From an uncultured Alteromonadales bacterium (GTDB lineage Bacteria > Pseudomonadota > Gammaproteobacteria > Pseudomonadales > Cellvibrionaceae): a stretch of DNA of 64,000 nucleotides. Below are positions 1 to 64,000 of the stretch, in pieces. The number at the start of each line of letters is the position of its first letter. Positions within the stretch are counted from its first letter, which is position 1. The DNA lies in the NCBI GenBank assembly GCA_937864365.1, contig CALMJT010000216.1, positions 62,001-126,000 of the forward strand, in the 5' to 3' direction. A program made the position numbers and the translations under genes. The notes under the pieces were generated by a model. That model searched no databases. It had not been told where the DNA came from and saw only the letters and a program-made list of their open reading frames with translations.

Positions 1-108
1 TTCCGGATGTTCCAAATAGTGTGTCGTTAATTCGGCAACGGTGAAAGACTCTCCTTGGATTTCGTTAAGTGCGTGAAGGAGTTCGGGTTTTATATGGATC
101 ATGCTCAT
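1..108 (-). CDS. partial unknown protein, N-terminal 36 residues
   Basis: An open frame runs leftward from an ATG at 108 to the edge of the window without a stop. An alternative ATG lies at 102. The visible residues begin MSMIHIKPELLHALNEIQ. No family can be assigned from so little. It is divergent from the XRE-type regulator at 176, with operator-like repeats between them, so it may be regulated by that protein. No clear ribosome binding site is seen. The frame could also be a chance one, although it stays open to the edge. Confidence 0.4.
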   Translation of the reverse strand, partial: MSMIHIKPELLHALNEIQGESFTVAELTTHYLEHPE

Positions 109-127
109 GACGTAAATTGACGCGTAT

Positions 128-177
128 ATTGTCTCGAATTTCGCGACATTCTACCTTGTCTCTATCATCGAGACAAT
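128..177. promoter_or_regulatory. triple TTGTCTC half-site, likely XRE operator
   Basis: The 7-mer TTGTCTC occurs at 129-135 and 156-162, and inverted (GAGACAA) at 170-176. The outer pair forms 9-bp perfect inverted arms, ATTGTCTCG at 128-136 and CGAGACAAT at 169-177. The inner pair forms a compact dyad with a 7-base loop. The last half-site overlaps the ATG of the XRE gene. Inference: an autoregulatory operator between divergent genes. Confidence 0.5.
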
Positions 178-415
178 GAAGCCATCCTCATACTCACCTC
201 ACTACGACAAACTGCGCACCTGGATGAAGCAAAAACGGGAGGAGAGCGGTTTGTCTTTAAGGGCGGTGGCAAATATCGTAGGTCGCCATCACTCAGTGGT
301 AGGTAAAATGGAACAAGATCGGCGGAAAATTGAATTGATGGAGTTCGTTATATACTGTGAGGCTATTGGCGCTGACCCGCATGAGGGGCTCGGTCTTATC
401 ATTTCAAAGAAGTAA
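176..415 (+). CDS. small XRE-family helix-turn-helix protein
   Basis: This 79-residue protein is almost only a lambda-repressor-like HTH. Residues about 15-70 contain SLRAVANIVGRHHSVVGKME, the expected helix-turn-helix core, followed by a short tail. Such proteins bind operator DNA as dimers and commonly control mobile-element or toxin-antitoxin genes. The ATG at 176 has no Shine-Dalgarno sequence and overlaps the proposed operator, so the mRNA may be leaderless. Its target is not visible; the divergent gene at the window edge is the obvious candidate. HTH assignment is firm, role is inferred. Confidence 0.75.
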   Translation: MKPSSYSPHYDKLRTWMKQKREESGLSLRAVANIVGRHHSVVGKMEQDRRKIELMEFVIYCEAIGADPHEGLGLIISKK

Positions 416-761
416 TCTTATTATAAACAAGACAGTGCAAACTACGGTAAGCTCTATTTGAATACCGAATCTATAATTCAGAGGTATTCCACCCCACCAA
501 AATAATGCTCATCCCAAATAAGTGTGACAAATGCATCTATCCAATCCATAGTGAAACACCCACAACACGCAGCCAAACCTAAGACTTGGACATTGTCGCA
601 ACGACGCCAACTCAAGCGACTGAAGGACTTTCTTTTTGCAGCAAGCTGGTAGAATTATACTTCAGCCCCTCATCGATAGATCAAACTTATGGAACTATAT
701 TCTTAACCTTCGCTCTGAGTGTCGATTAAATTGCAGAGCATAAATAACAGTTAAACTAGAT
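416..761. other. intergenic, no gene recognised
   Basis: This is 346 bases between the XRE gene and the metal operon. I see no convincing ORF, RNA or repeat. The right part must hold the promoter of the downstream cus-type operon, but I could not identify a clear -35/-10 pair or a metal-regulator dyad there. Confidence 0.4.
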
Positions 762-1190
762 GTGAATAAGTTACGATCTACTCATTGGGCCAAAAGGGCT
801 CTAACCGTATTGATGCTTTGCGCGTTATTGCTGCAGGTACAGTCGGTTTTTGCTTGCCAAATGATGGATCACAGCGGCCCTATTGAGCAGTGCTGCTGTG
901 ACAATGAATGCTCACCTGCGGCAGTAGGTGAAAATCAAAATTCTGCGATGCAATGCTGCGATTATGGACTGGAAGTTTCCATGGACGTGGATATTGATGA
1001 AGAGCACCCCGTTCTTCTCACTTCGCATTCCTCTCTCGATCCACCGCCGATCTCTGTCTATTTTATACTGGCCGCCTTATGGCCCGAGCTTGAACAAACC
1101 TCTCCGGCCCCAGCCCTTTGGGATCTGGACTCTCAACCCGCCCATCCAGGAACCGAAACCTGGATGTCTACCTTGCGCTTACGTATCTAA
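762..1190 (+). CDS. secreted Cys-rich protein heading the Cus operon
   Basis: This 142-residue protein starts at a GTG. It has a signal peptide at residues 1-31 (basic start, then LMLCALLLQVQSVFA). The mature N-terminus is rich in potential metal ligands: CQMMDHS at the cut, then QCCCDNEC and QCCDYG. The second half, from about residue 80, is Pro-rich and without recognisable domain. It lies 108 bases before the outer-membrane efflux gene in the same direction. Position and Cys/Met/His content suggest a periplasmic metal-binding accessory protein, as small proteins heading czc and cop operons often are. I cannot name a family. Confidence 0.6.
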   Translation: MNKLRSTHWAKRALTVLMLCALLLQVQSVFACQMMDHSGPIEQCCCDNECSPAAVGENQNSAMQCCDYGLEVSMDVDIDEEHPVLLTSHSSLDPPPISVYFILAALWPELEQTSPAPALWDLDSQPAHPGTETWMSTLRLRI

Positions 1191-1298
1191 GACACTCCTC
1201 CAATCCTGACTCGCTCGGGATAAAAATTCAGCGTTTTTGTTAACACCGTCAGCTTTGAATGGCTGACGCTTAAACCTTGATTTTTAGAGGAGTTCCTC

Positions 1299-2612
1299 GT
1301 GAATTTTTACACATTTCTGGTGCCATTTGGATTGGCACTACTAGTGGCCGGGGTCTGGCCCGTTCCTGCTACAGCTTCGGAAGAAGCTGAGTGCAGCATC
1401 CCCACAATTGTGAGAATCGAAGATCTCGTGAGGCATTCGCTGGCATGTAACGGCACTCAACAGGCCATAGATGCCCGTTGGGAAGCACAACTGCTTCGCG
1501 CCGAGGTGGTTGGCTACCTGGATGACCCAAAACTTTCGGTGGGCGTTGCCCCACAAACCCTGGGCGATGAGCGATTTGACGATGGATATATCGTTGAACT
1601 CAGCCAACCGTTGCCCTGGCCGGGCGTTTTGTCTTTGCGAAAACAAGCGGCAGGCGCCCAGGCCGATGCTCTAGGGGCCATGCAACTGCAGGGGCGGGTA
1701 AATCTCGCCAAACAGGTCCGACTGGCCTACGCCCAATGGCAATACCACCTGCAATTATTGTTGATTAATCAACGCCATCAGGCGCTCTGGCAGGAGTTTC
1801 TTACCGTCGTGCGCGCAAAGTACGCGGCGGGCACAGCCGCCAAGTCCGATGTCTTGCATGCGACGCATGAATATCATTTGTTGTTGCAGGAAGCCATTGA
1901 ACTGAAAGCACGTGTTGAGCGTGATCTCAGTGAAATGAAGCGATTGGGCAATCTGGATCAAGGTACGCCCATTGAGTTGAACATCCTCCTACCGCTGACA
2001 GATTTTCCAGACGAGCAATGGCGGAGTTCTATGGCCAAGCTCGAGCAGCAGCCGCGTATGCAGATGCTAAACGCGCAACAGCAGCAAAAAAACGTCGAAC
2101 TCTCTTTAGCCGAAAAAGATCGCTATCCCTCGTTCAACGCCATGGCCCGCTATAACAGTTTATGGATCAATGAGGAGAAGCGTTGGGTAGTCGGTGTAGG
2201 TGTGAGCTTGCCGTTTACGTTTAGCAAGCGCAGTCGGCGCGAAGATAGCCTGCGGGCCGAACAACTTGCCTTACGTTGGGAACAACAGGATCTGCATACC
2301 CAGCTACGAGAAGTGTTGATTCAAACGCACAGCCACTGGCAGCAAGCACAAGATGTCTATGCCTTGTACCAGCAAGAACTTCTGCCGCTTGCCGAAGAAA
2401 CTCACACCACCGCACAAGACGAATACCGATCGGGAAGCGGTGATTTTTTAACAATACTCACGGCCCAACGTCAGCTGCTTTCCACTCGACGTGCGGCTGA
2501 AAAAGCCCTGCGCGATCAATATGTGCAATTTTCCCAGCTTTTGGCCGCATCTGGCGTGGTTTTCAAAACCGAGCTAAATGCCGACGATCTGGAGGTCAGT
2601 CATCATGATTAA
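1299..2612 (+). CDS. cusC: TolC-family outer-membrane efflux protein (CusC/CzcC type)
   Basis: A 437-residue outer-membrane channel of the TolC/OEP family, the exit duct of a tripartite metal efflux pump. It has a signal peptide at residues 1-26, then two OEP repeats rich in Gln, Leu and Ala coiled-coil heptads; the second half contains the typical EEYRSGSGDF-like helix (DEYRSGSGDFLTILTAQRQL). Start is GTG with AGAGGAG 6 bases upstream. The stop overlaps the next gene by 8 bases, so the two are translationally coupled. With the CusB and CusA homologues downstream, it most likely exports Cu(I)/Ag(I). The symbol is assigned by context; sequence alone only supports the family. Confidence 0.85.
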   Translation: MNFYTFLVPFGLALLVAGVWPVPATASEEAECSIPTIVRIEDLVRHSLACNGTQQAIDARWEAQLLRAEVVGYLDDPKLSVGVAPQTLGDERFDDGYIVELSQPLPWPGVLSLRKQAAGAQADALGAMQLQGRVNLAKQVRLAYAQWQYHLQLLLINQRHQALWQEFLTVVRAKYAAGTAAKSDVLHATHEYHLLLQEAIELKARVERDLSEMKRLGNLDQGTPIELNILLPLTDFPDEQWRSSMAKLEQQPRMQMLNAQQQQKNVELSLAEKDRYPSFNAMARYNSLWINEEKRWVVGVGVSLPFTFSKRSRREDSLRAEQLALRWEQQDLHTQLREVLIQTHSHWQQAQDVYALYQQELLPLAEETHTTAQDEYRSGSGDFLTILTAQRQLLSTRRAAEKALRDQYVQFSQLLAASGVVFKTELNADDLEVSHHD

Positions 2613-4209
2613 TCCATCAAACGGAATAACAAAAGAATATGTCATTGGCATATCCGCGCTGGTCGCTATCTTGGTCGTTGTCCTTGTGGCCGTGCAGGTT
2701 GATTGGGGTTCAAAGTTTTCCTCTTCAGGTCATTCGATATCATCAGCGAATCCGGACTTTGTTCAAGCGGGGCCTTGGCAGGTTGCGGTGAGCGTGGAAC
2801 CTGAAACCCCTCAAGTGGGTGAAAACCGCATCACCGTCCAGGTGAAAGATCAGGAAGGCAAGCCGGTGTCAGGCGCTAAGGTTCGGGCCGTTGGCGAGAT
2901 GCTCGCAATGGGTACTATGCCTGCCATGTACGCCCAGGCCGACATTCAAGAAAACGCTCCGGGCGTCTACCAGGGTGATTTTGAACTGATAATGGCCGGC
3001 AGCTGGCCCCTGGCGGTCGATGTGGCGATGGATGAGGCGCACCACGTGGATTTGGCTTTTGATATGGCAACCGGGCGTAGGGGTATCCAACTCACAACAG
3101 CTACCCCTTCGGGAGATGTGGCCTACCACACCTGCTCAATGCACCCCTCAGTGAAATCGGCAGCACCCGGCACCTGTCCCATTTGCGGAATGAACTTAGT
3201 ACCGGTTACCCGCGAAGAGTTGCAAAGCGGTAGCGTAATGGTTGACGAAGGACGCAGGCAAACGATAGGCGTCAAAACCGGCAAAGTAATTCGCGCCCCC
3301 TTTGCGGTTCCCATCCGCTTGCAAGGGCAAATCACCTACGACGAAACACGCTTGATGGCGATCAGCCTGCGCTTTGACGGCTGGATCGGTGAACTGTATG
3401 CAGACTTTGAAGGTAAACCCGTTCGTAAGGGCGACAAGCTTTTTACCGTTTACAGCCCGGACTTGCTATCCCTGCAGGAAGAATACCTGGAAACCGTGAA
3501 GCGCAGTCGTCAAGACGCGGTAGGCAACCAGCGCCAGGCGTTGGTCAGCGCCAGTCGCAAGCGTTTAACTTTGTGGGGGCTTAACAACGCGCAAATTGAC
3601 TGGCTGGAAAAGCAAGGCCAAGCTCAGGACTATGTTCCCTTGTTTGCGCCCGTCGATGGGGTGGTCATACAGAAAAATATCATTGCCGGTGCCGCCTTTA
3701 GCCAAGGACAAACCCTCCTTAAAATTGCGGATCTGTCTTCCTTATGGATAGAGGCATTCGCCTACGAACAGGATTTACCGTTAATCGAATCGGGCATGTC
3801 AGCTTCGGTGCGTCTCACCAATATTCCAGGTGACGAATGTACGGCGACGGTGATGCAGGTCGATCCTTTTCTCGGTGAAAACACCCGTACCGCCCGTGTT
3901 CGGCTTCAGGTGGACAATGCCGAAGGTCAGTTAAAACCGGGGTTATTTGCGCGCGTCACACTGAAGTCGGAGTTTGGAGAGATGCGCCTGATTCCCAAAG
4001 ATGCCGTCCTGGTTTCCGGCGAAAAACGCATCGTATTTAAAGATTTAGGAGAAGGCCGATTAAAACCGGTAACGGTGCGCACGGGTTACAGTGACGATGA
4101 GTATGTGGTGGTGCGGAGAGGATTAGAGGAAGGCGACAAGATTGTCACCTCTGGCAATTTCCTGATTGCGGCGGAAAGTAAACTCAAGGCGGGGATTGAT
4201 CAATGGTAG
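2605..4209 (+). CDS. cusB: CusB-like periplasmic adaptor with extra N-terminal domains
   Basis: A 534-residue membrane-fusion protein linking the RND pump to the outer-membrane channel. The ATG at 2605 is chosen because GGAGG lies 9 bases before it; an in-frame ATG at 2578 lacks this. Layout: membrane anchor at about 10-36; a FixH/YtkA-like beta domain at about 50-155; a heavy-metal-binding motif at 174-201 (YHTCSMHP then CPICGMNL); then barrel-sandwich, hairpin and beta-barrel regions of the HlyD/CusB fold to the end. The Cys/Met/His motif is the known soft-metal docking site of this family. It overlaps cusC by 8 and cusA by 7 bases. Confidence 0.88.
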   Translation: MINPSNGITKEYVIGISALVAILVVVLVAVQVDWGSKFSSSGHSISSANPDFVQAGPWQVAVSVEPETPQVGENRITVQVKDQEGKPVSGAKVRAVGEMLAMGTMPAMYAQADIQENAPGVYQGDFELIMAGSWPLAVDVAMDEAHHVDLAFDMATGRRGIQLTTATPSGDVAYHTCSMHPSVKSAAPGTCPICGMNLVPVTREELQSGSVMVDEGRRQTIGVKTGKVIRAPFAVPIRLQGQITYDETRLMAISLRFDGWIGELYADFEGKPVRKGDKLFTVYSPDLLSLQEEYLETVKRSRQDAVGNQRQALVSASRKRLTLWGLNNAQIDWLEKQGQAQDYVPLFAPVDGVVIQKNIIAGAAFSQGQTLLKIADLSSLWIEAFAYEQDLPLIESGMSASVRLTNIPGDECTATVMQVDPFLGENTRTARVRLQVDNAEGQLKPGLFARVTLKSEFGEMRLIPKDAVLVSGEKRIVFKDLGEGRLKPVTVRTGYSDDEYVVVRRGLEEGDKIVTSGNFLIAAESKLKAGIDQW

Positions 4210-7200
4210 ATTCAAACGAAGCCACGCGAGTTGACGATGCCGAGACAAAGCCGCCAGAGCATCAACAACCCAGCAGTTGGGTGGCGCGGCTGATTTCCTA
4301 TTGTGCTCACAAACCCGGCATTACGATTCTGTTGGTGCTGATCGCCGCCGTGTGGGGCTATCGCAGTTTTTTCCAGGCCCCACTGGACGCCATTCCGGAT
4401 TTGTCGGATGCCCAGGTCATTGTCTATACCCAATGGCAAGGCCGCAGTCCCGATCTGGTAGAAGATCAAATTACCTATCCGCTCACCACGGCCTTACTCT
4501 CCGCCCCTAACGTGCGTTTTGTGCGTGGCCAGAGTTTTCTGGGGTCGAGCTTCGTATATGTGATCTTCGAGGATGGTACCGATATTTATTGGGCGCGTTC
4601 CCGAGTATTGGAATATTTGAATACCGTGTCCAGTCAGCTCCCCGATAATGTCCAGCCCACCCTGGGGCCGGATGCCACAGGCGTGGGTTGGGTGTTTCAG
4701 TATGCACTGGTGGACAAAACAGGCCAGCATGACCTGTCCGAGTTAAGAGCCATCCAGGACTTCAAACTGCGTTACTGGCTAACGGCTATAGATGGTGTTG
4801 CCGAAGTCGCGTCTATTGGAGGGTTCGTCAAGGAATATCAGGTACAGGTCGATCCACACCGCCTGGCGAGCTTTGGTATTGACCTCCCCAAGGTCATTGA
4901 AGCGATACGCCGTTCCAATAACGATGTCGGCGGTCGGGTGCTGGAAATCGCAGGCCACGAACATTTCATACGCGGCCGCGGCTACCTGAAATCCCCGGCG
5001 GATTTGGAAAAAGTCGTCATCGGCGTGGATGACAACCATGTTCCGATCAAACTGTCCCAGGTGGCGGATGTGACGCTGGGCCCTGCCATGCAGCGAGGCT
5101 TGGCTGAACTGGATGGCGAAGGTCAGACGGTCGGAGGCATCGTGGTCATGCGTTACGGTGAGAACGCCCTTGACGTGATCGACCGAGTCAAACAACGCCT
5201 GAAGGACGTCGAAGCTGGTTTACCGGACGGGGTGGAAGTGGTGATCACCTATGACCGTTCCGATTTAATTTTACGGGCCATCAATGCCCTAAAAAACACC
5301 TTGATCGAAGAAATGGTGGTGGTGACGCTGATTATCATGGCGTTCCTACTACATGTCCGGTCGGCGCTGGTGGCCTGCATCACCTTACCGATTGCCATTC
5401 TGTTGTCATTTATCCCTATGGCGTTCCAAGGGCTTACGGCCAACATCATGTCCCTGGGCGGTATTGCGGTAGCGATCGGGGCAATGGTGGATGCCGCCGT
5501 GGTGATGATGGACAACATTCACAAACGGCTGGATAAAAATGGCGATAGTGGCAACCGAAAAGCCGTGATCATCCGTGCGATGCAGGACGTCGGACCCAGT
5601 ATTTTCTTTTCTCTGGTGATTATCACTATCTCGTTCATCCCGGTGTTTGCCTTAGAAGCCACCGAAGGCCGACTCTTCAAACCGCTGGCTTTCACCAAGA
5701 CCTACAGCATGGCCTTTGCCGCAATTTTATCGGTGACCTTGATCCCGGCACTCGCCGTCTTGTTAGTGCGGGGCAAAATTCACGCCGAGCGCAATCCACT
5801 GAACCGATGGCTGCTCGCTCTCTTCCTGCCCATGATCCGCTTTTGCATTCGCTTTCGTTGGCCGGTCGTCGCGGTGGCCGTGGTGTCTCTGGTACTGACC
5901 TGGCCGGTGGCCCGGCAGTTGGGCAATGAGTTTATGCCCCCTTTAAATGAGGGCAGTATTCTTTACATGCCCACAGCGCTGCCGGGAATGTCCATCACTG
6001 AAGCCGGCAAGGTACTGCAAAGCATGGATGCGCAGCTCAAAAGCTTTCCCGAAGTGGAGCGGGTCTTTGGCAAAGTCGGCCGTTCGACCAGCGCGACCGA
6101 CCCGGCGCCGCTGTCTATGGTGGAAACCGTCATCACCCTGAAGCCCAAGGATCAATGGCGTGAGGGGCTGACCTGGGATGACCTGATTGCCGAGATGGAT
6201 GAAAAGCTGCGCTATCCCGGCATGCCCAATATCTGGTGGATGCCGATCCAGACACGCACCGAGATGCTGGCGACCGGGATTCGCAGCACCCTTGGTATCA
6301 AGGTCTTTGGTGACGATCTCAGCCAGATTGAAGAAACCGCCGTGGCGATAGAGAAGGCCTTGCAAGCGGATTCACGCACCGCACCCTATACCCGCAGCGC
6401 GTTCGCCGAGCGTTCGACCGGGGGTTATTTTTTGGATTTTGATATCAATCGGGACGCCGCTGCGCGTTATGGCTTGAATGTGATGGATGTCGAAGAGGTA
6501 TTGATGACGGCTGTGGGTGGTATGCCCGCCACGCAAACAGTGGAGGGACGTGAACGCTATGAGGTGATGGTGCGTTACGCACGGGACTATCGTGACTCCA
6601 TTGAAGCACTAGAGAAGGTACTGGTGCCCACCAAAACCGGCACGCAGGTACCAATTACGGAGGTGGCGGATATCGAATTTCGCTCCGGGGCGCCCATGAT
6701 CCGCAACGAGGACGGCCAATTAGTTGGTTTCGTGTTCGTTGACCTTAAAGGCGACTTGGGTGTAGCCGACTACGTCACGCAAGCCAAGCAGGTCGTTTCC
6801 GAACAGGTGGCATTGCCGGCAGGTTACCGCCTGGGATGGGCGGGCCAGTTCCAGTATTTCGAGCGGGCCAAGGCCAAATTGCAGTGGGTGATACCGGCAA
6901 CCTTATTGGCTGTCTTTCTATTGCTCTATCTACACCGTGGTCGTTTCAGTGACACGATGTTTGTACTGTCGGCCATGCCCTTTGCCTTGATGGGCTCGAT
7001 CTGGCTGCTGTTTCTGCTCAATTACAAACTCAGTGTGGCGGTATGGGTCGGCATGATTGCGATGGCCGGTCTGGCGGCGGAGTTGGGTTTATTGATGCTG
7101 CACTACCTGGACGATGCGTTGCAAAAACCGGAAGCACTGGATTCAAAAAACCGACTGGATGAGTTTCACGAAAAAGTCGCGCAAAGCGCCGCGCAACGTA

Positions 7201-7409
7201 TTCGGCCGATGCTAATGACCAGCCTAACTTTACTGATTTCGTTGATTCCCATTTTAATTAGCGATGGCACCGGAGCCGATGTCATGAAACGTATTGCCGC
7301 GCCCATGATTGGGGGGACGGCTTCGGCGCTAATTGGCGTGTTATTGGTCTTTCCTGCGTTGTTTGTTGTGTGGAAGCGTCCCATCATTGAAACATCACCT
7401 GAAAACTGA
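4203..7409 (+). CDS. cusA: CusA-like heavy-metal RND efflux pump
   Basis: A 1068-residue inner-membrane RND transporter of the heavy-metal efflux (HME) family, driven by the proton gradient. TM1 lies at about 33-50, and two large periplasmic loops alternate with clustered TM blocks. Recognisable signatures are LDAIPDLSDAQV after TM1, GAMVDAAVVMMDNIHKR in TM4 and RTEMLATGIRSTLGIKVFG in the porter domain. Methionines in the porter loops fit Cu(I)/Ag(I) transport. GAMVDAAVVMM in TM4 differs from the [11 protein letters not shown] form of CzcA-type pumps (compare the gene at 9761-12874). Substrate is inferred from family and operon; no copper sensor is adjacent. Confidence 0.9.
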   Translation: MVDSNEATRVDDAETKPPEHQQPSSWVARLISYCAHKPGITILLVLIAAVWGYRSFFQAPLDAIPDLSDAQVIVYTQWQGRSPDLVEDQITYPLTTALLSAPNVRFVRGQSFLGSSFVYVIFEDGTDIYWARSRVLEYLNTVSSQLPDNVQPTLGPDATGVGWVFQYALVDKTGQHDLSELRAIQDFKLRYWLTAIDGVAEVASIGGFVKEYQVQVDPHRLASFGIDLPKVIEAIRRSNNDVGGRVLEIAGHEHFIRGRGYLKSPADLEKVVIGVDDNHVPIKLSQVADVTLGPAMQRGLAELDGEGQTVGGIVVMRYGENALDVIDRVKQRLKDVEAGLPDGVEVVITYDRSDLILRAINALKNTLIEEMVVVTLIIMAFLLHVRSALVACITLPIAILLSFIPMAFQGLTANIMSLGGIAVAIGAMVDAAVVMMDNIHKRLDKNGDSGNRKAVIIRAMQDVGPSIFFSLVIITISFIPVFALEATEGRLFKPLAFTKTYSMAFAAILSVTLIPALAVLLVRGKIHAERNPLNRWLLALFLPMIRFCIRFRWPVVAVAVVSLVLTWPVARQLGNEFMPPLNEGSILYMPTALPGMSITEAGKVLQSMDAQLKSFPEVERVFGKVGRSTSATDPAPLSMVETVITLKPKDQWREGLTWDDLIAEMDEKLRYPGMPNIWWMPIQTRTEMLATGIRSTLGIKVFGDDLSQIEETAVAIEKALQADSRTAPYTRSAFAERSTGGYFLDFDINRDAAARYGLNVMDVEEVLMTAVGGMPATQTVEGRERYEVMVRYARDYRDSIEALEKVLVPTKTGTQVPITEVADIEFRSGAPMIRNEDGQLVGFVFVDLKGDLGVADYVTQAKQVVSEQVALPAGYRLGWAGQFQYFERAKAKLQWVIPATLLAVFLLLYLHRGRFSDTMFVLSAMPFALMGSIWLLFLLNYKLSVAVWVGMIAMAGLAAELGLLMLHYLDDALQKPEALDSKNRLDEFHEKVAQSAAQRIRPMLMTSLTLLISLIPILISDGTGADVMKRIAAPMIGGTASALIGVLLVFPALFVVWKRPIIETSPEN

Positions 7410-7419
7410 TTGCTGCTGT

Positions 7420-7449
7420 GAAGACACAGATGATTTTATCTGTGTCTTC
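7420..7449. terminator. bidirectional hairpin between cusA and the mer run
   Basis: Perfect 12-bp arms (GAAGACACAGAT and ATCTGTGTCTTC) enclose a 6-base loop GATTTT, between the convergent cusA and the last gene of the minus-strand metal cluster. There is no strong T-run on either side, so termination may be imperfect or Rho-aided. Confidence 0.65.
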
Positions 7450-7676
7450 TAACCCTTTGCTTTCGAACAGCAAGCTTTATCTTGTTGTATTGGAGGACAT
7501 GGAACAGTTCCAAAGGAACAAAATACACAGCAGTCTTCTGGCTTAGGCCGCAGCACGGTTTGGCAGCTTTCACACTGATAAAACCATTGGCAGGCATCAG
7601 TTGGCATTGTTTCCTGTTTTTCATGTCCGCACTCTGGGCAAGTAAGTACAGATTCTAATACGACAGCCTTACTCAT
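7449..7676 (-). CDS. GDCCVxC-domain small metal-resistance protein
   Basis: This 75-residue protein has two zinc-ribbon-like Cys pairs (CPEC near 14-17, CESC near 35-38) and a C-terminal EDCCVFCSFGTVPCPPIQ block. The latter matches the GDCCVxC-domain family, small (seleno)proteins known near mercury and arsenic resistance genes. Here the first residue of the motif is Glu and all thiol positions are Cys, so it is a non-selenium version. It overlaps the merP stop by 8 bases and is the last gene of the mer unit. Function is not established; a thiol-based mercury or redox role is inferred from the neighbours. Confidence 0.75.
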   Translation of the reverse strand: MSKAVVLESVLTCPECGHEKQETMPTDACQWFYQCESCQTVLRPKPEDCCVFCSFGTVPCPPIQQDKACCSKAKG

Positions 7677-7959
7677 TCGTGTCGCTCAACCCTAACTTCG
7701 AAGGGTAACCTGCGTTGGTAGTGGCTTCTATCAATGAGGCAACTTCCGTTTTTTCATCATCAAAAATCACAATTGCCAACTTGGTTTTATAGCTCACATC
7801 TGCAGATATAACACCATCTACCCTTTTAAGCGCCTTTTTGACCGTAATTGGACAGGTCGCACAATTCATCGTCGGTACACTCAAAGTGACTTGTTGCTCC
7901 CCAGCAAACGCGAAACTGGTATACAGGAAACAGAGTATCAATAGCATTGCTCTTTTCAT
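7669..7959 (-). CDS. merP: MerP periplasmic mercury-binding protein
   Basis: A 96-residue periplasmic protein with a signal peptide (MKRAMLLILCFLYTSFAFA) and one HMA domain. The HMA loop reads PTMNCATCPITV, the GMTCxxC-type Hg(II) site. MerP binds Hg(II) in the periplasm and hands it to MerT. The start at 7959 is chosen because GAGGTAA lies 6 bases upstream; an ATG six codons earlier lacks this. It follows merT by 10 bases and overlaps the next small gene. Confidence 0.88.
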   Translation of the reverse strand: MKRAMLLILCFLYTSFAFAGEQQVTLSVPTMNCATCPITVKKALKRVDGVISADVSYKTKLAIVIFDDEKTEVASLIEATTNAGYPSKLGLSDTNE

Positions 7960-7969
7960 GACTTTACCT

Positions 7970-8323
7970 CTATGCAAAAAATAATATCCAATACGGGCTG
8001 AAAATTAAGATTGCTGCTACTAGCACTGCAACACAGTACAGCAGCTTACGGTTTCGCTGCACCGTGGGGTCTGCGCAGGCTTCTCCTGTTATACAGGAAT
8101 CTCGACCTGTCAGTTCAGGCTTAAATATTCGCCATCCACTCCACCCGAACACAGCAATGACAACGGCAATAAAGAGTGGCCGGTAGGGCTCAAGCTCGGT
8201 CAGATTGGCTATCCAGGCGCCACTGATGCCAACACTCAAAAGTATGAGGGGGCCAGCGCAACAAAGGCTCGCTCCAATAGCGGCAACAATACCAGCAATA
8301 AGTGACCATGATGTTTTTGGCAC
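7970..8323 (-). CDS. merT: MerT mercuric ion transporter
   Basis: An inner-membrane protein of about 117 residues with three hydrophobic segments. The first carries the vicinal pair SLCCAGPL expected in MerT; the loop after TM2 has a second pair (DSCITGEACADP). LEPYRPLFIAV is also typical. MerT takes Hg(II) from MerP into the cytoplasm. I choose the GTG at 8323: GAGGTG lies just upstream, and the ATG at 8374 would sit inside the promoter/operator at 8363-8387. Without a reductase nearby, imported mercury would need one encoded elsewhere. Confidence 0.85.
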   Translation of the reverse strand: MPKTSWSLIAGIVAAIGASLCCAGPLILLSVGISGAWIANLTELEPYRPLFIAVVIAVFGWSGWRIFKPELTGRDSCITGEACADPTVQRNRKLLYCVAVLVAAILIFSPYWILFFA

Positions 8324-8362
8324 AGTACACCTCAAGAAAAGCGAAAGATAGCTGAAGTATAA

Positions 8363-8387
8363 ACTCCGTACCAAGGTACGGAGTCAA
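8363..8387 (-). promoter_or_regulatory. mer operator/promoter
   Basis: A perfect 22-bp palindrome (10-bp arms, ACTCCGTACC and its complement, two central bases) spans 8363-8384. On the minus strand it overlaps a -35 TTGACT (8387-8382), with TATACT or TTATAC 19-20 bases on as -10. This over-long spacer with a dyad in it is the MerR activation architecture, and the GTAC cores match mer operators. It drives merT-merP and lies just after the merR stop. Confidence 0.85.
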
Positions 8388-8396
8388 GGCTAAGTA

Positions 8397-8786
8397 TCAC
8401 TTCGGTTGTAGCGAATTGATGATTGGACAGTGAGCTTGATTTTCATTCTCGTTGCATTGGGCCAGCAAAGCTTTGAGTGCGTTTTCTAATCGCCTCAAGT
8501 CCTTCATCTTTGCTTGGACAGCCTCGAGTTTATTTTCAGCAAGTTCTTGTACTTCACTGCATGGGGAATCCTCAAGGCTGAGCAAGCGTGACACTTCGTC
8601 CAGTGTAAAACCAAGCTCTTGTGCGCGCTTGATAAAATGGATTCGGTCTACCGTTTCATCAGGGTAATGCCGGTAACCATCCTTCGGTTTCGGAGGCTGT
8701 TCGATTAAAGATTTTCGCTCATAGAAGCGAATGGTTTCTACATTTACGTTAAGCTCTTTAGCTACGCGGCTGATGGTTCTTTTCAT
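8397..8786 (-). CDS. merR: MerR mercury-responsive regulator
   Basis: A 129-residue MerR-family activator-repressor. The winged HTH is N-terminal (SRVAKELNVNVETIRFYERK), followed by a dimerisation helix. Cysteines at 76, 111 and 120 correspond to the three Hg(II) ligands of classical MerR, which favours mercury over other metals. It is co-directional with merTP, unlike the divergent merR of many Gram-negative mer operons, with the operator between them. It lies 24 bases after the GDT1-like gene, so it may also be read through from the czc operon. Confidence 0.88.
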   Translation of the reverse strand: MKRTISRVAKELNVNVETIRFYERKSLIEQPPKPKDGYRHYPDETVDRIHFIKRAQELGFTLDEVSRLLSLEDSPCSEVQELAENKLEAVQAKMKDLRRLENALKALLAQCNENENQAHCPIINSLQPK

Positions 8787-8810
8787 GTCTTTTGTTTCGA
8801 TCAGCGTTAG

Positions 8811-9086
8811 TTATGCATTGTATAAAGTAAAAATCCCGATCCCGACAAACCCAACTCCAGCGATATAATGAAGATACTTTTCGTTTATATACTCGGATAT
8901 TAAACTTCCTGCCAAAACGCCGATTGCAGATGCTACGATAAGTGCCGCAGAAGTAGCGAGGAATACAGTATATTTACTGACTTCTTTATCTGCTGCAAAA
9001 AGCATGGTTGCTAACTGAGTTTTGTCGCCCAGCTCCGCAATAAATACTGAGGCAAAAATTGTTACAAAAATCTTCCAGTCCACCAT
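8811..9086 (-). CDS. half-size GDT1/TMEM165 family membrane protein
   Basis: About 91 residues with three membrane segments and one copy of the family signature E-L-G-D-K-T (FIAELGDKTQLATML). The usual UPF0016/GDT1 protein is about 190 residues with two such repeats and exports Mn(II) or Ca(II). A one-repeat protein would have to form dimers. Start ATG 9086 has AGGT upstream; a TTG five codons earlier is less likely. It lies between the methyltransferase gene and merR in the long minus-strand metal run. A metal-export role is inferred from the family. Confidence 0.75.
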   Translation of the reverse strand: MVDWKIFVTIFASVFIAELGDKTQLATMLFAADKEVSKYTVFLATSAALIVASAIGVLAGSLISEYINEKYLHYIAGVGFVGIGIFTLYNA

Positions 9087-9122
9087 TTTACCTGTTGTCA
9101 AAAAGTGTATTTAATTTTTCGT

Positions 9123-9725
9123 CTACAGCCAGCGCCTAACCTGCTGGCAATACTCACGATATTCCTGTTTGTGTTGCCGTGTTAGATAATCTTCCTCCAT
9201 CGCAACTTGTATTTGAATCAATGCGATATTAAGAACCAAAATAGCGAATGTGATCGAATTAGGTAACACCAATAAATATCCCAAAGACATAAAAATCACA
9301 CCAACAAATATTGGGTTTCTTGAATATTTAAATAACCCTCTTTGTACAAATTCCGTTTTTTGATCGTGATCAATACCTATCCGCCAAGAGGCGCCCATTT
9401 GTGATTGAGCAGTTACCACCCAAACTAGAGCAACCAACATTATTCCCGTGCCTGAATATTGAATCAGAGCATAAGTAAGAAGTTTGATGGGGCCCAGCAA
9501 TAGATACACATTTGGAAAAAGCGCAAAAACAACAAACACCAAAATTGATACCAAGGGCAAGCACTTGAAATACACACCTGTGATCGCTTCAGGTCCCGTT
9601 TTCTGATTCAGCTTAAAGGCGTTAATGCCAGTGCGCTCTGCGACAGAATAATTTCGCCAAATAACGGCAACACCGAAAAACAGAACAAAATAAATTAGCA
9701 AAAAATTGTTAATCAATTGATTCAT
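9123..9725 (-). CDS. ICMT/PEMT-like membrane methyltransferase
   Basis: A 200-residue polytopic protein with about five hydrophobic segments. The C-terminal part carries the signature of the isoprenylcysteine/phospholipid methyltransferase fold: GLFKYSRNPIFVGVIFMSLG (the RNP motif binding SAM) and EEDYLTRQHKQEYREYCQQV. Genes of this kind are frequently found inside czc/heavy-metal clusters, but their substrate is unknown. It follows czcA by 35 bases and is probably co-transcribed with it. Confidence 0.75.
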   Translation of the reverse strand: MNQLINNFLLIYFVLFFGVAVIWRNYSVAERTGINAFKLNQKTGPEAITGVYFKCLPLVSILVFVVFALFPNVYLLLGPIKLLTYALIQYSGTGIMLVALVWVVTAQSQMGASWRIGIDHDQKTEFVQRGLFKYSRNPIFVGVIFMSLGYLLVLPNSITFAILVLNIALIQIQVAMEEDYLTRQHKQEYREYCQQVRRWL

Positions 9726-9760
9726 ATTGTTTGCCCCTCCCAGCTAAGAGGGGCTCCTCC

Positions 9761-12886
<3,126 letters not shown>

Positions 12887-13912
12887 TTAGTGTTCGTGTT
12901 CAGCTTCGGATTTTTCGATATCGGCTTTAATCAGGTAACTGTTTTGACTGACATAATCGCTGTCCATCTCAAGCCCCTCAACGACCTCATAAAAATGGTC
13001 GTCACTGCGGCCTAATACCAACGGCGTAAACCGATATACATCGCCTTGTTTCACAAACACGCCTTGGCGGCCACCCAATGTTTGTACGGCATTTTTCTCT
13101 ACGGCCAAAGCCACTGAAAAGCGACCCACTTCAATACGGGCTTCTGTCATCAAACCGGGCGGCAGGGATTGCTTATCATTGGCCAACTTGACCCGTGCGA
13201 TTTGATACGGTGCACCTATCGACGGCAGAATATGATCCACGGTGGACGCCACACTTCCGGTACTGGTTAATACATGGGCGGATTGTCCTTCACTGACCGA
13301 CGACCGTTGCGCGGGATAGACACGCAGTTCAGCCCATACCGTGTCAAAGTTGGCAATAGAAAATAAAATTTGGTCCTGGGTCACTTCGCCGGTATTGGCA
13401 TGGCGCTGGACAACACGACCCGTAATGGGAGAACGGATGGTGTAGGTTTTCAGGCTTTCGTTGGACTCAATTTCAGCCAATACATCGCCGGTTTTCACGC
13501 GATCACCCAGGGTGACCTTGACTGCTTTGACCAAGCCTTCAAAACGTGCCCGTACATGGCTCAGTTGTTCCGGCGCTAAAACAATGGAACCAAATACTGT
13601 TATCGTTTGGTGAAGCTCCTGTGGTCCGGATACTGAAGTGACGATACCCACCTGACTCGCCATTTTATCTTCAATGCGGCTGCTGGTTTCTTCTCCGTGC
13701 TCATGCTCATGCTCATGCTCATGCTCATCGTGATCATGTCCGTCTTCGTCGTGGTCGACAAGATCTGAATGTTCGTCATGATCACCTTCTTCATGATGAG
13801 GGGCATGTTGTTCGGACGCTTCATGCTCGTGGTCATAATCGTTTGCGGAAAACGCGGGTGTGTTCGAGAGAAAAACCACACTCGAAATAACCAATAAGTA
13901 ATAATTCTTCAT
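12887..13912 (-). CDS. czcB: CzcB-like periplasmic adaptor with His-rich N-terminus
   Basis: A membrane-fusion protein of about 341 residues. I start at ATG 13912 (signal peptide MKNYYLLVISSVVFLSNTPA, GGAG 9 bases upstream), not at 13990, which would overlap czcC. After the signal peptide comes about 60 residues of His, Glu and Asp, partly encoded by a hexanucleotide repeat (13699-13728), a likely metal-binding tail. Then the lipoyl-like, hairpin and beta-barrel domains of CzcB follow (GDRVKTGDVLAEIES, RSPITGRVVQRH). It joins CzcA in the inner membrane to CzcC in the outer membrane. Confidence 0.87.
   Translation of the reverse strand: MKNYYLLVISSVVFLSNTPAFSANDYDHEHEASEQHAPHHEEGDHDEHSDLVDHDEDGHDHDEHEHEHEHEHGEETSSRIEDKMASQVGIVTSVSGPQELHQTITVFGSIVLAPEQLSHVRARFEGLVKAVKVTLGDRVKTGDVLAEIESNESLKTYTIRSPITGRVVQRHANTGEVTQDQILFSIANFDTVWAELRVYPAQRSSVSEGQSAHVLTSTGSVASTVDHILPSIGAPYQIARVKLANDKQSLPPGLMTEARIEVGRFSVALAVEKNAVQTLGGRQGVFVKQGDVYRFTPLVLGRSDDHFYEVVEGLEMDSDYVSQNSYLIKADIEKSEAEHEH
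13699..13728. repeat. 5 x GCTCAT hexanucleotide tandem repeat in czcB
   Basis: Five perfect copies of GCTCAT lie in frame and encode alternating His-Glu on the minus strand. Because the unit is two codons, copy-number change by slippage would lengthen or shorten the metal-binding tail of CzcB without breaking the frame. Confidence 0.9.
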
Positions 13913-13955
13913 CGATATAAACTCCGGAGGCCAGACCTGGTCCGGCCAACAAAAA

Positions 13956-15227
13956 TTAAGGGTTAAGGGCTTCGCCGGTGAGCTGTTCAATCAGAGCCTG
14001 GCTAATTAGCGCTGTGGTGGCGGCATCAATAAGCGACTGTTTACTGGCAAGCAATTCTTCCTGGGCGGCGATGAGATCAAGATAGCGATAACGCCCGTTG
14101 TCAAAACCTTCGTTGGTGAGCTTGAGCGCTTTTTCCAACGCGGGGATGGCGACATTTTGGGTAAGATTGGCAGCCGCGATACTTTGTTTTCTGAGCGACC
14201 ATGCTTCAAAAAGTCGTGCGTGCAACACCAGGAGCAAATCCTGTTGGGCGTAATCCACGGCATTGCGATTGGATAACGCGGCTTTGACGTCGCCACTGCT
14301 ACGTTTATCGGCGAACAAGGGGAAGGAGATATCGGCAGTGAAGGCAGAATCCCCGGTTTCTTCAAAACGTCTAATGCCTGCGCGCCAGCTTAAGTCGCTG
14401 CGGCCACCGGCGCGAGCCAGAGTGACTTCGGCATCTCGAATACGGGCTTCACTGGCGAGCACTTGAAGGGCCGGTGAGCTTTGAACACGAGTGTACAGCT
14501 GATCGAAATCTTGGGTGGGGCCGAAGTCAAACAGACTGCCTGTTAGTGATTGAAAGCCGGGTATTGTTTCACCCCAAAATCGTGCGATTAATACTTTCTG
14601 ACGTTCAAGCTGCGCTTGAAGTGCCGCCAAACGAATTTCAGCACGTGTGAGTGCTGCCCGAGCCCGCATCACTTCCGCTTCAGCCGTAGCCCCACGAGCG
14701 GAGCGTGCTTTGATGGTTTTAAGAATGGATTGGGACAATTCCAGCGACTCTTCTGCCAGTTGAAGGTTTGCCTGAGTCGCTAAACCTTCGATATACACTC
14801 CGGTGACCTTGCCGAGCGTATCCAGAGTCACTGCTTGTTGTTCCCATTCCGCCTGATTGAGTCGGGCATCTGCGTAACGCATGCGTGCCTGGCGCTTGCC
14901 TCCAAGCTCGATCACAGAAGAGAGCGCAAGAGTCGTTTCGGCGGCATCAAAGCCTTCATTGGTTCCCGAGCCAGCAAAGTTTTCGACCTCCAGCTCAAGT
15001 GCTAGCGCCGGGCGCAAGGCACTGGTTTGCCTTTGGGCACTCAACGCTTCTGCGGTGAAGCGGTATTGGTACAGCTGAGGGTTTTGTGCGAGCGTCGAAG
15101 CCAACGCTTTTTTTAACGTGAGTGAGGACTCGACGTTTTCTGCAAGCGCTGATGGCGCCGTGCTGCATAGTAGAAACGCAAGCCACAGCCAGGTGCATTT
15201 ACACCTGAAAAATAGGGTATTTCGCAT
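13956..15227 (-). CDS. czcC: CzcC-like outer-membrane efflux protein
   Basis: A TolC/OEP-family channel of about 423 residues. The signal peptide ends near ALAENVESS, then two long Ala/Gln/Leu-rich helical repeats follow, with GFDNGRYRYLDLIAAQEELL near the C-terminus typical of CzcC. Start ATG 15227 has AGGA upstream; the ATG at 15242 does not. It lies 66 bases after the CzcI-like gene and 43 before czcB. It is the outer-membrane exit for CzcBA. Only modest similarity to the CusC-type gene at 1299 is visible, so the two pumps were not made by a recent duplication. Confidence 0.87.
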   Translation of the reverse strand: MRNTLFFRCKCTWLWLAFLLCSTAPSALAENVESSLTLKKALASTLAQNPQLYQYRFTAEALSAQRQTSALRPALALELEVENFAGSGTNEGFDAAETTLALSSVIELGGKRQARMRYADARLNQAEWEQQAVTLDTLGKVTGVYIEGLATQANLQLAEESLELSQSILKTIKARSARGATAEAEVMRARAALTRAEIRLAALQAQLERQKVLIARFWGETIPGFQSLTGSLFDFGPTQDFDQLYTRVQSSPALQVLASEARIRDAEVTLARAGGRSDLSWRAGIRRFEETGDSAFTADISFPLFADKRSSGDVKAALSNRNAVDYAQQDLLLVLHARLFEAWSLRKQSIAAANLTQNVAIPALEKALKLTNEGFDNGRYRYLDLIAAQEELLASKQSLIDAATTALISQALIEQLTGEALNP

Positions 15228-15293
15228 GAAAAAATCCTGCATTAAGTCGTGTTTCCGCGCGTGCGGGTGTTACTGCATAGAACTTAAAGGGAC

Positions 15294-15659
15294 TTAGGCT
15301 TTGGGAGGGCGCAGGAAGGTTTCGTAGGTTTCGGGAAACGTACTTTCAGCGTAATCGGAGACCGGAGAAGACAACTTGGCTACATGAACATACTCGATGG
15401 AAATCAGGATTGCGGGACAAAGATGGCCATGACAATGACAACAGTGATGGCAATCCCATTTTTCGGAAGCTGGTAATTCTGGGTTCAAGTTTTGATCGTC
15501 CAATGTGCTGGAAACGTGCTCGTCATCGTGTTGATGGACGTCATCAAATACAAGATGCTCAGCGCCGGACTGGTGCAACTGATGTGCATCGCCCATGGCT
15601 ACAGAAAACTGCAGCACAACCAGCGACAGCACAAAGTATGTCAGGACACGTTTCAGCAT
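15294..15659 (-). CDS. CzcI-like secreted His/Cys-rich protein
   Basis: A 121-residue exported protein. Signal peptide at residues 1-25 (LTYFVLSLVVLQFSVAMG), then a His-rich stretch (DAHQLHQSGAEH, HQHDDEH) and a dense ligand cluster DCHHCCHCHGHLC near residue 70. This resembles CzcI-type small periplasmic proteins at the head of czcCBA operons, thought to modulate metal sensing; the family is loosely conserved. It lies between the CDF gene and czcC on the same strand. Role inferred. Confidence 0.6.
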   Translation of the reverse strand: MLKRVLTYFVLSLVVLQFSVAMGDAHQLHQSGAEHLVFDDVHQHDDEHVSSTLDDQNLNPELPASEKWDCHHCCHCHGHLCPAILISIEYVHVAKLSSPVSDYAESTFPETYETFLRPPKA

Positions 15660-15699
15660 TGAAGTCTATTTATCTATTTTCTGAGTCATGGCGATCACA

Positions 15700-16611
15700 C
15701 TACCTTAACATAAGAATACGTCGAGCGCCGTTTAACACCACAAGCCCAATAATAACACCAATGACCAGATCCGGAATTTGCGATCCCGTGAGCGCGACCA
15801 GACCTCCGGCAAGAATAACCCCCGCGTTGGCGAGCACGTCATTAGCCGAAAAAATCATACTGGCCCTCATATGAGTGCCATGATTTCGCACCTGGTAAAT
15901 CAACAGGAGACACGCGACGTTAGCCACTAATGCCAGACTGCCAACCCCCATCATAATCAGGGAGGCCGGTTCACTTCCCATAAAGGTGCGCCTGATCACT
16001 TCAATTAAAAGACCCATTGCCAGGGCGGCTTCGAGCCAGCCGGATAAATGCGCGGCTTTAAGCTTGGCTTGTGCCGCTTTGCCCACTGCATAGAGCGCTA
16101 CGATGTAGACCGCAGCATCGGCAAACATGTCCATTGAATCCGCTATCAGCCCCGCAGATTGGGCCACAACGCCCACAGCAAGCTCAAAGAAAAACATCAT
16201 GGCATTAATTCCGAGCAACCACTTCAGAACCCAGGCTTCTCGTGAATCGTTAAGCTTTGTCTCTTCTCGTATTTTCTTCGCACTTTCAACATCCACCTGT
16301 TCAAGCGATAAGCGACGTGCTCCGAGCCCCACGGATTTCATGGTGATTTCGATCAAGTTAGGCGAATCGGCGTGATAAACATGCACTTTCCGATTCGGGG
16401 TATCGAACTCGAAGGTGACTGATTCCCCAAAGCTTGCGAATGCTGTGCGGATGAGAGTCTCCTCAGAAGGGCAGTCCATCTGAGGCACTTCGAACGTGCT
16501 CATGGTATTCAGAGTTGTCGAAGCGCTATTGGATTTCGGGTTTGATGGAGAAAACGGTGCGCCCGCCTCATTGCTCTGGCAACCACAGCGTTGTGAGAAG
16601 TCAGATGTCAT
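15700..16611 (-). CDS. CDF cation transporter with N-terminal HMA-like domain
   Basis: This 303-residue protein has an N-terminal domain (about 38-105) resembling HMA but with a single Cys (PQMDCPSEE), then six TM segments of a cation diffusion facilitator. TM2 has GLIADSMDMFADAAVY, giving the Asp ligands; TM5 has FSANDVLAN. The usual cytoplasmic C-terminal domain is absent, so the protein ends after TM6. A CGC motif lies at the very N-terminus. It is the first gene behind the MerR-type operator at 16649-16669, so it heads the long metal operon. Likely exports Zn, Cd or Pb from the cytoplasm to be passed on by CzcCBA. Confidence 0.82.
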   Translation of the reverse strand: MTSDFSQRCGCQSNEAGAPFSPSNPKSNSASTTLNTMSTFEVPQMDCPSEETLIRTAFASFGESVTFEFDTPNRKVHVYHADSPNLIEITMKSVGLGARRLSLEQVDVESAKKIREETKLNDSREAWVLKWLLGINAMMFFFELAVGVVAQSAGLIADSMDMFADAAVYIVALYAVGKAAQAKLKAAHLSGWLEAALAMGLLIEVIRRTFMGSEPASLIMMGVGSLALVANVACLLLIYQVRNHGTHMRASMIFSANDVLANAGVILAGGLVALTGSQIPDLVIGVIIGLVVLNGARRILMLR

Positions 16612-16641
16612 AGAATAGCCCTTGAATTATCGAAGAAGGCA

Positions 16642-16672
16642 AGCGTACACTCTATAGTAACTATAGAGTCAA
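16642..16672 (-). promoter_or_regulatory. CadR/PbrR-type operator and promoter
   Basis: Perfect 10-bp arms (ACTCTATAGT and its complement around one central A) span 16649-16669. On the minus strand the -35 TTGACT (16672-16667) and -10 TACGCT (16647-16642) are 19 bases apart, the elongated spacer activated by MerR-family proteins. It points to the CDF gene; the regulator is divergent. Confidence 0.85.
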
Positions 16673-16684
16673 GGGGCGGCGCCA

Positions 16685-17089
16685 ATGAAAATTGGTGAAC
16701 TTGCAAAACGCAGTGGGTGTTCCATTCAAACCATCCGATATTATGAAAGGGAAGGGTTGTTGAGTTCTCCCACACGGAGTGGTGGCAACTTTCGCCTGTA
16801 CGACCATCACGCAGAAGAGCGCTTAATGTTCATAAAGCGTTGTCGTAGTCTTGATCTTTCTCTGTCCGAAGTGAGATATTTACTCACGCTCAGCCAAGCA
16901 CCCGGGTCCAGGTGTGGTAAGGTCAATGAGATGGTTGATCAGCATATTCAACAGGTCGAAGAAAGGATAGATGAACTTCAAAGCCTCCATCGCCAACTAC
17001 ACGACCTCCGGAACAACTGCTCGGAAAACCGAACCGTAGAGGATTGCGGCATCATCAGGAGTCTGGCGCAGAAAAAAGGTTTGAACTAA
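16685..17089 (+). CDS. cadR: CadR/PbrR-like MerR-family metal regulator
   Basis: A 134-residue MerR-family protein. N-terminal winged HTH (MKIGELAKRSGCSIQTIRYY), coiled dimerisation helix, and metal-site cysteines at 77, 112 and 121, the pattern of Cd(II)/Pb(II)-responsive CadR and PbrR. It lies 15 bases beyond the dyad at 16649-16669 and is divergent from the CDF gene, the usual arrangement. It probably distorts the long-spacer promoter when metal binds, switching on the CDF and czc genes. Zn(II) sensing (ZntR-like) is less likely but possible. Confidence 0.82.
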   Translation: MKIGELAKRSGCSIQTIRYYEREGLLSSPTRSGGNFRLYDHHAEERLMFIKRCRSLDLSLSEVRYLLTLSQAPGSRCGKVNEMVDQHIQQVEERIDELQSLHRQLHDLRNNCSENRTVEDCGIIRSLAQKKGLN

Positions 17090-17242
17090 TCGGTCGATCA
17101 TGCCTTTCGAATGTGTAACTCCAATTTTTCCATTATCGTTGGAGAAAGCAAATACTTCAGGGTCACTTAGTACAGCTGCGGGCCTCCCTCGGAACTTGCA
17201 AATGATTTTATTTCACGATCATATAAACCAAACGACCAGAGT

Positions 17243-17270
17243 GTTACACTGTTTATACATACAGTGTAAC
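17243..17270 (+). promoter_or_regulatory. LexA (SOS) box before the DUF5131-TcmP operon
   Basis: The core CTGTTTATACATACAG at 17249-17264 fits the enterobacterial LexA consensus CTGT-N8-ACAG with an A+T-rich centre. It sits in longer perfect 9-bp arms (GTTACACTG and CAGTGTAAC, 17243-17251 and 17262-17270). It overlaps a possible -10 (TATACA) and ends 14 bases before the start codon, so a bound repressor would block transcription. Confidence 0.7.
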
Positions 17271-17284
17271 GTGGAGGGTTAGCA

Positions 17285-18028
17285 ATGGCTACTAAAAGTA
17301 AAATTGAATGGACAGAACAAACCTGGAATCCAGTCACAGGCTGCACCAAGGTGTCACCGGGGTGTAAGTATTGTTACGCTGAAGTCATGAGTAAGCGTCT
17401 GCAAGCAATGAGTGTAAGTGGCTATGAGCGAGGGTTCTCGACTATATCCCTGATGAGAGAGCGACTTGACCAGCCTCTGCAGAGAAAAAAGCCCACAGTA
17501 TATTTCGTCAATTCAATGAGTGACTTATTTCATGAAGACGTGCCCTTCGACTATATAGATGAAGTGATGGCGGTTATTGACCAAGCCACTCAACATGCGT
17601 TTCAAATTTTGACTAAAAGAGCTGAACGCATGAGGGAGTATTTTGACACGAGGCGAGCACCAGATAATGCTTGGCTAGGCGTATCAGTTGAGGACAAACA
17701 ATACGGGAAACCGAGGATAGCTCAGCTACAGCGGATTAGAGCTAAGACCCGGTTTCTGTCAATCGAACCACTTTTGGAAGATGTTGGAAGAATTAGTCTT
17801 CGAGGTATTCACTGGGTTATAGTTGGCGGCGAGTCCGGGGGCAAAGCTAGGCCCATGGAGGAATCTTGGGTTCTCAAAATAAAATCACAATGCGAACGCG
17901 CTGGAACCAGTTTTTTCTTCAAGCAGTGGGGCGCCTGGGGTGAGGATGGGATCAAAAGATCAAAACAAGCAAACGGAAGAACCCTACAAGGCAAAACCTG
18001 GAATCAAATACCTGCTATAGCTATATAA
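17285..18028 (+). CDS. three-Cys-motif protein, DUF5131 (phage Gp37/Gp68) family
   Basis: A 247-residue protein of the DUF5131/Gp37-Gp68 family. The N-terminus starts IEWTEQTWNPVTGC and carries the three-Cys motif C20-x6-C27-x2-C30 (CKYCYAE), which resembles a radical-SAM iron-sulfur site. Further family landmarks are YFVNSMSDLFHEDV, FQILTKRAERM, WLGVSVED, FLSIEPLLEDVG and WVIVGGESGGKARPM. GGAGGG lies 7 bases before the ATG. It heads a tight operon with two TcmP genes and is preceded by a LexA box. Families of this kind occur in phages and mobile elements; the reaction is not known. Confidence 0.85.
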   Translation: MATKSKIEWTEQTWNPVTGCTKVSPGCKYCYAEVMSKRLQAMSVSGYERGFSTISLMRERLDQPLQRKKPTVYFVNSMSDLFHEDVPFDYIDEVMAVIDQATQHAFQILTKRAERMREYFDTRRAPDNAWLGVSVEDKQYGKPRIAQLQRIRAKTRFLSIEPLLEDVGRISLRGIHWVIVGGESGGKARPMEESWVLKIKSQCERAGTSFFFKQWGAWGEDGIKRSKQANGRTLQGKTWNQIPAIAI

Positions 18029-18055
18029 ATTCTAAAATAACAAAAGGGAAACAAC

Positions 18056-19327
18056 GTGCCCAAAAAGAAAAAGGAAAAATATACATGGGCTATCGGTAAG
18101 CAGTTACCTTATTTAGACGAACATAGCCAGGCGAAGCACCGTATTATTTCGGACTACATTCAGCGCTATGTTGAAGTGTACATGAGCAACACTTCGATTG
18201 AAGGTTTGAGACTATCAATTGTTGATGGTTTTTCTGGTGGTGGAAAGTACCGGGATATTTTAACCAATGAGACTATTGATGGTTCACCATTTGTCATTCT
18301 AAATGCAATTAAGGAAGTCGAGGAGCGCATTAATAAAAATCGCATTAAGCGACGCTCCATCGATGCTCACTACTTTTTTATTGATTATATCAAGCAACAT
18401 ACTGAATTTCTGAAACATGAAATTCAGCAGTCGGCCTTCAAAAAAGAGCTAGACGAAAACATATTCTTGCACACAGATATCTTTGCCCGCGCAGCACCCT
18501 CCGTAATTGACGCAATTCATAAAAGAAATAAAGCCCAGAGATGTCTCTTTATACTTGACCAGTATGCTTATAAAGATGTTCCTTTTAATACGGTACGTTA
18601 CATATTGGAAAAATTAAAAGGTAGTGAAGTAATTTTGACGTTTAACGTAAACGCTCTTATGAATTACTTTTCAGAATGCGATGCTAACCGAAAAGCATTG
18701 GAGAATATTCACCTTGATCAATACATAGATTGGAAGCGCATAGCTGCTCTGAAGGAAGCCGGAAAAGGCAGGGCGGCTGTTCAAGAGCAGCTTGCAAACG
18801 CAATTTATAGAGCATCAGGGGCAAAGCATATTACTCTTTTTTTTGTGACGCCCAAAAGCGGACTCACATACTGGCTTGTCCATCTATCTAAGGTCTACAG
18901 GGCACGCGATGTTATGATGTCACTACACTGGAAGCATTCAAACTCATCTTTTTCACATCACATGGCAGAGGGAATTTTTTCACTCGGGTATACCTCCACG
19001 GAAACACCCGGTCAGAGTAGTTTCGACTTGGTTACTGAATTTGATTTTAGTACCGATGCCGAAACGAGGTGTATTAGGCGTTTATCCGAAGATATACCGC
19101 GGCACATTTTCAATTTGAATGAACCAATCTCGCTCTCTTGTTTGGTTGATCAGATCGGTAGCTACACTCCTGCCGCCGAAAATCAGATACGACAAGCACT
19201 TACTAGCAGCCTAAAGAATAAAGAGCTAAAAATATTGAACTCATCGGGAAAATACCTTAACTCTGCTAATCAAGCAAAATCAGGAGACCTGATCTCTTAC
19301 AATCAAAAATCAATTTTTGTTCTTTAA
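18056..19327 (+). CDS. tcmP: three-Cys-motif partner protein TcmP (first copy)
   Basis: A 423-residue TcmP-family protein. N-terminal WAIGKQLPYLDEHSQAKHRI and then LSIVDGFSGGGKYRD match the family's AKH... and FAGPG-type motifs; the latter looks like a Rossmann/SAM-binding loop. A central LFILDQYAYKDVPF and a C-terminal winged-helix-like region follow. TcmP is known by its genomic pairing with three-Cys-motif proteins; its activity is unknown. Start is GTG with GGGA upstream, 27 bases after the DUF5131 gene. It is only distantly like the second TcmP, so it is not a fresh tandem duplicate. Confidence 0.8.
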   Translation: MPKKKKEKYTWAIGKQLPYLDEHSQAKHRIISDYIQRYVEVYMSNTSIEGLRLSIVDGFSGGGKYRDILTNETIDGSPFVILNAIKEVEERINKNRIKRRSIDAHYFFIDYIKQHTEFLKHEIQQSAFKKELDENIFLHTDIFARAAPSVIDAIHKRNKAQRCLFILDQYAYKDVPFNTVRYILEKLKGSEVILTFNVNALMNYFSECDANRKALENIHLDQYIDWKRIAALKEAGKGRAAVQEQLANAIYRASGAKHITLFFVTPKSGLTYWLVHLSKVYRARDVMMSLHWKHSNSSFSHHMAEGIFSLGYTSTETPGQSSFDLVTEFDFSTDAETRCIRRLSEDIPRHIFNLNEPISLSCLVDQIGSYTPAAENQIRQALTSSLKNKELKILNSSGKYLNSANQAKSGDLISYNQKSIFVL

Positions 19328-19339
19328 AAGGATGAAAAT

Positions 19340-20446
19340 ATGAAAGACGAAAGATTCTTTGATGAAACCCGGGAGCAGTCGTTGGTTAAAGCGACCATCG
19401 TAGAAAAATATTTTGGAGCTTGGTCGCAGATTATTACCGGGGCACAAAAGCGCTACCAGCAACATGTTCAGAAGATAGGTTATGTTGACTTATTTGCTGG
19501 CCCTGGCCGATACAAAGATGGCGTCATATCAACTCCTCTACGAGTTTTAAACACCGCATTACAGAATGAGCAACTGCATGATCGCCTCGTCACAATATTT
19601 AATGACAAAGACGAAAACCATGCAAGAACGTTGTCCGAAGCAATTGAAGATTTAGATCAAATCAAGCTGTTGAAGCACACTCCTCAGATCTGGAATGAAG
19701 AAGTAGGGGACAATATTGCACTCCAGTTCGAGAAGATGAGCGTCATACCTATACCCGCCTTCATCGACCCATGGGGGTACAAAGGGTTATCACTTAGGCT
19801 TGTAAATGCTTTTTTAAAAGATTGGGGCTGTGACTGCCTTTTTTTCTTTAACTACGCTCGAGTTAATGCGGGTCTTTCGAATCCAAAAGTTCGAAGTCAC
19901 ATGGATGCGTTGTTCGAATCGCATACACAAACTTTAATTGATCAAATTACAGGTTTGCCCCCCGATGAACGAGAATCACAGATTGTTGAAAGCATCGCAA
20001 ATGCGCTAAAAACCTACGGGCACCGTTATGTTTTGCCATTTTGTTTTAAAAATGAAAGTGGCAAGAGGACAACGCATCACCTCGTATTTGTGACAAAACA
20101 CTTTAAAGGGTATGAGGTGATGAAGGAAATCATGGCAAAAGAAAGTTCTAGCGACTGTCAGGGAGTAGCATCCTTTCAGTACATGCCTGCAGCAACCCTT
20201 TCACAAGGACTTCTTTTTGAGCTTAATCGGCCATTGGATTCACTGAAAGATCAGCTCTTGTTGGACTTTGCTGGCCAGTCATTAACGATGATAGATATTT
20301 ATCGTAAACACAGCATTGATAAGCCATTTCTAAATAAACATTATAAAACCGTATTAAAGGAAATGGAGGAAGAAGGTTTGATAATAACAAGTGGCAGGAA
20401 TTCGAAAAGAGGCTTTGCGGACAATATTTTGTGCGTATTCACGTGA
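19340..20446 (+). CDS. tcmP: three-Cys-motif partner protein TcmP (second copy)
   Basis: A 368-residue TcmP-family protein. KIGYVDLFAGPGRYKDG near residue 47-63 is the canonical family motif, followed by FIDPWGYKGLSLRLV and FFFNYARVNAGL. The last 70 residues form a predicted winged helix (SIDKPFLNKHYKTVLKEMEE, then EEGLIITSGRNSKRG). It starts 12 bases after the first TcmP with AAGGATG upstream, so all three genes form one operon. Having two divergent partners for one three-Cys protein is unusual as far as I know. Function unknown; methyltransferase-like fold and DNA binding are inferences. Confidence 0.82.
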   Translation: MKDERFFDETREQSLVKATIVEKYFGAWSQIITGAQKRYQQHVQKIGYVDLFAGPGRYKDGVISTPLRVLNTALQNEQLHDRLVTIFNDKDENHARTLSEAIEDLDQIKLLKHTPQIWNEEVGDNIALQFEKMSVIPIPAFIDPWGYKGLSLRLVNAFLKDWGCDCLFFFNYARVNAGLSNPKVRSHMDALFESHTQTLIDQITGLPPDERESQIVESIANALKTYGHRYVLPFCFKNESGKRTTHHLVFVTKHFKGYEVMKEIMAKESSSDCQGVASFQYMPAATLSQGLLFELNRPLDSLKDQLLLDFAGQSLTMIDIYRKHSIDKPFLNKHYKTVLKEMEEEGLIITSGRNSKRGFADNILCVFT

Positions 20447-20682
20447 GTTTAACTTACTGACACTACACTGACAGACAGATTGAAAACTATTTTTACCCCA
20501 ATCTGTTAGTTAGTTAGCTAAGCGTTCACGATCAACTCATTAAAAAATGGTCATATTTAATAGGGAAATTCTAAACAAAACCTCAAAATTCTCTATAGCA
20601 GAGGTACTTGCCTTGTCTAAATAAGAGTAAGTCTATTTGTATGTTGTTTGTTTTTATAGGATTGCCATTTAATATATTTACG

Positions 20683-21168
20683 TTACGAAAAGCTCTCGAG
20701 GGTTTTCCGTAACGCAAGCCAAATTAGTTGGGCGTCATCAAGCGCTCTATGTATCGTAAAATCATCCGTTTTTTCCAGCTTATTTTTAAAATCAAAATAA
20801 GATTCCAAGCGACATTCTGGAGTCTTAATAAGTTCCTTGATGTCCTGTATTTCAAATCGTTGATGTATGCCGTTATCTGAAAAAAGTATTTTGCACCAAA
20901 ATTCATCCCATTGGATGGAGTCGCAGTAGGCAGTTTGTCCAGATAAAAAATCGTTTAAAGTGTGAGCCACTTGCTTCGATTCCAGCCCATTCAATTTCAG
21001 TTGGGCTCGGGATATCCCATGAATTGCCTCAGCTTCACGAGACCAGTGTTGCCAGTAAGGCATTGGTTTAATTAGCGAGTGATAATTTATAAGCCCGTTT
21101 GTTATGCCAACCTTTATGGGGTAGCTACATTTGGACAGGCCGCTTGCTTCAAAATCTATAACCCACAT
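20683..21168 (-). CDS. DEDDh-family 3'-5' exonuclease
   Basis: A compact 161-residue nuclease of the DnaQ/RNase T fold. Motif I is VIDFEASG (D5, E7); AIHGIS is the usual second landmark; motif III is TIHRALDDA with H140 and D145, giving the DEDDh class. It would hydrolyse single-stranded DNA or RNA from the 3' end using two metal ions. It stands alone, convergent with the TcmP operon and divergent from the integrase. It is probably part of the mobile region; a defence or repair role is inference only. Confidence 0.8.
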   Translation of the reverse strand: MWVIDFEASGLSKCSYPIKVGITNGLINYHSLIKPMPYWQHWSREAEAIHGISRAQLKLNGLESKQVAHTLNDFLSGQTAYCDSIQWDEFWCKILFSDNGIHQRFEIQDIKELIKTPECRLESYFDFKNKLEKTDDFTIHRALDDAQLIWLALRKTLESFS

Positions 21169-21428
21169 ACTTCAGAATAAGATTCCGTTAAAGCTAGCCA
21201 GTATATACGTATAAACGTTATATGTAATCGCAGCTAATAACTTATTACTTCCGAAGACTAACTGAAAGCTTTAGCGCAAAAAACTGAAGACTTCAGGGAG
21301 TCGTCCAAACCGATAGGTGCTAGCATGACCATTAATTAACACCAATTTATTTCACATACGCTTCAGTATTCGACATAACATATCAAAGCGGCTAAACTAA
21401 GTTTATTCCAATAATATCGGTACTTCGT

Positions 21429-22676
21429 ATGGCCACAAACAATCCAAAGCCAGTCGCCTTATTTCCAGCGTTCTCAGAGCTAACGTCACTGAATTTCGGT
21501 GAATACAAGGACCTCAAGCAGTTTTTGGACTCCGGAGAAAGCTGGTGGCTGACTCATTGGAACTGGGGTCTAGAATTCCTCAGTTATATCGGCCGAAACA
21601 AATCCGAACACACATTCACACGATTCAGGAACGAAACCGAGCGATTCTTGTTGTGGGTTTTTCTGTTCAAAACCATGCCTATGGAGCAACTGCGCAAGGC
21701 TGATATTCTGGAATACGCTGACTTTTGTTGGCAGCCGCCAGTTTCTTGGATCTGCACGGCGAACCATGAAAAGTTTGTTTTCCATAGTGGGTATTACACG
21801 CAGAATAAGTTATGGGCACCATTCAAGCTACAGCTGCCTAAGGATGCGTCGGACGACCAGGTTCTCGATAAAAAGAAATACAAGCCATCTCAGCAAACAC
21901 TTGCTGCTATGTTCACGGCAGTGATTGCGTTTTACAAATATTTAATGAACGAAGAGCATTTATACGGTAACCCGGCTCAAATCGCCAAACCTGATTGCCG
22001 TCATTTCATAAAAGACGTGCAGGTCAAGGAAATTCGGCGTTTATCCGAGTCTCAATGGCAATACGTCTTTAATGTTGCACTTGAGCTTGCGAATCAAGAC
22101 AGAATTTACGAGCGCAGTCTGTTTGTCATAACTGCGCTGAAAACGCTGTTTTTACGCATTTCTGAATTGTCTGACCGCCCAAACTGGACGCCTGTGATGA
22201 GCCATTTTTGGCAGGATTCTGAGGGCAACTGGTGGCTAAAGATATTTGGCAAAGGTCGAAAACTTCGAGACATCACAGTCCCGAACAGCTTTATCGATTA
22301 TCTCAAAAGATACCGCCAATTTCGCGGCCTTAGCCCCCTACCGTCTTCAGGTGAAAACCATCCAATAGTCGAAAAAATTCGTGGACAAGGCGGGATGACA
22401 TCCAGGCAGCTTATTCGCATTGTCCAACAAGTTTTTGATTTGGCTTACGACAAAATGAAGGAAGCTGAAGGCGAAGACAATGCGCGTAAGCTGCGAGAAG
22501 CCTCTTCCCATTGGCTGAGACACACTGGTGCGAGTATGGAAATTGAACGTGGTCGCGCTCTGAAGGATCTGTCCGAAGATCTGGGGCATTCTAGTATGGC
22601 GACGACTGATACCGTCTATGTCCAAACAGAAAATCGTGTTCGTGCTGAAAGCGGGAAAAATAGGAAAGTGAATTAA
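21429..22676 (+). CDS. tyrosine recombinase/integrase
   Basis: A 415-residue site-specific recombinase of the phage-integrase family. The catalytic residues are visible: Arg in LFLRISEL (about 240), Lys in GKGRKLRD, HxxR in SSHWLRHTGAS (about 360), LGHSSMATT, and the Tyr nucleophile in TVYVQTE (about 397). An N-terminal SAM-like core-binding domain lies at about 30-190. Its stop is 218 bases from the 45-bp repeat at 22894-22938, so that repeat may be its attachment site. No excisionase gene is seen nearby. Confidence 0.85.
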   Translation: MATNNPKPVALFPAFSELTSLNFGEYKDLKQFLDSGESWWLTHWNWGLEFLSYIGRNKSEHTFTRFRNETERFLLWVFLFKTMPMEQLRKADILEYADFCWQPPVSWICTANHEKFVFHSGYYTQNKLWAPFKLQLPKDASDDQVLDKKKYKPSQQTLAAMFTAVIAFYKYLMNEEHLYGNPAQIAKPDCRHFIKDVQVKEIRRLSESQWQYVFNVALELANQDRIYERSLFVITALKTLFLRISELSDRPNWTPVMSHFWQDSEGNWWLKIFGKGRKLRDITVPNSFIDYLKRYRQFRGLSPLPSSGENHPIVEKIRGQGGMTSRQLIRIVQQVFDLAYDKMKEAEGEDNARKLREASSHWLRHTGASMEIERGRALKDLSEDLGHSSMATTDTVYVQTENRVRAESGKNRKVN

Positions 22677-22757
22677 TGACTTGTTGTTCTCAATCTCTGC
22701 AGTCTATTTGCTCTTATAACTGGCCACCTCGGGCGCTTAGCAAATTCTATTACTGTT

Positions 22758-22880
22758 TTACATGAGGATGAACTCATATCCGGTCGCCAGGCCTAATATT
22801 AAAACCATTCCAGTAATTCGAGTTTGAACATCATTTGCTAGCAAAATATGTAACAAAATCAATACGATGATGCCAGCCAT
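22758..22880 (-). CDS. possible 40-residue membrane peptide
   Basis: An ATG at 22880 opens a 40-codon frame of strongly hydrophobic character (MAGIIVLILLHILL, then GMVLILGLATGYEF), enough for two membrane segments. The frame can be extended upstream to a GTG next to the 45-bp repeat. No ribosome binding site is evident and I do not recognise a family. It may be the tail of a gene cut by the repeat. Low confidence. Confidence 0.3.
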   Translation of the reverse strand: MAGIIVLILLHILLANDVQTRITGMVLILGLATGYEFILM

Positions 22881-22893
22881 GGTTTTACATGCT

Positions 22894-22938
22894 TGTTTCA
22901 CGAAATAAAGTTATAAGAAGTAGCTAGCACCCCTAATA
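22894..22938 (+). repeat. left 45-bp direct repeat (possible att site)
   Basis: This copy matches 37338-37382 in 43 of 45 positions; it ends in GCTAGCACCCCTAATA. It lies between the integrase and the G+C-rich cassette. The rest of the 385-base gap (22677-23061) holds the possible short membrane ORF and no other gene. Confidence 0.85.
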
Positions 22939-23061
22939 CGTACCAAGCCCGGCGGCCGCGAACAGGGGCAAGACATTGGTCCAGATCGACATTTCACATC
23001 CTCATTCGGGTCGAAGGATCGTCAGGCCAGCACTCTCAAACTTCATGCCCGAACATGGCGC

Positions 23062-23850
23062 TCAGTGTTCCCCTGGCCGGTTTTTCAGTAACTGCGCGTA
23101 GGTGGTACCGAACTCTTCCAGCAGCTCACGTCGTGTCACAGGAAACTCATGGGCCTGCGCTGCCAGGATTGCCTGCGTCATAGGGCGCTCCGCCATGGCC
23201 TGGTAAAACCTGCTCAGCTCCTTGTTGCCCTCCACCAAGTTCATGAAGGGAATCTCGAAAAGCTCGGAAAAGGTACGGCTGAGTTCCAGCACATGAAACA
23301 GATGAAAGTCCGGAAGGTAGGGTTCCTCTCCCAGCAGGAAAGGCTGCAGACGCGAGCGTCCCACGAGCCGCGTCAGAGCGCCTTTGATCATCAGCATCGA
23401 CCAGACACTGAACACCCCGGACTCACGTTCGGTCTGGAAGCCCAACGTCTTGGGGAAGTAGCCACCCACGAAGAGCCAGTTGAAGAAGGGCCCGCTCAGC
23501 GAGAAGGTGATGTAGTCGTTCAGTGTGTCGATTTCGGCACAGCGCTGCGCATCGTCACAGGGGTAGAACTTGGCCGCCTGCGGATAGGTTCTGGCCAGAT
23601 AGCGACAGATTGCCTGGCTCTCCGAGATACACACGCCATTGACGTCCGTTAGTGACGGAATCTTCCCCAACGGGTTACGGCGCTGGTATTCGGTCGAGAG
23701 CGTCTCACCGATGAAGGGAGACACGCGTTGATACTGAAACTCAAGGCCTGCCTCCTTCAGCATTTGTGCCACCAGCGCCATGAAAGGCGAAAGCCAGAAA
23801 CCATAGAGGTTCCGCGGCTCGCTAACTTCTGCAACGTTATTGGAAAACAT
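23062..23850 (-). CDS. glutathione S-transferase-like protein
   Basis: A 262-residue protein with a GST N-terminal thioredoxin-like domain (LYGFWLSPFMALVAQMLKEA, then RRNPLGKIPSLTD and ISESQAICRYLA, the glutathione-binding cis-Pro and SES motif) and an all-helical C-terminal domain from about 100. The catalytic Ser/Cys position is within LSPF. It would conjugate or reduce an electrophile with glutathione. It is the last gene of the G+C-rich cassette on the minus strand. Substrate unknown. Confidence 0.78.
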   Translation of the reverse strand: MFSNNVAEVSEPRNLYGFWLSPFMALVAQMLKEAGLEFQYQRVSPFIGETLSTEYQRRNPLGKIPSLTDVNGVCISESQAICRYLARTYPQAAKFYPCDDAQRCAEIDTLNDYITFSLSGPFFNWLFVGGYFPKTLGFQTERESGVFSVWSMLMIKGALTRLVGRSRLQPFLLGEEPYLPDFHLFHVLELSRTFSELFEIPFMNLVEGNKELSRFYQAMAERPMTQAILAAQAHEFPVTRRELLEEFGTTYAQLLKNRPGEH

Positions 23851-24052
23851 CGAACTTACTCCTGATTATAAACGCGTTAGCAATGCCCTCCCCACAACGC
23901 GGAGGAGGTAGTCGGACATGCATCGCGCAGAGATTGAAAAAAACGGGATGACCGAGCTTGGGATTAAGCCACCCCGCAAGGCCGGGAAATGAAGTGAGCT
24001 GTGCTGACGGGCTCACCGAAGCCTTCCCCGAAACTCCTTCAGCGCTGCCAAT

Positions 24053-25183
24053 TCATGGAGCCGGACTTTGCGAATTGGACAGCGACAGGATGTAGCCAAG
24101 CTGTGGGTTCGCCTGTCCCTTGAGCATAGCCGCGTAGACTCGCCCGACGGCTTCGTGGCCATGCCCTTCCTCAAAGCTCAGCCAGTGACCAACACCACTG
24201 AGAAAATCACTCCAGTGCTCGATCATGCTGCTCTGAAAGCGCTCTCCACCCCATTCTTTCAAGCGCTTCTCCGCCTGTGCGGGAGCGAAAAATAGTTTCG
24301 GTGCAGGCCCAGGTAGATCGCTTGGTAGTCCACCCCGCTGATCCCAGTGGGCTGCGCCGACCAGGCAGCTGTACTGCAGCTGTGGGCCGAGAGTGCGATG
24401 CAGGCGCTCCAGTAGCTCGGAATTGCCGGAGAAGTCGACGACTAACGTGGGTGTGGCAGAGTCGAGATCGACCAACTGCGAATACGCGAGAACGTGGTCG
24501 TAGCAACCCAGTCCCTCGACGAACGCCCTATGCCCCGGCGAAGTCAGGCCGACAACTTCATAGTCCAGGCCACGCTTGCCTCGCTGACTCTTCAGCAGAG
24601 TCGCCGTAGCAATGGCCGTCTTGCTTGATGCACTGGTCATCAGCAAACGCCCGGCACCGAAGAAACCGTTGCTGGCGAGGAAATCATCAAGCACGAATGC
24701 GGTGGTGAATAGCGGCCGCAACAGTATCTGTGCCGCTTCGCTTTCGACGGTGTAGAGCACATCCTTAGACGTGCGCAGGTACTGGTTGTAGAGCAACGGC
24801 AGAGACTGCCGATGCGTCGTAGCATCAATAAAGCTACCCGCCTTCAGCTGTGTCGGCTCGACCAGTAGATGGCTGGACATGGGGTAATAGCCATACCAGC
24901 GCTCGCCCGGTTCGACACCCGGACAGCGCGACGCCTGTACCTCGGCAAAACCCCAAACGGGCAGAATCCCCCAGCCCTCAGGGGCCGGGAAAAACTGCCA
25001 GTAACGCAGTGCATCACCCAAAACGGCGTAGGTGATGTTGTTGGCGCTCAGGCCGAACCGATCGACCCGCAGCAGCACCTGGCCTGGAGCCAGGGCGTCC
25101 ATGTCGAGCGTACTCTCCTGCAGTTCGTAGCGGGACCAGTCGCTACGGTCGATCTGGAAGTCCAAGACGGGAATGCCTAACAT
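24053..25183 (-). CDS. DUF2855 family protein (MDR-like fold)
   Basis: A 376-residue protein of the DUF2855 family. It resembles a medium-chain dehydrogenase that has lost clear catalytic zinc ligands: LRVDRFGLSANNITYAVLGD in the N-terminal domain, a GAGRLLMTSASSKTAIATA stretch where a Rossmann loop would be, and VVDFSGN later. No reaction has been established for the family. Its start overlaps the remains of the NTF2-like gene. Neighbours suggest a role in modifying a lipid or polyketide-like compound. Confidence 0.72.
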   Translation of the reverse strand: MLGIPVLDFQIDRSDWSRYELQESTLDMDALAPGQVLLRVDRFGLSANNITYAVLGDALRYWQFFPAPEGWGILPVWGFAEVQASRCPGVEPGERWYGYYPMSSHLLVEPTQLKAGSFIDATTHRQSLPLLYNQYLRTSKDVLYTVESEAAQILLRPLFTTAFVLDDFLASNGFFGAGRLLMTSASSKTAIATATLLKSQRGKRGLDYEVVGLTSPGHRAFVEGLGCYDHVLAYSQLVDLDSATPTLVVDFSGNSELLERLHRTLGPQLQYSCLVGAAHWDQRGGLPSDLPGPAPKLFFAPAQAEKRLKEWGGERFQSSMIEHWSDFLSGVGHWLSFEEGHGHEAVGRVYAAMLKGQANPQLGYILSLSNSQSPAP

Positions 25184-25347
25184 GATCTGCTCCTCCCTAC
25201 TTCTGTGCGCTTATGCGCCATAGGCGAACGGAATACAGCTTTGGCGTCGAGTATTTCGGGCAAAGCACTGAGGTCACGAGTAGCGACCATCGCATACCAC
25301 CGCTGCAGGCTGGCAGCAGCCAGGGGAAAAAATTTCAGTTCAGACAT
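25177..25347 (-). pseudogene. truncated NTF2/SnoaL-like gene
   Basis: The frame begins MSELKFFPLAAASLQRWYAM and continues LPEILDAKAVFRSPMAHK, the first 47 or so residues of a nuclear transport factor 2-like domain. It then runs into unrelated residues (RTEVGRSRSC) and stops at the DUF2855 start, whereas such domains are 110-140 residues long. The 3' two-thirds appear deleted. An ATG nine codons upstream (25374) is also possible. Confidence 0.6.
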
Positions 25348-25397
25348 TTGGCTTTCCTCGTGGAAATAATTCATTACAGTACTGCTAGCCGCGACCC

Positions 25398-25660
25398 CTA
25401 GTTAATCGCGCGCTTGGCATCCAGTTCAGCAGCCACATCAGCACCACCGATCAGATGCACGTTCTGACCGGCAGCACCTGCGGCTCACCCTCGGCGGTGT
25501 GTATGTGCAAGCCAGTGCGGTGAATCCAGCCGGTGGTCTTGCCCAGACCATCGCCGACCCTGGCCTTGCTTGTGCTGCAGCAGGAATACTTCGCGAGCCA
25601 CTCGCTCTCCACTTTCTTGTTGTAGGTGTGGGCGCGCCCCAACTGGGTGGCGTGCCGCAT
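25398..25660 (-). pseudogene. fadH-like 2,4-dienoyl-CoA reductase remnant
   Basis: No single frame is open, but pieces in three frames line up with the C-terminal part of FadH: EVFLLQHKQ, then GDGLGKTTGWIHRTGL, then a shift after LPVR into VHLIGGADVAAELDAKRAIN and a stop at 25398. In intact FadH the same blocks occur in this order. I infer an N-terminal deletion plus at least two frameshifts. The enzyme would reduce 2,4-dienoyl-CoA in unsaturated fatty acid degradation. Confidence 0.6.
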
Positions 25661-25666
25661 GCTTCG

Positions 25667-26830
25667 TCAAAGCTGGATTTCGATATCGCCGAGCGGGAAG
25701 GCCACGCAGGAGTAGATCCAGTTGAAGTCGCGGTCGGACTTGCGCAGATGGGCCTCCTGCGGGTTGAACACGCTTCCCGAGACCAGCTTGACCCGGCACA
25801 GGCTGCATTCGCCGGAGCGACAGGCGTTCTCGGCGAAGTATCCATGGCGTTCCAAGGCATTGAGCAACGGCTCACCGACCTTGCTGCGGAAGCTGCCGCG
25901 CCCACGCACGGTGATCTGCACCTCGTCGTCCAACGCCACGCCCACTGGCCAGCCCCGCTGCTGATCCGGTGCCTTGGGCGCGCCGTTGGCTTCGACGCGG
26001 ATGCGCCGCCGCGGCACGCCCAGCGCGGTGAGCAACTCCACGCAGCTATCGTTGAAGGGCGTCGGCCCGCAGATGTAGAACATCTTGCCGTCCAGCTCAC
26101 CGAGTTCCTGCTGCAGCAGCTCACGCGTCAACCGACCACTGCGCCCGCTGTAGCCCTCAGGCGGACGAGTGATCAGCTCGGCTAGTCTGAAGTTCGAGTG
26201 CCGGCTGGCCAGGGCGCGGAACTTCTCGGCGAAGATCACGTCGTCGACATGGCTGTTTACGTAGATCAGGTGAAAACGCCGTGGCAGCTCACGGTCGAGG
26301 ATGTCCAGCAGCAGGCTGCGCGCCGGTGCCGAGCCCGAGCCACCGGCGAGGAATACCAGGTCATCGCCGTGGAACAGCGGGTTGTGGTGAAAGGTGCCCA
26401 TGGGCCCGGAGCTCTGCAGGCGCTGGCCGACCTCGACGCGGTCCAGCAAATGGCCGGAGACGAATCCGCCTCGGGCCCGCTTCACGGTCAGGTCGTAGAA
26501 GAAGCACTGCGTGGGCGAGGACGAGATGGCATAGGGCCGCGCCGTCTTCACTCCGTCGATCTCGACGAACAGGTTGATGTACTGGCCGGCCTGGAACGGT
26601 GGCAGCGCGCTGCGGTCGGCGGCCACTAGGCGTAGCGTTTTGGTCGTCGGGGTCTCTTCGATGATTTCCGCGACCTCCAGTGACAGACGCTTGGGATGCA
26701 ACTGCACCACCATGCTGCCCACCTCGCCGCGCACCTCGTAGAAGTCGCTGCCGCTGCGCTCCAGCTCATGCTTGCCCGCAAGCGCCTGGGAATACCCGGC
26801 GATCAGATTCAGTGCGTTGTGCTCAGACAT
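25667..26830 (-). CDS. FAD/2Fe-2S ferredoxin-NADP reductase-type electron transfer protein
   Basis: A 387-residue flavoprotein: an FAD domain (RPYAISSSP), an NAD(P) domain (DLVFLAGGSGSAPARSLLLD, then MFYICGPTPFND) and a C-terminal plant-type 2Fe-2S ferredoxin domain with C-x4-C-x2-C (CRSGECSLC) and a final Cys in IYSCVAFP. The layout is that of reductase components of oxygenases such as Hmp/VanB/PaaE-like proteins. It overlaps the flavoprotein gene upstream by 8 bases and so probably passes electrons to a product of the same operon; no oxygenase is visible. Confidence 0.82.
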   Translation of the reverse strand: MSEHNALNLIAGYSQALAGKHELERSGSDFYEVRGEVGSMVVQLHPKRLSLEVAEIIEETPTTKTLRLVAADRSALPPFQAGQYINLFVEIDGVKTARPYAISSSPTQCFFYDLTVKRARGGFVSGHLLDRVEVGQRLQSSGPMGTFHHNPLFHGDDLVFLAGGSGSAPARSLLLDILDRELPRRFHLIYVNSHVDDVIFAEKFRALASRHSNFRLAELITRPPEGYSGRSGRLTRELLQQELGELDGKMFYICGPTPFNDSCVELLTALGVPRRRIRVEANGAPKAPDQQRGWPVGVALDDEVQITVRGRGSFRSKVGEPLLNALERHGYFAENACRSGECSLCRVKLVSGSVFNPQEAHLRKSDRDFNWIYSCVAFPLGDIEIQL

Positions 26831-28343
26831 GCTCCACCTCTTTGACTTTCAACTGTTTGAGCACCGCACGGGCGGTGGACTCGCCGGCCATGTAGGTGGG
26901 CTGGAAGCCACCCATGGAAGTCCAGGAACCGGCCATGTACAGGCCCGGCACGCCATCCAGGCGCTCGCGCAGCAGGGCCGAATCCTGAGCGCTCTGCTGG
27001 AAGCCATAGATGGCCCCACCAGGGGCATTAAGGTAACGCATCATGGTCAGCGGCGTGGCCACCTCGACCTCTTCGATGTACTGACGCACCTTGGGGTAGA
27101 CCCGCTCGATCAGGCCAATCAGCTTCTCGGCGAACTCGTACTTGGTACGCGCATAGTCTTTAGGCGCCACCGACTTCCACACGTCGCCGTACTGCAGGCA
27201 GACCAGCATCACCTGGCTCTTGCCGGCAGGTGCGGCGCCGGGTTCCTCGTAGTTGTAACAAGTCAGCATGCCGCCCAGTGGGGGCTGCAGCGTGCCCATG
27301 CGGTCATGGATCTGCTCTTCGTCGAGGGTCTCGTAAATGAAGCTGGAGGCTGCGGTCACGCCCAGTTCCTGCGGCGTACAGTCCAGGCCGAGGTAGATCA
27401 CGAAGGCCGAGGTGCCCATGCGCCGGGACTTGAAATCCTGCTGGATCGCCAGGGGCGGTCGCTCCTGATCCAGCAACTCGTTGAAGGTGATCAGCGGGCT
27501 GGCATTGGATACCACCGCATCGCAGGTAACTTGCTCGCCACCCTCCAGACGAACGCCGCACACCTGGCCGCTATCAGTCAGGATCTTCTCCACGCCGCAG
27601 TTGAAACGGACCTCGCCGCCAGCCTCGAGGAAGGACTCAACCAGCGCCGTGGACATAGCCTGGGAGCCACCCTTGATGTGCCAGGGCTTGAACACCGCGT
27701 AGGCGTAGAGCATCACCGCCAGATCGGGGAAGGGCAGCATTCTGGGTGGCACGCCGAGGTACAGCCAATAGGTAGCCAGCACGTTCTTCAGCTTGGAGTC
27801 GCTGAAAAACTCGTCCAGCACTTCGCGAGCCGAACGGAAGCCGTACTGCACATGGTAGGGGCAGGTCGCCTTGAGCAACTCCTCGCTATTGGCCCGACGC
27901 GCCTTCGGCAAGGTCATGAAGCCTTCCATCGAGATCTTCTCGCAGACCAGCAGGAATCGCTCGATGGCCTCGCTTTCCGCCGGGAACATGCCCTGCAGCA
28001 GGCTCTTGATGCCGGACAAACTGGCCGGCAGGGTGACGTCCAGTTCGCCAGGCACCACCAGGCGGTACAGATCGTGCTCCTGGACGAACCCGACCTTGTC
28101 CATTACCCCCAGCTTGTCGAACAGCTGGCGCATGACGAAGGGCTTGTCCTTGGTGCCCAGGCCACTGAGCTGATGCAGGGCTACCTCAAACTCGAAGTCG
28201 CCGCGCACGAAGGAAGTCGCGCAGCCGCCCGGAATATTATGTCGTTCCAGCAGCAGTGTTTTACTACCGCCTCTCTGCAGTGCCGTGGCTGCAGTCAGCC
28301 CCGCGTTTCCGGCACCAATAACCACTGTATCAAAATGTCTCAT
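26823..28343 (-). CDS. phytoene-desaturase/retinol-saturase-like FAD oxidoreductase
   Basis: A 506-residue flavin oxidoreductase of the CrtI/RetSat group. The N-terminal Rossmann motif is DTVVIGAGNAGLTAATALQ, followed by LLLERHNIPGGCATSFVRGD; the C-terminal FAD-binding block is GVPGLYMAGSWTSMGGFQPT. Members desaturate or saturate long hydrophobic polyene or isoprenoid chains. It follows the dienoyl-CoA isomerase by 41 bases and overlaps the reductase gene, so the three form an operon. The actual substrate is unknown; no other carotenoid gene is nearby, arguing against carotenoid synthesis. Confidence 0.78.
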   Translation of the reverse strand: MRHFDTVVIGAGNAGLTAATALQRGGSKTLLLERHNIPGGCATSFVRGDFEFEVALHQLSGLGTKDKPFVMRQLFDKLGVMDKVGFVQEHDLYRLVVPGELDVTLPASLSGIKSLLQGMFPAESEAIERFLLVCEKISMEGFMTLPKARRANSEELLKATCPYHVQYGFRSAREVLDEFFSDSKLKNVLATYWLYLGVPPRMLPFPDLAVMLYAYAVFKPWHIKGGSQAMSTALVESFLEAGGEVRFNCGVEKILTDSGQVCGVRLEGGEQVTCDAVVSNASPLITFNELLDQERPPLAIQQDFKSRRMGTSAFVIYLGLDCTPQELGVTAASSFIYETLDEEQIHDRMGTLQPPLGGMLTCYNYEEPGAAPAGKSQVMLVCLQYGDVWKSVAPKDYARTKYEFAEKLIGLIERVYPKVRQYIEEVEVATPLTMMRYLNAPGGAIYGFQQSAQDSALLRERLDGVPGLYMAGSWTSMGGFQPTYMAGESTARAVLKQLKVKEVEHV

Positions 28344-28384
28344 GATATTACCGTACTTCTAAATTTAGGATGCAAATTAAAAGA

Positions 28385-29227
28385 CTAAAATTCTTTAGAT
28401 AATGTTTTCAGACTATCGTAGACGGGTTGATCTGCTTGCTTTGCGGCCTGGAAAGTTCGGACAATATCCTCACCACTCAGTACCGCAGCCTGCAGGTGGG
28501 CGGCATGTTCTAATGCATCCTTGACACCATGATCACGACCGTATACAAAAGAACGCTTTATGCTGGCGATAGCCACAGGGGACTTTTGACTCACGGCTGC
28601 TGCCGTTTGCATGGCACCGTCATGTAAAGATTGAGTATCTTCGAATACATCCACAATAAGCCCCAAGCGATGCGCTTCATCGGACCGTAAAGTCCGACCA
28701 GTAAAAGCCAATTGCCTGGCCACAACGGGTGAAATCAGATGGGGTAGACGTTGTAAAATGCCTAAGTCCGCCATCATTCCAATGTTTGTTTCCTCTATAC
28801 GGAAAGATGCATCTTGACTAGCCAGGATGACGTCGCAGGCAGCCACCAGATCAAAGCCACCTCCGATACACGCACCCTGGACCGCCGCGATAACCGGAAA
28901 TCGAACGGACTCGATGGTGCTAATCGCTTCTTGCATTTGCAGAAGCTTCAGCGCCATCGCTTCTCGCTCTACTGCAGTTGATGCGAAGAACTCGGGTGCA
29001 TTGGTAAACATAGACAGGTCAAGCCCCCCGCAGAACACCTCACCTCTTGCTGACAGCACACAGGCACGCACCACCCCTGAGCGGTGAAGCTCCCACAGCA
29101 GCTCTGGAAACTCTGACCAAAAAGCACGGGTCAAACTGTTCGCTTTATCAGATCGATTTAGTTGGATATGAGCAACGCCGGATCCTACAGATACCTCGAA
29201 ACACTCATAGAACTCTTTCATCGCCAT
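28385..29227 (-). CDS. crotonase-fold delta3,5-delta2,4-dienoyl-CoA isomerase
   Basis: A 280-residue crotonase-superfamily enzyme. The oxyanion-hole region is AAVQGACIGGGFDLVAACD, and the acidic residues D126, E146 and D154 have the same 20- and 8-residue spacing as the Asp/Glu/Asp catalytic set of ECH1-type dienoyl-CoA isomerase (EETNIGMMADLGILQRLP). This reaction moves double bonds so that odd-position unsaturated fatty acids can enter beta-oxidation. GGAG lies 7 bases before ATG 29227. It is the first gene behind the TetR-type promoter at 29291-29325. Confidence 0.82.
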   Translation of the reverse strand: MAMKEFYECFEVSVGSGVAHIQLNRSDKANSLTRAFWSEFPELLWELHRSGVVRACVLSARGEVFCGGLDLSMFTNAPEFFASTAVEREAMALKLLQMQEAISTIESVRFPVIAAVQGACIGGGFDLVAACDVILASQDASFRIEETNIGMMADLGILQRLPHLISPVVARQLAFTGRTLRSDEAHRLGLIVDVFEDTQSLHDGAMQTAAAVSQKSPVAIASIKRSFVYGRDHGVKDALEHAAHLQAAVLSGEDIVRTFQAAKQADQPVYDSLKTLSKEF

Positions 29228-29290
29228 AACTACACTCCAAACATCAAATGATTCGTGTGACTCAGGCCCAATCGTTGATAGGGTTGAATA

Positions 29291-29325
29291 ATGATAGTCG
29301 GCGCATCTTTACACTGTCAAGATTG
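29291..29325 (-). promoter_or_regulatory. promoter/operator of the dienoyl-CoA isomerase operon
   Basis: On the minus strand TTGACA (29320-29315) is followed 18 bases on by TATCAT (29296-29291), about 65 bases before the isomerase start. The -35 is embedded in CAATCTT-N9-AAGAT, whose sequence is shared with the dyad at 32087-32135 before fadD (both read CAATCTTGACA..GTAAAGAT). A common TetR-family regulator is inferred. Confidence 0.65.
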
Positions 29326-29373
29326 CATTATGTGTTAGCATTCCCCATCGGAATAAATCTTGGAAGTGGCAAC

Positions 29374-29988
29374 ATGGCTAATAAGAGCTCTCGCAAGAGA
29401 GGGTCCTACCACATAGGCAATCTAGATACCCTTCTACTGGATGAAGCCAGACTGGTTCTGGCAGAAGTTGGCCCCACCAAGCTTTCCCTACGTGGAGTGT
29501 CAGATCGTGTTGGTGTCAGCGCGACGGCGACATACCATCACTTCTCGAACAAGAATGTATTACTAGCACATTTGGCAGCGAAGGGATTTCATGAACTAAG
29601 TCAAGTACTTAGAAAAAGAAGCAACTCATCTGAACCCTATGACATATTGAGAACGGGATGCATCGCCTACTTCAAATTTGCACGTCAAAATCCCGAGCTG
29701 TACCAGTTGATGTTTGGCCCTGAGATTCAAGCCGAGCGGTCCATTGCCGAGCTGAAGGCGGCTCGCGCGGAAGCATTTGGAGATCTAAGACAAATTATAT
29801 CTGAGGTAACGAACGAGCCTGCTGATTCCAAAACCGTTCTAGACGGAGCATTGGCAAGCTGGTCTTTCACCCATGGTATCGCATCACTTTTTATACATGA
29901 TGTCATACATTACCCATCCAGCACCGATATCAAACTTGTAGACAAATCCCTGAAAGCCTTATCGCAGATCTTTCTACAAGGTAAATGA
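29374..29988 (+). CDS. TetR/AcrR-family regulator of the lipid cassette
   Basis: A 204-residue TetR regulator. The N-terminal HTH is LSLRGVSDRVGVSATATYHHF with the typical YHHFSNKNVLLAHLAAKGF extension; the C-terminal part (YFKFARQNPELYQLMFGPEI) fits the WHG ligand-binding class. ATG 29374 is chosen since it begins the conserved basic tail (MANKSSRKRGSYH); the frame is open further upstream but would read through the shared promoter. It is divergent from the isomerase operon and convergent with fadD. It probably represses both by binding the matched dyads and releases DNA when an acyl-CoA or similar ligand binds. Confidence 0.82.
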   Translation: MANKSSRKRGSYHIGNLDTLLLDEARLVLAEVGPTKLSLRGVSDRVGVSATATYHHFSNKNVLLAHLAAKGFHELSQVLRKRSNSSEPYDILRTGCIAYFKFARQNPELYQLMFGPEIQAERSIAELKAARAEAFGDLRQIISEVTNEPADSKTVLDGALASWSFTHGIASLFIHDVIHYPSSTDIKLVDKSLKALSQIFLQGK

Positions 29989-30095
29989 ATATCTACCTAT
30001 CACCGCCTATCTAATAATCCCGAATTAAAGACCAAAGGAAGACTGATGGGGGCATTGATCGTTATAGCTCAACTATGAATGTGGTACCGTATAAA

Positions 30096-30116
30096 CACCA
30101 GGGCTATTCCCCGGTG
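30096..30116. terminator. hairpin between tetR and fadD
   Basis: CACCAGGG and CCCCGGTG form an 8-pair stem with one mismatch around CTATT, between the convergent tetR and fadD genes. No T-run follows. A weak bidirectional terminator is likely. Confidence 0.5.
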
Positions 30117-30137
30117 CTTATACCCATCCTCACAGGA

Positions 30138-31794
30138 CTAAATTGACTTTCTGAGCTCCGACCTCAAAATCTTTCCTATCGCGATTTGGGAAGCTGGTCA
30201 ACAAACACTATTAACTTTGGCACTTTGTAGGCCGTTAATCTCTGACGACAAAATTCGATAATGTCCTTGGAAGTTAATCCCGGACGCGCAAGCGCGATAA
30301 ATGCTTTGATTCCTTCTCCAGTAGTCTCGTCAGGCACCCCTATTACTGCCACCTCCAGCACATCCGGATGGTTGGCAATAACATCCTCTACCTCATTAGG
30401 GTAAACGTTGAACCCGGAAACCAGGATCATATCTTTTTTTCGATCTACAATTGTCAAGTATCCCTCTCTGTCCATTGTCGCCAAGTCACCCGTTCGGAAC
30501 CAGCCATCAACAAAAGCAGTTTCATTTTCCTCAGGACGATTGAGATATGTCTGAATCACATGGGGCCCCCGAACCAACAGCTCACCAGGCACGCCTGGAT
30601 CAGTGGGGTTACCCTCTAAATCAACCACTTTTACGTCACTGCCGGGAAGGGGTAATCCCACTGATCCCGGTTTGGCCATTTTGTCTGGAGGGTTGAATGA
30701 TACGAAACAACTGGTCTCAGTCAGCCCGTACCCTTCAAGAATATTGCCCACCTCCGATGACCACCGGTCTGCCGTAGATGGACGCAAGGCACTACCTCCC
30801 GCTATGGCCAGTTTCAAATTGGGAGGATTGCTCTGGAACCAGCCCTGATCCATGAGGCCGTTATACAATGTATCAACCCCCGTCATCCATTTCACGGGGT
30901 ACCCTTCAAATGCCGGTTTCAGATTCGTTAGGGGCCTCGGATTGGGAATGAGAAGGTTGTGACCACCGCCTTTGAAAAACAACAGGAAATTAATGTTAAA
31001 CGCAAAGATATGATAGAGGGGCAGAGCCGTCACCACGGAATCTGAGGGTTCGATATTCATCTCAAAAGCACCAAGGTAGTCCTCTGCCATCTGCAAGACC
31101 GACTTCAGATTGGCATGAGTCAATACCGCTCCCTTACTTTTTCCCGTAGTCCCCCCCGTGTACTGATAAAGGGCAACTGGGTTAACCTGTTCTTTGCTGA
31201 ATCCAATTGCTCCACCCTCAGCGAGCGCCTGACTGAATAGGGCTGGGACATCATCTTCGTTTTCTTCACCCTGACTAACCGTACTTTGTGGGGCGAAACC
31301 AGGGAAGAAATCACCCAGACTCACCAGCACCAAATCAATATTGAGATGCTCGGCGACAGGGCCCGCTAGCTCAGCGGCGAAATCACACGCTATAAGCAAC
31401 TTTGCATCGCTGTCCGCCAACTGTTCAACTAGCTCTCTCTCCGTATACATCGGATTCACGTTGGTCACGATCAAACCCGACTTCCAGGCACCAAATACCG
31501 CGATCGGATAATGGAGGCAATTAGGAAGCTGAATTGCCACAACCTCACCGGGCTTTAACTTCAACTTATTGGAAAGAAAAGAAGAAAAATGATCAGAGAA
31601 TGCCGCTATATCACTGTAGCTAAGGGTAGCTTGATTACCATCGGGAAGAATCAACGAAAACGCGGCGAGATACTGTACATTTGCGCATTGTCACGAACAC
31701 AGTCCAAGATACTTTTTTGAGGCATCATGTGTTCGAGTTGGTAACTTTTTATTTCGTTTGGGTAACTTTGCGTCCAGGGACGATCGAATATCAT
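30138..31794 (-). pseudogene. fadD: fadD-like long-chain acyl-CoA ligase with two frameshifts
   Basis: The intact gene would encode about 552 residues. It starts at ATG 31794 (GGAG upstream) with MIFDRPWTQSYPNEIKSYQ, then ILDCVRDNAQMY. A missing base near 31668 throws the frame; the main part then reads SLILPDGNQATLSYSD to DQLPKS, including the AMP-binding motif YTGGTTGKSKGAVLTH and WFRTGDLATMD. A second missing base near 30177 cuts off the end, IGKILRSELRKSI, which is present in the next frame up to the stop at 30138. The enzyme would activate fatty acids for beta-oxidation. Only the 492-residue middle frame is open (30176-31654). Confidence 0.8.
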
Positions 31795-32270
31795 GAAACT
31801 CTCCACTTATTAATTTTGTGTATCAGGCTACGACTTAAAGCTTATCTTTTTAATAAGCGCGTTGAAGAAGGCCGTGTTAATACCACCTACCGATTAACTC
31901 CACCTAGCCATAAAGCGCGACAAACCACATAGAAATCCAGCACTTCCACCAACACAGATTCACATTTAATTGGAACAACTTTCCTGCTTAACCGATCTTC
32001 ACAGTGCTTAGTTTATTATAAAATTCTAATCTCTTAAGCAGCTTTCCACTGGATTGGGTTTTTAATCAACTTGCGATAAGCAACGCGATACTAACCGACC
32101 AATCTTTACGGTGTCAAGATTGGTCGGTTAGTATCAGAAATTAGGGAGCTTAGAAAATGGGGTTCTAGGGATTTTCCATCCAAAAAAGACAAAGTCCGCT
32201 GAAAGAGGGTCGGCCGTCATCCTGGAAAAATTCGCCAAATAGAACATAACGTATTATTTTATATATGTTT
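31795..32270. other. intergenic region between fadD and the Tn3 element
   Basis: It contains the fadD promoter/operator (32087-32135) and, beyond it, presumably the left end of the Tn3-family element. TTAGGGAGCT at 32141-32150 recurs inverted at 36854-36863. No gene is recognised. Confidence 0.5.
32087..32135 (-). promoter_or_regulatory. 20-bp-arm dyad with promoter, likely TetR operator of fadD
   Basis: Perfect 20-bp arms, GATACTAACCGACCAATCTT (32087-32106) and its complement (32116-32135), flank 9 bases. On the minus strand it contains TTGACA (32117-32112), a 17-base spacer and TTAGTA (32094-32089), pointing at fadD about 300 bases away. Its core matches the promoter of the isomerase operon. 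A structural role for the adjacent transposon is an alternative. Confidence 0.65.
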
Positions 32271-34145
32271 TTATAGCTCTGCTGGCTCTAATATCTTGAT
32301 GCCGAAGTCCAGCGGAGGCACCTCCCGCTCCAGGTCCAGGTTGTAGTCCCCGAAACGATTGATATTGGAGTTCCTGTACGGTGAAAGCCCATTGAGTAGG
32401 TCCCTGCTGATGACGACACCCTCCCCCGCCAGATCTTTGAGGACTCGGGTCATTTTCTCCACGTTGTAGAGAATGACCATGTTCGCGACAAGCTGATTGT
32501 ACTTAACGATTTTGCGCTGTTCGTGGCGCACATTTTCAGCGATGATGCCTTCCCCGCCAAAAAATAGCCATTTGATGAAACCATTAAACTCTTCGCTTTT
32601 GTTGGTTGCGGACTGGATGGTTTTTCGCAGTTCAAGTTCATCAATATATCGGAGCAAAAAGAGCGTTCTGACGGCCTTTCCAAGCTCTTTAAAAGCCATA
32701 TACAACTTGTTTTTTCGGCTGTAGGTTCCGAGGCGCCGCAAGATGGTTGAGGCGGTAATTTTGCCTTTCTTAATTGAGATGACCACACGCAGCATGTCGT
32801 GAAGGTGCCGCTCAATTAACTTGAAATCGATACTACCGGCAAACAAAGCTTCTATATTTTTGTATCGAAAGCGATTGTCGGGCCGGAACAGCAACAAGTC
32901 CTGAATATTGCGAATTCGCGGCATGAGATTGATGCCCAGCAGGTGTGATAAGCCGAACACTGGATAGCTTTGCGCTTGTGTATCACCGTGTAAGGTATCG
33001 GGTTGAATATCGGATTTATTGCTCATGAGTCCATCCAGAATATAGACCGCTTCGTAGACGCCGCATGGAATAAAGTGACTGAACAAGGCAATGTAAGTAT
33101 CTGAAACGTGATAGTAGCCAATACCTCCGTATTTGCCGTACCGAATATGATATTCCGTCAGCAGGTTTTGCTCGTACAGATCCCACATGGTGCCATCCGC
33201 AGCGGCATGCTTTTCGGTACCCCAGTATTTGGGGAGATCAAAATTATTGTAGGCGTTGACCACCTGCGTAATTGCTCGGTCTAAACGGTCTTCGGAGGCA
33301 TGCCGGAGATTGAGACAGGCTATCTGTTTGCGGCTCATATTCTTCACCGACTTGGCCGTTTGAACCGGCCCAAGATTGCACCCATAGCAAAATAGCGTGG
33401 TGATAAATCGCTTCTCTGGCTCATCAATGCGCGCCTCATTTCCGGACAAGGGACCGAAATGCTTATGCAAACCAAGCCATTTTTCGGTGTCCGTTAAATT
33501 GTCGATGATGCTTACTTCTGGCAGATTTTCAGTAATCAGCTCATCCAGCTTCTTAAGTTCTGCTTGTGGCTGTTCGCTTCTTATCGGGCTGATGGATAGT
33601 TTTCCGTCTTTGATGGTGGCATGAAGATTTTCAGGAAAACGTTCATCCACACCCTTAGCAAGATCCGCCAACTGTTGTTTAAGGTTTGTAGCGAATTCGT
33701 GGGCATCAGTTAAAGGCATTTCAACCTGATCACTGTACTCCTGCAATTCATTATCCAATGTCTCATCATCAATCAGTTGTTCTCGATAGTCATCGAATTC
33801 GGCACTGAAAGGAATAAATAAATCGCCAGAGGAAAGTTCTTGTTTAATATGTAATAGCAACCACAATTCAAGATACTTGCGATGAAAAATCTTTCCGCTG
33901 TTCTCGTTGCCTTCGTTGCTCACTATCAGCTTTTTCCATTTCTCAGTTAGCCAGCTCAAATCAAATGCTTCTGGCATGGCTTGGTCGACGGATTCTTCGC
34001 TTAAAAACTCTGAGCGACTGTTGCGTAAACTTTTTAATAGAACGAGTAATGATGCGGTACTGGTATCACTGGATGTGGATTGCAAGTCTAAAATATCCAG
34101 ACAGTTAAATAGCAACGCGCGCTTTTGGCGATACGATTTCAGCAT
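32271..34145 (-). CDS. tnpA: Tn3-family transposase, C-terminal part (split by frameshift)
   Basis: A 624-residue frame covering the second half of a Tn3-family TnpA, including the DDE catalytic domain. Expected blocks are HAAADGTMWDLYEQN and TLHGDTQAQSYPVFGL for the two Asp, with the Glu within the later FNGFIKWLFFGGEGIIAEN region; HEQRKIVKYNQLVANMVILYN is also characteristic. The apparent ATG is an internal Met of the full protein (YPFMLKSY). Together with the 379-residue upstream frame it gives a normal TnpA length of about 1000. It cannot function alone. Confidence 0.85.
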   Translation of the reverse strand: MLKSYRQKRALLFNCLDILDLQSTSSDTSTASLLVLLKSLRNSRSEFLSEESVDQAMPEAFDLSWLTEKWKKLIVSNEGNENSGKIFHRKYLELWLLLHIKQELSSGDLFIPFSAEFDDYREQLIDDETLDNELQEYSDQVEMPLTDAHEFATNLKQQLADLAKGVDERFPENLHATIKDGKLSISPIRSEQPQAELKKLDELITENLPEVSIIDNLTDTEKWLGLHKHFGPLSGNEARIDEPEKRFITTLFCYGCNLGPVQTAKSVKNMSRKQIACLNLRHASEDRLDRAITQVVNAYNNFDLPKYWGTEKHAAADGTMWDLYEQNLLTEYHIRYGKYGGIGYYHVSDTYIALFSHFIPCGVYEAVYILDGLMSNKSDIQPDTLHGDTQAQSYPVFGLSHLLGINLMPRIRNIQDLLLFRPDNRFRYKNIEALFAGSIDFKLIERHLHDMLRVVISIKKGKITASTILRRLGTYSRKNKLYMAFKELGKAVRTLFLLRYIDELELRKTIQSATNKSEEFNGFIKWLFFGGEGIIAENVRHEQRKIVKYNQLVANMVILYNVEKMTRVLKDLAGEGVVISRDLLNGLSPYRNSNINRFGDYNLDLEREVPPLDFGIKILEPAEL

Positions 34146-35278
34146 GAAGGGGTAATAGTTATTTTCCCCGCATAAGCAATATGCTGATTGCAGCGTTCAA
34201 TCAAAGAACTCGCTTCGTCACCCAGTACCGTATCCAGTGCCGCAAACTTTTGTGTTTGTTCCTGATGCTGGTCATAAGCGACTAAAACATCGCGGAATTT
34301 CGCAATCAAGGCGTCGATCTGTTTTTGATGTTCCAGAATGTATTGATGCAGTGCCGATTGAGCGGTCGATTCCATGCTTCGGAGCATTTTGATATACAAG
34401 TTTGCGACGTCATCGAGCGCTTTGCTGTGCTGTTGGCGCACCAGAATAACGGCAAGTGCATAGCGCTTGTTGGGTTTAAGTCGAGCCATTTCGGGCGCAG
34501 TGAGCGCCCTGGCTTCAAGGGCAAACTGACGATATTTCACTACCGGCACATCGACATCAGGCAATGACTCACCAAGTACCTGCAACCAGTGCACATGCTG
34601 GAGATAGCTTCGCACCTCTTTGTTGCCTGGCTTCTTGGGCTCACGCTTAAGCGTGTTCCATGCGCCATAGGCACCGTCAGACGGATTCAGCAGCTCATCA
34701 ATTTTTTGTTTGGCGTCGTTGGTAAGATCACTGCAGATGTCGCGAAAGCACTGTTCATTAACTTTATTGCGTGCCGATCTAGCGATCCGCTTAAGAACGG
34801 TAAAGCCAGGCAATTCATAGTGATTTCGTACCAGCTCCTCAAGCATTACGTTGATAATATCCGCCAACATCTCTTTGGTTTCTGCCGCTTTTTCCGCTAC
34901 ATCGGTGAGCCAGGGCTGGTCCTCCGAAGCAAAGGATCGAATGCCGACATAGTCTCTTAAAATGTGCTGCTGTCGGGGGCGAGAGCCAGAACCAGAGCGG
35001 TCATAATCTTTAAGTTGCTTTAGTGTCAGCGGTCGCTTGATTCCGATCCGATCCATCACGTGAGCAATAATGCTGCGTGGTGCAGGCGCCAGTGGAACAA
35101 AGTAGCCGAGGCGTTGGAGCAGTTTCAGGTTTAGCATGAACCCGAAACGCAATATGGGCTTTTTTTCAGATTCAATTAGGCTCAGTTCTTCTGGTGTTGG
35201 CGTGTAGTACTCCTTAAGCTCCTTTTCGGTAACGGTACTTCGCAGTCTGGGATAGGCGGTTTCGTGCAGGCTGCTCAT
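34139..35278 (-). CDS. tnpA: Tn3-family transposase, N-terminal part (DUF4158)
   Basis: A 379-residue frame holding the DNA-binding N-terminal half of TnpA (DUF4158 domain, about 1-165: TEKELKEYYTPTPEELSLI, RFGFMLNLKLLQRLGYF). Near its end the frame reads HIAYAGKITITPSC and stops; shifting by -1 at the GGGGAAAA run at about 34160-34167 instead gives AYAGENNYYPFMLKSY, the family consensus, and joins the next frame. So this is one gene with a lost G, or a frameshifting site. Start ATG 35278 lies 27 bases after the recombinase gene. Confidence 0.85.
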   Translation of the reverse strand: MSSLHETAYPRLRSTVTEKELKEYYTPTPEELSLIESEKKPILRFGFMLNLKLLQRLGYFVPLAPAPRSIIAHVMDRIGIKRPLTLKQLKDYDRSGSGSRPRQQHILRDYVGIRSFASEDQPWLTDVAEKAAETKEMLADIINVMLEELVRNHYELPGFTVLKRIARSARNKVNEQCFRDICSDLTNDAKQKIDELLNPSDGAYGAWNTLKREPKKPGNKEVRSYLQHVHWLQVLGESLPDVDVPVVKYRQFALEARALTAPEMARLKPNKRYALAVILVRQQHSKALDDVANLYIKMLRSMESTAQSALHQYILEHQKQIDALIAKFRDVLVAYDQHQEQTQKFAALDTVLGDEASSLIERCNQHIAYAGKITITPSC

Positions 35279-35305
35279 GATGCGGCATCCTATGACGGGA
35301 GTGTG

Positions 35306-36580
35306 TTAATCCCACACTCTGTCGGTGTGCAGGTCGCGAATGGTGGCCTCCAGCATACATTGATTATCAGAAGCGATTTGATGCATGTGATGGAGTAATT
35401 CATCCAATGATTCATCCAACGCGCCGCAATCACCAGAACTTATCGTGATGCGATAGCGCGTTCCCTCCGCATCAAGCTTTTCCATCGCCCAGGGCAACAA
35501 ACAATGTCGTTCTATCAGAGACCTTGTCTTACCGGTGCCATGAGAATGTTTGCTATAAGGTTCAAGGCAGAGGCTAATTTCCAATGCCGTGTCCTTCGGA
35601 AGTTCGGAGTCTTGATTGGTCTGTGCTATCGCTTGAGGCAGTGCTTGTTGAATTCGTTGTTGGGAAAACGGATCGGCGCCTTCGATATAGCGCATGGCTG
35701 ATTGAACATCTTTCCAACCAACGTACTCCATCAACGTTTTGGTATCCCAGTTATTGGCAGTTGCCCAGGTCGCGAAGCCGCGTCGCAAAGAATGGCTACT
35801 GAATTCATCAGCATTGGGAAGGTCCACCTGTTGGCAATAGGTCTTGATGATAGCGATCACACTGGCCGGATGAATCGCTTGCTCTGCAACGTGCCCCCAC
35901 TGGTTAATCGCTGGAAAGGCAGGACCTTTCGTCAATTGGGCCGCACTCATCCAATCCGTGAATGCTGTCACGGGACACAAGTGTTGCAATGCCGGAGCCC
36001 GATAAGTTTGGCCATGGGACAAGCGATCGGTTTTGCTTCTGGGAATGAAAATTTCCATCCCAACACCGGGTATAACGCTGACATTTTCTACCCTAATACG
36101 CGTGAGCTCGTCTCCGCGAAATGCTCTCCAGAACCCCAAAAGAATCAACGCGCGATCACGCAGCAGCTTAAGGGAATTGACAGAGCGGGTATCTGTTTGC
36201 GACAAATGTGCAGTAATCCAGCTATCGATGGCTTGGAGTTGTTCAATTTGAAGAGGTTTGGCCTGTTTTTGCTTAAATGGATGCAGCTCGGCGATACCCT
36301 TGAGTACTTTTTTGACGTGAGGTGCTTTGGTCGGATCAGGAAAGCCCTGCTCATTGTGCCAAGCTGCAAGAGCTGCAAGCCTCTGCTTCAGCGTGCTGAT
36401 TGCCAAGGTCGGAGCATAATGTGCTAAATAGGAGGCAACGCTGTCAGCGGTGGCAGGCAAAAAACCACCCCATACAGTTTCGTAATGTTCAACTGCGGCA
36501 CGATAGCTTTTTTTTGTATTTTCTCGTGCTGCCGCTTGGATGTATTTGTTGACATCAGTCATGCTTGCCTCTTTATTCAA
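35306..36580 (-). CDS. tyrosine recombinase of the Tn3-type element
   Basis: A 424-residue tyrosine recombinase. The N-terminal core-binding domain contains YIQAAARENTKKSYRAAVEHY. Catalytic landmarks are FWRAFRGDELTRI (Arg), FSSHSLRRGFATWATANNWD (HxxR), LMEYVGWKDVQSAMRYIEG (His/Trp position and Tyr nucleophile). About 110 residues extend beyond the Tyr, more than in XerC/D. It is transcribed with tnpA, 27 bases apart, and probably resolves cointegrates at a site not identified. It is not closely similar to the integrase at 21429. Confidence 0.82.
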   Translation of the reverse strand: MNKEASMTDVNKYIQAAARENTKKSYRAAVEHYETVWGGFLPATADSVASYLAHYAPTLAISTLKQRLAALAAWHNEQGFPDPTKAPHVKKVLKGIAELHPFKQKQAKPLQIEQLQAIDSWITAHLSQTDTRSVNSLKLLRDRALILLGFWRAFRGDELTRIRVENVSVIPGVGMEIFIPRSKTDRLSHGQTYRAPALQHLCPVTAFTDWMSAAQLTKGPAFPAINQWGHVAEQAIHPASVIAIIKTYCQQVDLPNADEFSSHSLRRGFATWATANNWDTKTLMEYVGWKDVQSAMRYIEGADPFSQQRIQQALPQAIAQTNQDSELPKDTALEISLCLEPYSKHSHGTGKTRSLIERHCLLPWAMEKLDAEGTRYRITISSGDCGALDESLDELLHHMHQIASDNQCMLEATIRDLHTDRVWD

Positions 36581-36903
36581 TGACTATCGTCTAATTTAGT
36601 AGTGAGCACTTCTATAATCCTTCATAGACTGACCGCTTTTGGGGATGGTACCGCGATGTATTGAAACACTCCAATTACTGACTCAAATGTTGGCTTCATG
36701 ATTTATCTCAGTCGGAGGTTCGCTGACATAGATTAACTTGTTTACTAAAGGAGTATATGGCGCCGGCCGTCCCGGAAGTTCAGCATTTCCCAATACTTGA
36801 GATTGGTATGGTGCTCTAAGTAAGGTACTCCCGTTAACCACTCCTTAACCCCCAGCTCCCTAACCTCTACTCTGAATCCACACCCAACAGGTGATTTCAG
36901 AGT
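36581..36903. other. intergenic, recombinase promoter side
   Basis: This is 323 bases upstream of both the recombinase and the divergent truncated NodT gene. It should hold the promoter and possibly the resolution site. AGCTCCCTAA at 36854-36863 mirrors 32141-32150. I see no gene. Confidence 0.4.
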
Positions 36904-37371
36904 ATGGCCAAACCCCTTGTAATCAGTTTACTTGTCCTCTGCCTTATTAGCGGCTGCGCCAGCCACGGCGGGCGGGAGGCGGATTATTCTGTTCAGGCCG
37001 GTGAGCTGGCCGCCAGCGTAGATTGGCCGCAACAGGCCAGTGCAGAAACCGCGCCCGGTAGCGACACGCTGGCGATGACCGATTTAATCGACAGCCCCGA
37101 GCTGCAGCAACTGGTGGCCGAAGCCCTGGCCCATAACCCCAGCCTGCAGCAAACTTTCTTCGCCCTTCAGCAAAGCCAGCAGCGGCTGCAGCAGGCCAAA
37201 GGCAGCCGTTACCCCAGTGTGGATGCCACCATCAGCGGCAGTAAACGCGAGCAAGCCGATAGCCAGTACAGCGGTTCGCTAAATGTGAGCTGGCAATACA
37301 TTAGATGGCTCTACGCCTCAAGAAATGTTTCACAAACTGTTTCACGAAATAAAGTGATAAGAAGTGGCTAG
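36904..37371 (+). pseudogene. NodT-type efflux outer-membrane lipoprotein, 3' truncated
   Basis: The first 135 or so residues are the N-terminus of an RND-efflux outer-membrane lipoprotein of the NodT/OprM type: signal peptide and lipobox (LLVLCLISGCAS), then SPELQQLVAEALAHNPSLQQ and QQAKGSRYPSVDATISGSKR. After SGSLNVSWQ (about 37295) the frame enters unrelated residues and stops inside the 45-bp repeat; about 330 residues are missing. The breakpoint therefore marks a recombination junction. No adaptor or pump gene is next to it. Confidence 0.72.
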
Positions 37372-37382
37372 CACCCCTAATA
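37338..37382 (+). repeat. right 45-bp direct repeat (possible att site)
   Basis: It matches 22894-22938 with two mismatches, in the same orientation. It lies about 40 bases beyond the point where the NodT-like gene loses homology. The gene-free stretch to its left also carries a near-repeat of its first bases (TGTTTCAC at 37327-37334). Confidence 0.85.
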
Positions 37383-37783
37383 GTCATCATGGGTAATTGC
37401 GATGATGGTTTTCCTTTGAGCTTGTAACTGAGGAAAAATTTCTGTGTAAAAGTTGAAGTTAGATAACCGGAGTTTCTGGCTCCGGTTATCTTGTCTATGC
37501 TGATTCAACTTGCAGTAAATCCAGTAAGTCACAACTCAATTGGTCTGTATGCTTATTGAATTAGCTGTCGGCTTCGTTAGTTGGTTCACCAACGTAAGCA
37601 ACTCATTTGGCGCGAATTCGGTTGATACCAGCTCAGCTAGTATCAGATCAAAACCGCAGAGGCATTGATCAAATCACCTGGTTTGTTTTCAAACACAATT
37701 CATAAATCCCAACTGATAACGCGCTGGTATTTATATTTAACCGAGCTCAAGCCTAACCAGCAATTAGCCAGCCTTTCTGTGCG
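37383..37783. other. intergenic at island/chromosome boundary
   Basis: A 401-base non-coding region. It contains a perfect hairpin at 37462-37490 (11-bp arms GATAACCGGAG and complement, 7-base loop), listed separately. I see nothing else of note. Confidence 0.5.
37462..37490. terminator. 11-bp perfect hairpin
   Basis: GATAACCGGAG and CTCCGGTTATC enclose TTTCTGG, followed by TTGTCT on the plus strand. It may be the leftover terminator of the gene whose 3' end was lost, since no gene ends near it now. Confidence 0.5.
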
Positions 37784-38212
37784 TTAGTCTTCAATAATTA
37801 ATTGCACGTCGATGTTGTTTTGCGTTGCGTTTGAATACGGGCAAACTACATGTGCTTTATCAACCAACTCTTTAGCGATATCTTTTTCAAGACCATTAAG
37901 TTGAATAAATAACGTAACTTGCAGGCCAAAACCGGTTTCATTCGGACCGATAGCTACCTCGGCGGTTACCGATGAGTCTGTTGATAATTTGATCTTTTGT
38001 TGCTGGGCAACATAGTTCAGTGCACTTAAAAAGCAGGCCGCGTAACCACCGGCGAACATCTGCTCGGGGTTAGTACCAGGACCACCGGAACCACCCAAGG
38101 CTTGTGGTGTTGAAAGCTTAACCGACAGTGCCTTGTCTTCAGACACCGAGGCGCCCTCTCTTCCACCGGTTGACGTAACTTTTGTGCTGTACAAAATCTT
38201 TTCTAATTTCAC
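37784..38212 (-). CDS. ohr: Ohr organic hydroperoxide reductase
   Basis: A 142-residue OsmC/Ohr-family thiol peroxidase. The two redox cysteines are C60 (MFAGGYAACFLSAL) and C124 (HVVCPYSNATQNNI), both in the positions typical of Ohr rather than OsmC. It reduces organic hydroperoxides in the cytoplasm using lipoylated proteins. It is divergent from an AraC-family gene with 119 bases between; the usual partner, the MarR-type OhrR, is absent, so the AraC protein may control it. Confidence 0.9.
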   Translation of the reverse strand: MKLEKILYSTKVTSTGGREGASVSEDKALSVKLSTPQALGGSGGPGTNPEQMFAGGYAACFLSALNYVAQQQKIKLSTDSSVTAEVAIGPNETGFGLQVTLFIQLNGLEKDIAKELVDKAHVVCPYSNATQNNIDVQLIIED

Positions 38213-38331
38213 AATAATCTCCGAATTTGTTCATGTTTGTGGGTGAGTCATTGTTTGACGGTAGAGATTATATTGGTCAATTCAATACTTTTTGCTACTG
38301 TTAATATCATATTCATTGCAGATCGTATTTT

Positions 38332-39156
38332 ATGGTTGATCGATTAGCGGCGCTGTTCGAACATTTTCATGTAAAAGCCCACACATTTCAGACTGGCCAT
38401 ATTTGTGGCAGTAATGTCGTTAATCCGCAAAGCGGGTGTGGGCAACTGCATTTAATAAGAACGGGCAAGGTAGTTGTTTGGCATGGTAAGAAAAAAGCCT
38501 ATACCGTCACCCAACCCAGTCTTTTGTTTTATCCGCGGCCATTAGTACGACATTTCGTTGTTGAAAACGATCAACAAGCACTGTTGTTATGTGCCCATGT
38601 TGCTTTTGTGGGTAACGAAGCCAATCCCATCGCGAACGCGCTACCCGAAAGCCTGTGTTTGCCGCTAAGCTCACTTGTACATTGTGAAAAAATCTTAACT
38701 ATCTTATTTGAAGAAGCTGAAGCGGCCTATTGCGGCAGGCAAGTTGTATTAGATCGTCTTTTTGAGGTGTTGTTAGTGCAATTACTCAGAGAGCTTATGG
38801 AAAGTGGTAGAACCCAGGTCGGAATGCTCGCCGGACTTGCCGACTTCAATTTGAGAAAAGCTTTAGTCGCGATGCATGACAATCCTCAAGAAGACTGGAC
38901 TGTAGAACGCCTTGCAACAAAAGCCGGTATGTCACGCAGTGTTTTTTCAAATTTATTTCGCGAAACGCTCGGCACCACGCCCATGAAATATCTTCAAAAT
39001 TGGCGAATTGGTCTGGTGCAAAAATGGCTCAAAAACGGACAATCAATTAAATTAATTGCTGAAGAAGCCGGTTATCAGAGTGAATCTGCCTTATCGCGAG
39101 CATTTAAGGCCCAGGTTGGCTTATCTTCACGAGAGTGGTTGGCACGAGAAGCCTAA
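38332..39156 (+). CDS. AraC-family regulator with cupin sensor domain
   Basis: A 274-residue regulator. The N-terminal half (about 15-170) is a cupin of the AraC_binding_6 type (QLHLIRTGKVVVWHGKKKAY); the C-terminal half has two HTHs: WTVERLATKAGMSRSVFSNLF and IKLIAEEAGYQSESALSRAF, ending with the usual SREWL. It is divergent from ohr and convergent with the DUF1624 gene. In this subfamily the neighbour is often the target, so control of ohr is plausible but unproven. Confidence 0.82.
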   Translation: MVDRLAALFEHFHVKAHTFQTGHICGSNVVNPQSGCGQLHLIRTGKVVVWHGKKKAYTVTQPSLLFYPRPLVRHFVVENDQQALLLCAHVAFVGNEANPIANALPESLCLPLSSLVHCEKILTILFEEAEAAYCGRQVVLDRLFEVLLVQLLRELMESGRTQVGMLAGLADFNLRKALVAMHDNPQEDWTVERLATKAGMSRSVFSNLFRETLGTTPMKYLQNWRIGLVQKWLKNGQSIKLIAEEAGYQSESALSRAFKAQVGLSSREWLAREA

Positions 39157-39165
39157 TAAGTAAAT

Positions 39166-40362
39166 TTACAAATATTTCGTCCAACTATTTTTATGCATTT
39201 TTTTATACTGCGAAAACCTTTTCGTAGGAAAGTATAAAATCACCATTAAACCGAGCGCTATGATCCAAACCCAGGTTATATTACTGACGCTAATATAATC
39301 ACCGTAATTTGGCTCCATAAATAGTCCAACCAATTTATACATTAATAATAAAACGTATAAATGCAGCAAATAAAAAAACATAGGTGCCGATCCAAAATTC
39401 ACCAAAACTGCCTGCAGTTTGGTGCCCAAATTCGACATCCACAATTTGCATTCAAAAAATCTTAGTACTAAGAACGTTCCCGTTAACGTTAGTAATAAAA
39501 AATTCAGTGAAGGAGGATATTTGGTTAGATTAACCATTGCCTTTAAGCTTTCTAAAGCGGTTTCACCTGTGTGCCACACATAATCTTCGCCGTAGAGGTT
39601 AAAACCTCTAAGAATGAGAAACGAAAGCAATGTTAAACCGGCCATGGCTAACAAGTATTTTTGGCGAGATTGCGGTTTGGTATTTTTGCCGTACAAAGCT
39701 CCGCAGCCGTATCCAATAAAAATTAAACCAATCCATGGCAATGATGGATAACTTACTTTTATGTTAATAAATCCGTCTTTAAGTAGATATCCGCGATCAT
39801 GCAAAATGGTCCATATCGAATAAAGCGACTGGTTTTCGTTAAAACTAATAAACGATAAAGCATTGTGCGTACAAACGATTATCAAACCAATAACAAGTAC
39901 AGGTACCCTACCCAACGGATGCATAACGGCCAGCGCAATCATCGATAAACCTATTGCCCAGATAACCTGTAAATAAATCGTGTGATAGCCGCCAAACCAA
40001 GAAAAGGTCACCAAGGTAATTTCAAGAACGACTAAAAATAGACCTCGCGTAAATAAAAAGCCCTGCAAAGGGCGCGTTGTGTTACCAGAATTCTGATACA
40101 ACCAAGCCGACAAACCCGTTAAAAATACAAATGTGGGCGCGCAAAAATGTGCAGCGATACGACTCCAAAACAATCCGTCACCCGTTTCCTGAATATTCAT
40201 AGGATCAGTAACTTGTTGGTGGAGGAAAAAACGTTCACGCACATGATCGACAAGCATGATGAGCATGACTAGGCCACGTAGCGCATCAATACTGTTAATA
40301 CGACTTTTAAGGGATGTCGCTAATTCAGAGTGTTGGTACTTAAGATCTGTTGCAGAATTCAT
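39166..40362 (-). CDS. DUF1624/HGSNAT-like polytopic membrane protein
   Basis: A 398-residue inner-membrane protein with about ten TM segments. The start RINSIDALRGLVMLIMLVDHVRERFF is the signature of the DUF1624 and heparan-alpha-glucosaminide acetyltransferase-like acyltransferases, with the Asp-Arg and His thought to be at the active site. It would transfer an acyl group across the membrane; the acceptor is unknown. It is downstream of the TonB receptor on the same strand, with a hairpin pair between. Confidence 0.75.
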   Translation of the reverse strand: MNSATDLKYQHSELATSLKSRINSIDALRGLVMLIMLVDHVRERFFLHQQVTDPMNIQETGDGLFWSRIAAHFCAPTFVFLTGLSAWLYQNSGNTTRPLQGFLFTRGLFLVVLEITLVTFSWFGGYHTIYLQVIWAIGLSMIALAVMHPLGRVPVLVIGLIIVCTHNALSFISFNENQSLYSIWTILHDRGYLLKDGFINIKVSYPSLPWIGLIFIGYGCGALYGKNTKPQSRQKYLLAMAGLTLLSFLILRGFNLYGEDYVWHTGETALESLKAMVNLTKYPPSLNFLLLTLTGTFLVLRFFECKLWMSNLGTKLQAVLVNFGSAPMFFYLLHLYVLLLMYKLVGLFMEPNYGDYISVSNITWVWIIALGLMVILYFPTKRFSQYKKMHKNSWTKYL

Positions 40363-40445
40363 TTAAGGTTCGTTACGCTATCAAGACCGTGCCATTACCG
40401 ACTAGGGCTCAATAATTAGAAATCAATGGGTTTAATAAAATTAAA

Positions 40446-40499
40446 GGAAACTCTAATGAACCTAGAGTTTCCTGCGATTAACTCATGGATCAGTTAATC
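40446..40499. repeat. paired-hairpin intergenic element, copy 1
   Basis: Hairpin A (40446-40472) has arms GGAAACTCTA and complement; hairpin B (40476-40499) has arms GATTAACT and complement. The same two hairpins, with compensating changes, recur at 57898-58039. It follows the TonB receptor stop and probably ends its transcript. Confidence 0.7.
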
Positions 40500-40517
40500 A
40501 CAGGCTCCAAAAGTTTG

Positions 40518-42518
40518 TTATAGCTCGAATTTGATCGAAATATTCGCGTTTACACCGTTGCCGGGAGAATGAATGGTATCAACGCCGCTATTACCTAAAT
40601 CAAACACATACTCTATGTCTTCATCGGTAAGATTATTGAGCTGCAATTTAATATTAGCGTAATTAAGTTGATAATCTGCGCTTATATTTAACGTTTCATA
40701 ACCACCGAATTTACCACCAATATTGGCTTCGTTCACGTAATAATCACCTTGAGCGTCAACATGAATGCGAGTTATTAGTTTGGAATTCACTTGGTAATTA
40801 ACACCGATTGATGCCGTATATTCAGGAATACTTCTAAGTTCATTACCGGTGAAATTTGTGTCGGAATCTGAACTTTTAAGAATTTCGGTATCGATAAACG
40901 CAATATTACTCCAATAATTTAGCGTTTGTGTAAGCTCGCCATTAAACGACACATCAATGCCCTGCCGTTTAGTTTCGCCAACGTTTTGCGCTATACCATC
41001 TACCAACACAAATTCATCGGTAGCTTTTTGCTGCCAGTAGGAAATACGAGTTTGTAAATAGGTGCTTAAATTCCATTGAAAACCCAATTCGGCACCATCG
41101 TTGTAAGAAACGTCTCTGGCATTACGATCGCCAGAGGTAAACGCAGCAGAACCAAACGGATGCTGAAAACTTCGACCAAGATTAGCGAAAACATCTACAT
41201 CATCAGTAATCGCGTAGATCACATTAAATTTGGGCTGAATAATGGTACCAAACTTATAAATATCGCTTTGCGCTGCGGTATTTTTATTAGTAAAGTCGCC
41301 GTCAAGTCGGTCGGCTCTAAGCGCCAGATTCCAACGCAGCGTATCACCAATATCTTGTTGAATTTTTATAAAACCGCCGTAATTTTCAAATGTATAATCA
41401 AAATTACGAAGAACATTTGCGGTATCGCGAGTTCGTGTTTGTCCAACAGTACCAAAACGTTGTTCGATAATATCTTGTTGCTCGTAATCAGCGCCCCAAG
41501 TTAATAACCATTGCGGCGTTAAAAACCATTCAAATTCGGACCGAAACCCAAATTGATCTTGATCGTCAAAACGATTTTGCAAGCTACTGCTCTCACTAAA
41601 TCGCACCCAACGCTCACGCTCAAAGTGTTGATAATAGGTTTTTAGGTTGTAATTAAACGTATCGGATATTGCAGAACTAAAATGAAAACTAAGATGTTCG
41701 GTGTCTTTTTCACCACCATCTTGATTGGCGTAGGGTTCTGATCGCGTAGGATTACTCTCGGCAACGGATTGCGATAAGTAACCGGGAGCATCGGCGTCAT
41801 AACTACTTTTACGAGCAATTATTTTAAACTCACTGTTGGACAACAACTGCCAAGCCCATTGGCCGGTAAGGGAATATTTTTCAAGATTGGTGTGGTCCCG
41901 ATAGCCGTCAGATTCCCGGTACCCTAAAGAGTAACTTTGTTTCAACAACCCAGAATCAAAACCAAAATAACCGCTTAATTCTTTTGCGTCGTAGCTGCCG
42001 CCAGAAATTTCGATTTCTTTTGCAGCATCATTGCGAGTGTTTATTTCGTAGTTACCGGCAATATTGTACAAGCCATAACTTGCATCACTAGTGCCTTTAA
42101 ACACCTGTAACGAATCTATCGCCAGTGGAAAAAGTTGATCGAGCTCGCCGTAACCGTTGTGCAAATTACTGGGAATACCATCAATGATCAGTTTTGCATG
42201 GGGCGTGCTGCCATCACCGGCAAATCCACGAATGGCCACATCGGTATTAATAATGCCTTGGTTGTATCTCGCCAAATACGCACCCGGAACCTTGTTAAAT
42301 AATTCTAAGGTGTCATTAACGTGTTCATAGTTAAGCTCGTCCTTGCCAATAATATCCACAGAACCTGCCAAGCCAGTATTTAGTGATTGTGTTGCTTGAC
42401 CAACCACTACCACCGTTTCTAATGCTGGTTTTTCATTTGATATTTGGGTTTGTGCATTGATACTGGTCGAACTCAATATAAGCGCATAAGCAATAACGCT
42501 TTTAGAAGAATAAGTCAC
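40518..42518 (-). CDS. TonB-dependent outer-membrane receptor
   Basis: A 666-residue receptor. Signal peptide at residues 1-22, TonB-box-like ETVVVVG near 34-40, a plug domain (DTLELFNKVPGAYLAR, DVAIRGFAGDG, HAKLIIDGIPSN) and a 22-strand barrel rich in aromatic residues, ending SIKFEL. A Fur-like box lies 35-55 bases before the start, which suggests an iron or siderophore substrate. It stands alone on its strand, with a divergent GlxA-type regulator upstream. Precise ligand unknown. Confidence 0.87.
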   Translation of the reverse strand: MTYSSKSVIAYALILSSTSINAQTQISNEKPALETVVVVGQATQSLNTGLAGSVDIIGKDELNYEHVNDTLELFNKVPGAYLARYNQGIINTDVAIRGFAGDGSTPHAKLIIDGIPSNLHNGYGELDQLFPLAIDSLQVFKGTSDASYGLYNIAGNYEINTRNDAAKEIEISGGSYDAKELSGYFGFDSGLLKQSYSLGYRESDGYRDHTNLEKYSLTGQWAWQLLSNSEFKIIARKSSYDADAPGYLSQSVAESNPTRSEPYANQDGGEKDTEHLSFHFSSAISDTFNYNLKTYYQHFERERWVRFSESSSLQNRFDDQDQFGFRSEFEWFLTPQWLLTWGADYEQQDIIEQRFGTVGQTRTRDTANVLRNFDYTFENYGGFIKIQQDIGDTLRWNLALRADRLDGDFTNKNTAAQSDIYKFGTIIQPKFNVIYAITDDVDVFANLGRSFQHPFGSAAFTSGDRNARDVSYNDGAELGFQWNLSTYLQTRISYWQQKATDEFVLVDGIAQNVGETKRQGIDVSFNGELTQTLNYWSNIAFIDTEILKSSDSDTNFTGNELRSIPEYTASIGVNYQVNSKLITRIHVDAQGDYYVNEANIGGKFGGYETLNISADYQLNYANIKLQLNNLTDEDIEYVFDLGNSGVDTIHSPGNGVNANISIKFEL

Positions 42519-42861
42519 TGCAAAAATCCCTAGATCAAGTTAAGCATACAAAGATGAGAATGATATACATTTCGGTAATTTTTTGGAAGTGACACTTTGC
42601 CGCACCTAACTATTAACCAAGCTCTTCACCATCAACCAAAATCCTTGCGAGTGACCCAGTTTTTGTATTGAACAATCAAGCTAAGTTTGTCCGTTTTTGC
42701 AGCTATTACGTCTTTGAAGACAGAAACGACACTTGCTAGACTTTAGGAAATACTGATTCGGCCCACCATGATTTGATCGATAGCTCCCCTGGTGGGATTG
42801 GAACTAAAAAAATAAAAAGCCAAGAATAAAGAGCTAGAAAATAAAAAAGGCATAAATTGAT
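42519..42861. other. divergent intergenic region
   Basis: These 343 bases separate the TonB receptor and the GlxA-type regulator. They hold the Fur-like box near the receptor and an A-rich leader before the regulator. No gene is seen. Confidence 0.5.
42553..42573. promoter_or_regulatory. Fur-like box before the TonB receptor
   Basis: GATGAGAATGATATACATTTC resembles the Fur consensus (two AATGATA/CATT half-sites around a short centre), but with mismatches. It sits 35 bases before the receptor start. Moderate confidence only; the core is AATGATATACATT. Confidence 0.45.
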
Positions 42862-43821
42862 ATGCAGACAATAAATATTGGCATCATAATTTTTCCTTGT
42901 GCGCAATCTTTGGATATCACAGGCCCCCACGAGGTTTTTTCGTCTGCACAAATTTTTCAGGCAAAGGGCCAGTCATCGCTGCAATACCGCGTTTTTCTCA
43001 TTGCCAAAGATCTAAATCCCGTAAAAATGTCTTCGGGGCTAACCCTTGTCCCCGACTACACGTTTGCAAACTGTCCAAGTTCATTGGACACATTAATTGT
43101 GCCGGGCTCTGAAACGGTTCACGAGGCGTTGGCTGATCTTGATATTTTAAATTTTATAAAATCTAAACATAAAAATGTACGAAGATTAGTGTCGATTTGT
43201 ACGGGCGCTTTTTTTCTGGCGAAGCTTGGATTATTGGACGGCAAAAATGTAACTACACACTGGGCGTATTGCTCAGAGATGAAATCTACTTTCCCACAAT
43301 TATGTATTGATCCAGACTCGCTATACATTAAACAAGATCATATCTATACCTCCGCCGGTGTCACTTCAGGCATGGATCTTTCTCTGGCGTTGGTCGAAGA
43401 AGACTCTGGGAAAAACATCGCCATGAGCGTGGCAAGAAAGCTTGTTATTTTTTACAAAAGGCCCGGCGGACAAAAACAATTCAGTGAATTCATCTTATCG
43501 CAATCACACAGTAATTTTTGCGAATTAATAGATTGGATTTTAGATAATTTATCTACCGACATTTCCGTTGAAACATTGGCGCAGCACGAAAACATGAGCG
43601 CCAGAAACTTTTCTCGAAAATTTAAGCAAGAATTCAATAAAACACCGGCAAAATTTATTGAAAACTTACGCCTGCAACAGGCCAGAGTATTATTAGAAAA
43701 CGAAGCTTTGGCGTTAAAGTCAATTGCAAGAGCGTGTGGATTTAAAAGCGAAGAAAAAATGCGTCGCGCATTTCAAAGAGAACTGAATATCACACCCAAT
43801 GATTATCGCACACATTTTTAG
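42862..43821 (+). CDS. GlxA-type transcriptional regulator (DJ-1/PfpI + AraC HTH)
   Basis: A 319-residue protein. The N-terminal DJ-1/PfpI domain (about 1-190) has the nucleophile elbow RLVSICTGAFFLAKLGLL; the C-terminal AraC domain has two HTHs (VETLAQHENMSARNFSRKF and LKSIARACGFKSEEKMRRAF). Members sense small metabolites such as amino-acid derivatives and activate nearby genes. It is followed 267 bases later by a DJ-1-only gene, which may be its target. Confidence 0.85.
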   Translation: MQTINIGIIIFPCAQSLDITGPHEVFSSAQIFQAKGQSSLQYRVFLIAKDLNPVKMSSGLTLVPDYTFANCPSSLDTLIVPGSETVHEALADLDILNFIKSKHKNVRRLVSICTGAFFLAKLGLLDGKNVTTHWAYCSEMKSTFPQLCIDPDSLYIKQDHIYTSAGVTSGMDLSLALVEEDSGKNIAMSVARKLVIFYKRPGGQKQFSEFILSQSHSNFCELIDWILDNLSTDISVETLAQHENMSARNFSRKFKQEFNKTPAKFIENLRLQQARVLLENEALALKSIARACGFKSEEKMRRAFQRELNITPNDYRTHF

Positions 43822-44088
43822 CCCATAATTAAAAGCAAAAAATCAATAACATATAAATTACACAGCCCAAATATTAGCGTAAATGTTTGGACAGTCTCTT
43901 ACTGTTTTAAAAACACTAGACACATTTTTTGAAAGAGTCAGTAATCCATTATTCACGATTAAATCAGGCATTAATAATAAATCTGTAAAAAGCGTCAATC
44001 GGCTTTAATAAACCAAATTTCGCCAACATTCTTAATTTGAATCTTCACGTAAAGCACTAATCATTAAATCACACAGGATACAATATTC

Positions 44089-44805
44089 ATGCAATTATCA
44101 GAAATCGCTGGCCTCAGACCCGACAAACTCGATAGAAAAGTGGTTAAACCTGCCATTACCAAAACTGTGGGCGTATTAATTTTTCCCGGTTTTGAATTAT
44201 TAGATGTCTATGGCCCCATGGACATGTGGTCCAATATCAACCTAGTTCCAGCCCAGCTCTGGGGAGATGACAAAAATATTGTTGGCGTTGAATTAATTAC
44301 TGTTGCGGCAAAAAATGAGCAAATACCTGCGCACGGCGGCATTAAAACTGTTGCTGATTACAGCTACGAGACTGCTCCCCATATTGATTATCTGATAGTA
44401 CCTGGCGGTTGGGGAGCAGTGCCTTTGGTGGAAGATCAAGCTACCTTAGATTGGATACGCGCGCAGGCACAAAGCGCCGAGATTGTTATGTCTGTTTGTA
44501 ACGGAGCATCATTACTGGCCGCAGCCGGTGTTTTAGATGGCTTACAGGCCACTACCAATAAACTGCTTTGGCGCGAAGCTACAGCTCCCGGACCCAAGGT
44601 AGATTGGGTTAAAAAAGCACGCTGGATTGATTTAGGTAAGATTATTACCTCATCTGGCATTGCTGCCGGTTTAGATATGACTCATGCGGTAATTTCGCGG
44701 CTTTATGGCGAAGACGTAGGAACATGGCTAGAGTTGTGGACTGAATATAAACCCAATCAAGATTGCAAATGGGACCCTTACGCAGAAAAGGCGGGCATAT
44801 TGTAG
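44089..44805 (+). CDS. DJ-1/PfpI-family protein
   Basis: A 238-residue single-domain DJ-1/PfpI protein. Nucleophile motif EIVMSVCNGASLLAAAGVL and the upstream Glu within the FPGFELLDVYGPMDMW segment match the family; IITSSGIAAGLDMTH follows. Such proteins include isocyanide hydratases, amidases and glyoxalase-like enzymes; InhA-like isocyanide hydratases share the DVYGP/ELLD style start. The specific reaction cannot be told. It has its own upstream region after the GlxA-type gene. Confidence 0.78.
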   Translation: MQLSEIAGLRPDKLDRKVVKPAITKTVGVLIFPGFELLDVYGPMDMWSNINLVPAQLWGDDKNIVGVELITVAAKNEQIPAHGGIKTVADYSYETAPHIDYLIVPGGWGAVPLVEDQATLDWIRAQAQSAEIVMSVCNGASLLAAAGVLDGLQATTNKLLWREATAPGPKVDWVKKARWIDLGKIITSSGIAAGLDMTHAVISRLYGEDVGTWLELWTEYKPNQDCKWDPYAEKAGIL

Positions 44806-45284
44806 CAGGCCAAACTGAATTCTCTTGCAACCACAATAGTATGAATAACTAACTCTATCTCTACGACTAGGGGTCTTCATCAGAGTTATTCCTCGATTGA
44901 CCCTGAATCTGCCCCAGCAAGAGCAGTATTCAACGACACAGGGAGGTGTCATGGATTTCACCAACCGCATCATAATAGAGCGTAAAATTTGATAAATTTA
45001 AATTTTTTGTGGTACACCTGTCTAAATAACGCATCAAAATAAATCATTTAGATGAAAAATTTAAAAATAAATCGATAAAAAAATTATTTTACTGGTTATT
45101 ATTTGGCGCCAATAATTATCACCGAACTTATAAACGCACACTTTAAGGTCATAATAACAGCATAAACTTAACTACATTTTGGTGCAATATATATTAAATC
45201 ATTAAATATCAATACGTTATAAAAATAGGCTCAATTTTTGATTGTACAATATCAATTGTAATTCAAAATTATTGGGTAGCTAAC
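44806..45284. other. intergenic leader region of narK
   Basis: A 479-base A+T-rich region. It contains TTGGCGCCAA at 45103-45112 within a longer near-palindrome, and an imperfect hairpin near 44844-44890. Promoter and regulation of narK must lie here; I see no clear sigma-54 element. Confidence 0.45.
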
Positions 45285-46760
45285 ATGAGCCAATCATCAG
45301 GACTGAATCTCTTTTCCTTCTCCGGGAAAATGAAAATTCTTCATCTCAGCTGGATCGCCTTCTTCATTACCTTTGCTGTATGGTTTAACTTTGCTCCGTT
45401 ACTTCAAGCGGTTAAAGCGTCTTTAGGCTTAACAACAGAAGAAGTTAAAACGCTCTTGATTTTAAATGTCGCATTTACGATTCCAGCGCGAATTGTGATT
45501 GGCATGCTTACCGACAAATACGGCCCACGCATCACCTACACTGCGTTGCTGGCGGTTTGTTCTATTCCCTGCTTTATGTTTGCCGTTGCCGATAACTTTG
45601 TCCAAGCGGCAATCGCTCGTTTTGCCTTGGGTTTAATTGGCGCAGGCTTCGTAATCGGCATTCGCTTAGTATCTGAGTGGTTCCCGCATAACGAACTAGG
45701 TACCGCGGAAGGCATTTACGGCGGCTGGGGCAACTTTGGCTCTGCGGCGGCGGCATTCACACTACCAACCGTTGCGGTAATGTTCGGCGGCGATGACGGC
45801 TGGCGTTACGCGATGGGCATTACCGGTTTCATCAGTTTATTTTATGCCTTTATTTTCTGGGCAAATATTTCTGATACACCTAAAGGCTCAACTTATTTCC
45901 GCCCTAAAAACTTAGGCGCTATGGAAGTCACGTCAAAAGGCGACTTTTTCTTTTTAATTATCATGAAGCTACCCATGTACTTTGCGCTAGCGGTACTTAC
46001 TTGGAAGCTTTCGCCAACGGGCGTAAAACTCTTGTCTCAAAATGTGGTTACTGCCATTTATGTTGGCCTTGCCATTTTGTATGTGTATGAATTAATTCAG
46101 GTATGGAAAGTTAATGGCCATATCTTCAAAGAACCCGTACCAGAAATTCATCGCTACAGCTTCAAGCAGGTTGCTGTATTGAATATCTTATACTTTGCTA
46201 CCTTTGGCTCTGAATTAGCCGTAGTTTCTATGTTGCCGCTGTTCTTCTCAGAAACCTTCGAGCTAGACCCTGTAAAAGCGGGCTTGGTTGCCTCGGCGTA
46301 TGCCTTCATGAACTTAATGTCGCGCCCAGGTGGTGGTTGGTTATCCGATAAATTTGGCCGCAAACCAACGCTTTTAATTCTTACCGCCGGTTTAGCCGTT
46401 GGTTACTTCTTGATGGGTAGCGTTGATAGCACCTGGCCACTTTGGTTAGCGGTTGTTGCAGCAATGACCTGTTCTTTCTTTGTACAGTCTGGCGAAGGCG
46501 CTGTGTTTGCGGTGGTTCCTTTAATTAAACGCAGACTTACCGGCCAAATTGCCGGTATGACTGGCGCTTACGGCAACGTGGGTGCTGTTATTTACTTAAC
46601 CGTGTTAACCCTTGTAGATTACAGCCAATTTTTCTACGTAATTGCTGCTACAGCGGTATTAGGTTTTGTTGCCTTATTGTTCCTAGACGAACCTAAAGGA
46701 CAAATTACCGAAGTTGCAGAAGACGGTAGCATCACCATGATTGATGTTGCTAAAAGTTAA
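45285..46760 (+). CDS. narK: NarK-family nitrate/nitrite transporter
   Basis: A 491-residue MFS transporter with 12 TM segments. Family signatures include WFNFAPLLQAVKASLGLT, IPARIVIGMLTDKYGPR, GGWGNFGSAAAAFTLP and SRPGGGWLSDKFGRK, with the conserved Arg of each half for nitrate. It imports nitrate or exchanges it for nitrite. It is followed after a hairpin by a PP2C/kinase gene, the pairing seen in nitrate assimilation operons; nitrate and nitrite reductase genes are not in this window. Confidence 0.88.
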   Translation: MSQSSGLNLFSFSGKMKILHLSWIAFFITFAVWFNFAPLLQAVKASLGLTTEEVKTLLILNVAFTIPARIVIGMLTDKYGPRITYTALLAVCSIPCFMFAVADNFVQAAIARFALGLIGAGFVIGIRLVSEWFPHNELGTAEGIYGGWGNFGSAAAAFTLPTVAVMFGGDDGWRYAMGITGFISLFYAFIFWANISDTPKGSTYFRPKNLGAMEVTSKGDFFFLIIMKLPMYFALAVLTWKLSPTGVKLLSQNVVTAIYVGLAILYVYELIQVWKVNGHIFKEPVPEIHRYSFKQVAVLNILYFATFGSELAVVSMLPLFFSETFELDPVKAGLVASAYAFMNLMSRPGGGWLSDKFGRKPTLLILTAGLAVGYFLMGSVDSTWPLWLAVVAAMTCSFFVQSGEGAVFAVVPLIKRRLTGQIAGMTGAYGNVGAVIYLTVLTLVDYSQFFYVIAATAVLGFVALLFLDEPKGQITEVAEDGSITMIDVAKS

Positions 46761-46769
46761 TTCGGCGTG

Positions 46770-46792
46770 GCCAGCACCTTTTGGGTGCTGGC
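46770..46792 (+). terminator. hairpin between narK and the kinase gene
   Basis: GCCAGCACC and GGTGCTGGC form a perfect 9-bp stem around TTTTG, ending 11 bases before the kinase start. There is only a weak T stretch after it, so it is more likely a transcript-processing or attenuating hairpin than a full stop. It also occludes the kinase ribosome-binding region. Confidence 0.5.
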
Positions 46793-46803
46793 AATAATTC
46801 TTT

Positions 46804-48558
46804 ATGGCACTGTTCTCAGAATCACTTCAACTAAAACAACTCAAAGTTGAATACGCGGGCGTTACCAAAGCCGGTATTAAACCCCACAACCAAGATGCTT
46901 TTGCGGCATTTACACCCAGTTATAACGATCAAACCGTAAAAGGCACCGTGCTTTGCATTGCCGACGGCGTAAGCGCCAGTAAACGCGCTAGAGAGGCCGC
47001 AAACGTTAGCGTTAACGGATTTATTAACGATTATTACAGCACCCCACCTTCTTGGTCGGTTAAAAAAAGTGCCGCTCAAGTATTACTTTCGTTAAATGCT
47101 TGGCTCAATCATCAGGGACGTAACTGTTCCCCCGATGAAAGCAGTTTAGTTACAACCTTCAGCTCAATTATTCTAAAATCAACCACTGCGTATATTTTTC
47201 ACATTGGTGACAGCCGTGTGTATCGCATCCGCAACCAAGAAATTGAGCAACTAACGCGCGACCATACACATCGATATCAGAGCCGAAAACATGTTCTGTA
47301 CCGAGCAATGGGCATGGACCCCATGCTTGAGGTGGATTATTTAACGACCGATATTAAAGCAAATGATTATTTCTTGTTGACCACTGACGGTGTAAGTGGA
47401 TTTTTAGACGATCAACAAATTCTAAATTTAATAAATACTCAGCATCTATCGCTGAATGCTTGTGTAGCCAACATTATTGCGCAGGCTTTAGAACAAGGCA
47501 GCGACGATAATTGCACCTGCTTATTGGTGAAGGTGAACGAGGTTCCCACCGAAACCCAAGAAGAACTGCAAAAAAAGCTGTCGGCTCTGGTAATTCCACC
47601 CGCCATGCACAAGGGCAATAAAATTGATCAATATTACATTGAAGAGATTTTGCATTCCGGCAGCAGAAGTCATGTTTATTGGGCACGGGATTTAGAAACA
47701 AAACGACAGGTTGTGCTAAAAGCACCGTCACAGAATTTTGCCGAAGACACTCTTTATCTTCAGGGTTTTATGCTGGAGCGATGGATTGGCCAAAAGGTTA
47801 ACCACTCTTCCGTGATGAAAATTCATAATCCGTCACAAGAGAGTCGATTTTTATATCACGTTTGCGAGGCGATTCACGGCATCACATTACGCCAATGGAT
47901 GCGAGAAAATCCCAATCCAAGTTTAGCGAAAATACGTCCAATTATTATTGAATTAGTAGAAAGTATTCGCGCCCTGCAACGGCTGAACATTATTCATCGT
48001 GATTTAAAACCCGAAAACATCATGATCGATGAGAATTATAAAGTTAAATTAATTGATTTTGGCGCGGCAAAAGTCGATAGCATTTCCGAATTAAATCAAG
48101 ATATAGCCGAAGACGTTCCCGTCGGCACCGTGGGTTATGTTGCACCCGAATCATTACTGCATAACGTTAGCAACCATCAATCGGATATTTTTTCGCTGGG
48201 CGTAATTATCTATGAGTTATTAACCGGAAAATTACCTTACCAAGGCAACGAATATCAGCTAAAAGCTCGCACACGATATTCAGACTGGGAGTACATTCCA
48301 TTAATTAAATGGATTCCCGATTCACCCAAATGGTTAGATTTAACCTTGCAAAAGGCATGTAATGCCAATCCAGCCAATCGCTACCCTGCGATGTCGGAAA
48401 TAATTCGTGACCTTAAAAACCCCAATCAAGAATTTATCGTCCAACACCAACAACAACCATTATTGGAGAGAAATCCAATACTTTTCTGGCAAATATGCAG
48501 CGCTCTTTTTGCGATACTTGCGCTTGCAGAATGGGTTTGGATTACACAAAACACCTAG
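46804..48558 (+). CDS. fused PP2C phosphatase and Ser/Thr protein kinase
   Basis: A 584-residue membrane-anchored signalling protein. Residues about 10-250 form a PP2C phosphatase (CIADGVSASKRAREAA, FHIGDSRVYRI, TTDGVSGFLDD). Residues about 275-540 form a Hanks-type kinase: VLKAP lysine, H398-R399-D400 in IIHRDLKPEN, D418-F-G in KLIDFGAAK, GTVGYVAPES. One TM segment closes the protein (ILFWQICSALFAILALAEW). This bifunctional arrangement is common next to narK/nasA genes; targets are unknown. It lies 43 bases after narK, same strand. Confidence 0.87.
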   Translation: MALFSESLQLKQLKVEYAGVTKAGIKPHNQDAFAAFTPSYNDQTVKGTVLCIADGVSASKRAREAANVSVNGFINDYYSTPPSWSVKKSAAQVLLSLNAWLNHQGRNCSPDESSLVTTFSSIILKSTTAYIFHIGDSRVYRIRNQEIEQLTRDHTHRYQSRKHVLYRAMGMDPMLEVDYLTTDIKANDYFLLTTDGVSGFLDDQQILNLINTQHLSLNACVANIIAQALEQGSDDNCTCLLVKVNEVPTETQEELQKKLSALVIPPAMHKGNKIDQYYIEEILHSGSRSHVYWARDLETKRQVVLKAPSQNFAEDTLYLQGFMLERWIGQKVNHSSVMKIHNPSQESRFLYHVCEAIHGITLRQWMRENPNPSLAKIRPIIIELVESIRALQRLNIIHRDLKPENIMIDENYKVKLIDFGAAKVDSISELNQDIAEDVPVGTVGYVAPESLLHNVSNHQSDIFSLGVIIYELLTGKLPYQGNEYQLKARTRYSDWEYIPLIKWIPDSPKWLDLTLQKACNANPANRYPAMSEIIRDLKNPNQEFIVQHQQQPLLERNPILFWQICSALFAILALAEWVWITQNT

Positions 48559-48660
48559 TAGTGCATGCATATAAAGAAAGAATACGCTGATTAAACTCGA
48601 CCAACAAATACGGTAAAAACTAATCCGCCTAGAAAATGTAAATGTGTTACGCCAACGAAA

Positions 48661-48686
48661 AACAGCTTGGGTGTTTCCAAGCTGTT
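48661..48686 (+). terminator. intrinsic terminator after the kinase gene
   Basis: AACAGCTTGG and its complement pair around GTGTTT, followed by TTTTTA, with A-rich sequence on the other side, so it may work in both directions. It lies about 100 bases after the kinase stop and before the convergent DUF1963 gene. Confidence 0.75.
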
Positions 48687-48709
48687 TTTAGCAAAAACTC
48701 GAACGACAC

Positions 48710-48760
48710 TAATACCAAGCAGACATTAATACCAAGCAGACATTAATACCAAGCAGACAT
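48710..48760. repeat. 3 x 17-bp tandem repeat
   Basis: Three perfect copies of TAATACCAAGCAGACAT lie end to end, followed by a partial TAAT, in the gap between the convergent kinase and DUF1963 genes. Unit length is not a multiple of three and no gene spans it. Confidence 0.9.
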
Positions 48761-48816
48761 TAATGTCGAACAAAAGTAATATCGACTACACTCAATAACA
48801 ATCCTAAACCGCAAGT

Positions 48817-49563
48817 TTAAACAACCACAATCTCAGACTTGTGTTTATCGCATTGAATTACGTGCATACATTGGCCACCCGGTAATTCAATATTCAAGTT
48901 ATCTTGCGGCGCAATTTGAATCACAAGCTTCATTGCGCTGCCACACTGGCTGCATTTTGGATATTTAATACCCTGCACCCAATTTGGCCACCCCATTAAC
49001 TTGTCTTGAACCTTTGGAAAACCTTTTTCAGTTAGCAACGCTGCCTGATCGACTTTTAAGTCGCAACCTAAACTCTTTAATTTGGCGGTATTTGGATAAT
49101 CAACGCTCTCTTCCCAGCCTTCAATAGGCTTTTCCGGAGTAGAAAAGGTTTTTGGTAAAGACTCTACACCGGTTAAATCTTGAGTTTTCGGATCAAGCAC
49201 GCGCACCAAACTGATCTCAGGGAGTTCTTTAATGTCTTCTAAACCTTTAGAACATTGCTCACAACAGAATAATTGCAAAATGCCCTCGCCAAATGGTGAT
49301 TTCATCTCAGCAGGAAATTGTTTTGCATTTAGCTGTACCAACAACTGCATAGGTGATTTACAGCGTTTACAGGCAGGCCAAGTTTCTTTAGCAACCAAAG
49401 CGGCTTTACCCGAAAACTTAGAAAAGAGATAACTCACCTCACTATTGCCAACTTTCGGCGCCCACATTGGTTTCTCGTAAGGCTTTAACAACATTTCGGT
49501 TTCTTGCCAAAGCTCAGATGGATCTTTGGTTTTTTTTCTAAAAATATTAAAAATATTGACCAT
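48817..49563 (-). CDS. DUF1963-like protein with CxxC zinc ribbons
   Basis: A 248-residue protein related to YwqG/DUF1963 or programmed-cell-death-2-like sequences. Cysteine pairs CKRC, CCEQC and CSQCG suggest bound zinc, and WPACKRCKSPMQLLVQL and GWPNWVQGIKYPKC resemble repeated halves. No signal peptide or membrane segment is evident, so it is cytoplasmic. The ATG at 49563 has no strong ribosome site. Function unknown; convergent with the kinase gene. Confidence 0.65.
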   Translation of the reverse strand: MVNIFNIFRKKTKDPSELWQETEMLLKPYEKPMWAPKVGNSEVSYLFSKFSGKAALVAKETWPACKRCKSPMQLLVQLNAKQFPAEMKSPFGEGILQLFCCEQCSKGLEDIKELPEISLVRVLDPKTQDLTGVESLPKTFSTPEKPIEGWEESVDYPNTAKLKSLGCDLKVDQAALLTEKGFPKVQDKLMGWPNWVQGIKYPKCSQCGSAMKLVIQIAPQDNLNIELPGGQCMHVIQCDKHKSEIVVV

Positions 49564-50395
49564 GATAAAAAATTCCTAAATACAACTTAATGTACCCAAC
49601 AGCTTCATCACAATGCTGTAAAAAACGGTTGAATATCAACAAATAAACCTGACCGTTTTCTGTAGCAACTTTTAGACAAACATACACAATGCCGCCAACA
49701 CTAGGTTTATTACAGCTCTAATTGGGATAGCTCAGAAAGATTTACCTGATCCATCTTACAGCTGACAATAAAGTTATTAGCTATCAAAAAACACTTTTAA
49801 ATAAATTTTAAATATTCTACTACGAAACTGTATTTATCTAAAAGGCTCACAGATTGGCAGCATGTCGCACAAAGAATTACACAAAGCCAGAAATGGCGCG
49901 GCTTGTAGAGAACCCCAGAAAGGCTTATAAAAACTATAGTGAAATTAAATCAGGCTCTGAACCATATCAGATAGCATTCTTGCACAATTTGCCAAAAAAT
50001 TAATTCAATTGTGACTAATTTTTCAAACACATTTTATTTGATTATTTCAAACATTAAGACAGGAAATAAAATCCCGATCCACAGAATTTTTTATATTGCT
50101 CGAAAAAATAGATTTTTATAATGTAAAAACAAAAATAATTAGAAATTATGAAAATTTAATTATATCAATTGTAATTAAGTTTCGAGTACAGCTATTTGAA
50201 GCGTAATAGTTATTTGAAACGTAAGAGTAACGGTTAGGAACCTCTGACTAAATCCGCCATGGTTTGATCAGAGGACAAAATTGACAATACAATGCTCAAT
50301 TTCTTCACCATTTCAACTACTTACCATTCTCGCCATTGCCGACACATCCTTGTGCCGCATAAAACTCTACGTTAATCAGAGTTTTCGTTAAAAAC
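49564..50395. other. long non-coding interval
   Basis: These 832 A+T-rich bases contain no credible ORF. Near the right end are hairpins at 50239-50272 (CCTCTGA/TCAGAGG) and 50361-50385, the latter probably ending the leftward GT-C transcript. A small RNA could hide here but I cannot support one. Confidence 0.45.
50361..50385 (-). terminator. hairpin after the GT-C membrane protein gene
   Basis: AAAACTCT and AGAGTTTT pair around 9 bases, 11 bases beyond the stop of the leftward gene. The minus-strand product ends in TTTTA, fitting an intrinsic terminator. It resembles hairpin A of the paired elements at 40446 and 57898. Confidence 0.6.
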
Positions 50396-51754
50396 TTACA
50401 AGCTGGAAGCTTTTTTCTGCGCTCGTAATTCACTTGATGTTCGAATTACAATCACTTCAATTACCCAAACCGCGATAACACTCCCATACTCCAGCCACCG
50501 GGCCCAATGAGGTTGTTCGTATAACTCAAGAGTTCCATCCAGAATATTGAAGCCATTAACGTATGACAGTAAGATCATGAACGATGCAAACCAAGCCCAT
50601 AGCGAAGGATATATTGCGGCAAAAAACAGCAACCAGACGAGATACCAAGCATTTACAACAGGCGCTAATAAAAAGAATACCGCAAAAACCCAATCACCAC
50701 GAATGTCGGCTTTTTTGCCAAGCACAAAGTAAAACCAATACACAGCATACAAACAACAAAATAATAATGCGGTTATGATTTTCGTTGTGTGAATATCGAA
50801 TATTTGATTAAGCAAAACAACAATCGAGCCATTAAATTGCCAATTTTGCGCAAACGCAAATAAACCATACAGATCTGCGTTATTTAGATAATAAAAAGGC
50901 GCGTAAATGGCGCCAACTACGACGACAAATATAGGCCACGTAAACCACCGGCAACGAATAGCGAATAACGGTACCAGCAAAATTGCAAAGACTTTCGTAC
51001 ACACAGCAATCGCTAAAAATACCATGCACGCAACTTGATAATTTTTCTTTAAACATAAAAAACTGACACCCAAAAAAAACACCGCGTAAATATCGGGATG
51101 CGCTGTTAAAGAAAATTCTTTGATAATTAATGGGCTCCAGGCATAAAGAACAGCTCCCCACCTAGGTGCGACTCGCCATAACACACCAATAACGCCTAAA
51201 TCGAACAATGCAGATAACAACTGTAAGCCAAAAATATCGGCGGGGAATAACCAATAACTTAAGAGAAAAATAAGTTCGGTAACTGGCCCATAAATTGTCG
51301 GAATATCGGGATAATTAATACCACCCAAAATATCTTCCATACTACTAGGTACAGAGTTATTGCCAAAAAACTCGCTGGGTGCAACACCGTAAGGCGTAGC
51401 ATATTCAAAAAATACGTACCCATCCCATAAAAAACGGTAATGATCATCTTCAAAAATAGGATAAAACTGAACAGCTATTAACCGAAATATGACAGGCCAA
51501 ATAAAAACCGCGGAAACTATCAATAATGATGACGACCTTAGGATTATTTCATTGCTTTGGATAGATATCGCCGCAATAACTGAACAACTAAAGACCAATG
51601 CCGTAACTGAGTAAAAAAGAGGCAAACTGGGAAATCCTTCCGAGCCTGCGGCACTGAACAGTAGATACAAGCAAACGCTGACAACAATTCCGCACACATG
51701 AATGAGATATTTTTTGGTATTTAATAGCGGATGGTGTCGAGATAAACTGAACAT
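50396..51754 (-). CDS. GT-C-type polytopic glycosyltransferase-like protein
   Basis: A 452-residue membrane protein with about 11-12 TM segments. The first large loop has PIFEDDHYRFLWDGYVF and TPYGVAPSEF, an acidic pair and Arg typical of GT-C polyprenyl-phosphate-mannose-dependent mannosyltransferases. SLTAHPDIYAVFF and NAWYLVWLLFF are also reminiscent of these. It would add a sugar from a lipid donor in the periplasm. It is divergent from a small secreted protein and a GT2 gene that could supply the lipid-linked sugar. Family-level call only. Confidence 0.68.
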   Translation of the reverse strand: MFSLSRHHPLLNTKKYLIHVCGIVVSVCLYLLFSAAGSEGFPSLPLFYSVTALVFSCSVIAAISIQSNEIILRSSSLLIVSAVFIWPVIFRLIAVQFYPIFEDDHYRFLWDGYVFFEYATPYGVAPSEFFGNNSVPSSMEDILGGINYPDIPTIYGPVTELIFLLSYWLFPADIFGLQLLSALFDLGVIGVLWRVAPRWGAVLYAWSPLIIKEFSLTAHPDIYAVFFLGVSFLCLKKNYQVACMVFLAIAVCTKVFAILLVPLFAIRCRWFTWPIFVVVVGAIYAPFYYLNNADLYGLFAFAQNWQFNGSIVVLLNQIFDIHTTKIITALLFCCLYAVYWFYFVLGKKADIRGDWVFAVFFLLAPVVNAWYLVWLLFFAAIYPSLWAWFASFMILLSYVNGFNILDGTLELYEQPHWARWLEYGSVIAVWVIEVIVIRTSSELRAQKKASSL

Positions 51755-52460
51755 AGACGGTTATCAAACTTAGGCAAACGTTGATTTTATCATTACTTGA
51801 CTTGTGAATTGGTACTTTCAGACTTTTTAAGCAGAATATTCGGAAGGATTTAATCGCCAAAAACACTATGTCTTGATATTCGAAATACGTTATTTATAAA
51901 AAGCGAATAAAACTCAGATTCATCCCTCGCGGCCAGAGAATTAACCTTAAATACCCCATGATTTACGCAAAGCAACACATGTGAACTTTCATATAAGCAT
52001 CACAAAGGTATACCCTGTACTGTTAAACTCAAGTGACCTGACAAAATATTGCAGCAACAGAACTAGGCTGATTTTTCTAATAATTTCAATTAATTACAAA
52101 AAATTCACGGCTATATTGCATTCATACATCTGCGGCTAATGAATCATTAGGCAACTCTTTGGTCTTTCTCACAGTCTTAGGCTTCTATGACATTTTGATG
52201 ACTCCGAGTTTGCCCAAAATGATCAAATTCGGAATATGTTAGTGAATTGTGATAGTCAGACGATCGATGGCCTAGAAACAACACAAACTTATCGATTAGA
52301 ATCTTAACCATTATTAACGCATCGAGACTTTCCAACATTTTGGGTGTGATTTGCTGACTTAACACATAAAGTAAGCGTTTCTGCTTTATAGCAGTGGTTT
52401 CACGGTCTCTTTGCCTAAAACAACATTCAACTAATTATAAAATCCAGATTGGAGTTCAAT
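51755..52460. other. non-coding interval before the secreted protein gene
   Basis: A 706-base divergent interval, A+T-rich, with no ORF I would defend. It must hold the promoters of the GT-C gene and of the rightward small-protein gene. Confidence 0.4.
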
Positions 52461-52787
52461 ATGATACTAACTGTTGCCCGCAAATTTACCATGGCATTCA
52501 CCGTTATAGCTGCTATGTTATTTGGTGCAGAAGCCTTCGCATCCGGATCATTTTCGTCAGCGCCTACCCCAACTGTAGATAGCCCTTACGATAAAGGTAA
52601 GCGTAATTTCAACCGTAAAGTTGCCTGTAAAAAATGTCCTCTTCCCGGTAAAAAGCTGGATCAAGAGCAAGCCAAAGCCGTTATTGAAGCTCTTTACACC
52701 AATGAAGAATTGTTAGCGAAATTGGACGAGCAACAACGCAAAGATGTTGTTTTCTACTTGGCCAAGCGTTACAAATTAGACAAGTAA
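52461..52787 (+). CDS. small secreted protein with a CxxC motif
   Basis: A 108-residue protein with a signal peptide (MILTVARKFTMAFTVIAAML, cut near AFA-SGS). The mature part has NRKVACKKCPLPGKKL and a helical C-terminus ending VVFYLAKRYKLDK. The layout recalls a small cytochrome-c-like domain, but CKKCP lacks the His of the haem motif CxxCH, so no haem is expected. GGAG lies 8 bases before ATG 52461, preferred to an upstream TTG at 52449. Followed by a strong terminator. Function unknown. Confidence 0.65.
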   Translation: MILTVARKFTMAFTVIAAMLFGAEAFASGSFSSAPTPTVDSPYDKGKRNFNRKVACKKCPLPGKKLDQEQAKAVIEALYTNEELLAKLDEQQRKDVVFYLAKRYKLDK

Positions 52788-52834
52788 GCAGTTTTTATCA
52801 GAGATCCGTACGTATAACTTCGTACAGATACAGA

Positions 52835-52859
52835 AAAGCCCTGAATTTCAGGGCTTTTT
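52835..52859 (+). terminator. intrinsic terminator
   Basis: Perfect 11-bp arms AAAAGCCCTGA and complement around ATT, ending in a T-run (TTTTTATTTAT). A textbook Rho-independent terminator 47 bases after the small secreted protein gene. Confidence 0.9.
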
Positions 52860-52930
52860 ATTTATAGCTTCTTATTAGCTTCAATTACAGACTCTGCTTG
52901 TACAAAGAGTGTCCACAGATTACCCATGTA

Positions 52931-53692
52931 ATGTACAAATCCCATTTCATCTCCGTCATCATTCCCGTTCTTGATGAGGAATCCGCCATAGGCTTAGTGG
53001 TTGAAGAGCTTCTAGCCCTTAAAAATCCCGACGATTCTCTGCTCATAGACGAAATTATCGTTTGCGATAATGGCTCTGTTGATAATTCAACGCAGGTTGC
53101 TATCAATGCCGGAGCTTTTGTGGTTCACCAGCCTGAAAAAGGTTATGGCGCAGCCTGCCTAAAAGCCATGGAATACCTGAATGCGGAATCATCTATTGTA
53201 TTGTTCATCGACGGCGACCATTCTTGTGTAAGCGCTCAAAGTGTTCCTCTAATCACCACGCTCATTGATCATGAGCAAGATTTGGTGATTGGCACTCGCG
53301 TTAAAGGGAAAATATCGAAAGGTGCTTTAACGCCGCCCCAGCTGTTTGGTAATCAACTGGCGACGTTTCTAATTAGACTACTCTGGAAAGCCAATATTAC
53401 CGATTTAGGGCCATTTCGAGCTATTCGTAAACAATCGCTCAATACGCTAAAAATGCACGATCGTAGTTTTGGTTGGACCGTAGAAATGCAAGTTAAAGCT
53501 ATTCAAATGGGCTTTAGCATCGAAGAAATACCCGTAGATTCACTAAAACGTATTGGTAAATCTAAAATTAGCGGGACTTTATCGGGGGTTATTGGTGCGG
53601 GTAAAGGTATTCTTGGAATGATTTTTAATCTGTGGTGGGCCGAAAATATAACAAAAGATGAAATTTACATGAAACGATCGGAAAAAAGTTAA
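52931..53692 (+). CDS. GT2-family glycosyltransferase
   Basis: About 253 residues of the GT-A fold, family 2. SVIIPVLDEESAIGLVV at the start, EIIVCDNGSVDNSTQ, then FIDGDHS (DxD-type metal site) and GTRVKGKISKGALTPPQ follow, all as in dolichyl-phosphate-mannose synthase-like and DPM1/ArnC relatives. No C-terminal TM pair is seen. ATG 52931 is used; a TTG at 52898 in frame is possible. It may make the lipid-linked sugar used by the divergent GT-C protein, and it is followed by a DUF547 gene. Confidence 0.8.
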   Translation: MYKSHFISVIIPVLDEESAIGLVVEELLALKNPDDSLLIDEIIVCDNGSVDNSTQVAINAGAFVVHQPEKGYGAACLKAMEYLNAESSIVLFIDGDHSCVSAQSVPLITTLIDHEQDLVIGTRVKGKISKGALTPPQLFGNQLATFLIRLLWKANITDLGPFRAIRKQSLNTLKMHDRSFGWTVEMQVKAIQMGFSIEEIPVDSLKRIGKSKISGTLSGVIGAGKGILGMIFNLWWAENITKDEIYMKRSEKS

Positions 53693-53756
53693 CTTTTAAG
53701 ATTTTTACAGGTCACACGGACAAGCAATTTTTGAACTGAAGTTATAGGAAAACATC

Positions 53757-54599
53757 ATGCTAAATTGGCAAAAAAATAACCTAACCGTGGTATTTTCTGC
53801 GTTATTACTCGTATTAAGCAGTTTAATTCTGTCGGTGAATGTGCACGCAGCGCCCACCTCAGAATTAATCGATTTTTGGGACGAGAGTGACGAAGAAAAC
53901 ACAAACACCATTGACCACAGCAAATGGCAAACCGTCTTAGACACATACCTAGTGTCAAACCATCCAAGTGGTATTAATCGTTTTAATTACAAGGCAGTTT
54001 CTAAGGCCGACAAAAGCGCCTTGGAATCCTACATCAGCGACCTTAAAAATACCGACCCACGTGAATATAACCTAGCCGAACAAAAAGCCTATTGGATTAA
54101 TCTCTACAATGCGTTAACCGTTAATCTAATTTTGGACAACTATCCGGTAAAATCCATTACAAAATTAGGCGGTTTTTTCAGTTTTGGCCCTTGGGACAAA
54201 GAAATAATCACCATTGAAGGCGAAACTCTAACGCTCAACAACATCGAACACGGAATTTTGCGCCCAATTTGGAAAGATAACCGAATCCATTACGCGGTGA
54301 ACTGTGCGAGCATGGGCTGCCCTAACCTATCAGCCACGGCATTTACCGCCGAAAATACCGAAGCACTTTTAGATCAATCGGCTAAAGATTACGTCAATCA
54401 CACACGCGGCGTTAAAATTGAAGGCGACAAAATGCAAGTTTCAAGTATTTACGAATGGTATAAAGTAGATTTTGGTGGCACCGATGCATCTTTAATTGAG
54501 CACTTAAAACTCTATGCTGAGCCACAATTACAAGAAAAGCTAAACTCTTTCTCTGGAAAAATTACTGACTCCTACGATTGGTCTTTAAACCAACCTTAA
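53757..54599 (+). CDS. exported DUF547 protein
   Basis: A 280-residue protein with an N-terminal signal or anchor (LTVVFSALLLVLSSLILSVN, ending near HAAP) and a DUF547 domain: AEQKAYWINLYNALTVNLIL, NNIEHGILRP, IHYAVNCASMGCPNLS. The Cys and Asn/His residues in that block are conserved in the family, but no activity is known. It follows the GT2 gene by 64 bases on the same strand. A cell-envelope role is inferred from export and neighbours. Confidence 0.78.
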   Translation: MLNWQKNNLTVVFSALLLVLSSLILSVNVHAAPTSELIDFWDESDEENTNTIDHSKWQTVLDTYLVSNHPSGINRFNYKAVSKADKSALESYISDLKNTDPREYNLAEQKAYWINLYNALTVNLILDNYPVKSITKLGGFFSFGPWDKEIITIEGETLTLNNIEHGILRPIWKDNRIHYAVNCASMGCPNLSATAFTAENTEALLDQSAKDYVNHTRGVKIEGDKMQVSSIYEWYKVDFGGTDASLIEHLKLYAEPQLQEKLNSFSGKITDSYDWSLNQP

Positions 54600-54626
54600 T
54601 CGCTGTAATAGACAGTAAATTGTAAT

Positions 54627-54655
54627 AAAAAAAGAAGGCTGCGGCCTTCTTTTTT
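54627..54655. terminator. bidirectional terminator
   Basis: AAAAAAGAAGGC and GCCTTCTTTTTT pair around TGCG between the convergent DUF547 and cheR genes, with A- and T-runs on both sides. It can serve both strands. Its right edge touches the cheR stop. Confidence 0.9.
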
Positions 54656-55568
54656 AATGGATAGCTTGGTAAACAATACCAGGATTACAATTAATCATAT
54701 TGTAAAGCTTATCAGCTTGAGACAATCCCTCAGACGCGCCCAAAAACAACAGCCCATTACTTGATAATTGTCGATTCAAACGTGTCAAAATATCTTGTTT
54801 TAACTCACCCTTAAAATAAATTAAAACATTTCGACAGTAGATGATGTCGAATTTGCCCAAACTCGTAAATGAATCACTTAGATTTAAAACTTTAAACGTA
54901 ACACGCTTACGAACCTTCTCAGCCAACTGCCATATCTTATCGTCTACCGGTTCAAAGTAACGCTTTAATCGCTGATTGCACAGACCGCGCTCGACTTCAC
55001 TGCGATCATATTGAGCAAGTTTGCACTGTTCCAAGACTTTATTCGAAATATCCGTCGCAACGATTTCGATCTGACGTTGTGCCCACTGCGGATTTCGTGA
55101 CAATACTTCTTCTGTGAGCATTGCCAGTGAATAAGGCTCTTGTCCTGTGGAGCACGCTGCCGACCAAATACGAATCTTTCCAGTCGTGTTAGCAAGACGC
55201 TCTGGCAAAAATTTGTTCTCAAAAAAATCAAATGGATAAGAGTCACGAAACCAGAATGTCTCGTTGGTGGTCATAGCGTCAATAACTTCACGCTTGAGTT
55301 TGCTGTCTGCACCGTACTCAAGCTTCTTAATTAAATCTCGGGTAGAGTTTAATTTATACTCTTCAAGTATTTTTCGAAGTCTAATACCAATTAAATAATG
55401 TTTGTTTTCTTTTAAATGAATACCGCAAATTTTCTCCAAGAACTCGCAGAAATTCGCAAGTTCTGCAGGAGAATCAAATAGCGTATCACTGGATATGGTT
55501 TTACTATCAACGCTTTTTGATCCACTTCCGTCTTGGCCAGATAATATATTCAAATTGAGGCCCCACAT
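54654..55568 (-). CDS. cheR: CheR chemotaxis methyltransferase
   Basis: A 304-residue SAM-dependent methyltransferase that methylates glutamates of chemoreceptors. The N-terminal helical CheR domain is at about 35-95; TNETFWFRDSYPFDFFENKFLP follows; the SAM-binding domain has IRIWSAACSTGQEPYSLAML and FDIIYCRNVLIYF. An extra Ser-rich tail of about 30 residues precedes the domain. No ribosome site is seen before ATG 55568, so the start may be a little further in. It lies 233 bases downstream of cheV, same strand. Confidence 0.9.
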   Translation of the reverse strand: MWGLNLNILSGQDGSGSKSVDSKTISSDTLFDSPAELANFCEFLEKICGIHLKENKHYLIGIRLRKILEEYKLNSTRDLIKKLEYGADSKLKREVIDAMTTNETFWFRDSYPFDFFENKFLPERLANTTGKIRIWSAACSTGQEPYSLAMLTEEVLSRNPQWAQRQIEIVATDISNKVLEQCKLAQYDRSEVERGLCNQRLKRYFEPVDDKIWQLAEKVRKRVTFKVLNLSDSFTSLGKFDIIYCRNVLIYFKGELKQDILTRLNRQLSSNGLLFLGASEGLSQADKLYNMINCNPGIVYQAIH

Positions 55569-55732
55569 ACAAAGGTGGAAAACAAATTGTAGGTATTGGA
55601 AATTCGTTTTCTAAAAGTTATAAGAAACTCCAAATTGTTCAGAGTTTTCATCGACTCAAAATACGTCGTTAATACAAGAAATACTAAGTCATTGAAATGG
55701 TATAGAAGCTGGAAATAATATTGTCAATTTCT

Positions 55733-55770
55733 AACCTCTGATTAAATCATAAAAGAGATAATCAGAGGTT
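55733..55770. terminator. 12-bp hairpin between cheV and cheR
   Basis: Perfect arms AACCTCTGATTA and complement with a 14-base A-rich loop lie 32 bases after the cheV stop (leftward). No T-run follows, so it may attenuate rather than end transcription. The sequence resembles 50239-50272 and belongs to the palindromic repeat set of this half of the window. Confidence 0.55.
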
Positions 55771-55801
55771 GTCATGGTATTTTCCAGCAAAATACTTTCA
55801 G

Positions 55802-56761
55802 TTATTCCTCGTCTTCAATATTAACCAGACTTTCACCGGTCATTTCCAGAACTCGACTATTAACATGTCTGGCGAGATCATCGGGGTTGAATTTTGCCAA
55901 AAAGCTGTCCGCACCGACTTTTTTCACCATTGCTTGGTTAAACACACCGCTGAGTGATGTATGTAAAACGATATGCAATTTCGAAAGTGCCGGATTAGCA
56001 CGCACCTCTGCGGTAAATGTGTAACCGTCCATTTCTGGCATTTCGATATCTGAAATGACAAGAATGAGTTCCTGCTCGACATTTTTACCGGCTTCCACCA
56101 GACCTTCTAAATATTCCAGAGCCTCTCGACCATCTTTTTTGAGTGTTGTTTTGATACCCATTTGTTCAATAACACGTTGAATTTGCTTACGTGCAATGGT
56201 TGAATCATCAACAATCAAAACATGTTTCTGAACAACTCGCTCTGCAATACCGTCTTCAATAACATCGCTACTGATTTCTTCAGATAATGGATTAACTTCT
56301 GCCAAAATCTTTTCAACATCGATAATCTCGACTAACTGATTTTCGATTTCGGTGACCGCAGTAAGATAGTTTTCTCGCCCCGCCCCGCGTGGTGGCGGAT
56401 GGATAGACTCCCAATTGATATTAACAATGCGTTCCACCGCCGCAACCAAGAATCCTTGTGTCGAACGATTGTATTCGGTGATGATTACGAAACAATTGGT
56501 AATATCATCTAATTCCGTTCGACCAATTGCGAGATTCATATCCATAATGGAAATTGTTCCACCACGTATATGAGCCACACCTCTTACAATATGGTTACGA
56601 TTAGGTATTTCGTTTAATGGCGGACACTGCAACACTTCTTTAACTTTAAAAACGTTAATTCCGTAAATTTGCTTGCCCTTTAAACGAAACAGCAGTAACT
56701 CCAGCCTGTTTTGGCCCACAAGTTGGGTTCGCTGGTTAACCGTGTCTAAAACACCTGCCAT
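55802..56761 (-). CDS. cheV: CheV chemotaxis coupling/response-regulator protein
   Basis: A 319-residue fusion. The CheW-like coupling domain spans about 15-165 (LLFRLKGKQIYGINVFKVKE, GVAHIRGGTISIMDMNLAIG). The receiver domain spans about 185-310 (HVLIVDDSTIARKQI with the acidic pair, LVISDIEMPEMDGYTF with the phospho-Asp, then Lys in GADSFLAKFNP). CheV links receptors to CheA and adapts by phosphorylation. AGAGGA precedes ATG 56761. It is divergent from flgA, the usual gammaproteobacterial order. Confidence 0.92.
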   Translation of the reverse strand: MAGVLDTVNQRTQLVGQNRLELLLFRLKGKQIYGINVFKVKEVLQCPPLNEIPNRNHIVRGVAHIRGGTISIMDMNLAIGRTELDDITNCFVIITEYNRSTQGFLVAAVERIVNINWESIHPPPRGAGRENYLTAVTEIENQLVEIIDVEKILAEVNPLSEEISSDVIEDGIAERVVQKHVLIVDDSTIARKQIQRVIEQMGIKTTLKKDGREALEYLEGLVEAGKNVEQELILVISDIEMPEMDGYTFTAEVRANPALSKLHIVLHTSLSGVFNQAMVKKVGADSFLAKFNPDDLARHVNSRVLEMTGESLVNIEDEE

Positions 56762-56948
56762 GAGAGTCCTCTCAGGTATACCAAATCTTAAATGGTTTGC
56801 CTAATTTGTTGTAAATCGTACGGCATAGAGATTGCTCGTAAGAACAAAAACTAAATTACCTATGATTTGTTGACATTTTATCGACACAAGTAGCTAAAAC
56901 TTTAAATCTCAAAATGAAAAACAAACTCATAATGAGAATAGGATAAAA

Positions 56949-57725
56949 ATGACAAAGCGTCTTGAGATGAAAGAAAAAACTTTTTTTAGTGGCCTTAAAG
57001 AAAGATCTTTATTCATAAAGCCCAAAACTATTATAGCGTTGGTGTTTTTTATTGCTTTTTTACAGGCTAAACATTCATTGGCAAATGAGGAATATCAGAA
57101 TTTACAAATATTAAGTCAAATAGCCTACAAGGAAATTGTGGAAAAGATTTCCAACCAACAGGATTTTGACAAAATCGTTGTTAATGTTAATGCGCCAGAT
57201 AATCGACTTAAATTATCACCTTGTTCGTCAAATTTAGATGCCAAATTTCCGACGGATTTTGTCTCCAAACGTCTTACCGTACAATTAAGCTGTTCTTCGC
57301 CACAATCATGGTCAATTTATTTAATTGCCGAAATCGCGTTATATAAGAAAATTGTTGTATTTAGTGAGCATCTCTCCAAAGGAAAATTAATTCAAGAAAG
57401 CGATTTAAAAATAGATTTGGTTGACATCAGTGATATCAGAGAAAGCTATTACAAAGAGATTACCCCTGTGATAGGTAAAGAATTAAAGAGAAACATCAAA
57501 AGTGGTGACATTGTTAGAGATGCCCTATTGGATATGCCGCAAGTTATCAAACGCGGACAAATTGTTAATCTGATGGCTACATCATCTGTAATCTCTGTTG
57601 AAACAACAGGTACGGCCTTATCGGATGGGCGTATTGGGGAGATTATTCGTGTAAAAAATAACCGAAGTGATCGTATTGTCTCGGGTACAGTGCAATCAAA
57701 TGGTGATGTGTATATCAACCTTTAA
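56949..57725 (+). CDS. flgA: FlgA flagellar P-ring assembly chaperone
   Basis: A 258-residue periplasmic chaperone for the basal-body P ring. An N-terminal membrane/signal segment lies at about 25-45 (IIALVFFIAFLQAKHSLAN). The SAF-type C-terminal domain has LSKGKLIQESDLKIDLVD, GKELKRNIKSGDIVRDALL and VKNNRSDRIVSGTVQSNGDV. The extended basic N-terminus is longer than usual; an AGGAT lies before ATG 56949. It is divergent from cheV and upstream of flgM, as expected. Confidence 0.88.
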   Translation: MTKRLEMKEKTFFSGLKERSLFIKPKTIIALVFFIAFLQAKHSLANEEYQNLQILSQIAYKEIVEKISNQQDFDKIVVNVNAPDNRLKLSPCSSNLDAKFPTDFVSKRLTVQLSCSSPQSWSIYLIAEIALYKKIVVFSEHLSKGKLIQESDLKIDLVDISDIRESYYKEITPVIGKELKRNIKSGDIVRDALLDMPQVIKRGQIVNLMATSSVISVETTGTALSDGRIGEIIRVKNNRSDRIVSGTVQSNGDVYINL

Positions 57726-57897
57726 GACTTAAAAACAATGATTAGTCTTAAAGAATCACAAAAAAATCTTTAAGAATCATAAAGATAGACCCTATTACAC
57801 AGCGAGACTCAATCAGCCAAACATAGAAACCCCAAAAATCGAGCTCGTTTAAACAAAATAGCCGCTCTAACGGAAAGCTATTCAGAATAAAACTCAA

Positions 57898-58039
57898 GGA
57901 AACTCAGATTAACCCAGAGTTTCCCGCACACAAGGATGTGTTGCCAATTTAAAGAGCTGTAAGTGATTGAAATTGAGAAGAAATTGGAGATCACAGTTTC
58001 AAGTTCTGTCATCTGACTAATTCACGGATGAGTTAGTCA
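57898..58039. repeat. paired-hairpin intergenic element, copy 2
   Basis: Hairpin A (57898-57924) pairs GGAAACTC with GAGTTTCC; hairpin B (58014-58039) pairs TGACTAATTCA with TGAGTTAGTCA. Both resemble 40446-40499, including the flanks AAGGAAACTC and AGTTA(A/G)TCACA. Here about 90 bases separate A and B instead of three. Confidence 0.65.
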
Positions 58040-58085
58040 CATGCCCCTAAAGACCAACACTAAAAGAAAAAATTTAAAAAACCAT

Positions 58086-58112
58086 TAAAGGTTATCAAGA
58101 CTTGGCCGAAAC
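58086..58112 (+). promoter_or_regulatory. sigma-28 (FliA) promoter of flgM
   Basis: TAAAGGTT, an 11-base spacer, then GCCGAAAC: a close match to the flagellar class 3 consensus TAAAGTTT-N11-GCCGATAA. It lies 66 bases before flgM, so FliA would drive its own anti-sigma factor. Confidence 0.75.
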
Positions 58113-58178
58113 CAAGTACATGATCAAATTATCTGGGTTAACCTCAGTAACTCATACATAAACAACGAGCAAACGATA

Positions 58179-58511
58179 ATGGCCATTAACTCTATTGGTA
58201 ACAATGCCAATCTAAACTCAAACAGCAATAACGTGCAGAGAAACAGTTCTGAGAATGCTCGCTTAGAAACAAATTCTAGAGCTGAAACTGTTCAACAAGG
58301 TCGAGCGAATACCACCACAGGCCCTACTTCAGACGTTACGCTCAGCCCACAGGCTAACAGACTCTCGCAGATTGAAAACTCAATTGCTGCTACTAGCGAC
58401 GTGAATCAAGAGCGTGTCGATCAAATACGGGCGGCTATTAATGAAGGTTCTTTTAATATAGATGCAGAATCCATCGCTAATCGATTATTAGAGCAAGACG
58501 ACCTGTTTTAA
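58179..58511 (+). CDS. flgM: FlgM anti-sigma-28 factor
   Basis: A 110-residue protein. The N-terminal half is Asn/Ser-rich and unstructured (NNANLNSNSNNVQRNSSEN); the C-terminal helices (SDVTLSPQANRLSQIENSIA, then RVDQIRAAINEGSFNIDAES and IANRLLEQ) are the FliA-binding region of FlgM. It holds back sigma-28 until it is exported through the finished hook. The N-terminus is longer and more Asn-rich than usual. Confidence 0.88.
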   Translation: MAINSIGNNANLNSNSNNVQRNSSENARLETNSRAETVQQGRANTTTGPTSDVTLSPQANRLSQIENSIAATSDVNQERVDQIRAAINEGSFNIDAESIANRLLEQDDLF

Positions 58512-59116
58512 CATTTACTGAGTCACTCTTTATGGAAATATTGAGCTACTCCCGAAGCCGAAAGCTAATTATCGAAATATACCGTTACTCAGTAAATCCA
58601 ATTAAGTTCGATGTATTAATCGACTAAAATCCAGACCGCGTTATAGATGGTATTTAACTTTGTATGCGCAGTCTTTAACGTCATTAGTCTATTGCTCTCC
58701 GGGTTAACAAATACACAATAGATATCGCTAATAACGTTCGTTACTTAAGCGCCGTATTTAAATTGTATTCTGTTTTTGAATATCGATTATTTGCGCAGTA
58801 TTTATGATACCTATTGCCGTATGTATCTAAATAATCTCCTAAATCTACCGTGTAAACTATTCAAAATATTCCAAAAAATTTTCATTTCAATAATGAATAT
58901 CCCATCTACTTCGAATAATTGTACTTTGTTTGAACGATTTTCGTTAAAAATTTAATTTTGTACGTTGGTTAGTTATATTTCTCGCGATTTTCTATTTCTA
59001 ATTAGCCTTGGCAACCTATTTGCAAAGTAACGTTTTAAACACGAAAACGGCAAATTTTCGACTATTCTTTTGTTATTGTAAGTCAACGTTACAGCGTTTA
59101 TTTAACGGAGCTCAGT
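58512..59116. other. long non-coding gap between flgM and flgN
   Basis: These 605 A+T-rich bases separate two genes normally nearly adjacent. No ORF or RNA is recognised. GGAG precedes the flgN-like start. Confidence 0.5.
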
Positions 59117-59656
59117 ATGAATCTGGTTGGCACTTTAGAAATTAACTATGAACAATTAAAACAACATATCTTAGAAGAGTTAAACAGTGCCTTAAATTTG
59201 GCGAGATTATTAGACGCTGAAAATCAATTATTGACCGATAGAGATCAAAAAATTATAGAAGAGCTCAACACCGTTGTAGAGCAAAAACAAATATTCATCA
59301 ATCAACTCGAAAACAACGCCAAAATACGCGATCAATGGATTCTAGAAAATAGAGATAAAATACCGTCTCAATCTGCACATCATGATCAGACACTAAGCCG
59401 AGCCAAAAGTGAGAAAATCTGGGATAGTATTTTGGCAGAACACGCCGATTTAACTCAGCTCTGGCAGAAGGTGGAGCAACATATCCTTGTCTGTAGACGA
59501 CTTAATTTAATTAATGGACGATTAATTGGTTATAGAAAACAGCGTGCTCGTCGAGTTGAAGAAATGTTGTTTGGAAAATCATCGACCCCTACCGCCTACA
59601 CCGCCCAGGGAAAATCAGTTCACAACCACACATCGCAAAACCTAATAAGAGCGTAA
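59117..59656 (+). CDS. flgN: FlgN-like flagellar export chaperone
   Basis: A 179-residue, highly charged, helical protein. LLDAENQLLTDRDQKIIEEL and VVEQKQIFINQLENNAKIRD form the long coiled hairpin of FlgN, which escorts hook-junction proteins FlgK and FlgL to the export gate. The C-terminal tail after about 160 is Ser/Thr/His-rich and probably disordered. GGAG lies 6 bases before the ATG. Position after flgM supports the call. Confidence 0.8.
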   Translation: MNLVGTLEINYEQLKQHILEELNSALNLARLLDAENQLLTDRDQKIIEELNTVVEQKQIFINQLENNAKIRDQWILENRDKIPSQSAHHDQTLSRAKSEKIWDSILAEHADLTQLWQKVEQHILVCRRLNLINGRLIGYRKQRARRVEEMLFGKSSTPTAYTAQGKSVHNHTSQNLIRA

Positions 59657-59704
59657 ATCAGTATTTATTAATAGAAGTACTTGAGGTTATAATCCAGCGA
59701 ACGT

Positions 59705-59780
59705 CTCCCCATAGTTCAACAGGACAGAACGAGGGCCTCCTAAGCCCTAGATCCAGGTTCGAGCCCTGGTGGGGAGGCCA
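59705..59780 (+). tRNA. tRNA-Arg (anticodon CCU)
   Basis: A complete 76-base cloverleaf: acceptor CTCCCCA with TGGGGAG, D arm GTTC/GAAC, anticodon stem AGGGC/GCCCT with loop CTCCTAA (anticodon CCT), T arm CCAGG-TTCGAGC-CCTGG, discriminator G and encoded CCA. It reads AGG codons. It ends 31 bases before rsmE. No integrase or att repeat is next to it. Confidence 0.95.
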
Positions 59781-59811
59781 GTTTACCCTACATTTGAATT
59801 ATTTCGCGCCA

Positions 59812-60540
59812 ATGAACCTCCTACTCCTTCACCCCGCTGATTACATCTCTAAAGATTGCGTTGAAATTTACGATTATCGCTTTCAGCATTTAATGACTAT
59901 TCACAAGGTGACTAAAAATCAGACGATAAAAGTAGGTCTAATTAATCAAAAAGTGGGCACTGGTGAAGTTTGTGAGATTTATAACGACAAAATTCGGTTA
60001 AAAATTACCTTAATAGAAAATAGTCCCAACGAAACACCTTTGAATTTAGTGTTGGCGCTCCCTAGGCCCAAAATGCTCAACCGAATTTTACAAACCGTTG
60101 CGACTGTAGGTATAAAAAATTTAGTATTGGTCAACTCCTACAAAGTAGAAAAAAGCTATTGGCAAAGCCCACACTTATCGGATGAAAATATTCAGCAACA
60201 GTTGGTTTTAGGGCTAGAGCAAGGTAAAGATACTATCTTGCCAAAAGTTTATCTTAAAAAAAGATTTAAACCTTTTATAGAAGATGAATTTAATGCGATG
60301 AACGAAGGTAGACAAACCTTTGTTGCACACCCAAATACACAAAAAGCTTGTCCACAGAACGTAACAGAACCAATTACTCTTGTTGTTGGCCCCGAGGGCG
60401 GATTTATTGATTACGAGATACAACTACTTAACAAAATGGGTTGTCAATCTATTAATTTGGGCACCCGCATTTTAAAAGTAGAACAAGCCATTCCTGCATT
60501 GGTGTATCGAATATTTAGTAACTCCACGTTGGGAATTTAA
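59812..60540 (+). CDS. rsmE: RsmE 16S rRNA m3U1498 methyltransferase
   Basis: A 242-residue SPOUT methyltransferase that methylates U1498 of 16S rRNA. N-terminal PUA-like domain (about 1-70), then LVLALPRPKMLNRILQTVATVG, and the knot with ITLVVGPEGGFIDYEI and INLGTRILKVEQAIPAL. The last motif is usually LGPRILR.ETA; here GTRILKVEQA, a mild variation. ATG 59812 is chosen over an in-frame TTG at 59794. It lies so close to the tRNA that both may share a transcript. Confidence 0.85.
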   Translation: MNLLLLHPADYISKDCVEIYDYRFQHLMTIHKVTKNQTIKVGLINQKVGTGEVCEIYNDKIRLKITLIENSPNETPLNLVLALPRPKMLNRILQTVATVGIKNLVLVNSYKVEKSYWQSPHLSDENIQQQLVLGLEQGKDTILPKVYLKKRFKPFIEDEFNAMNEGRQTFVAHPNTQKACPQNVTEPITLVVGPEGGFIDYEIQLLNKMGCQSINLGTRILKVEQAIPALVYRIFSNSTLGI

Positions 60541-60605
60541 TAAAAACAGTGTATTCGTGGCAAACAATAAAAAGCCGTGAATAATCTGATAAATGAGTAG
60601 TTTTT

Positions 60606-62858
60606 ATGTCATTTAAAATGGCATCTTGTATTTTCATTTCAATTATTATTAGTATTTCAGCAATTGCTTACGGCCAAACTTTAGAACAATCTAATACCCA
60701 AAACCCATCTATTAGCAACCACCATAGTTCACCAGAAGAACTATTATTGGTGTATCAAACGCTTCCAATTTTACTTCAAGAATTCTCTATAACCACCAAC
60801 TTTCAAGGTTTAAATAATAGCGACATTACGCGGTTTATCTTCGACACCAAAAACGTTGCAGACTCAGTAAGCATTCATAATTCTTCCGATTTATTTTATC
60901 GATTTGGCTTAGAACAAGCAAAAGACAACAAGAACACCCTGCTAACCTTAATGCAGCGTTACAAAAATAAATACAACATAAACTCTCAAAGCCTTGAGGA
61001 ACTTAACCACTTTTTGCCAAATTACGCATCTCTTGCTGCTATTGAGTTAGAAAACTTAAATCAACAAAGAACGGTTTTTTACGGATCTATCAGCATCCTA
61101 CTTCAGCTCCAGTCCGAAAATGATACTGAATTTAAAGACGAAAAAACGTTTAATAATATAAATGTGCTAAACGCTGCATATTACAAAAGCATTCAACTAT
61201 TACTACAGCATTTAAAAAGCAATGCTATTAAAAATCCAACCACTCACACTGCTGAACTCTATTCTTCATTAGAGCAGATGGAAATTATCAATCAAAAGCT
61301 GTTATTAAATTCAATTTTAAGTGAAGCTTTTTTGTTAAGAAAACTCACCGTTTTTGATCAATTCCGAATCCATCAAATTCAGGAACATATTACGCATCTG
61401 AAAAATGGTATTGCTCAACTAAATACTATCGATGATTCTTTGTCGCTCAAATCGGTAAATCGACTAGATCAAGACTCGCTAGCATCCTATACAGAAGTCA
61501 CTCGGTTATACGATGCAGTTATGAGTCAAATATTATCAAAAGAGCCTGTCTCATATGGCTCTAACTACCCTTCATTCACAGAGTGGATTGTTATTACTCA
61601 GAATATAATTCAGACGGAAACGCAACTGTTGTCGCTGTCACCAGAAAATTATTGGATACCAGAAGTAGATGTAAAAACAACAAGTAATGATTTAGACACT
61701 TCAATTACTTCAGAAAAATCCACACCTTTAGACGCGCAACCCACCGACATCAACACTGCAACGACACTAATTGATGTTAACGAACGCCAGCCAAATATTA
61801 ATAACCACTCAGTGTTGGTTGAAAATATTTCAACAGACGTTTCTAACAATGCTCCATCAAGAATTTGGTTTATTATTCTTGCGGTAACATCTTTTGTTTT
61901 TGTAAGCTTATTCGCTTTTATTTTTATAAAATTAATTAAAACACGTTCAAAAATAGATACTATCGACAAGTACATAAAAGACCTGTTTACCAACCTTACC
62001 TCGTCTGATAATTATAATACCTTGCGTAAACCCTTAAATTACGCTGACGTCTTTGAATCTATTAACAACACCTTGGCGTTTAATAATGAGAAAACCCATC
62101 AACAATTTAACGAGTTTCGTCAAAATCTATCATTAAATGAGAACAAAATAACAGATCTTGAACCGATACTAGACTCGGCGATTAAACAACTTAATTCCAC
62201 TGAAGTTTTGTTAAAAGGTCTTAAAGAACAAACTCATAAAAATCCATTCGAGCTCCTAGAGCAATTGCCCGATCAGTTATTAACGATGGCAAACACAACA
62301 AAAGAACAAATATTTACCTCTTTGAGCTCATTGCAAGAAAAGTTACACGACTCTGACGACACGAAAAATACAGACCATCAATCCATGTTCGAAGGTATTT
62401 ACGAATTAACCGAACAAATTAATTTAGTTGCCTTAAACGCCGCAATTGAAGCTGCCAGGGCTGGTGATGAAGGTCGTGGTTTTGCGGTAGTCGCTGACGA
62501 GGTCAGATCTTTAGCCAATAAAAGCCGAGAAACTGTTGAAGAAATCGACGCAACACTTGAGAACTTAATTAATCAAAGATCAACAGAAACCCATGGAGTT
62601 GCAGAAATCCATGTCAATGACGTAACAAAAAACATTGAGCTAATTGCCAATGAATTCACCGAAAATTTAGCTCACAAACTGAATGTGTATTTGGAATCCA
62701 TTCTCAACGCTGACCATACTGTTATAAATAGCACCGACTTCGCTTCCGTCGAGGCGACCATAAACCGTTGTAATTCAATGCTCAATTTAATTAACAATGA
62801 ACTAAAGGGCATTAAGCACGATTTAGTTCATTATTTAACTGTTTTAGAAAACAACTAA
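60606..62858 (+). CDS. methyl-accepting chemotaxis protein with large periplasmic helical domain
   Basis: A 750-residue receptor. N-terminal signal/TM at about 5-23, a long helical Gln/Leu-rich extracytoplasmic region to about 415, TM2 at 419-444 ([20 protein letters not shown]), then a cytoplasmic coiled-coil. The hairpin tip is canonical: [40 protein letters not shown] near 600-640. No HAMP domain is obvious, and the returning coiled-coil arm after the tip is short and poorly conserved. It may couple to the CheV/CheR pair in the neighbourhood; ligand unknown. Confidence 0.82.
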
Positions 62859-62899
62859 TCTCTATCAACACAACTTAATTTGCATAATTTACACGTAAA

Positions 62900-62922
62900 A
62901 AAACCCGGATATACCGGGTTTT
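62900..62922. terminator. bidirectional terminator
   Basis: AAAACCCGG and CCGGGTTTT pair around ATATA, with A- and T-tracts outside, between the convergent receptor and hppD genes. A good intrinsic terminator for the rightward transcript and possibly both. Confidence 0.85.
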
Positions 62923-62964
62923 AAAGACAATGGTTAAAATCAAAAAAGCTCTAAAGCAGAGAAA

Positions 62965-63990
62965 TTAAATAACACCTCTGCGTTCTTGATCCAATTCTAT
63001 GGAATCAAACAAGGCTTGGAAATTACCCTCGCCAAAGCCTTTATTTCCTTTACGTTCAATAAACTCAAAGAATATTGGTCCAATGCTGTTTTTGGTGAAA
63101 ATTTGCAGTAACAAACCACCGCCTTGTGATTCACCACCATCAATTAATATTTTTTCTTTATGCAATGCGGCAACGTCTTCACCGTGACCTGGTAAACGTT
63201 CATCGATTTGTTCGTAATATGTATCTAATGTATCTTGAAATGGAATTCCGTTAGATTTAAGTGTTGTAACGGTGTCGAAAATATCATCCGTTAATAGTGC
63301 TATATGTTGAATGCCTTCACCATTGTACTCGTCTAAATATTCTGCAATTTGCGACTTGTCGTCCTTTGATTCATTCAGAGGAATAACCACTCGACCATTA
63401 GAACTGGAAACCACTTCGCTGATAAGACCGGTCTTTTTACCGTTAATATCGAATTTACGGATTCGACTAAAACCAAAAATGGTCTCGTAAAAATGGATCA
63501 TTCTAGCCACGCCACCAATGTGTAAATTGTGTGTTAGATGATCAACGCGGCTTAAACTGCAATTTGAAAATTGATCTCGACTTTTTACATATCCGTATTG
63601 AGCAAATAATTTTGCTTCATGTTCATCATCAACAAGGTAAATAAGCGCAGCGCCCACACCTTTGATGGCAGGAATGCCCAAGTCTGCGTTTTCGACCGGT
63701 TCTGCACCTAACGAAACCGCTAGCTCAAACGCTTGCTGAGAATTTGCAACTTTAAATCCCATTGCGCTTGCGCCACGCACATGTTTTGCGCGAAAAACTG
63801 CTGCGCTACCGCCGCTTGTAGGATTAGAAATGAAATTAATATCAGAAATGTTGTAAAAAGTTTGATCAGCGCTCTGATGAGCACTAAAACCCATTTGCTT
63901 AAACAGGTCATCGAGTAATTTTGGATTAGGGCCAGAAAATTCTATGAATGAAATATCTGTTACTTCAACGTACTTACTCTGCTGATTCAT
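62965..63990 (-). CDS. hppD: 4-hydroxyphenylpyruvate dioxygenase
   Basis: A 341-residue vicinal-oxygen-chelate dioxygenase that turns 4-hydroxyphenylpyruvate into homogentisate in tyrosine catabolism. The three Fe(II) ligands are visible in VDHLTHNLHIGG (His), NGEGIQHIAL (His) and GPIFFEFIERKG (Glu). The C-terminal GFGEGNFQALFDSIELDQ is also typical of the enzyme. The start ATG at 63990 is at the window edge; a gene upstream could overlap but cannot be seen. Confidence 0.92.
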   Translation of the reverse strand: MNQQSKYVEVTDISFIEFSGPNPKLLDDLFKQMGFSAHQSADQTFYNISDINFISNPTSGGSAAVFRAKHVRGASAMGFKVANSQQAFELAVSLGAEPVENADLGIPAIKGVGAALIYLVDDEHEAKLFAQYGYVKSRDQFSNCSLSRVDHLTHNLHIGGVARMIHFYETIFGFSRIRKFDINGKKTGLISEVVSSSNGRVVIPLNESKDDKSQIAEYLDEYNGEGIQHIALLTDDIFDTVTTLKSNGIPFQDTLDTYYEQIDERLPGHGEDVAALHKEKILIDGGESQGGGLLLQIFTKNSIGPIFFEFIERKGNKGFGEGNFQALFDSIELDQERRGVI

Positions 63991-64000
63991 TAACTATAAT

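What the first reader, a model, noticed from the sequence alone, without database searches (positions are those of the whole stretch)
17243..20446. SOS-box-controlled operon: one three-Cys-motif protein with two divergent TcmP partners
Seen: a core CTGT-N8-ACAG box (17249-17264) in a longer dyad, 20 bases before a DUF5131 gene, followed at 27 and 12 bases by two different TcmP-family genes. Known: three-Cys-motif and TcmP proteins co-occur and have no assigned activity; LexA boxes mark DNA-damage genes. Inferred: an inducible system fired by DNA damage or prophage induction, using a radical-SAM-like centre, an FAGPG Rossmann-like partner and winged-helix DNA binding. Two partners for one three-Cys protein could mean a hetero-oligomer. 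Sitting on a mobile region beside an exonuclease and integrase, a defence function is a fair hypothesis.
Basis: partly seen in the sequence, partly recalled or inferred. Interest (0 to 1): 0.82.

Follow-up and report, generated by a model that had tools for sequence, protein, structure and literature searches.

The report
SOS-controlled DUF5131 and twin TcmP operon
A three-gene operon on mobile DNA appears to be switched on by DNA damage and encodes a predicted radical enzyme shaped like a DNA-repair lyase together with two different methyltransferase-shaped, DNA-binding partners; what it does to DNA or RNA is not yet known.

Summary
The box is more than chance: an exact CTGT-N8-ACAG lies within 150 nt upstream of DUF5131 or an adjacent TcmP in 18 of 162 homologous loci (window included), 17 of them 19-53 nt before the start codon; background is 0.003 per 150 nt. 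The nearest relative keeps the dyad through two compensatory changes. Against this, an unselected class sample has 0 of 26 before DUF5131 and 1 of 26 counting TcmP-first loci, so SOS control belongs to a subset.

New here: the predicted DUF5131 fold matches spore photoproduct lyase best (Z 13.9; viperin-like next, 11.7) and TcmP-B matches RlmJ best (Z 18.0; next outside that group 14.4). All 20 loci with two TcmPs pair a DQ-motif with a DP-motif protein, so the partners look complementary.

Best reading: a LexA-repressed, horizontally moving nucleic-acid-modifying complex, for repair or defence. PADLOC already lists the pair as a candidate (PDC-M30/M41); no activity is shown. It is a new, SOS-controlled, two-partner variant of a known but uncharacterised pair.

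The parts
17243..17270 (.). Extended dyad (10-bp perfect arms, 8-bp spacer) containing the LexA/SOS box core CTGTTTATACATACAG at 17249-17264
   Evidence: two compensatory changes in relative L003; exact boxes in 18 of 162 homologous loci, window included; rank 3 of 33 sites in the genome by a spacer matrix from homologues
17285..18028 (+). DUF5131 (Gp37/Gp68, 'three-Cys-motif') protein, 247 aa; predicted SPL-like radical-SAM-type barrel; C20, C27, C30 = CX6CX2C
   Evidence: PF07505 361.9 bits; TIGR04471 103.4 bits, below its cut-off of 355; three Cys invariant in 74 of 74; model pLDDT 92.2; top PDB matches are spore photoproduct lyase
18056..19327 (+). TcmP-A, 423 aa, GTG start; DQ-type motif IV (DQYA), C-terminal GMT-wHTH
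   Evidence: TIGR04474 241.4 bits; PF22560; member of a 34-protein DQ clade, support 0.94
19340..20446 (+). TcmP-B, 368 aa; DP-type motif IV (DPWG), RlmJ-like MTase fold plus C-terminal GMT-wHTH
   Evidence: TIGR04474 208.3 bits; PF22560; model pLDDT 85.7; RlmJ entries are the best PDB matches, Z 16.8-18.0
20683..21168 (-). DnaQ/DEDDh-like exonuclease gene, absent between cassette and integrase in relative L003; probably a later insertion, not part of the operon
21429..22676 (+). Tyrosine integrase that accompanies the cassette also in L003 (89.8% nucleotide identity over 21349-22811)
   Evidence: PF00589

Best explanation
A mobile operon repressed by the host's LexA and released by DNA damage. 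It encodes DUF5131, a radical-SAM-type enzyme whose closest solved fold is the DNA-repair enzyme spore photoproduct lyase, and two TcmP proteins with winged-helix tails; TcmP-B, and by family TcmP-A, has an RlmJ-like methyltransferase fold. Proposed action: TcmP-A (DQ type) and TcmP-B (DP type) bind nucleic acid, most likely damaged or foreign DNA, and present a base; DUF5131 does radical chemistry on that base. In effect this is an inducible base-modifying or lesion-processing complex, kept as a damage-response or defence cargo of mobile DNA. Shown by computation: box, its partial conservation and dyad, gene pairing, predicted folds (DUF5131 and TcmP-B), invariant residues, DP+DQ pairing, purifying selection. 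Inferred: LexA binding and induction, an Fe-S cluster, complex formation, the substrate, and the benefit. Likelihood: LexA control 0.85; radical-SAM-type enzyme acting with MTase-fold partners on nucleic acid 0.65; the full base-presentation model 0.35.
For: LexA control: exact CTGT-N8-ACAG in 10 of 77 non-redundant 150-nt upstream regions of DUF5131 (window included), against a shuffle mean of 0.08 (largest 2 in 300 shuffles). Counting upstream regions of DUF5131 and of adjacent TcmPs, without removing near-duplicates, 18 of 162 loci carry it, 17 at -19 to -53; the rate over all these loci, boxes included, is 0.0029 per 150 nt. By arrangement: D-T 4 of 37, convergent 10 of 53, T-D 3 of 17 (in front of TcmP), T-D-T 0 of 10, DUF5131 alone 1 of 45. 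L003 keeps the dyad by two compensatory changes. The genome has LexA with its DNA-binding domain, boxes before recA and before imuA followed by the start of an error-prone polymerase gene, and a one-mismatch box before lexA. Enzyme: the six Foldseek hits of DUF5131 with E <= 0.001 are all SPL entries; VIA Z 13.9 (rmsd 2.9, 194 aligned) against 11.7 for viperin-like. TcmP-B: RlmJ leads, Z 18.0 (rmsd 3.0, 215 aligned); the best chain outside the RlmJ/DUF519 group has 14.4. The TcmP family model also matches this genome's RlmJ (PF04378 206.8 bits) below its own cut-off, and the TcmP alignment against that protein gives hhalign E 1.6e-05, probability 78.8. Pairing: a TcmP lies within 4.5 kb of DUF5131 in 75 of 82 loci, and in 76 of 83 if L001, a short copy of the window locus, is counted. 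All 20 two-TcmP loci are DP+DQ. dN/dS against L003 is 0.07-0.08 for the three genes.
Against: No exact box in 144 of 162 loci. In an unselected class sample 0 of 26 full-length DUF5131 upstreams have one (the window's own gene is not among them), and 1 of 26 when TcmP-first and convergent loci are also scanned (L202; upstream DNA held was short in several). No experiment on induction, binding or activity. DUF5131 has CX6CX2C, not the CX3CX2C of SPL (recalled). TcmP motif IV is never DPPY (0 of 67), so ordinary N6-adenine methylation is doubtful. DQ-type TcmP also occurs as the only TcmP (18 loci), so a heteromer is not obligatory. In 37 of 80 viral-contig loci no TcmP was found near DUF5131, some of them ending close to it, and DNA methyltransferases are not clearly enriched beside those. 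TcmP-A was not modelled.
Confidence: 0.5

Rival explanations
1. Anti-phage defence system (PADLOC candidate PDC-M30/M41) with LexA as the trigger: phage attack or prophage induction damages DNA, LexA is cleaved, and the complex modifies or inactivates phage nucleic acid or stops the cell.
For: PADLOC PDC-M30B 2.8e-111, PDC-M41B 1.1e-109 and PDC-M30A hits for both TcmPs. Patchy: 31 of 369 class genomes, the window's included and some with fragments only. On plasmids (404 records), in viral contigs, in 161 phage records and, in Gordonia phages Angelique and Jablanski, with a TcmP between integrase and immunity repressor. PMC10855318 (passage read) reports PDC-M30 in 32 P. aeruginosa strains, 68.8% of them phage resistant. 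A TcmP gene (SMa2243) is tabulated next to hna in S. meliloti (PMC12445080, passage).
Against: No activity shown in any source read. Flanking genes were scanned against PADLOC without a control set, and the top listed families match 2-4 of 150 ORFs (25 of 289 families shown), so no enrichment can be claimed. LexA control fits repair equally well. Some phages carry DUF5131 in operons with exonuclease, RecT or RuvC-type genes.
Confidence: 0.35
2. Host or element DNA repair: DUF5131 directly reverses a DNA lesion in the manner of spore photoproduct lyase, guided to it by the TcmPs.
For: SPL is the closest fold. LexA boxes. An SPL homologue, splB, is itself predicted to be LexA-regulated in alpha- and beta-proteobacteria (PMC3323433, passages). 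In M. tuberculosis, Rv2735c is co-transcribed with recA-recX (PMC3062782, passages) and Rv2734-Rv2735c-recX-recA form one cluster of genes differentially expressed under mitomycin C (PMC5057432, passages); a three-Cys-motif-partner domain is reported for BCG_2748c (PMC7387457, passage), which I take, by recalled numbering only, to be the Rv2735c counterpart.
Against: Different cysteine spacing (SPL spacing recalled). The pair is patchy and mobile, unlike most core repair genes (general knowledge). The RlmJ-like partner is unexplained by simple lesion reversal.
Confidence: 0.25
3. RNA modification: TcmP (RlmJ/Trm1-like fold) and DUF5131 (also similar to RlmN) modify rRNA or tRNA during stress.
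For: RlmJ is an rRNA methyltransferase; Trm1 scores Z 14.4 and RlmN Z 11.0. DPYG/DPFG motif IV in 19 of 67 TcmPs recalls Trm1's DPFG (recalled).
Against: The winged-helix tails, SPL ahead of RlmN, and LexA control point to DNA.
Confidence: 0.15
4. The box is coincidental, or is an operator for a different regulator with a palindromic site.
For: 33 sites of the bare pattern occur in the genome, most with spacers unlike SOS boxes. The dyad arms extend beyond the core. Class-wide homologues nearly all lack it.
Against: Enrichment and fixed position in homologues of several lineages, AT-rich spacer like the box before imuA of this genome, compensatory dyad changes.
Confidence: 0.08
5. Viperin-like nucleotide chemistry: DUF5131 makes a modified nucleotide that blocks phage polymerases.
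For: Viperin-like entries are the second-best fold group, Z 11.7.
Against: SPL scores about 2 Z units higher; MTase-fold partners with winged helices do not fit small-molecule production.
Confidence: 0.06

Closest known systems
PADLOC candidate systems PDC-M30 and PDC-M41 (DUF5131-type B plus TcmP-type A)
   Same: Both kinds of protein match; same gene pairing
   Different: Here one DUF5131 with two TcmPs of complementary DP/DQ type, under a LexA box; defence is untested in what I read
Spore photoproduct lyase (SPL/SplB)
   Same: Closest solved fold of DUF5131 (Z 13.9); SplB is predicted SOS-regulated in some proteobacteria (PMC3323433)
   Different: CX6CX2C in place of CX3CX2C (latter recalled), 247 aa against about 340, accompanied by TcmP partners; about 14% identity over the aligned part
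RlmJ, 23S rRNA A2030 N6-methyltransferase
   Same: Closest solved fold of TcmP-B (Z 16.8-18.0); this genome's RlmJ is a sub-threshold match of the TcmP model; motif I and the motif IV Asp retained
   Different: No DPPY (0 of 67; motif recalled); extra C-terminal winged helix; partner of DUF5131
Rv2734-Rv2735c-recX-recA cluster of M. tuberculosis
   Same: Gene cluster differentially expressed under mitomycin C (PMC5057432); a three-Cys-motif-partner domain is annotated for BCG_2748c (PMC7387457)
   Different: Chromosomal, attached to recA. The gene correspondence is by recalled numbering and was not tested by sequence
Radical SAM mobile pair proteins A/B (TIGR04471/TIGR04470)
   Same: DUF5131 aligns to TIGR04471 (103.4 bits); by its name, paired genes on mobile elements
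   Different: Far below the cut-off of 355; the partner is TcmP, not a second radical SAM protein

Membership tests
LexA/SOS regulon | Palindromic CTGT-N8-ACAG operator at the promoter | tested here: met
   20 nt before the start codon. No consensus sigma-70 promoter was found on the plus strand there
LexA/SOS regulon | Operator conserved in orthologous operons | tested here: inconclusive
   Met in a subset: 18 of 162 loci against a background of 0.0029 per 150 nt. Class-wide sample: 0 of 26 before DUF5131, 1 of 26 counting TcmP-first and convergent loci
LexA/SOS regulon | Host has a LexA, with the same box type at known SOS genes | tested here: met
   TIGR00498 238.7 bits; boxes before recA and before imuA, NF033429 160.2 bits against a cut-off of 150; near-box before lexA
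LexA/SOS regulon | LexA binding and damage induction | not testable with these tools
   Needs gel shift and expression data
PADLOC PDC-M30 candidate defence system | Adjacent M30A-like and M30B-like proteins | tested here: met
   M30B 2.8e-111; M30A 9.1e-24 (TcmP-A) and 9.4e-27 (TcmP-B)
PADLOC PDC-M30 candidate defence system | Protects against phage | not testable with these tools
   Only a strain correlation was read (PMC10855318)
Radical SAM superfamily | Three conserved cysteines in a radical-SAM-type fold | tested here: met
   C20, C27, C30 in 74 of 74; model matches SPL, viperin, RlmN and lipoyl synthase. The cluster itself is not shown
Radical SAM superfamily | Canonical CX3CX2C spacing (recalled) | tested here: not met
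   CX6CX2C
Spore photoproduct lyase family | Recognisable as SPL by sequence | tested here: not met
   No SPL among PDB sequence hits up to E 10 or with the profile up to E 1, nor among Pfam or NCBIfam hits up to E 0.01; similarity only at fold level
N6-adenine methyltransferases (RlmJ/Dam type) | Motif IV (D/N/S)PP(Y/F/W) (recalled) | tested here: not met
   0 of 67; D-P/Q-x-G/A/S/N/C/D instead
SAM-dependent Rossmann methyltransferase fold | Rossmann MTase fold with glycine-rich motif I | tested here: met
   TcmP-B: RlmJ Z 18.0; D50 and G54 in 67 of 67 TcmPs. SAM binding and catalysis are not shown
TcmP family (TIGR04474) | Score over the curated cut-off | tested here: met
   241.4 and 208.3 against 53 bits

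The most novel reading that the evidence does not exclude
A new type of damage-inducible nucleic-acid-modifying machine: an SPL-like radical enzyme with non-standard cysteine spacing works on a base presented by a heteromer of two RlmJ-like, winged-helix proteins, one with a DQ and one with a DP catalytic-site motif. It is spread by phages, plasmids and integrases as a SOS-timed defence or repair cargo.
Probability: 0.33. Interest if true: 0.87.

Novelty: new variant of a known kind. Interest (0 to 1): 0.64.

Why it matters
DUF5131-TcmP occurs in bacteria, plasmids and phages and is listed as a candidate defence system, yet none of the paper listings and passages I saw assigns it a function (open-licence papers only, and the listings are capped). 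A LexA switch and two fold assignments (SPL-like, RlmJ-like) turn 'unknown function' into concrete tests: which lesion or base, in DNA or RNA, under DNA damage or phage attack. The DP+DQ rule predicts a heteromer that can be tested by pull-down.

Tried and rejected
Enrichment of other DNA methyltransferases beside TcmP-less phage DUF5131: suggested by Gordonia phage Bakery and prophage prophiT36-2a (C5-cytosine methylase, PF00145) and by viral loci L168 and L172 (by eye). The Pfam tallies gave DNA-methylase families in 4 of 52 adjacent ORFs (25 of 27 families shown) and 3 of 94 ORFs three to five genes away (25 of 42 families shown; 94 of 123 such ORFs scanned), so I do not claim it.

Sequence-level link to solved structures: TcmP-B and DUF5131 found nothing credible in PDB by sequence; only fold comparison helped. 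Rfam on 16600-21500: no hit at gathering threshold. A consensus sigma-70 promoter on the plus strand at the box was not found; the only nearby match is on the minus strand. Pfam gave nothing for the imuA and imuB candidates; NCBIfam names imuA but not the second gene.

One search read loci on the minus strand in the wrong orientation; I discarded it and repeated it. Rows dropped: one search used 77 of 82 upstreams after removing 5 near-identical ones, and L001, a short copy of the window locus, was left out. In one search four of 30 loci had partial DUF5131 and were dropped. In one search, TcmP pieces under 180 aa were left out of the pair count; two single-TcmP loci could not be typed. Frames under 250 aa were left out of the tree. 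In some searches, 150 of 189 flanking ORFs from 54 loci were scanned and 25 of 157 and 25 of 289 families were shown. In one search, TcmP-less viral loci over 62% identity were left out, and 3 of the remaining 30 (L174, L175, L195) had no usable DUF5131 frame. The 77 upstreams hold 7 best one-mismatch sites against 3.4 in shuffles, which I do not count as boxes.

Davis 2002 and the M. tuberculosis LexA regulon paper could not be read (not held), so the mycobacterial parallel rests on passages of other papers. None of the paper searches showed me a report of a LexA box before DUF5131 or TcmP; long listings were capped, and subscription journals and preprints are not covered.


Full report
Observation. 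DUF5131 is PF07505 at 361.9 bits. The two downstream proteins are TcmP (TIGR04474) at 241.4 and 208.3 bits, and both end in a GMT-like winged helix. By itself the core pattern proves nothing: two sites in the window with 0.66 expected, 33 sites in the genome against 244 for the pattern read backwards.

Is it a LexA box? I took 80 relatives of the DUF5131 protein from genome records, the window and a second copy in this genome. An exact CTGT-N8-ACAG lies within 150 nt upstream of DUF5131 in 10 of 77 non-redundant upstreams, the window among them; dinucleotide shuffles give a mean of 0.08 and at most 2. Adding 80 viral-contig loci and looking also upstream of any adjacent TcmP, 18 of 162 loci have the box (14 of 82 and 4 of 80), 17 of them 19 to 53 nt before the start codon. 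The rate over all those loci is 30 sites in 1.54 Mb, boxes included, or 0.0029 per 150 nt. In boxed loci where TcmP precedes DUF5131 (L011, L026, L063) the box is in front of TcmP; in the 10 boxed convergent loci it is in front of DUF5131 in 9 and of TcmP in one, at -75. Near-duplicates were not removed from the 162. The closest relative, L003, differs from the window on both sides of two dyad pairs and keeps them complementary, while the outermost pair is lost. I scored the genome's 33 sites with a spacer matrix from 12 distinct boxes of homologues (the window and L003 left out; one string, from L026, equals L003's). The window site comes third, behind a CTGTATATATATACAG site and the site before imuA; 0.15% of random spacers score as high. 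The genome has one LexA, a boxed recA, a boxed imuA (160.2 bits, cut-off 150) followed by an unnamed gene and the start of an error-prone polymerase gene, and a one-mismatch box before lexA.

Evidence against a general rule: of 369 genomes of the same class 31 hold a DUF5131 match. Of 26 full-length cases 0 have an exact box before DUF5131 (the window's own gene is not in that set), and scanning also in front of TcmP where it stands first or convergent adds one, L202 (upstream DNA held was short in several). So LexA control is a trait of a subset. In a tree of 128 TcmPs the group of TcmP-B has seven members (window, L003, L011, L012, L014, L022, L118; support 0.89), and six of their loci carry a box; window/L003 and L022/L118 look like close pairs, so this is fewer than six independent cases.

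What the proteins are. The AlphaFold model of DUF5131 (pLDDT 92.2) has spore photoproduct lyase as all six Foldseek matches with E <= 0.001 and at VIA Z 13.9, 194 residues at 2.9 A; viperin-like enzymes follow at 11.7 and RlmN at 11.0. Its three cysteines are invariant (74 of 74) but spaced CX6CX2C. The model of TcmP-B (pLDDT 85.7) has RlmJ on top, Z 16.8-18.0, with other methyltransferases, Trm1 among them, at 14.4 and below. Independently, the TcmP family model matches this genome's RlmJ (PF04378, 206.8 bits) below its own cut-off, and a profile comparison with that protein gives E 1.6e-05 with a probability of 78.8. Motif IV begins with an invariant Asp but is never DPPY (0 of 67). A shared fold does not show the reaction.

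Two partners. A TcmP lies within 4.5 kb of DUF5131 in 75 of 82 loci, downstream, upstream or convergent (76 of 83 with L001, a short copy of the window locus). Twenty loci have two TcmPs, and every one combines a DQ-type with a DP-type (19 clean, one with an extra fragment); single-TcmP loci of the genome and viral sets together are 75 DP, 18 DQ and 2 untyped. Of 37 DQ proteins in the tree 34 form one clade (support 0.94) that includes TcmP-A; the other three sit near TcmP-B. This argues that the second TcmP is a different part, not a spare copy; since 18 DQ proteins stand alone, pairing is not obligatory.

Setting. The cassette 17153-20561 is 91.8% identical to L003, and the integrase stretch 21349-22811 is 89.8% identical; in the window about 0.7 kb more lies between them, with the exonuclease gene. 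In L003 a KfrA-type gene precedes the operon, and the match begins inside its 3' end, so the window keeps a remnant of it beside a CadR/PbrR-type regulator and a cation-efflux gene. Plasmid pCAR1 and a P. aeruginosa plasmid have a divergent DNA-binding gene (KfrA_N in pCAR1), integrase, DUF5131 and TcmP in a row. DUF5131 occurs in 404 plasmid records and 161 phage records. dN/dS against L003 is 0.07-0.08 for all three genes, so they are maintained.

Literature. In the open library I saw no paper on the function of DUF5131 or TcmP. Passages seen: PDC-M30 in 32 P. aeruginosa strains, 68.8% resistant (PMC10855318); a TcmP gene tabulated with hna (PMC12445080); a TcmP entry in a table of prophage genes (PMC12429752); Rv2735c co-transcribed with recA-recX (PMC3062782); the Rv2734-Rv2735c-recX-recA cluster under mitomycin C (PMC5057432); a three-Cys-motif-partner domain in BCG_2748c, listed at -3.02 in that paper's table (PMC7387457); splB predicted under SOS control (PMC3323433). 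Passages of PMC9380542 show a LexA-bound radical SAM gene in Streptomyces, not identified as DUF5131. That BCG_2748c corresponds to Rv2735c is recalled numbering.

Verdict. LexA control is very likely. The most likely working is a damage-induced nucleic-acid-modifying complex of an SPL-like radical enzyme and two complementary RlmJ-like partners. Whether it repairs DNA or defends against phage is open; I lean slightly to defence because of mobility, patchiness and the PADLOC listing, but nothing here tests it.

Noticed in passing
L112 3641-4372 (own genome contig C84): A second DUF5131 (70% identical) in the same genome, beside genes that look phage-like by eye, with no TcmP nearby and no exact SOS box; it might share the window's TcmPs in trans.
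   Followed up: partly
L230 5818-10011 (pCAR1) and L231 5822-10086 (P. aeruginosa plasmid): DNA-binding gene (KfrA_N in pCAR1), site-specific integrase, DUF5131 and TcmP in a row on both conjugative plasmids; by recall this resembles the tnpT-tnpS resolution module of Tn4651-type transposons, which was not tested.
   Followed up: partly
window 20562-21348: About 0.7 kb carrying a DnaQ-like exonuclease gene lies between the cassette and its integrase, absent in relative L003.
   Followed up: yes
window 17153-17205: Apparent remnant of the 3' end of a KfrA-type gene shortly before the SOS box, next to a CadR/PbrR-type regulator gene.
   Followed up: partly
window 1299-16611: Two efflux clusters with outer-membrane efflux proteins (PF02321), RND-type pumps (by eye), a cation-efflux gene and a CadR/PbrR regulator: a metal-resistance region next to the cassette.
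   Followed up: no
L104 2114-2129 (own genome contig C204): A CTGTATATATATACAG site, the best-scoring of the genome's 33; a methyladenine glycosylase gene (PF03352, 235.3 bits) on the minus strand at 1210-1818 starts about 300 bases from it.
   Followed up: partly
L196 3421-5975 and L198 3305-5906 (Gordonia phage Bakery, prophage prophiT36-2a): DUF5131 next to a C5-cytosine DNA methylase (PF00145) in operons with exonuclease, RecT or RuvC-type genes; that methylase is not a TcmP.
   Followed up: partly
flanks of genome loci (150 of 189 ORFs from 54 loci): Peptidase S24 (LexA/CI-like) families match 4 and integrases 9 of 150 flanking ORFs scanned.
   Followed up: no
L202 (class genome G080): TcmP-first locus with CTGTATATAAGAACAG near the start of the TcmP frame: the one box of the class sample.
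   Followed up: no
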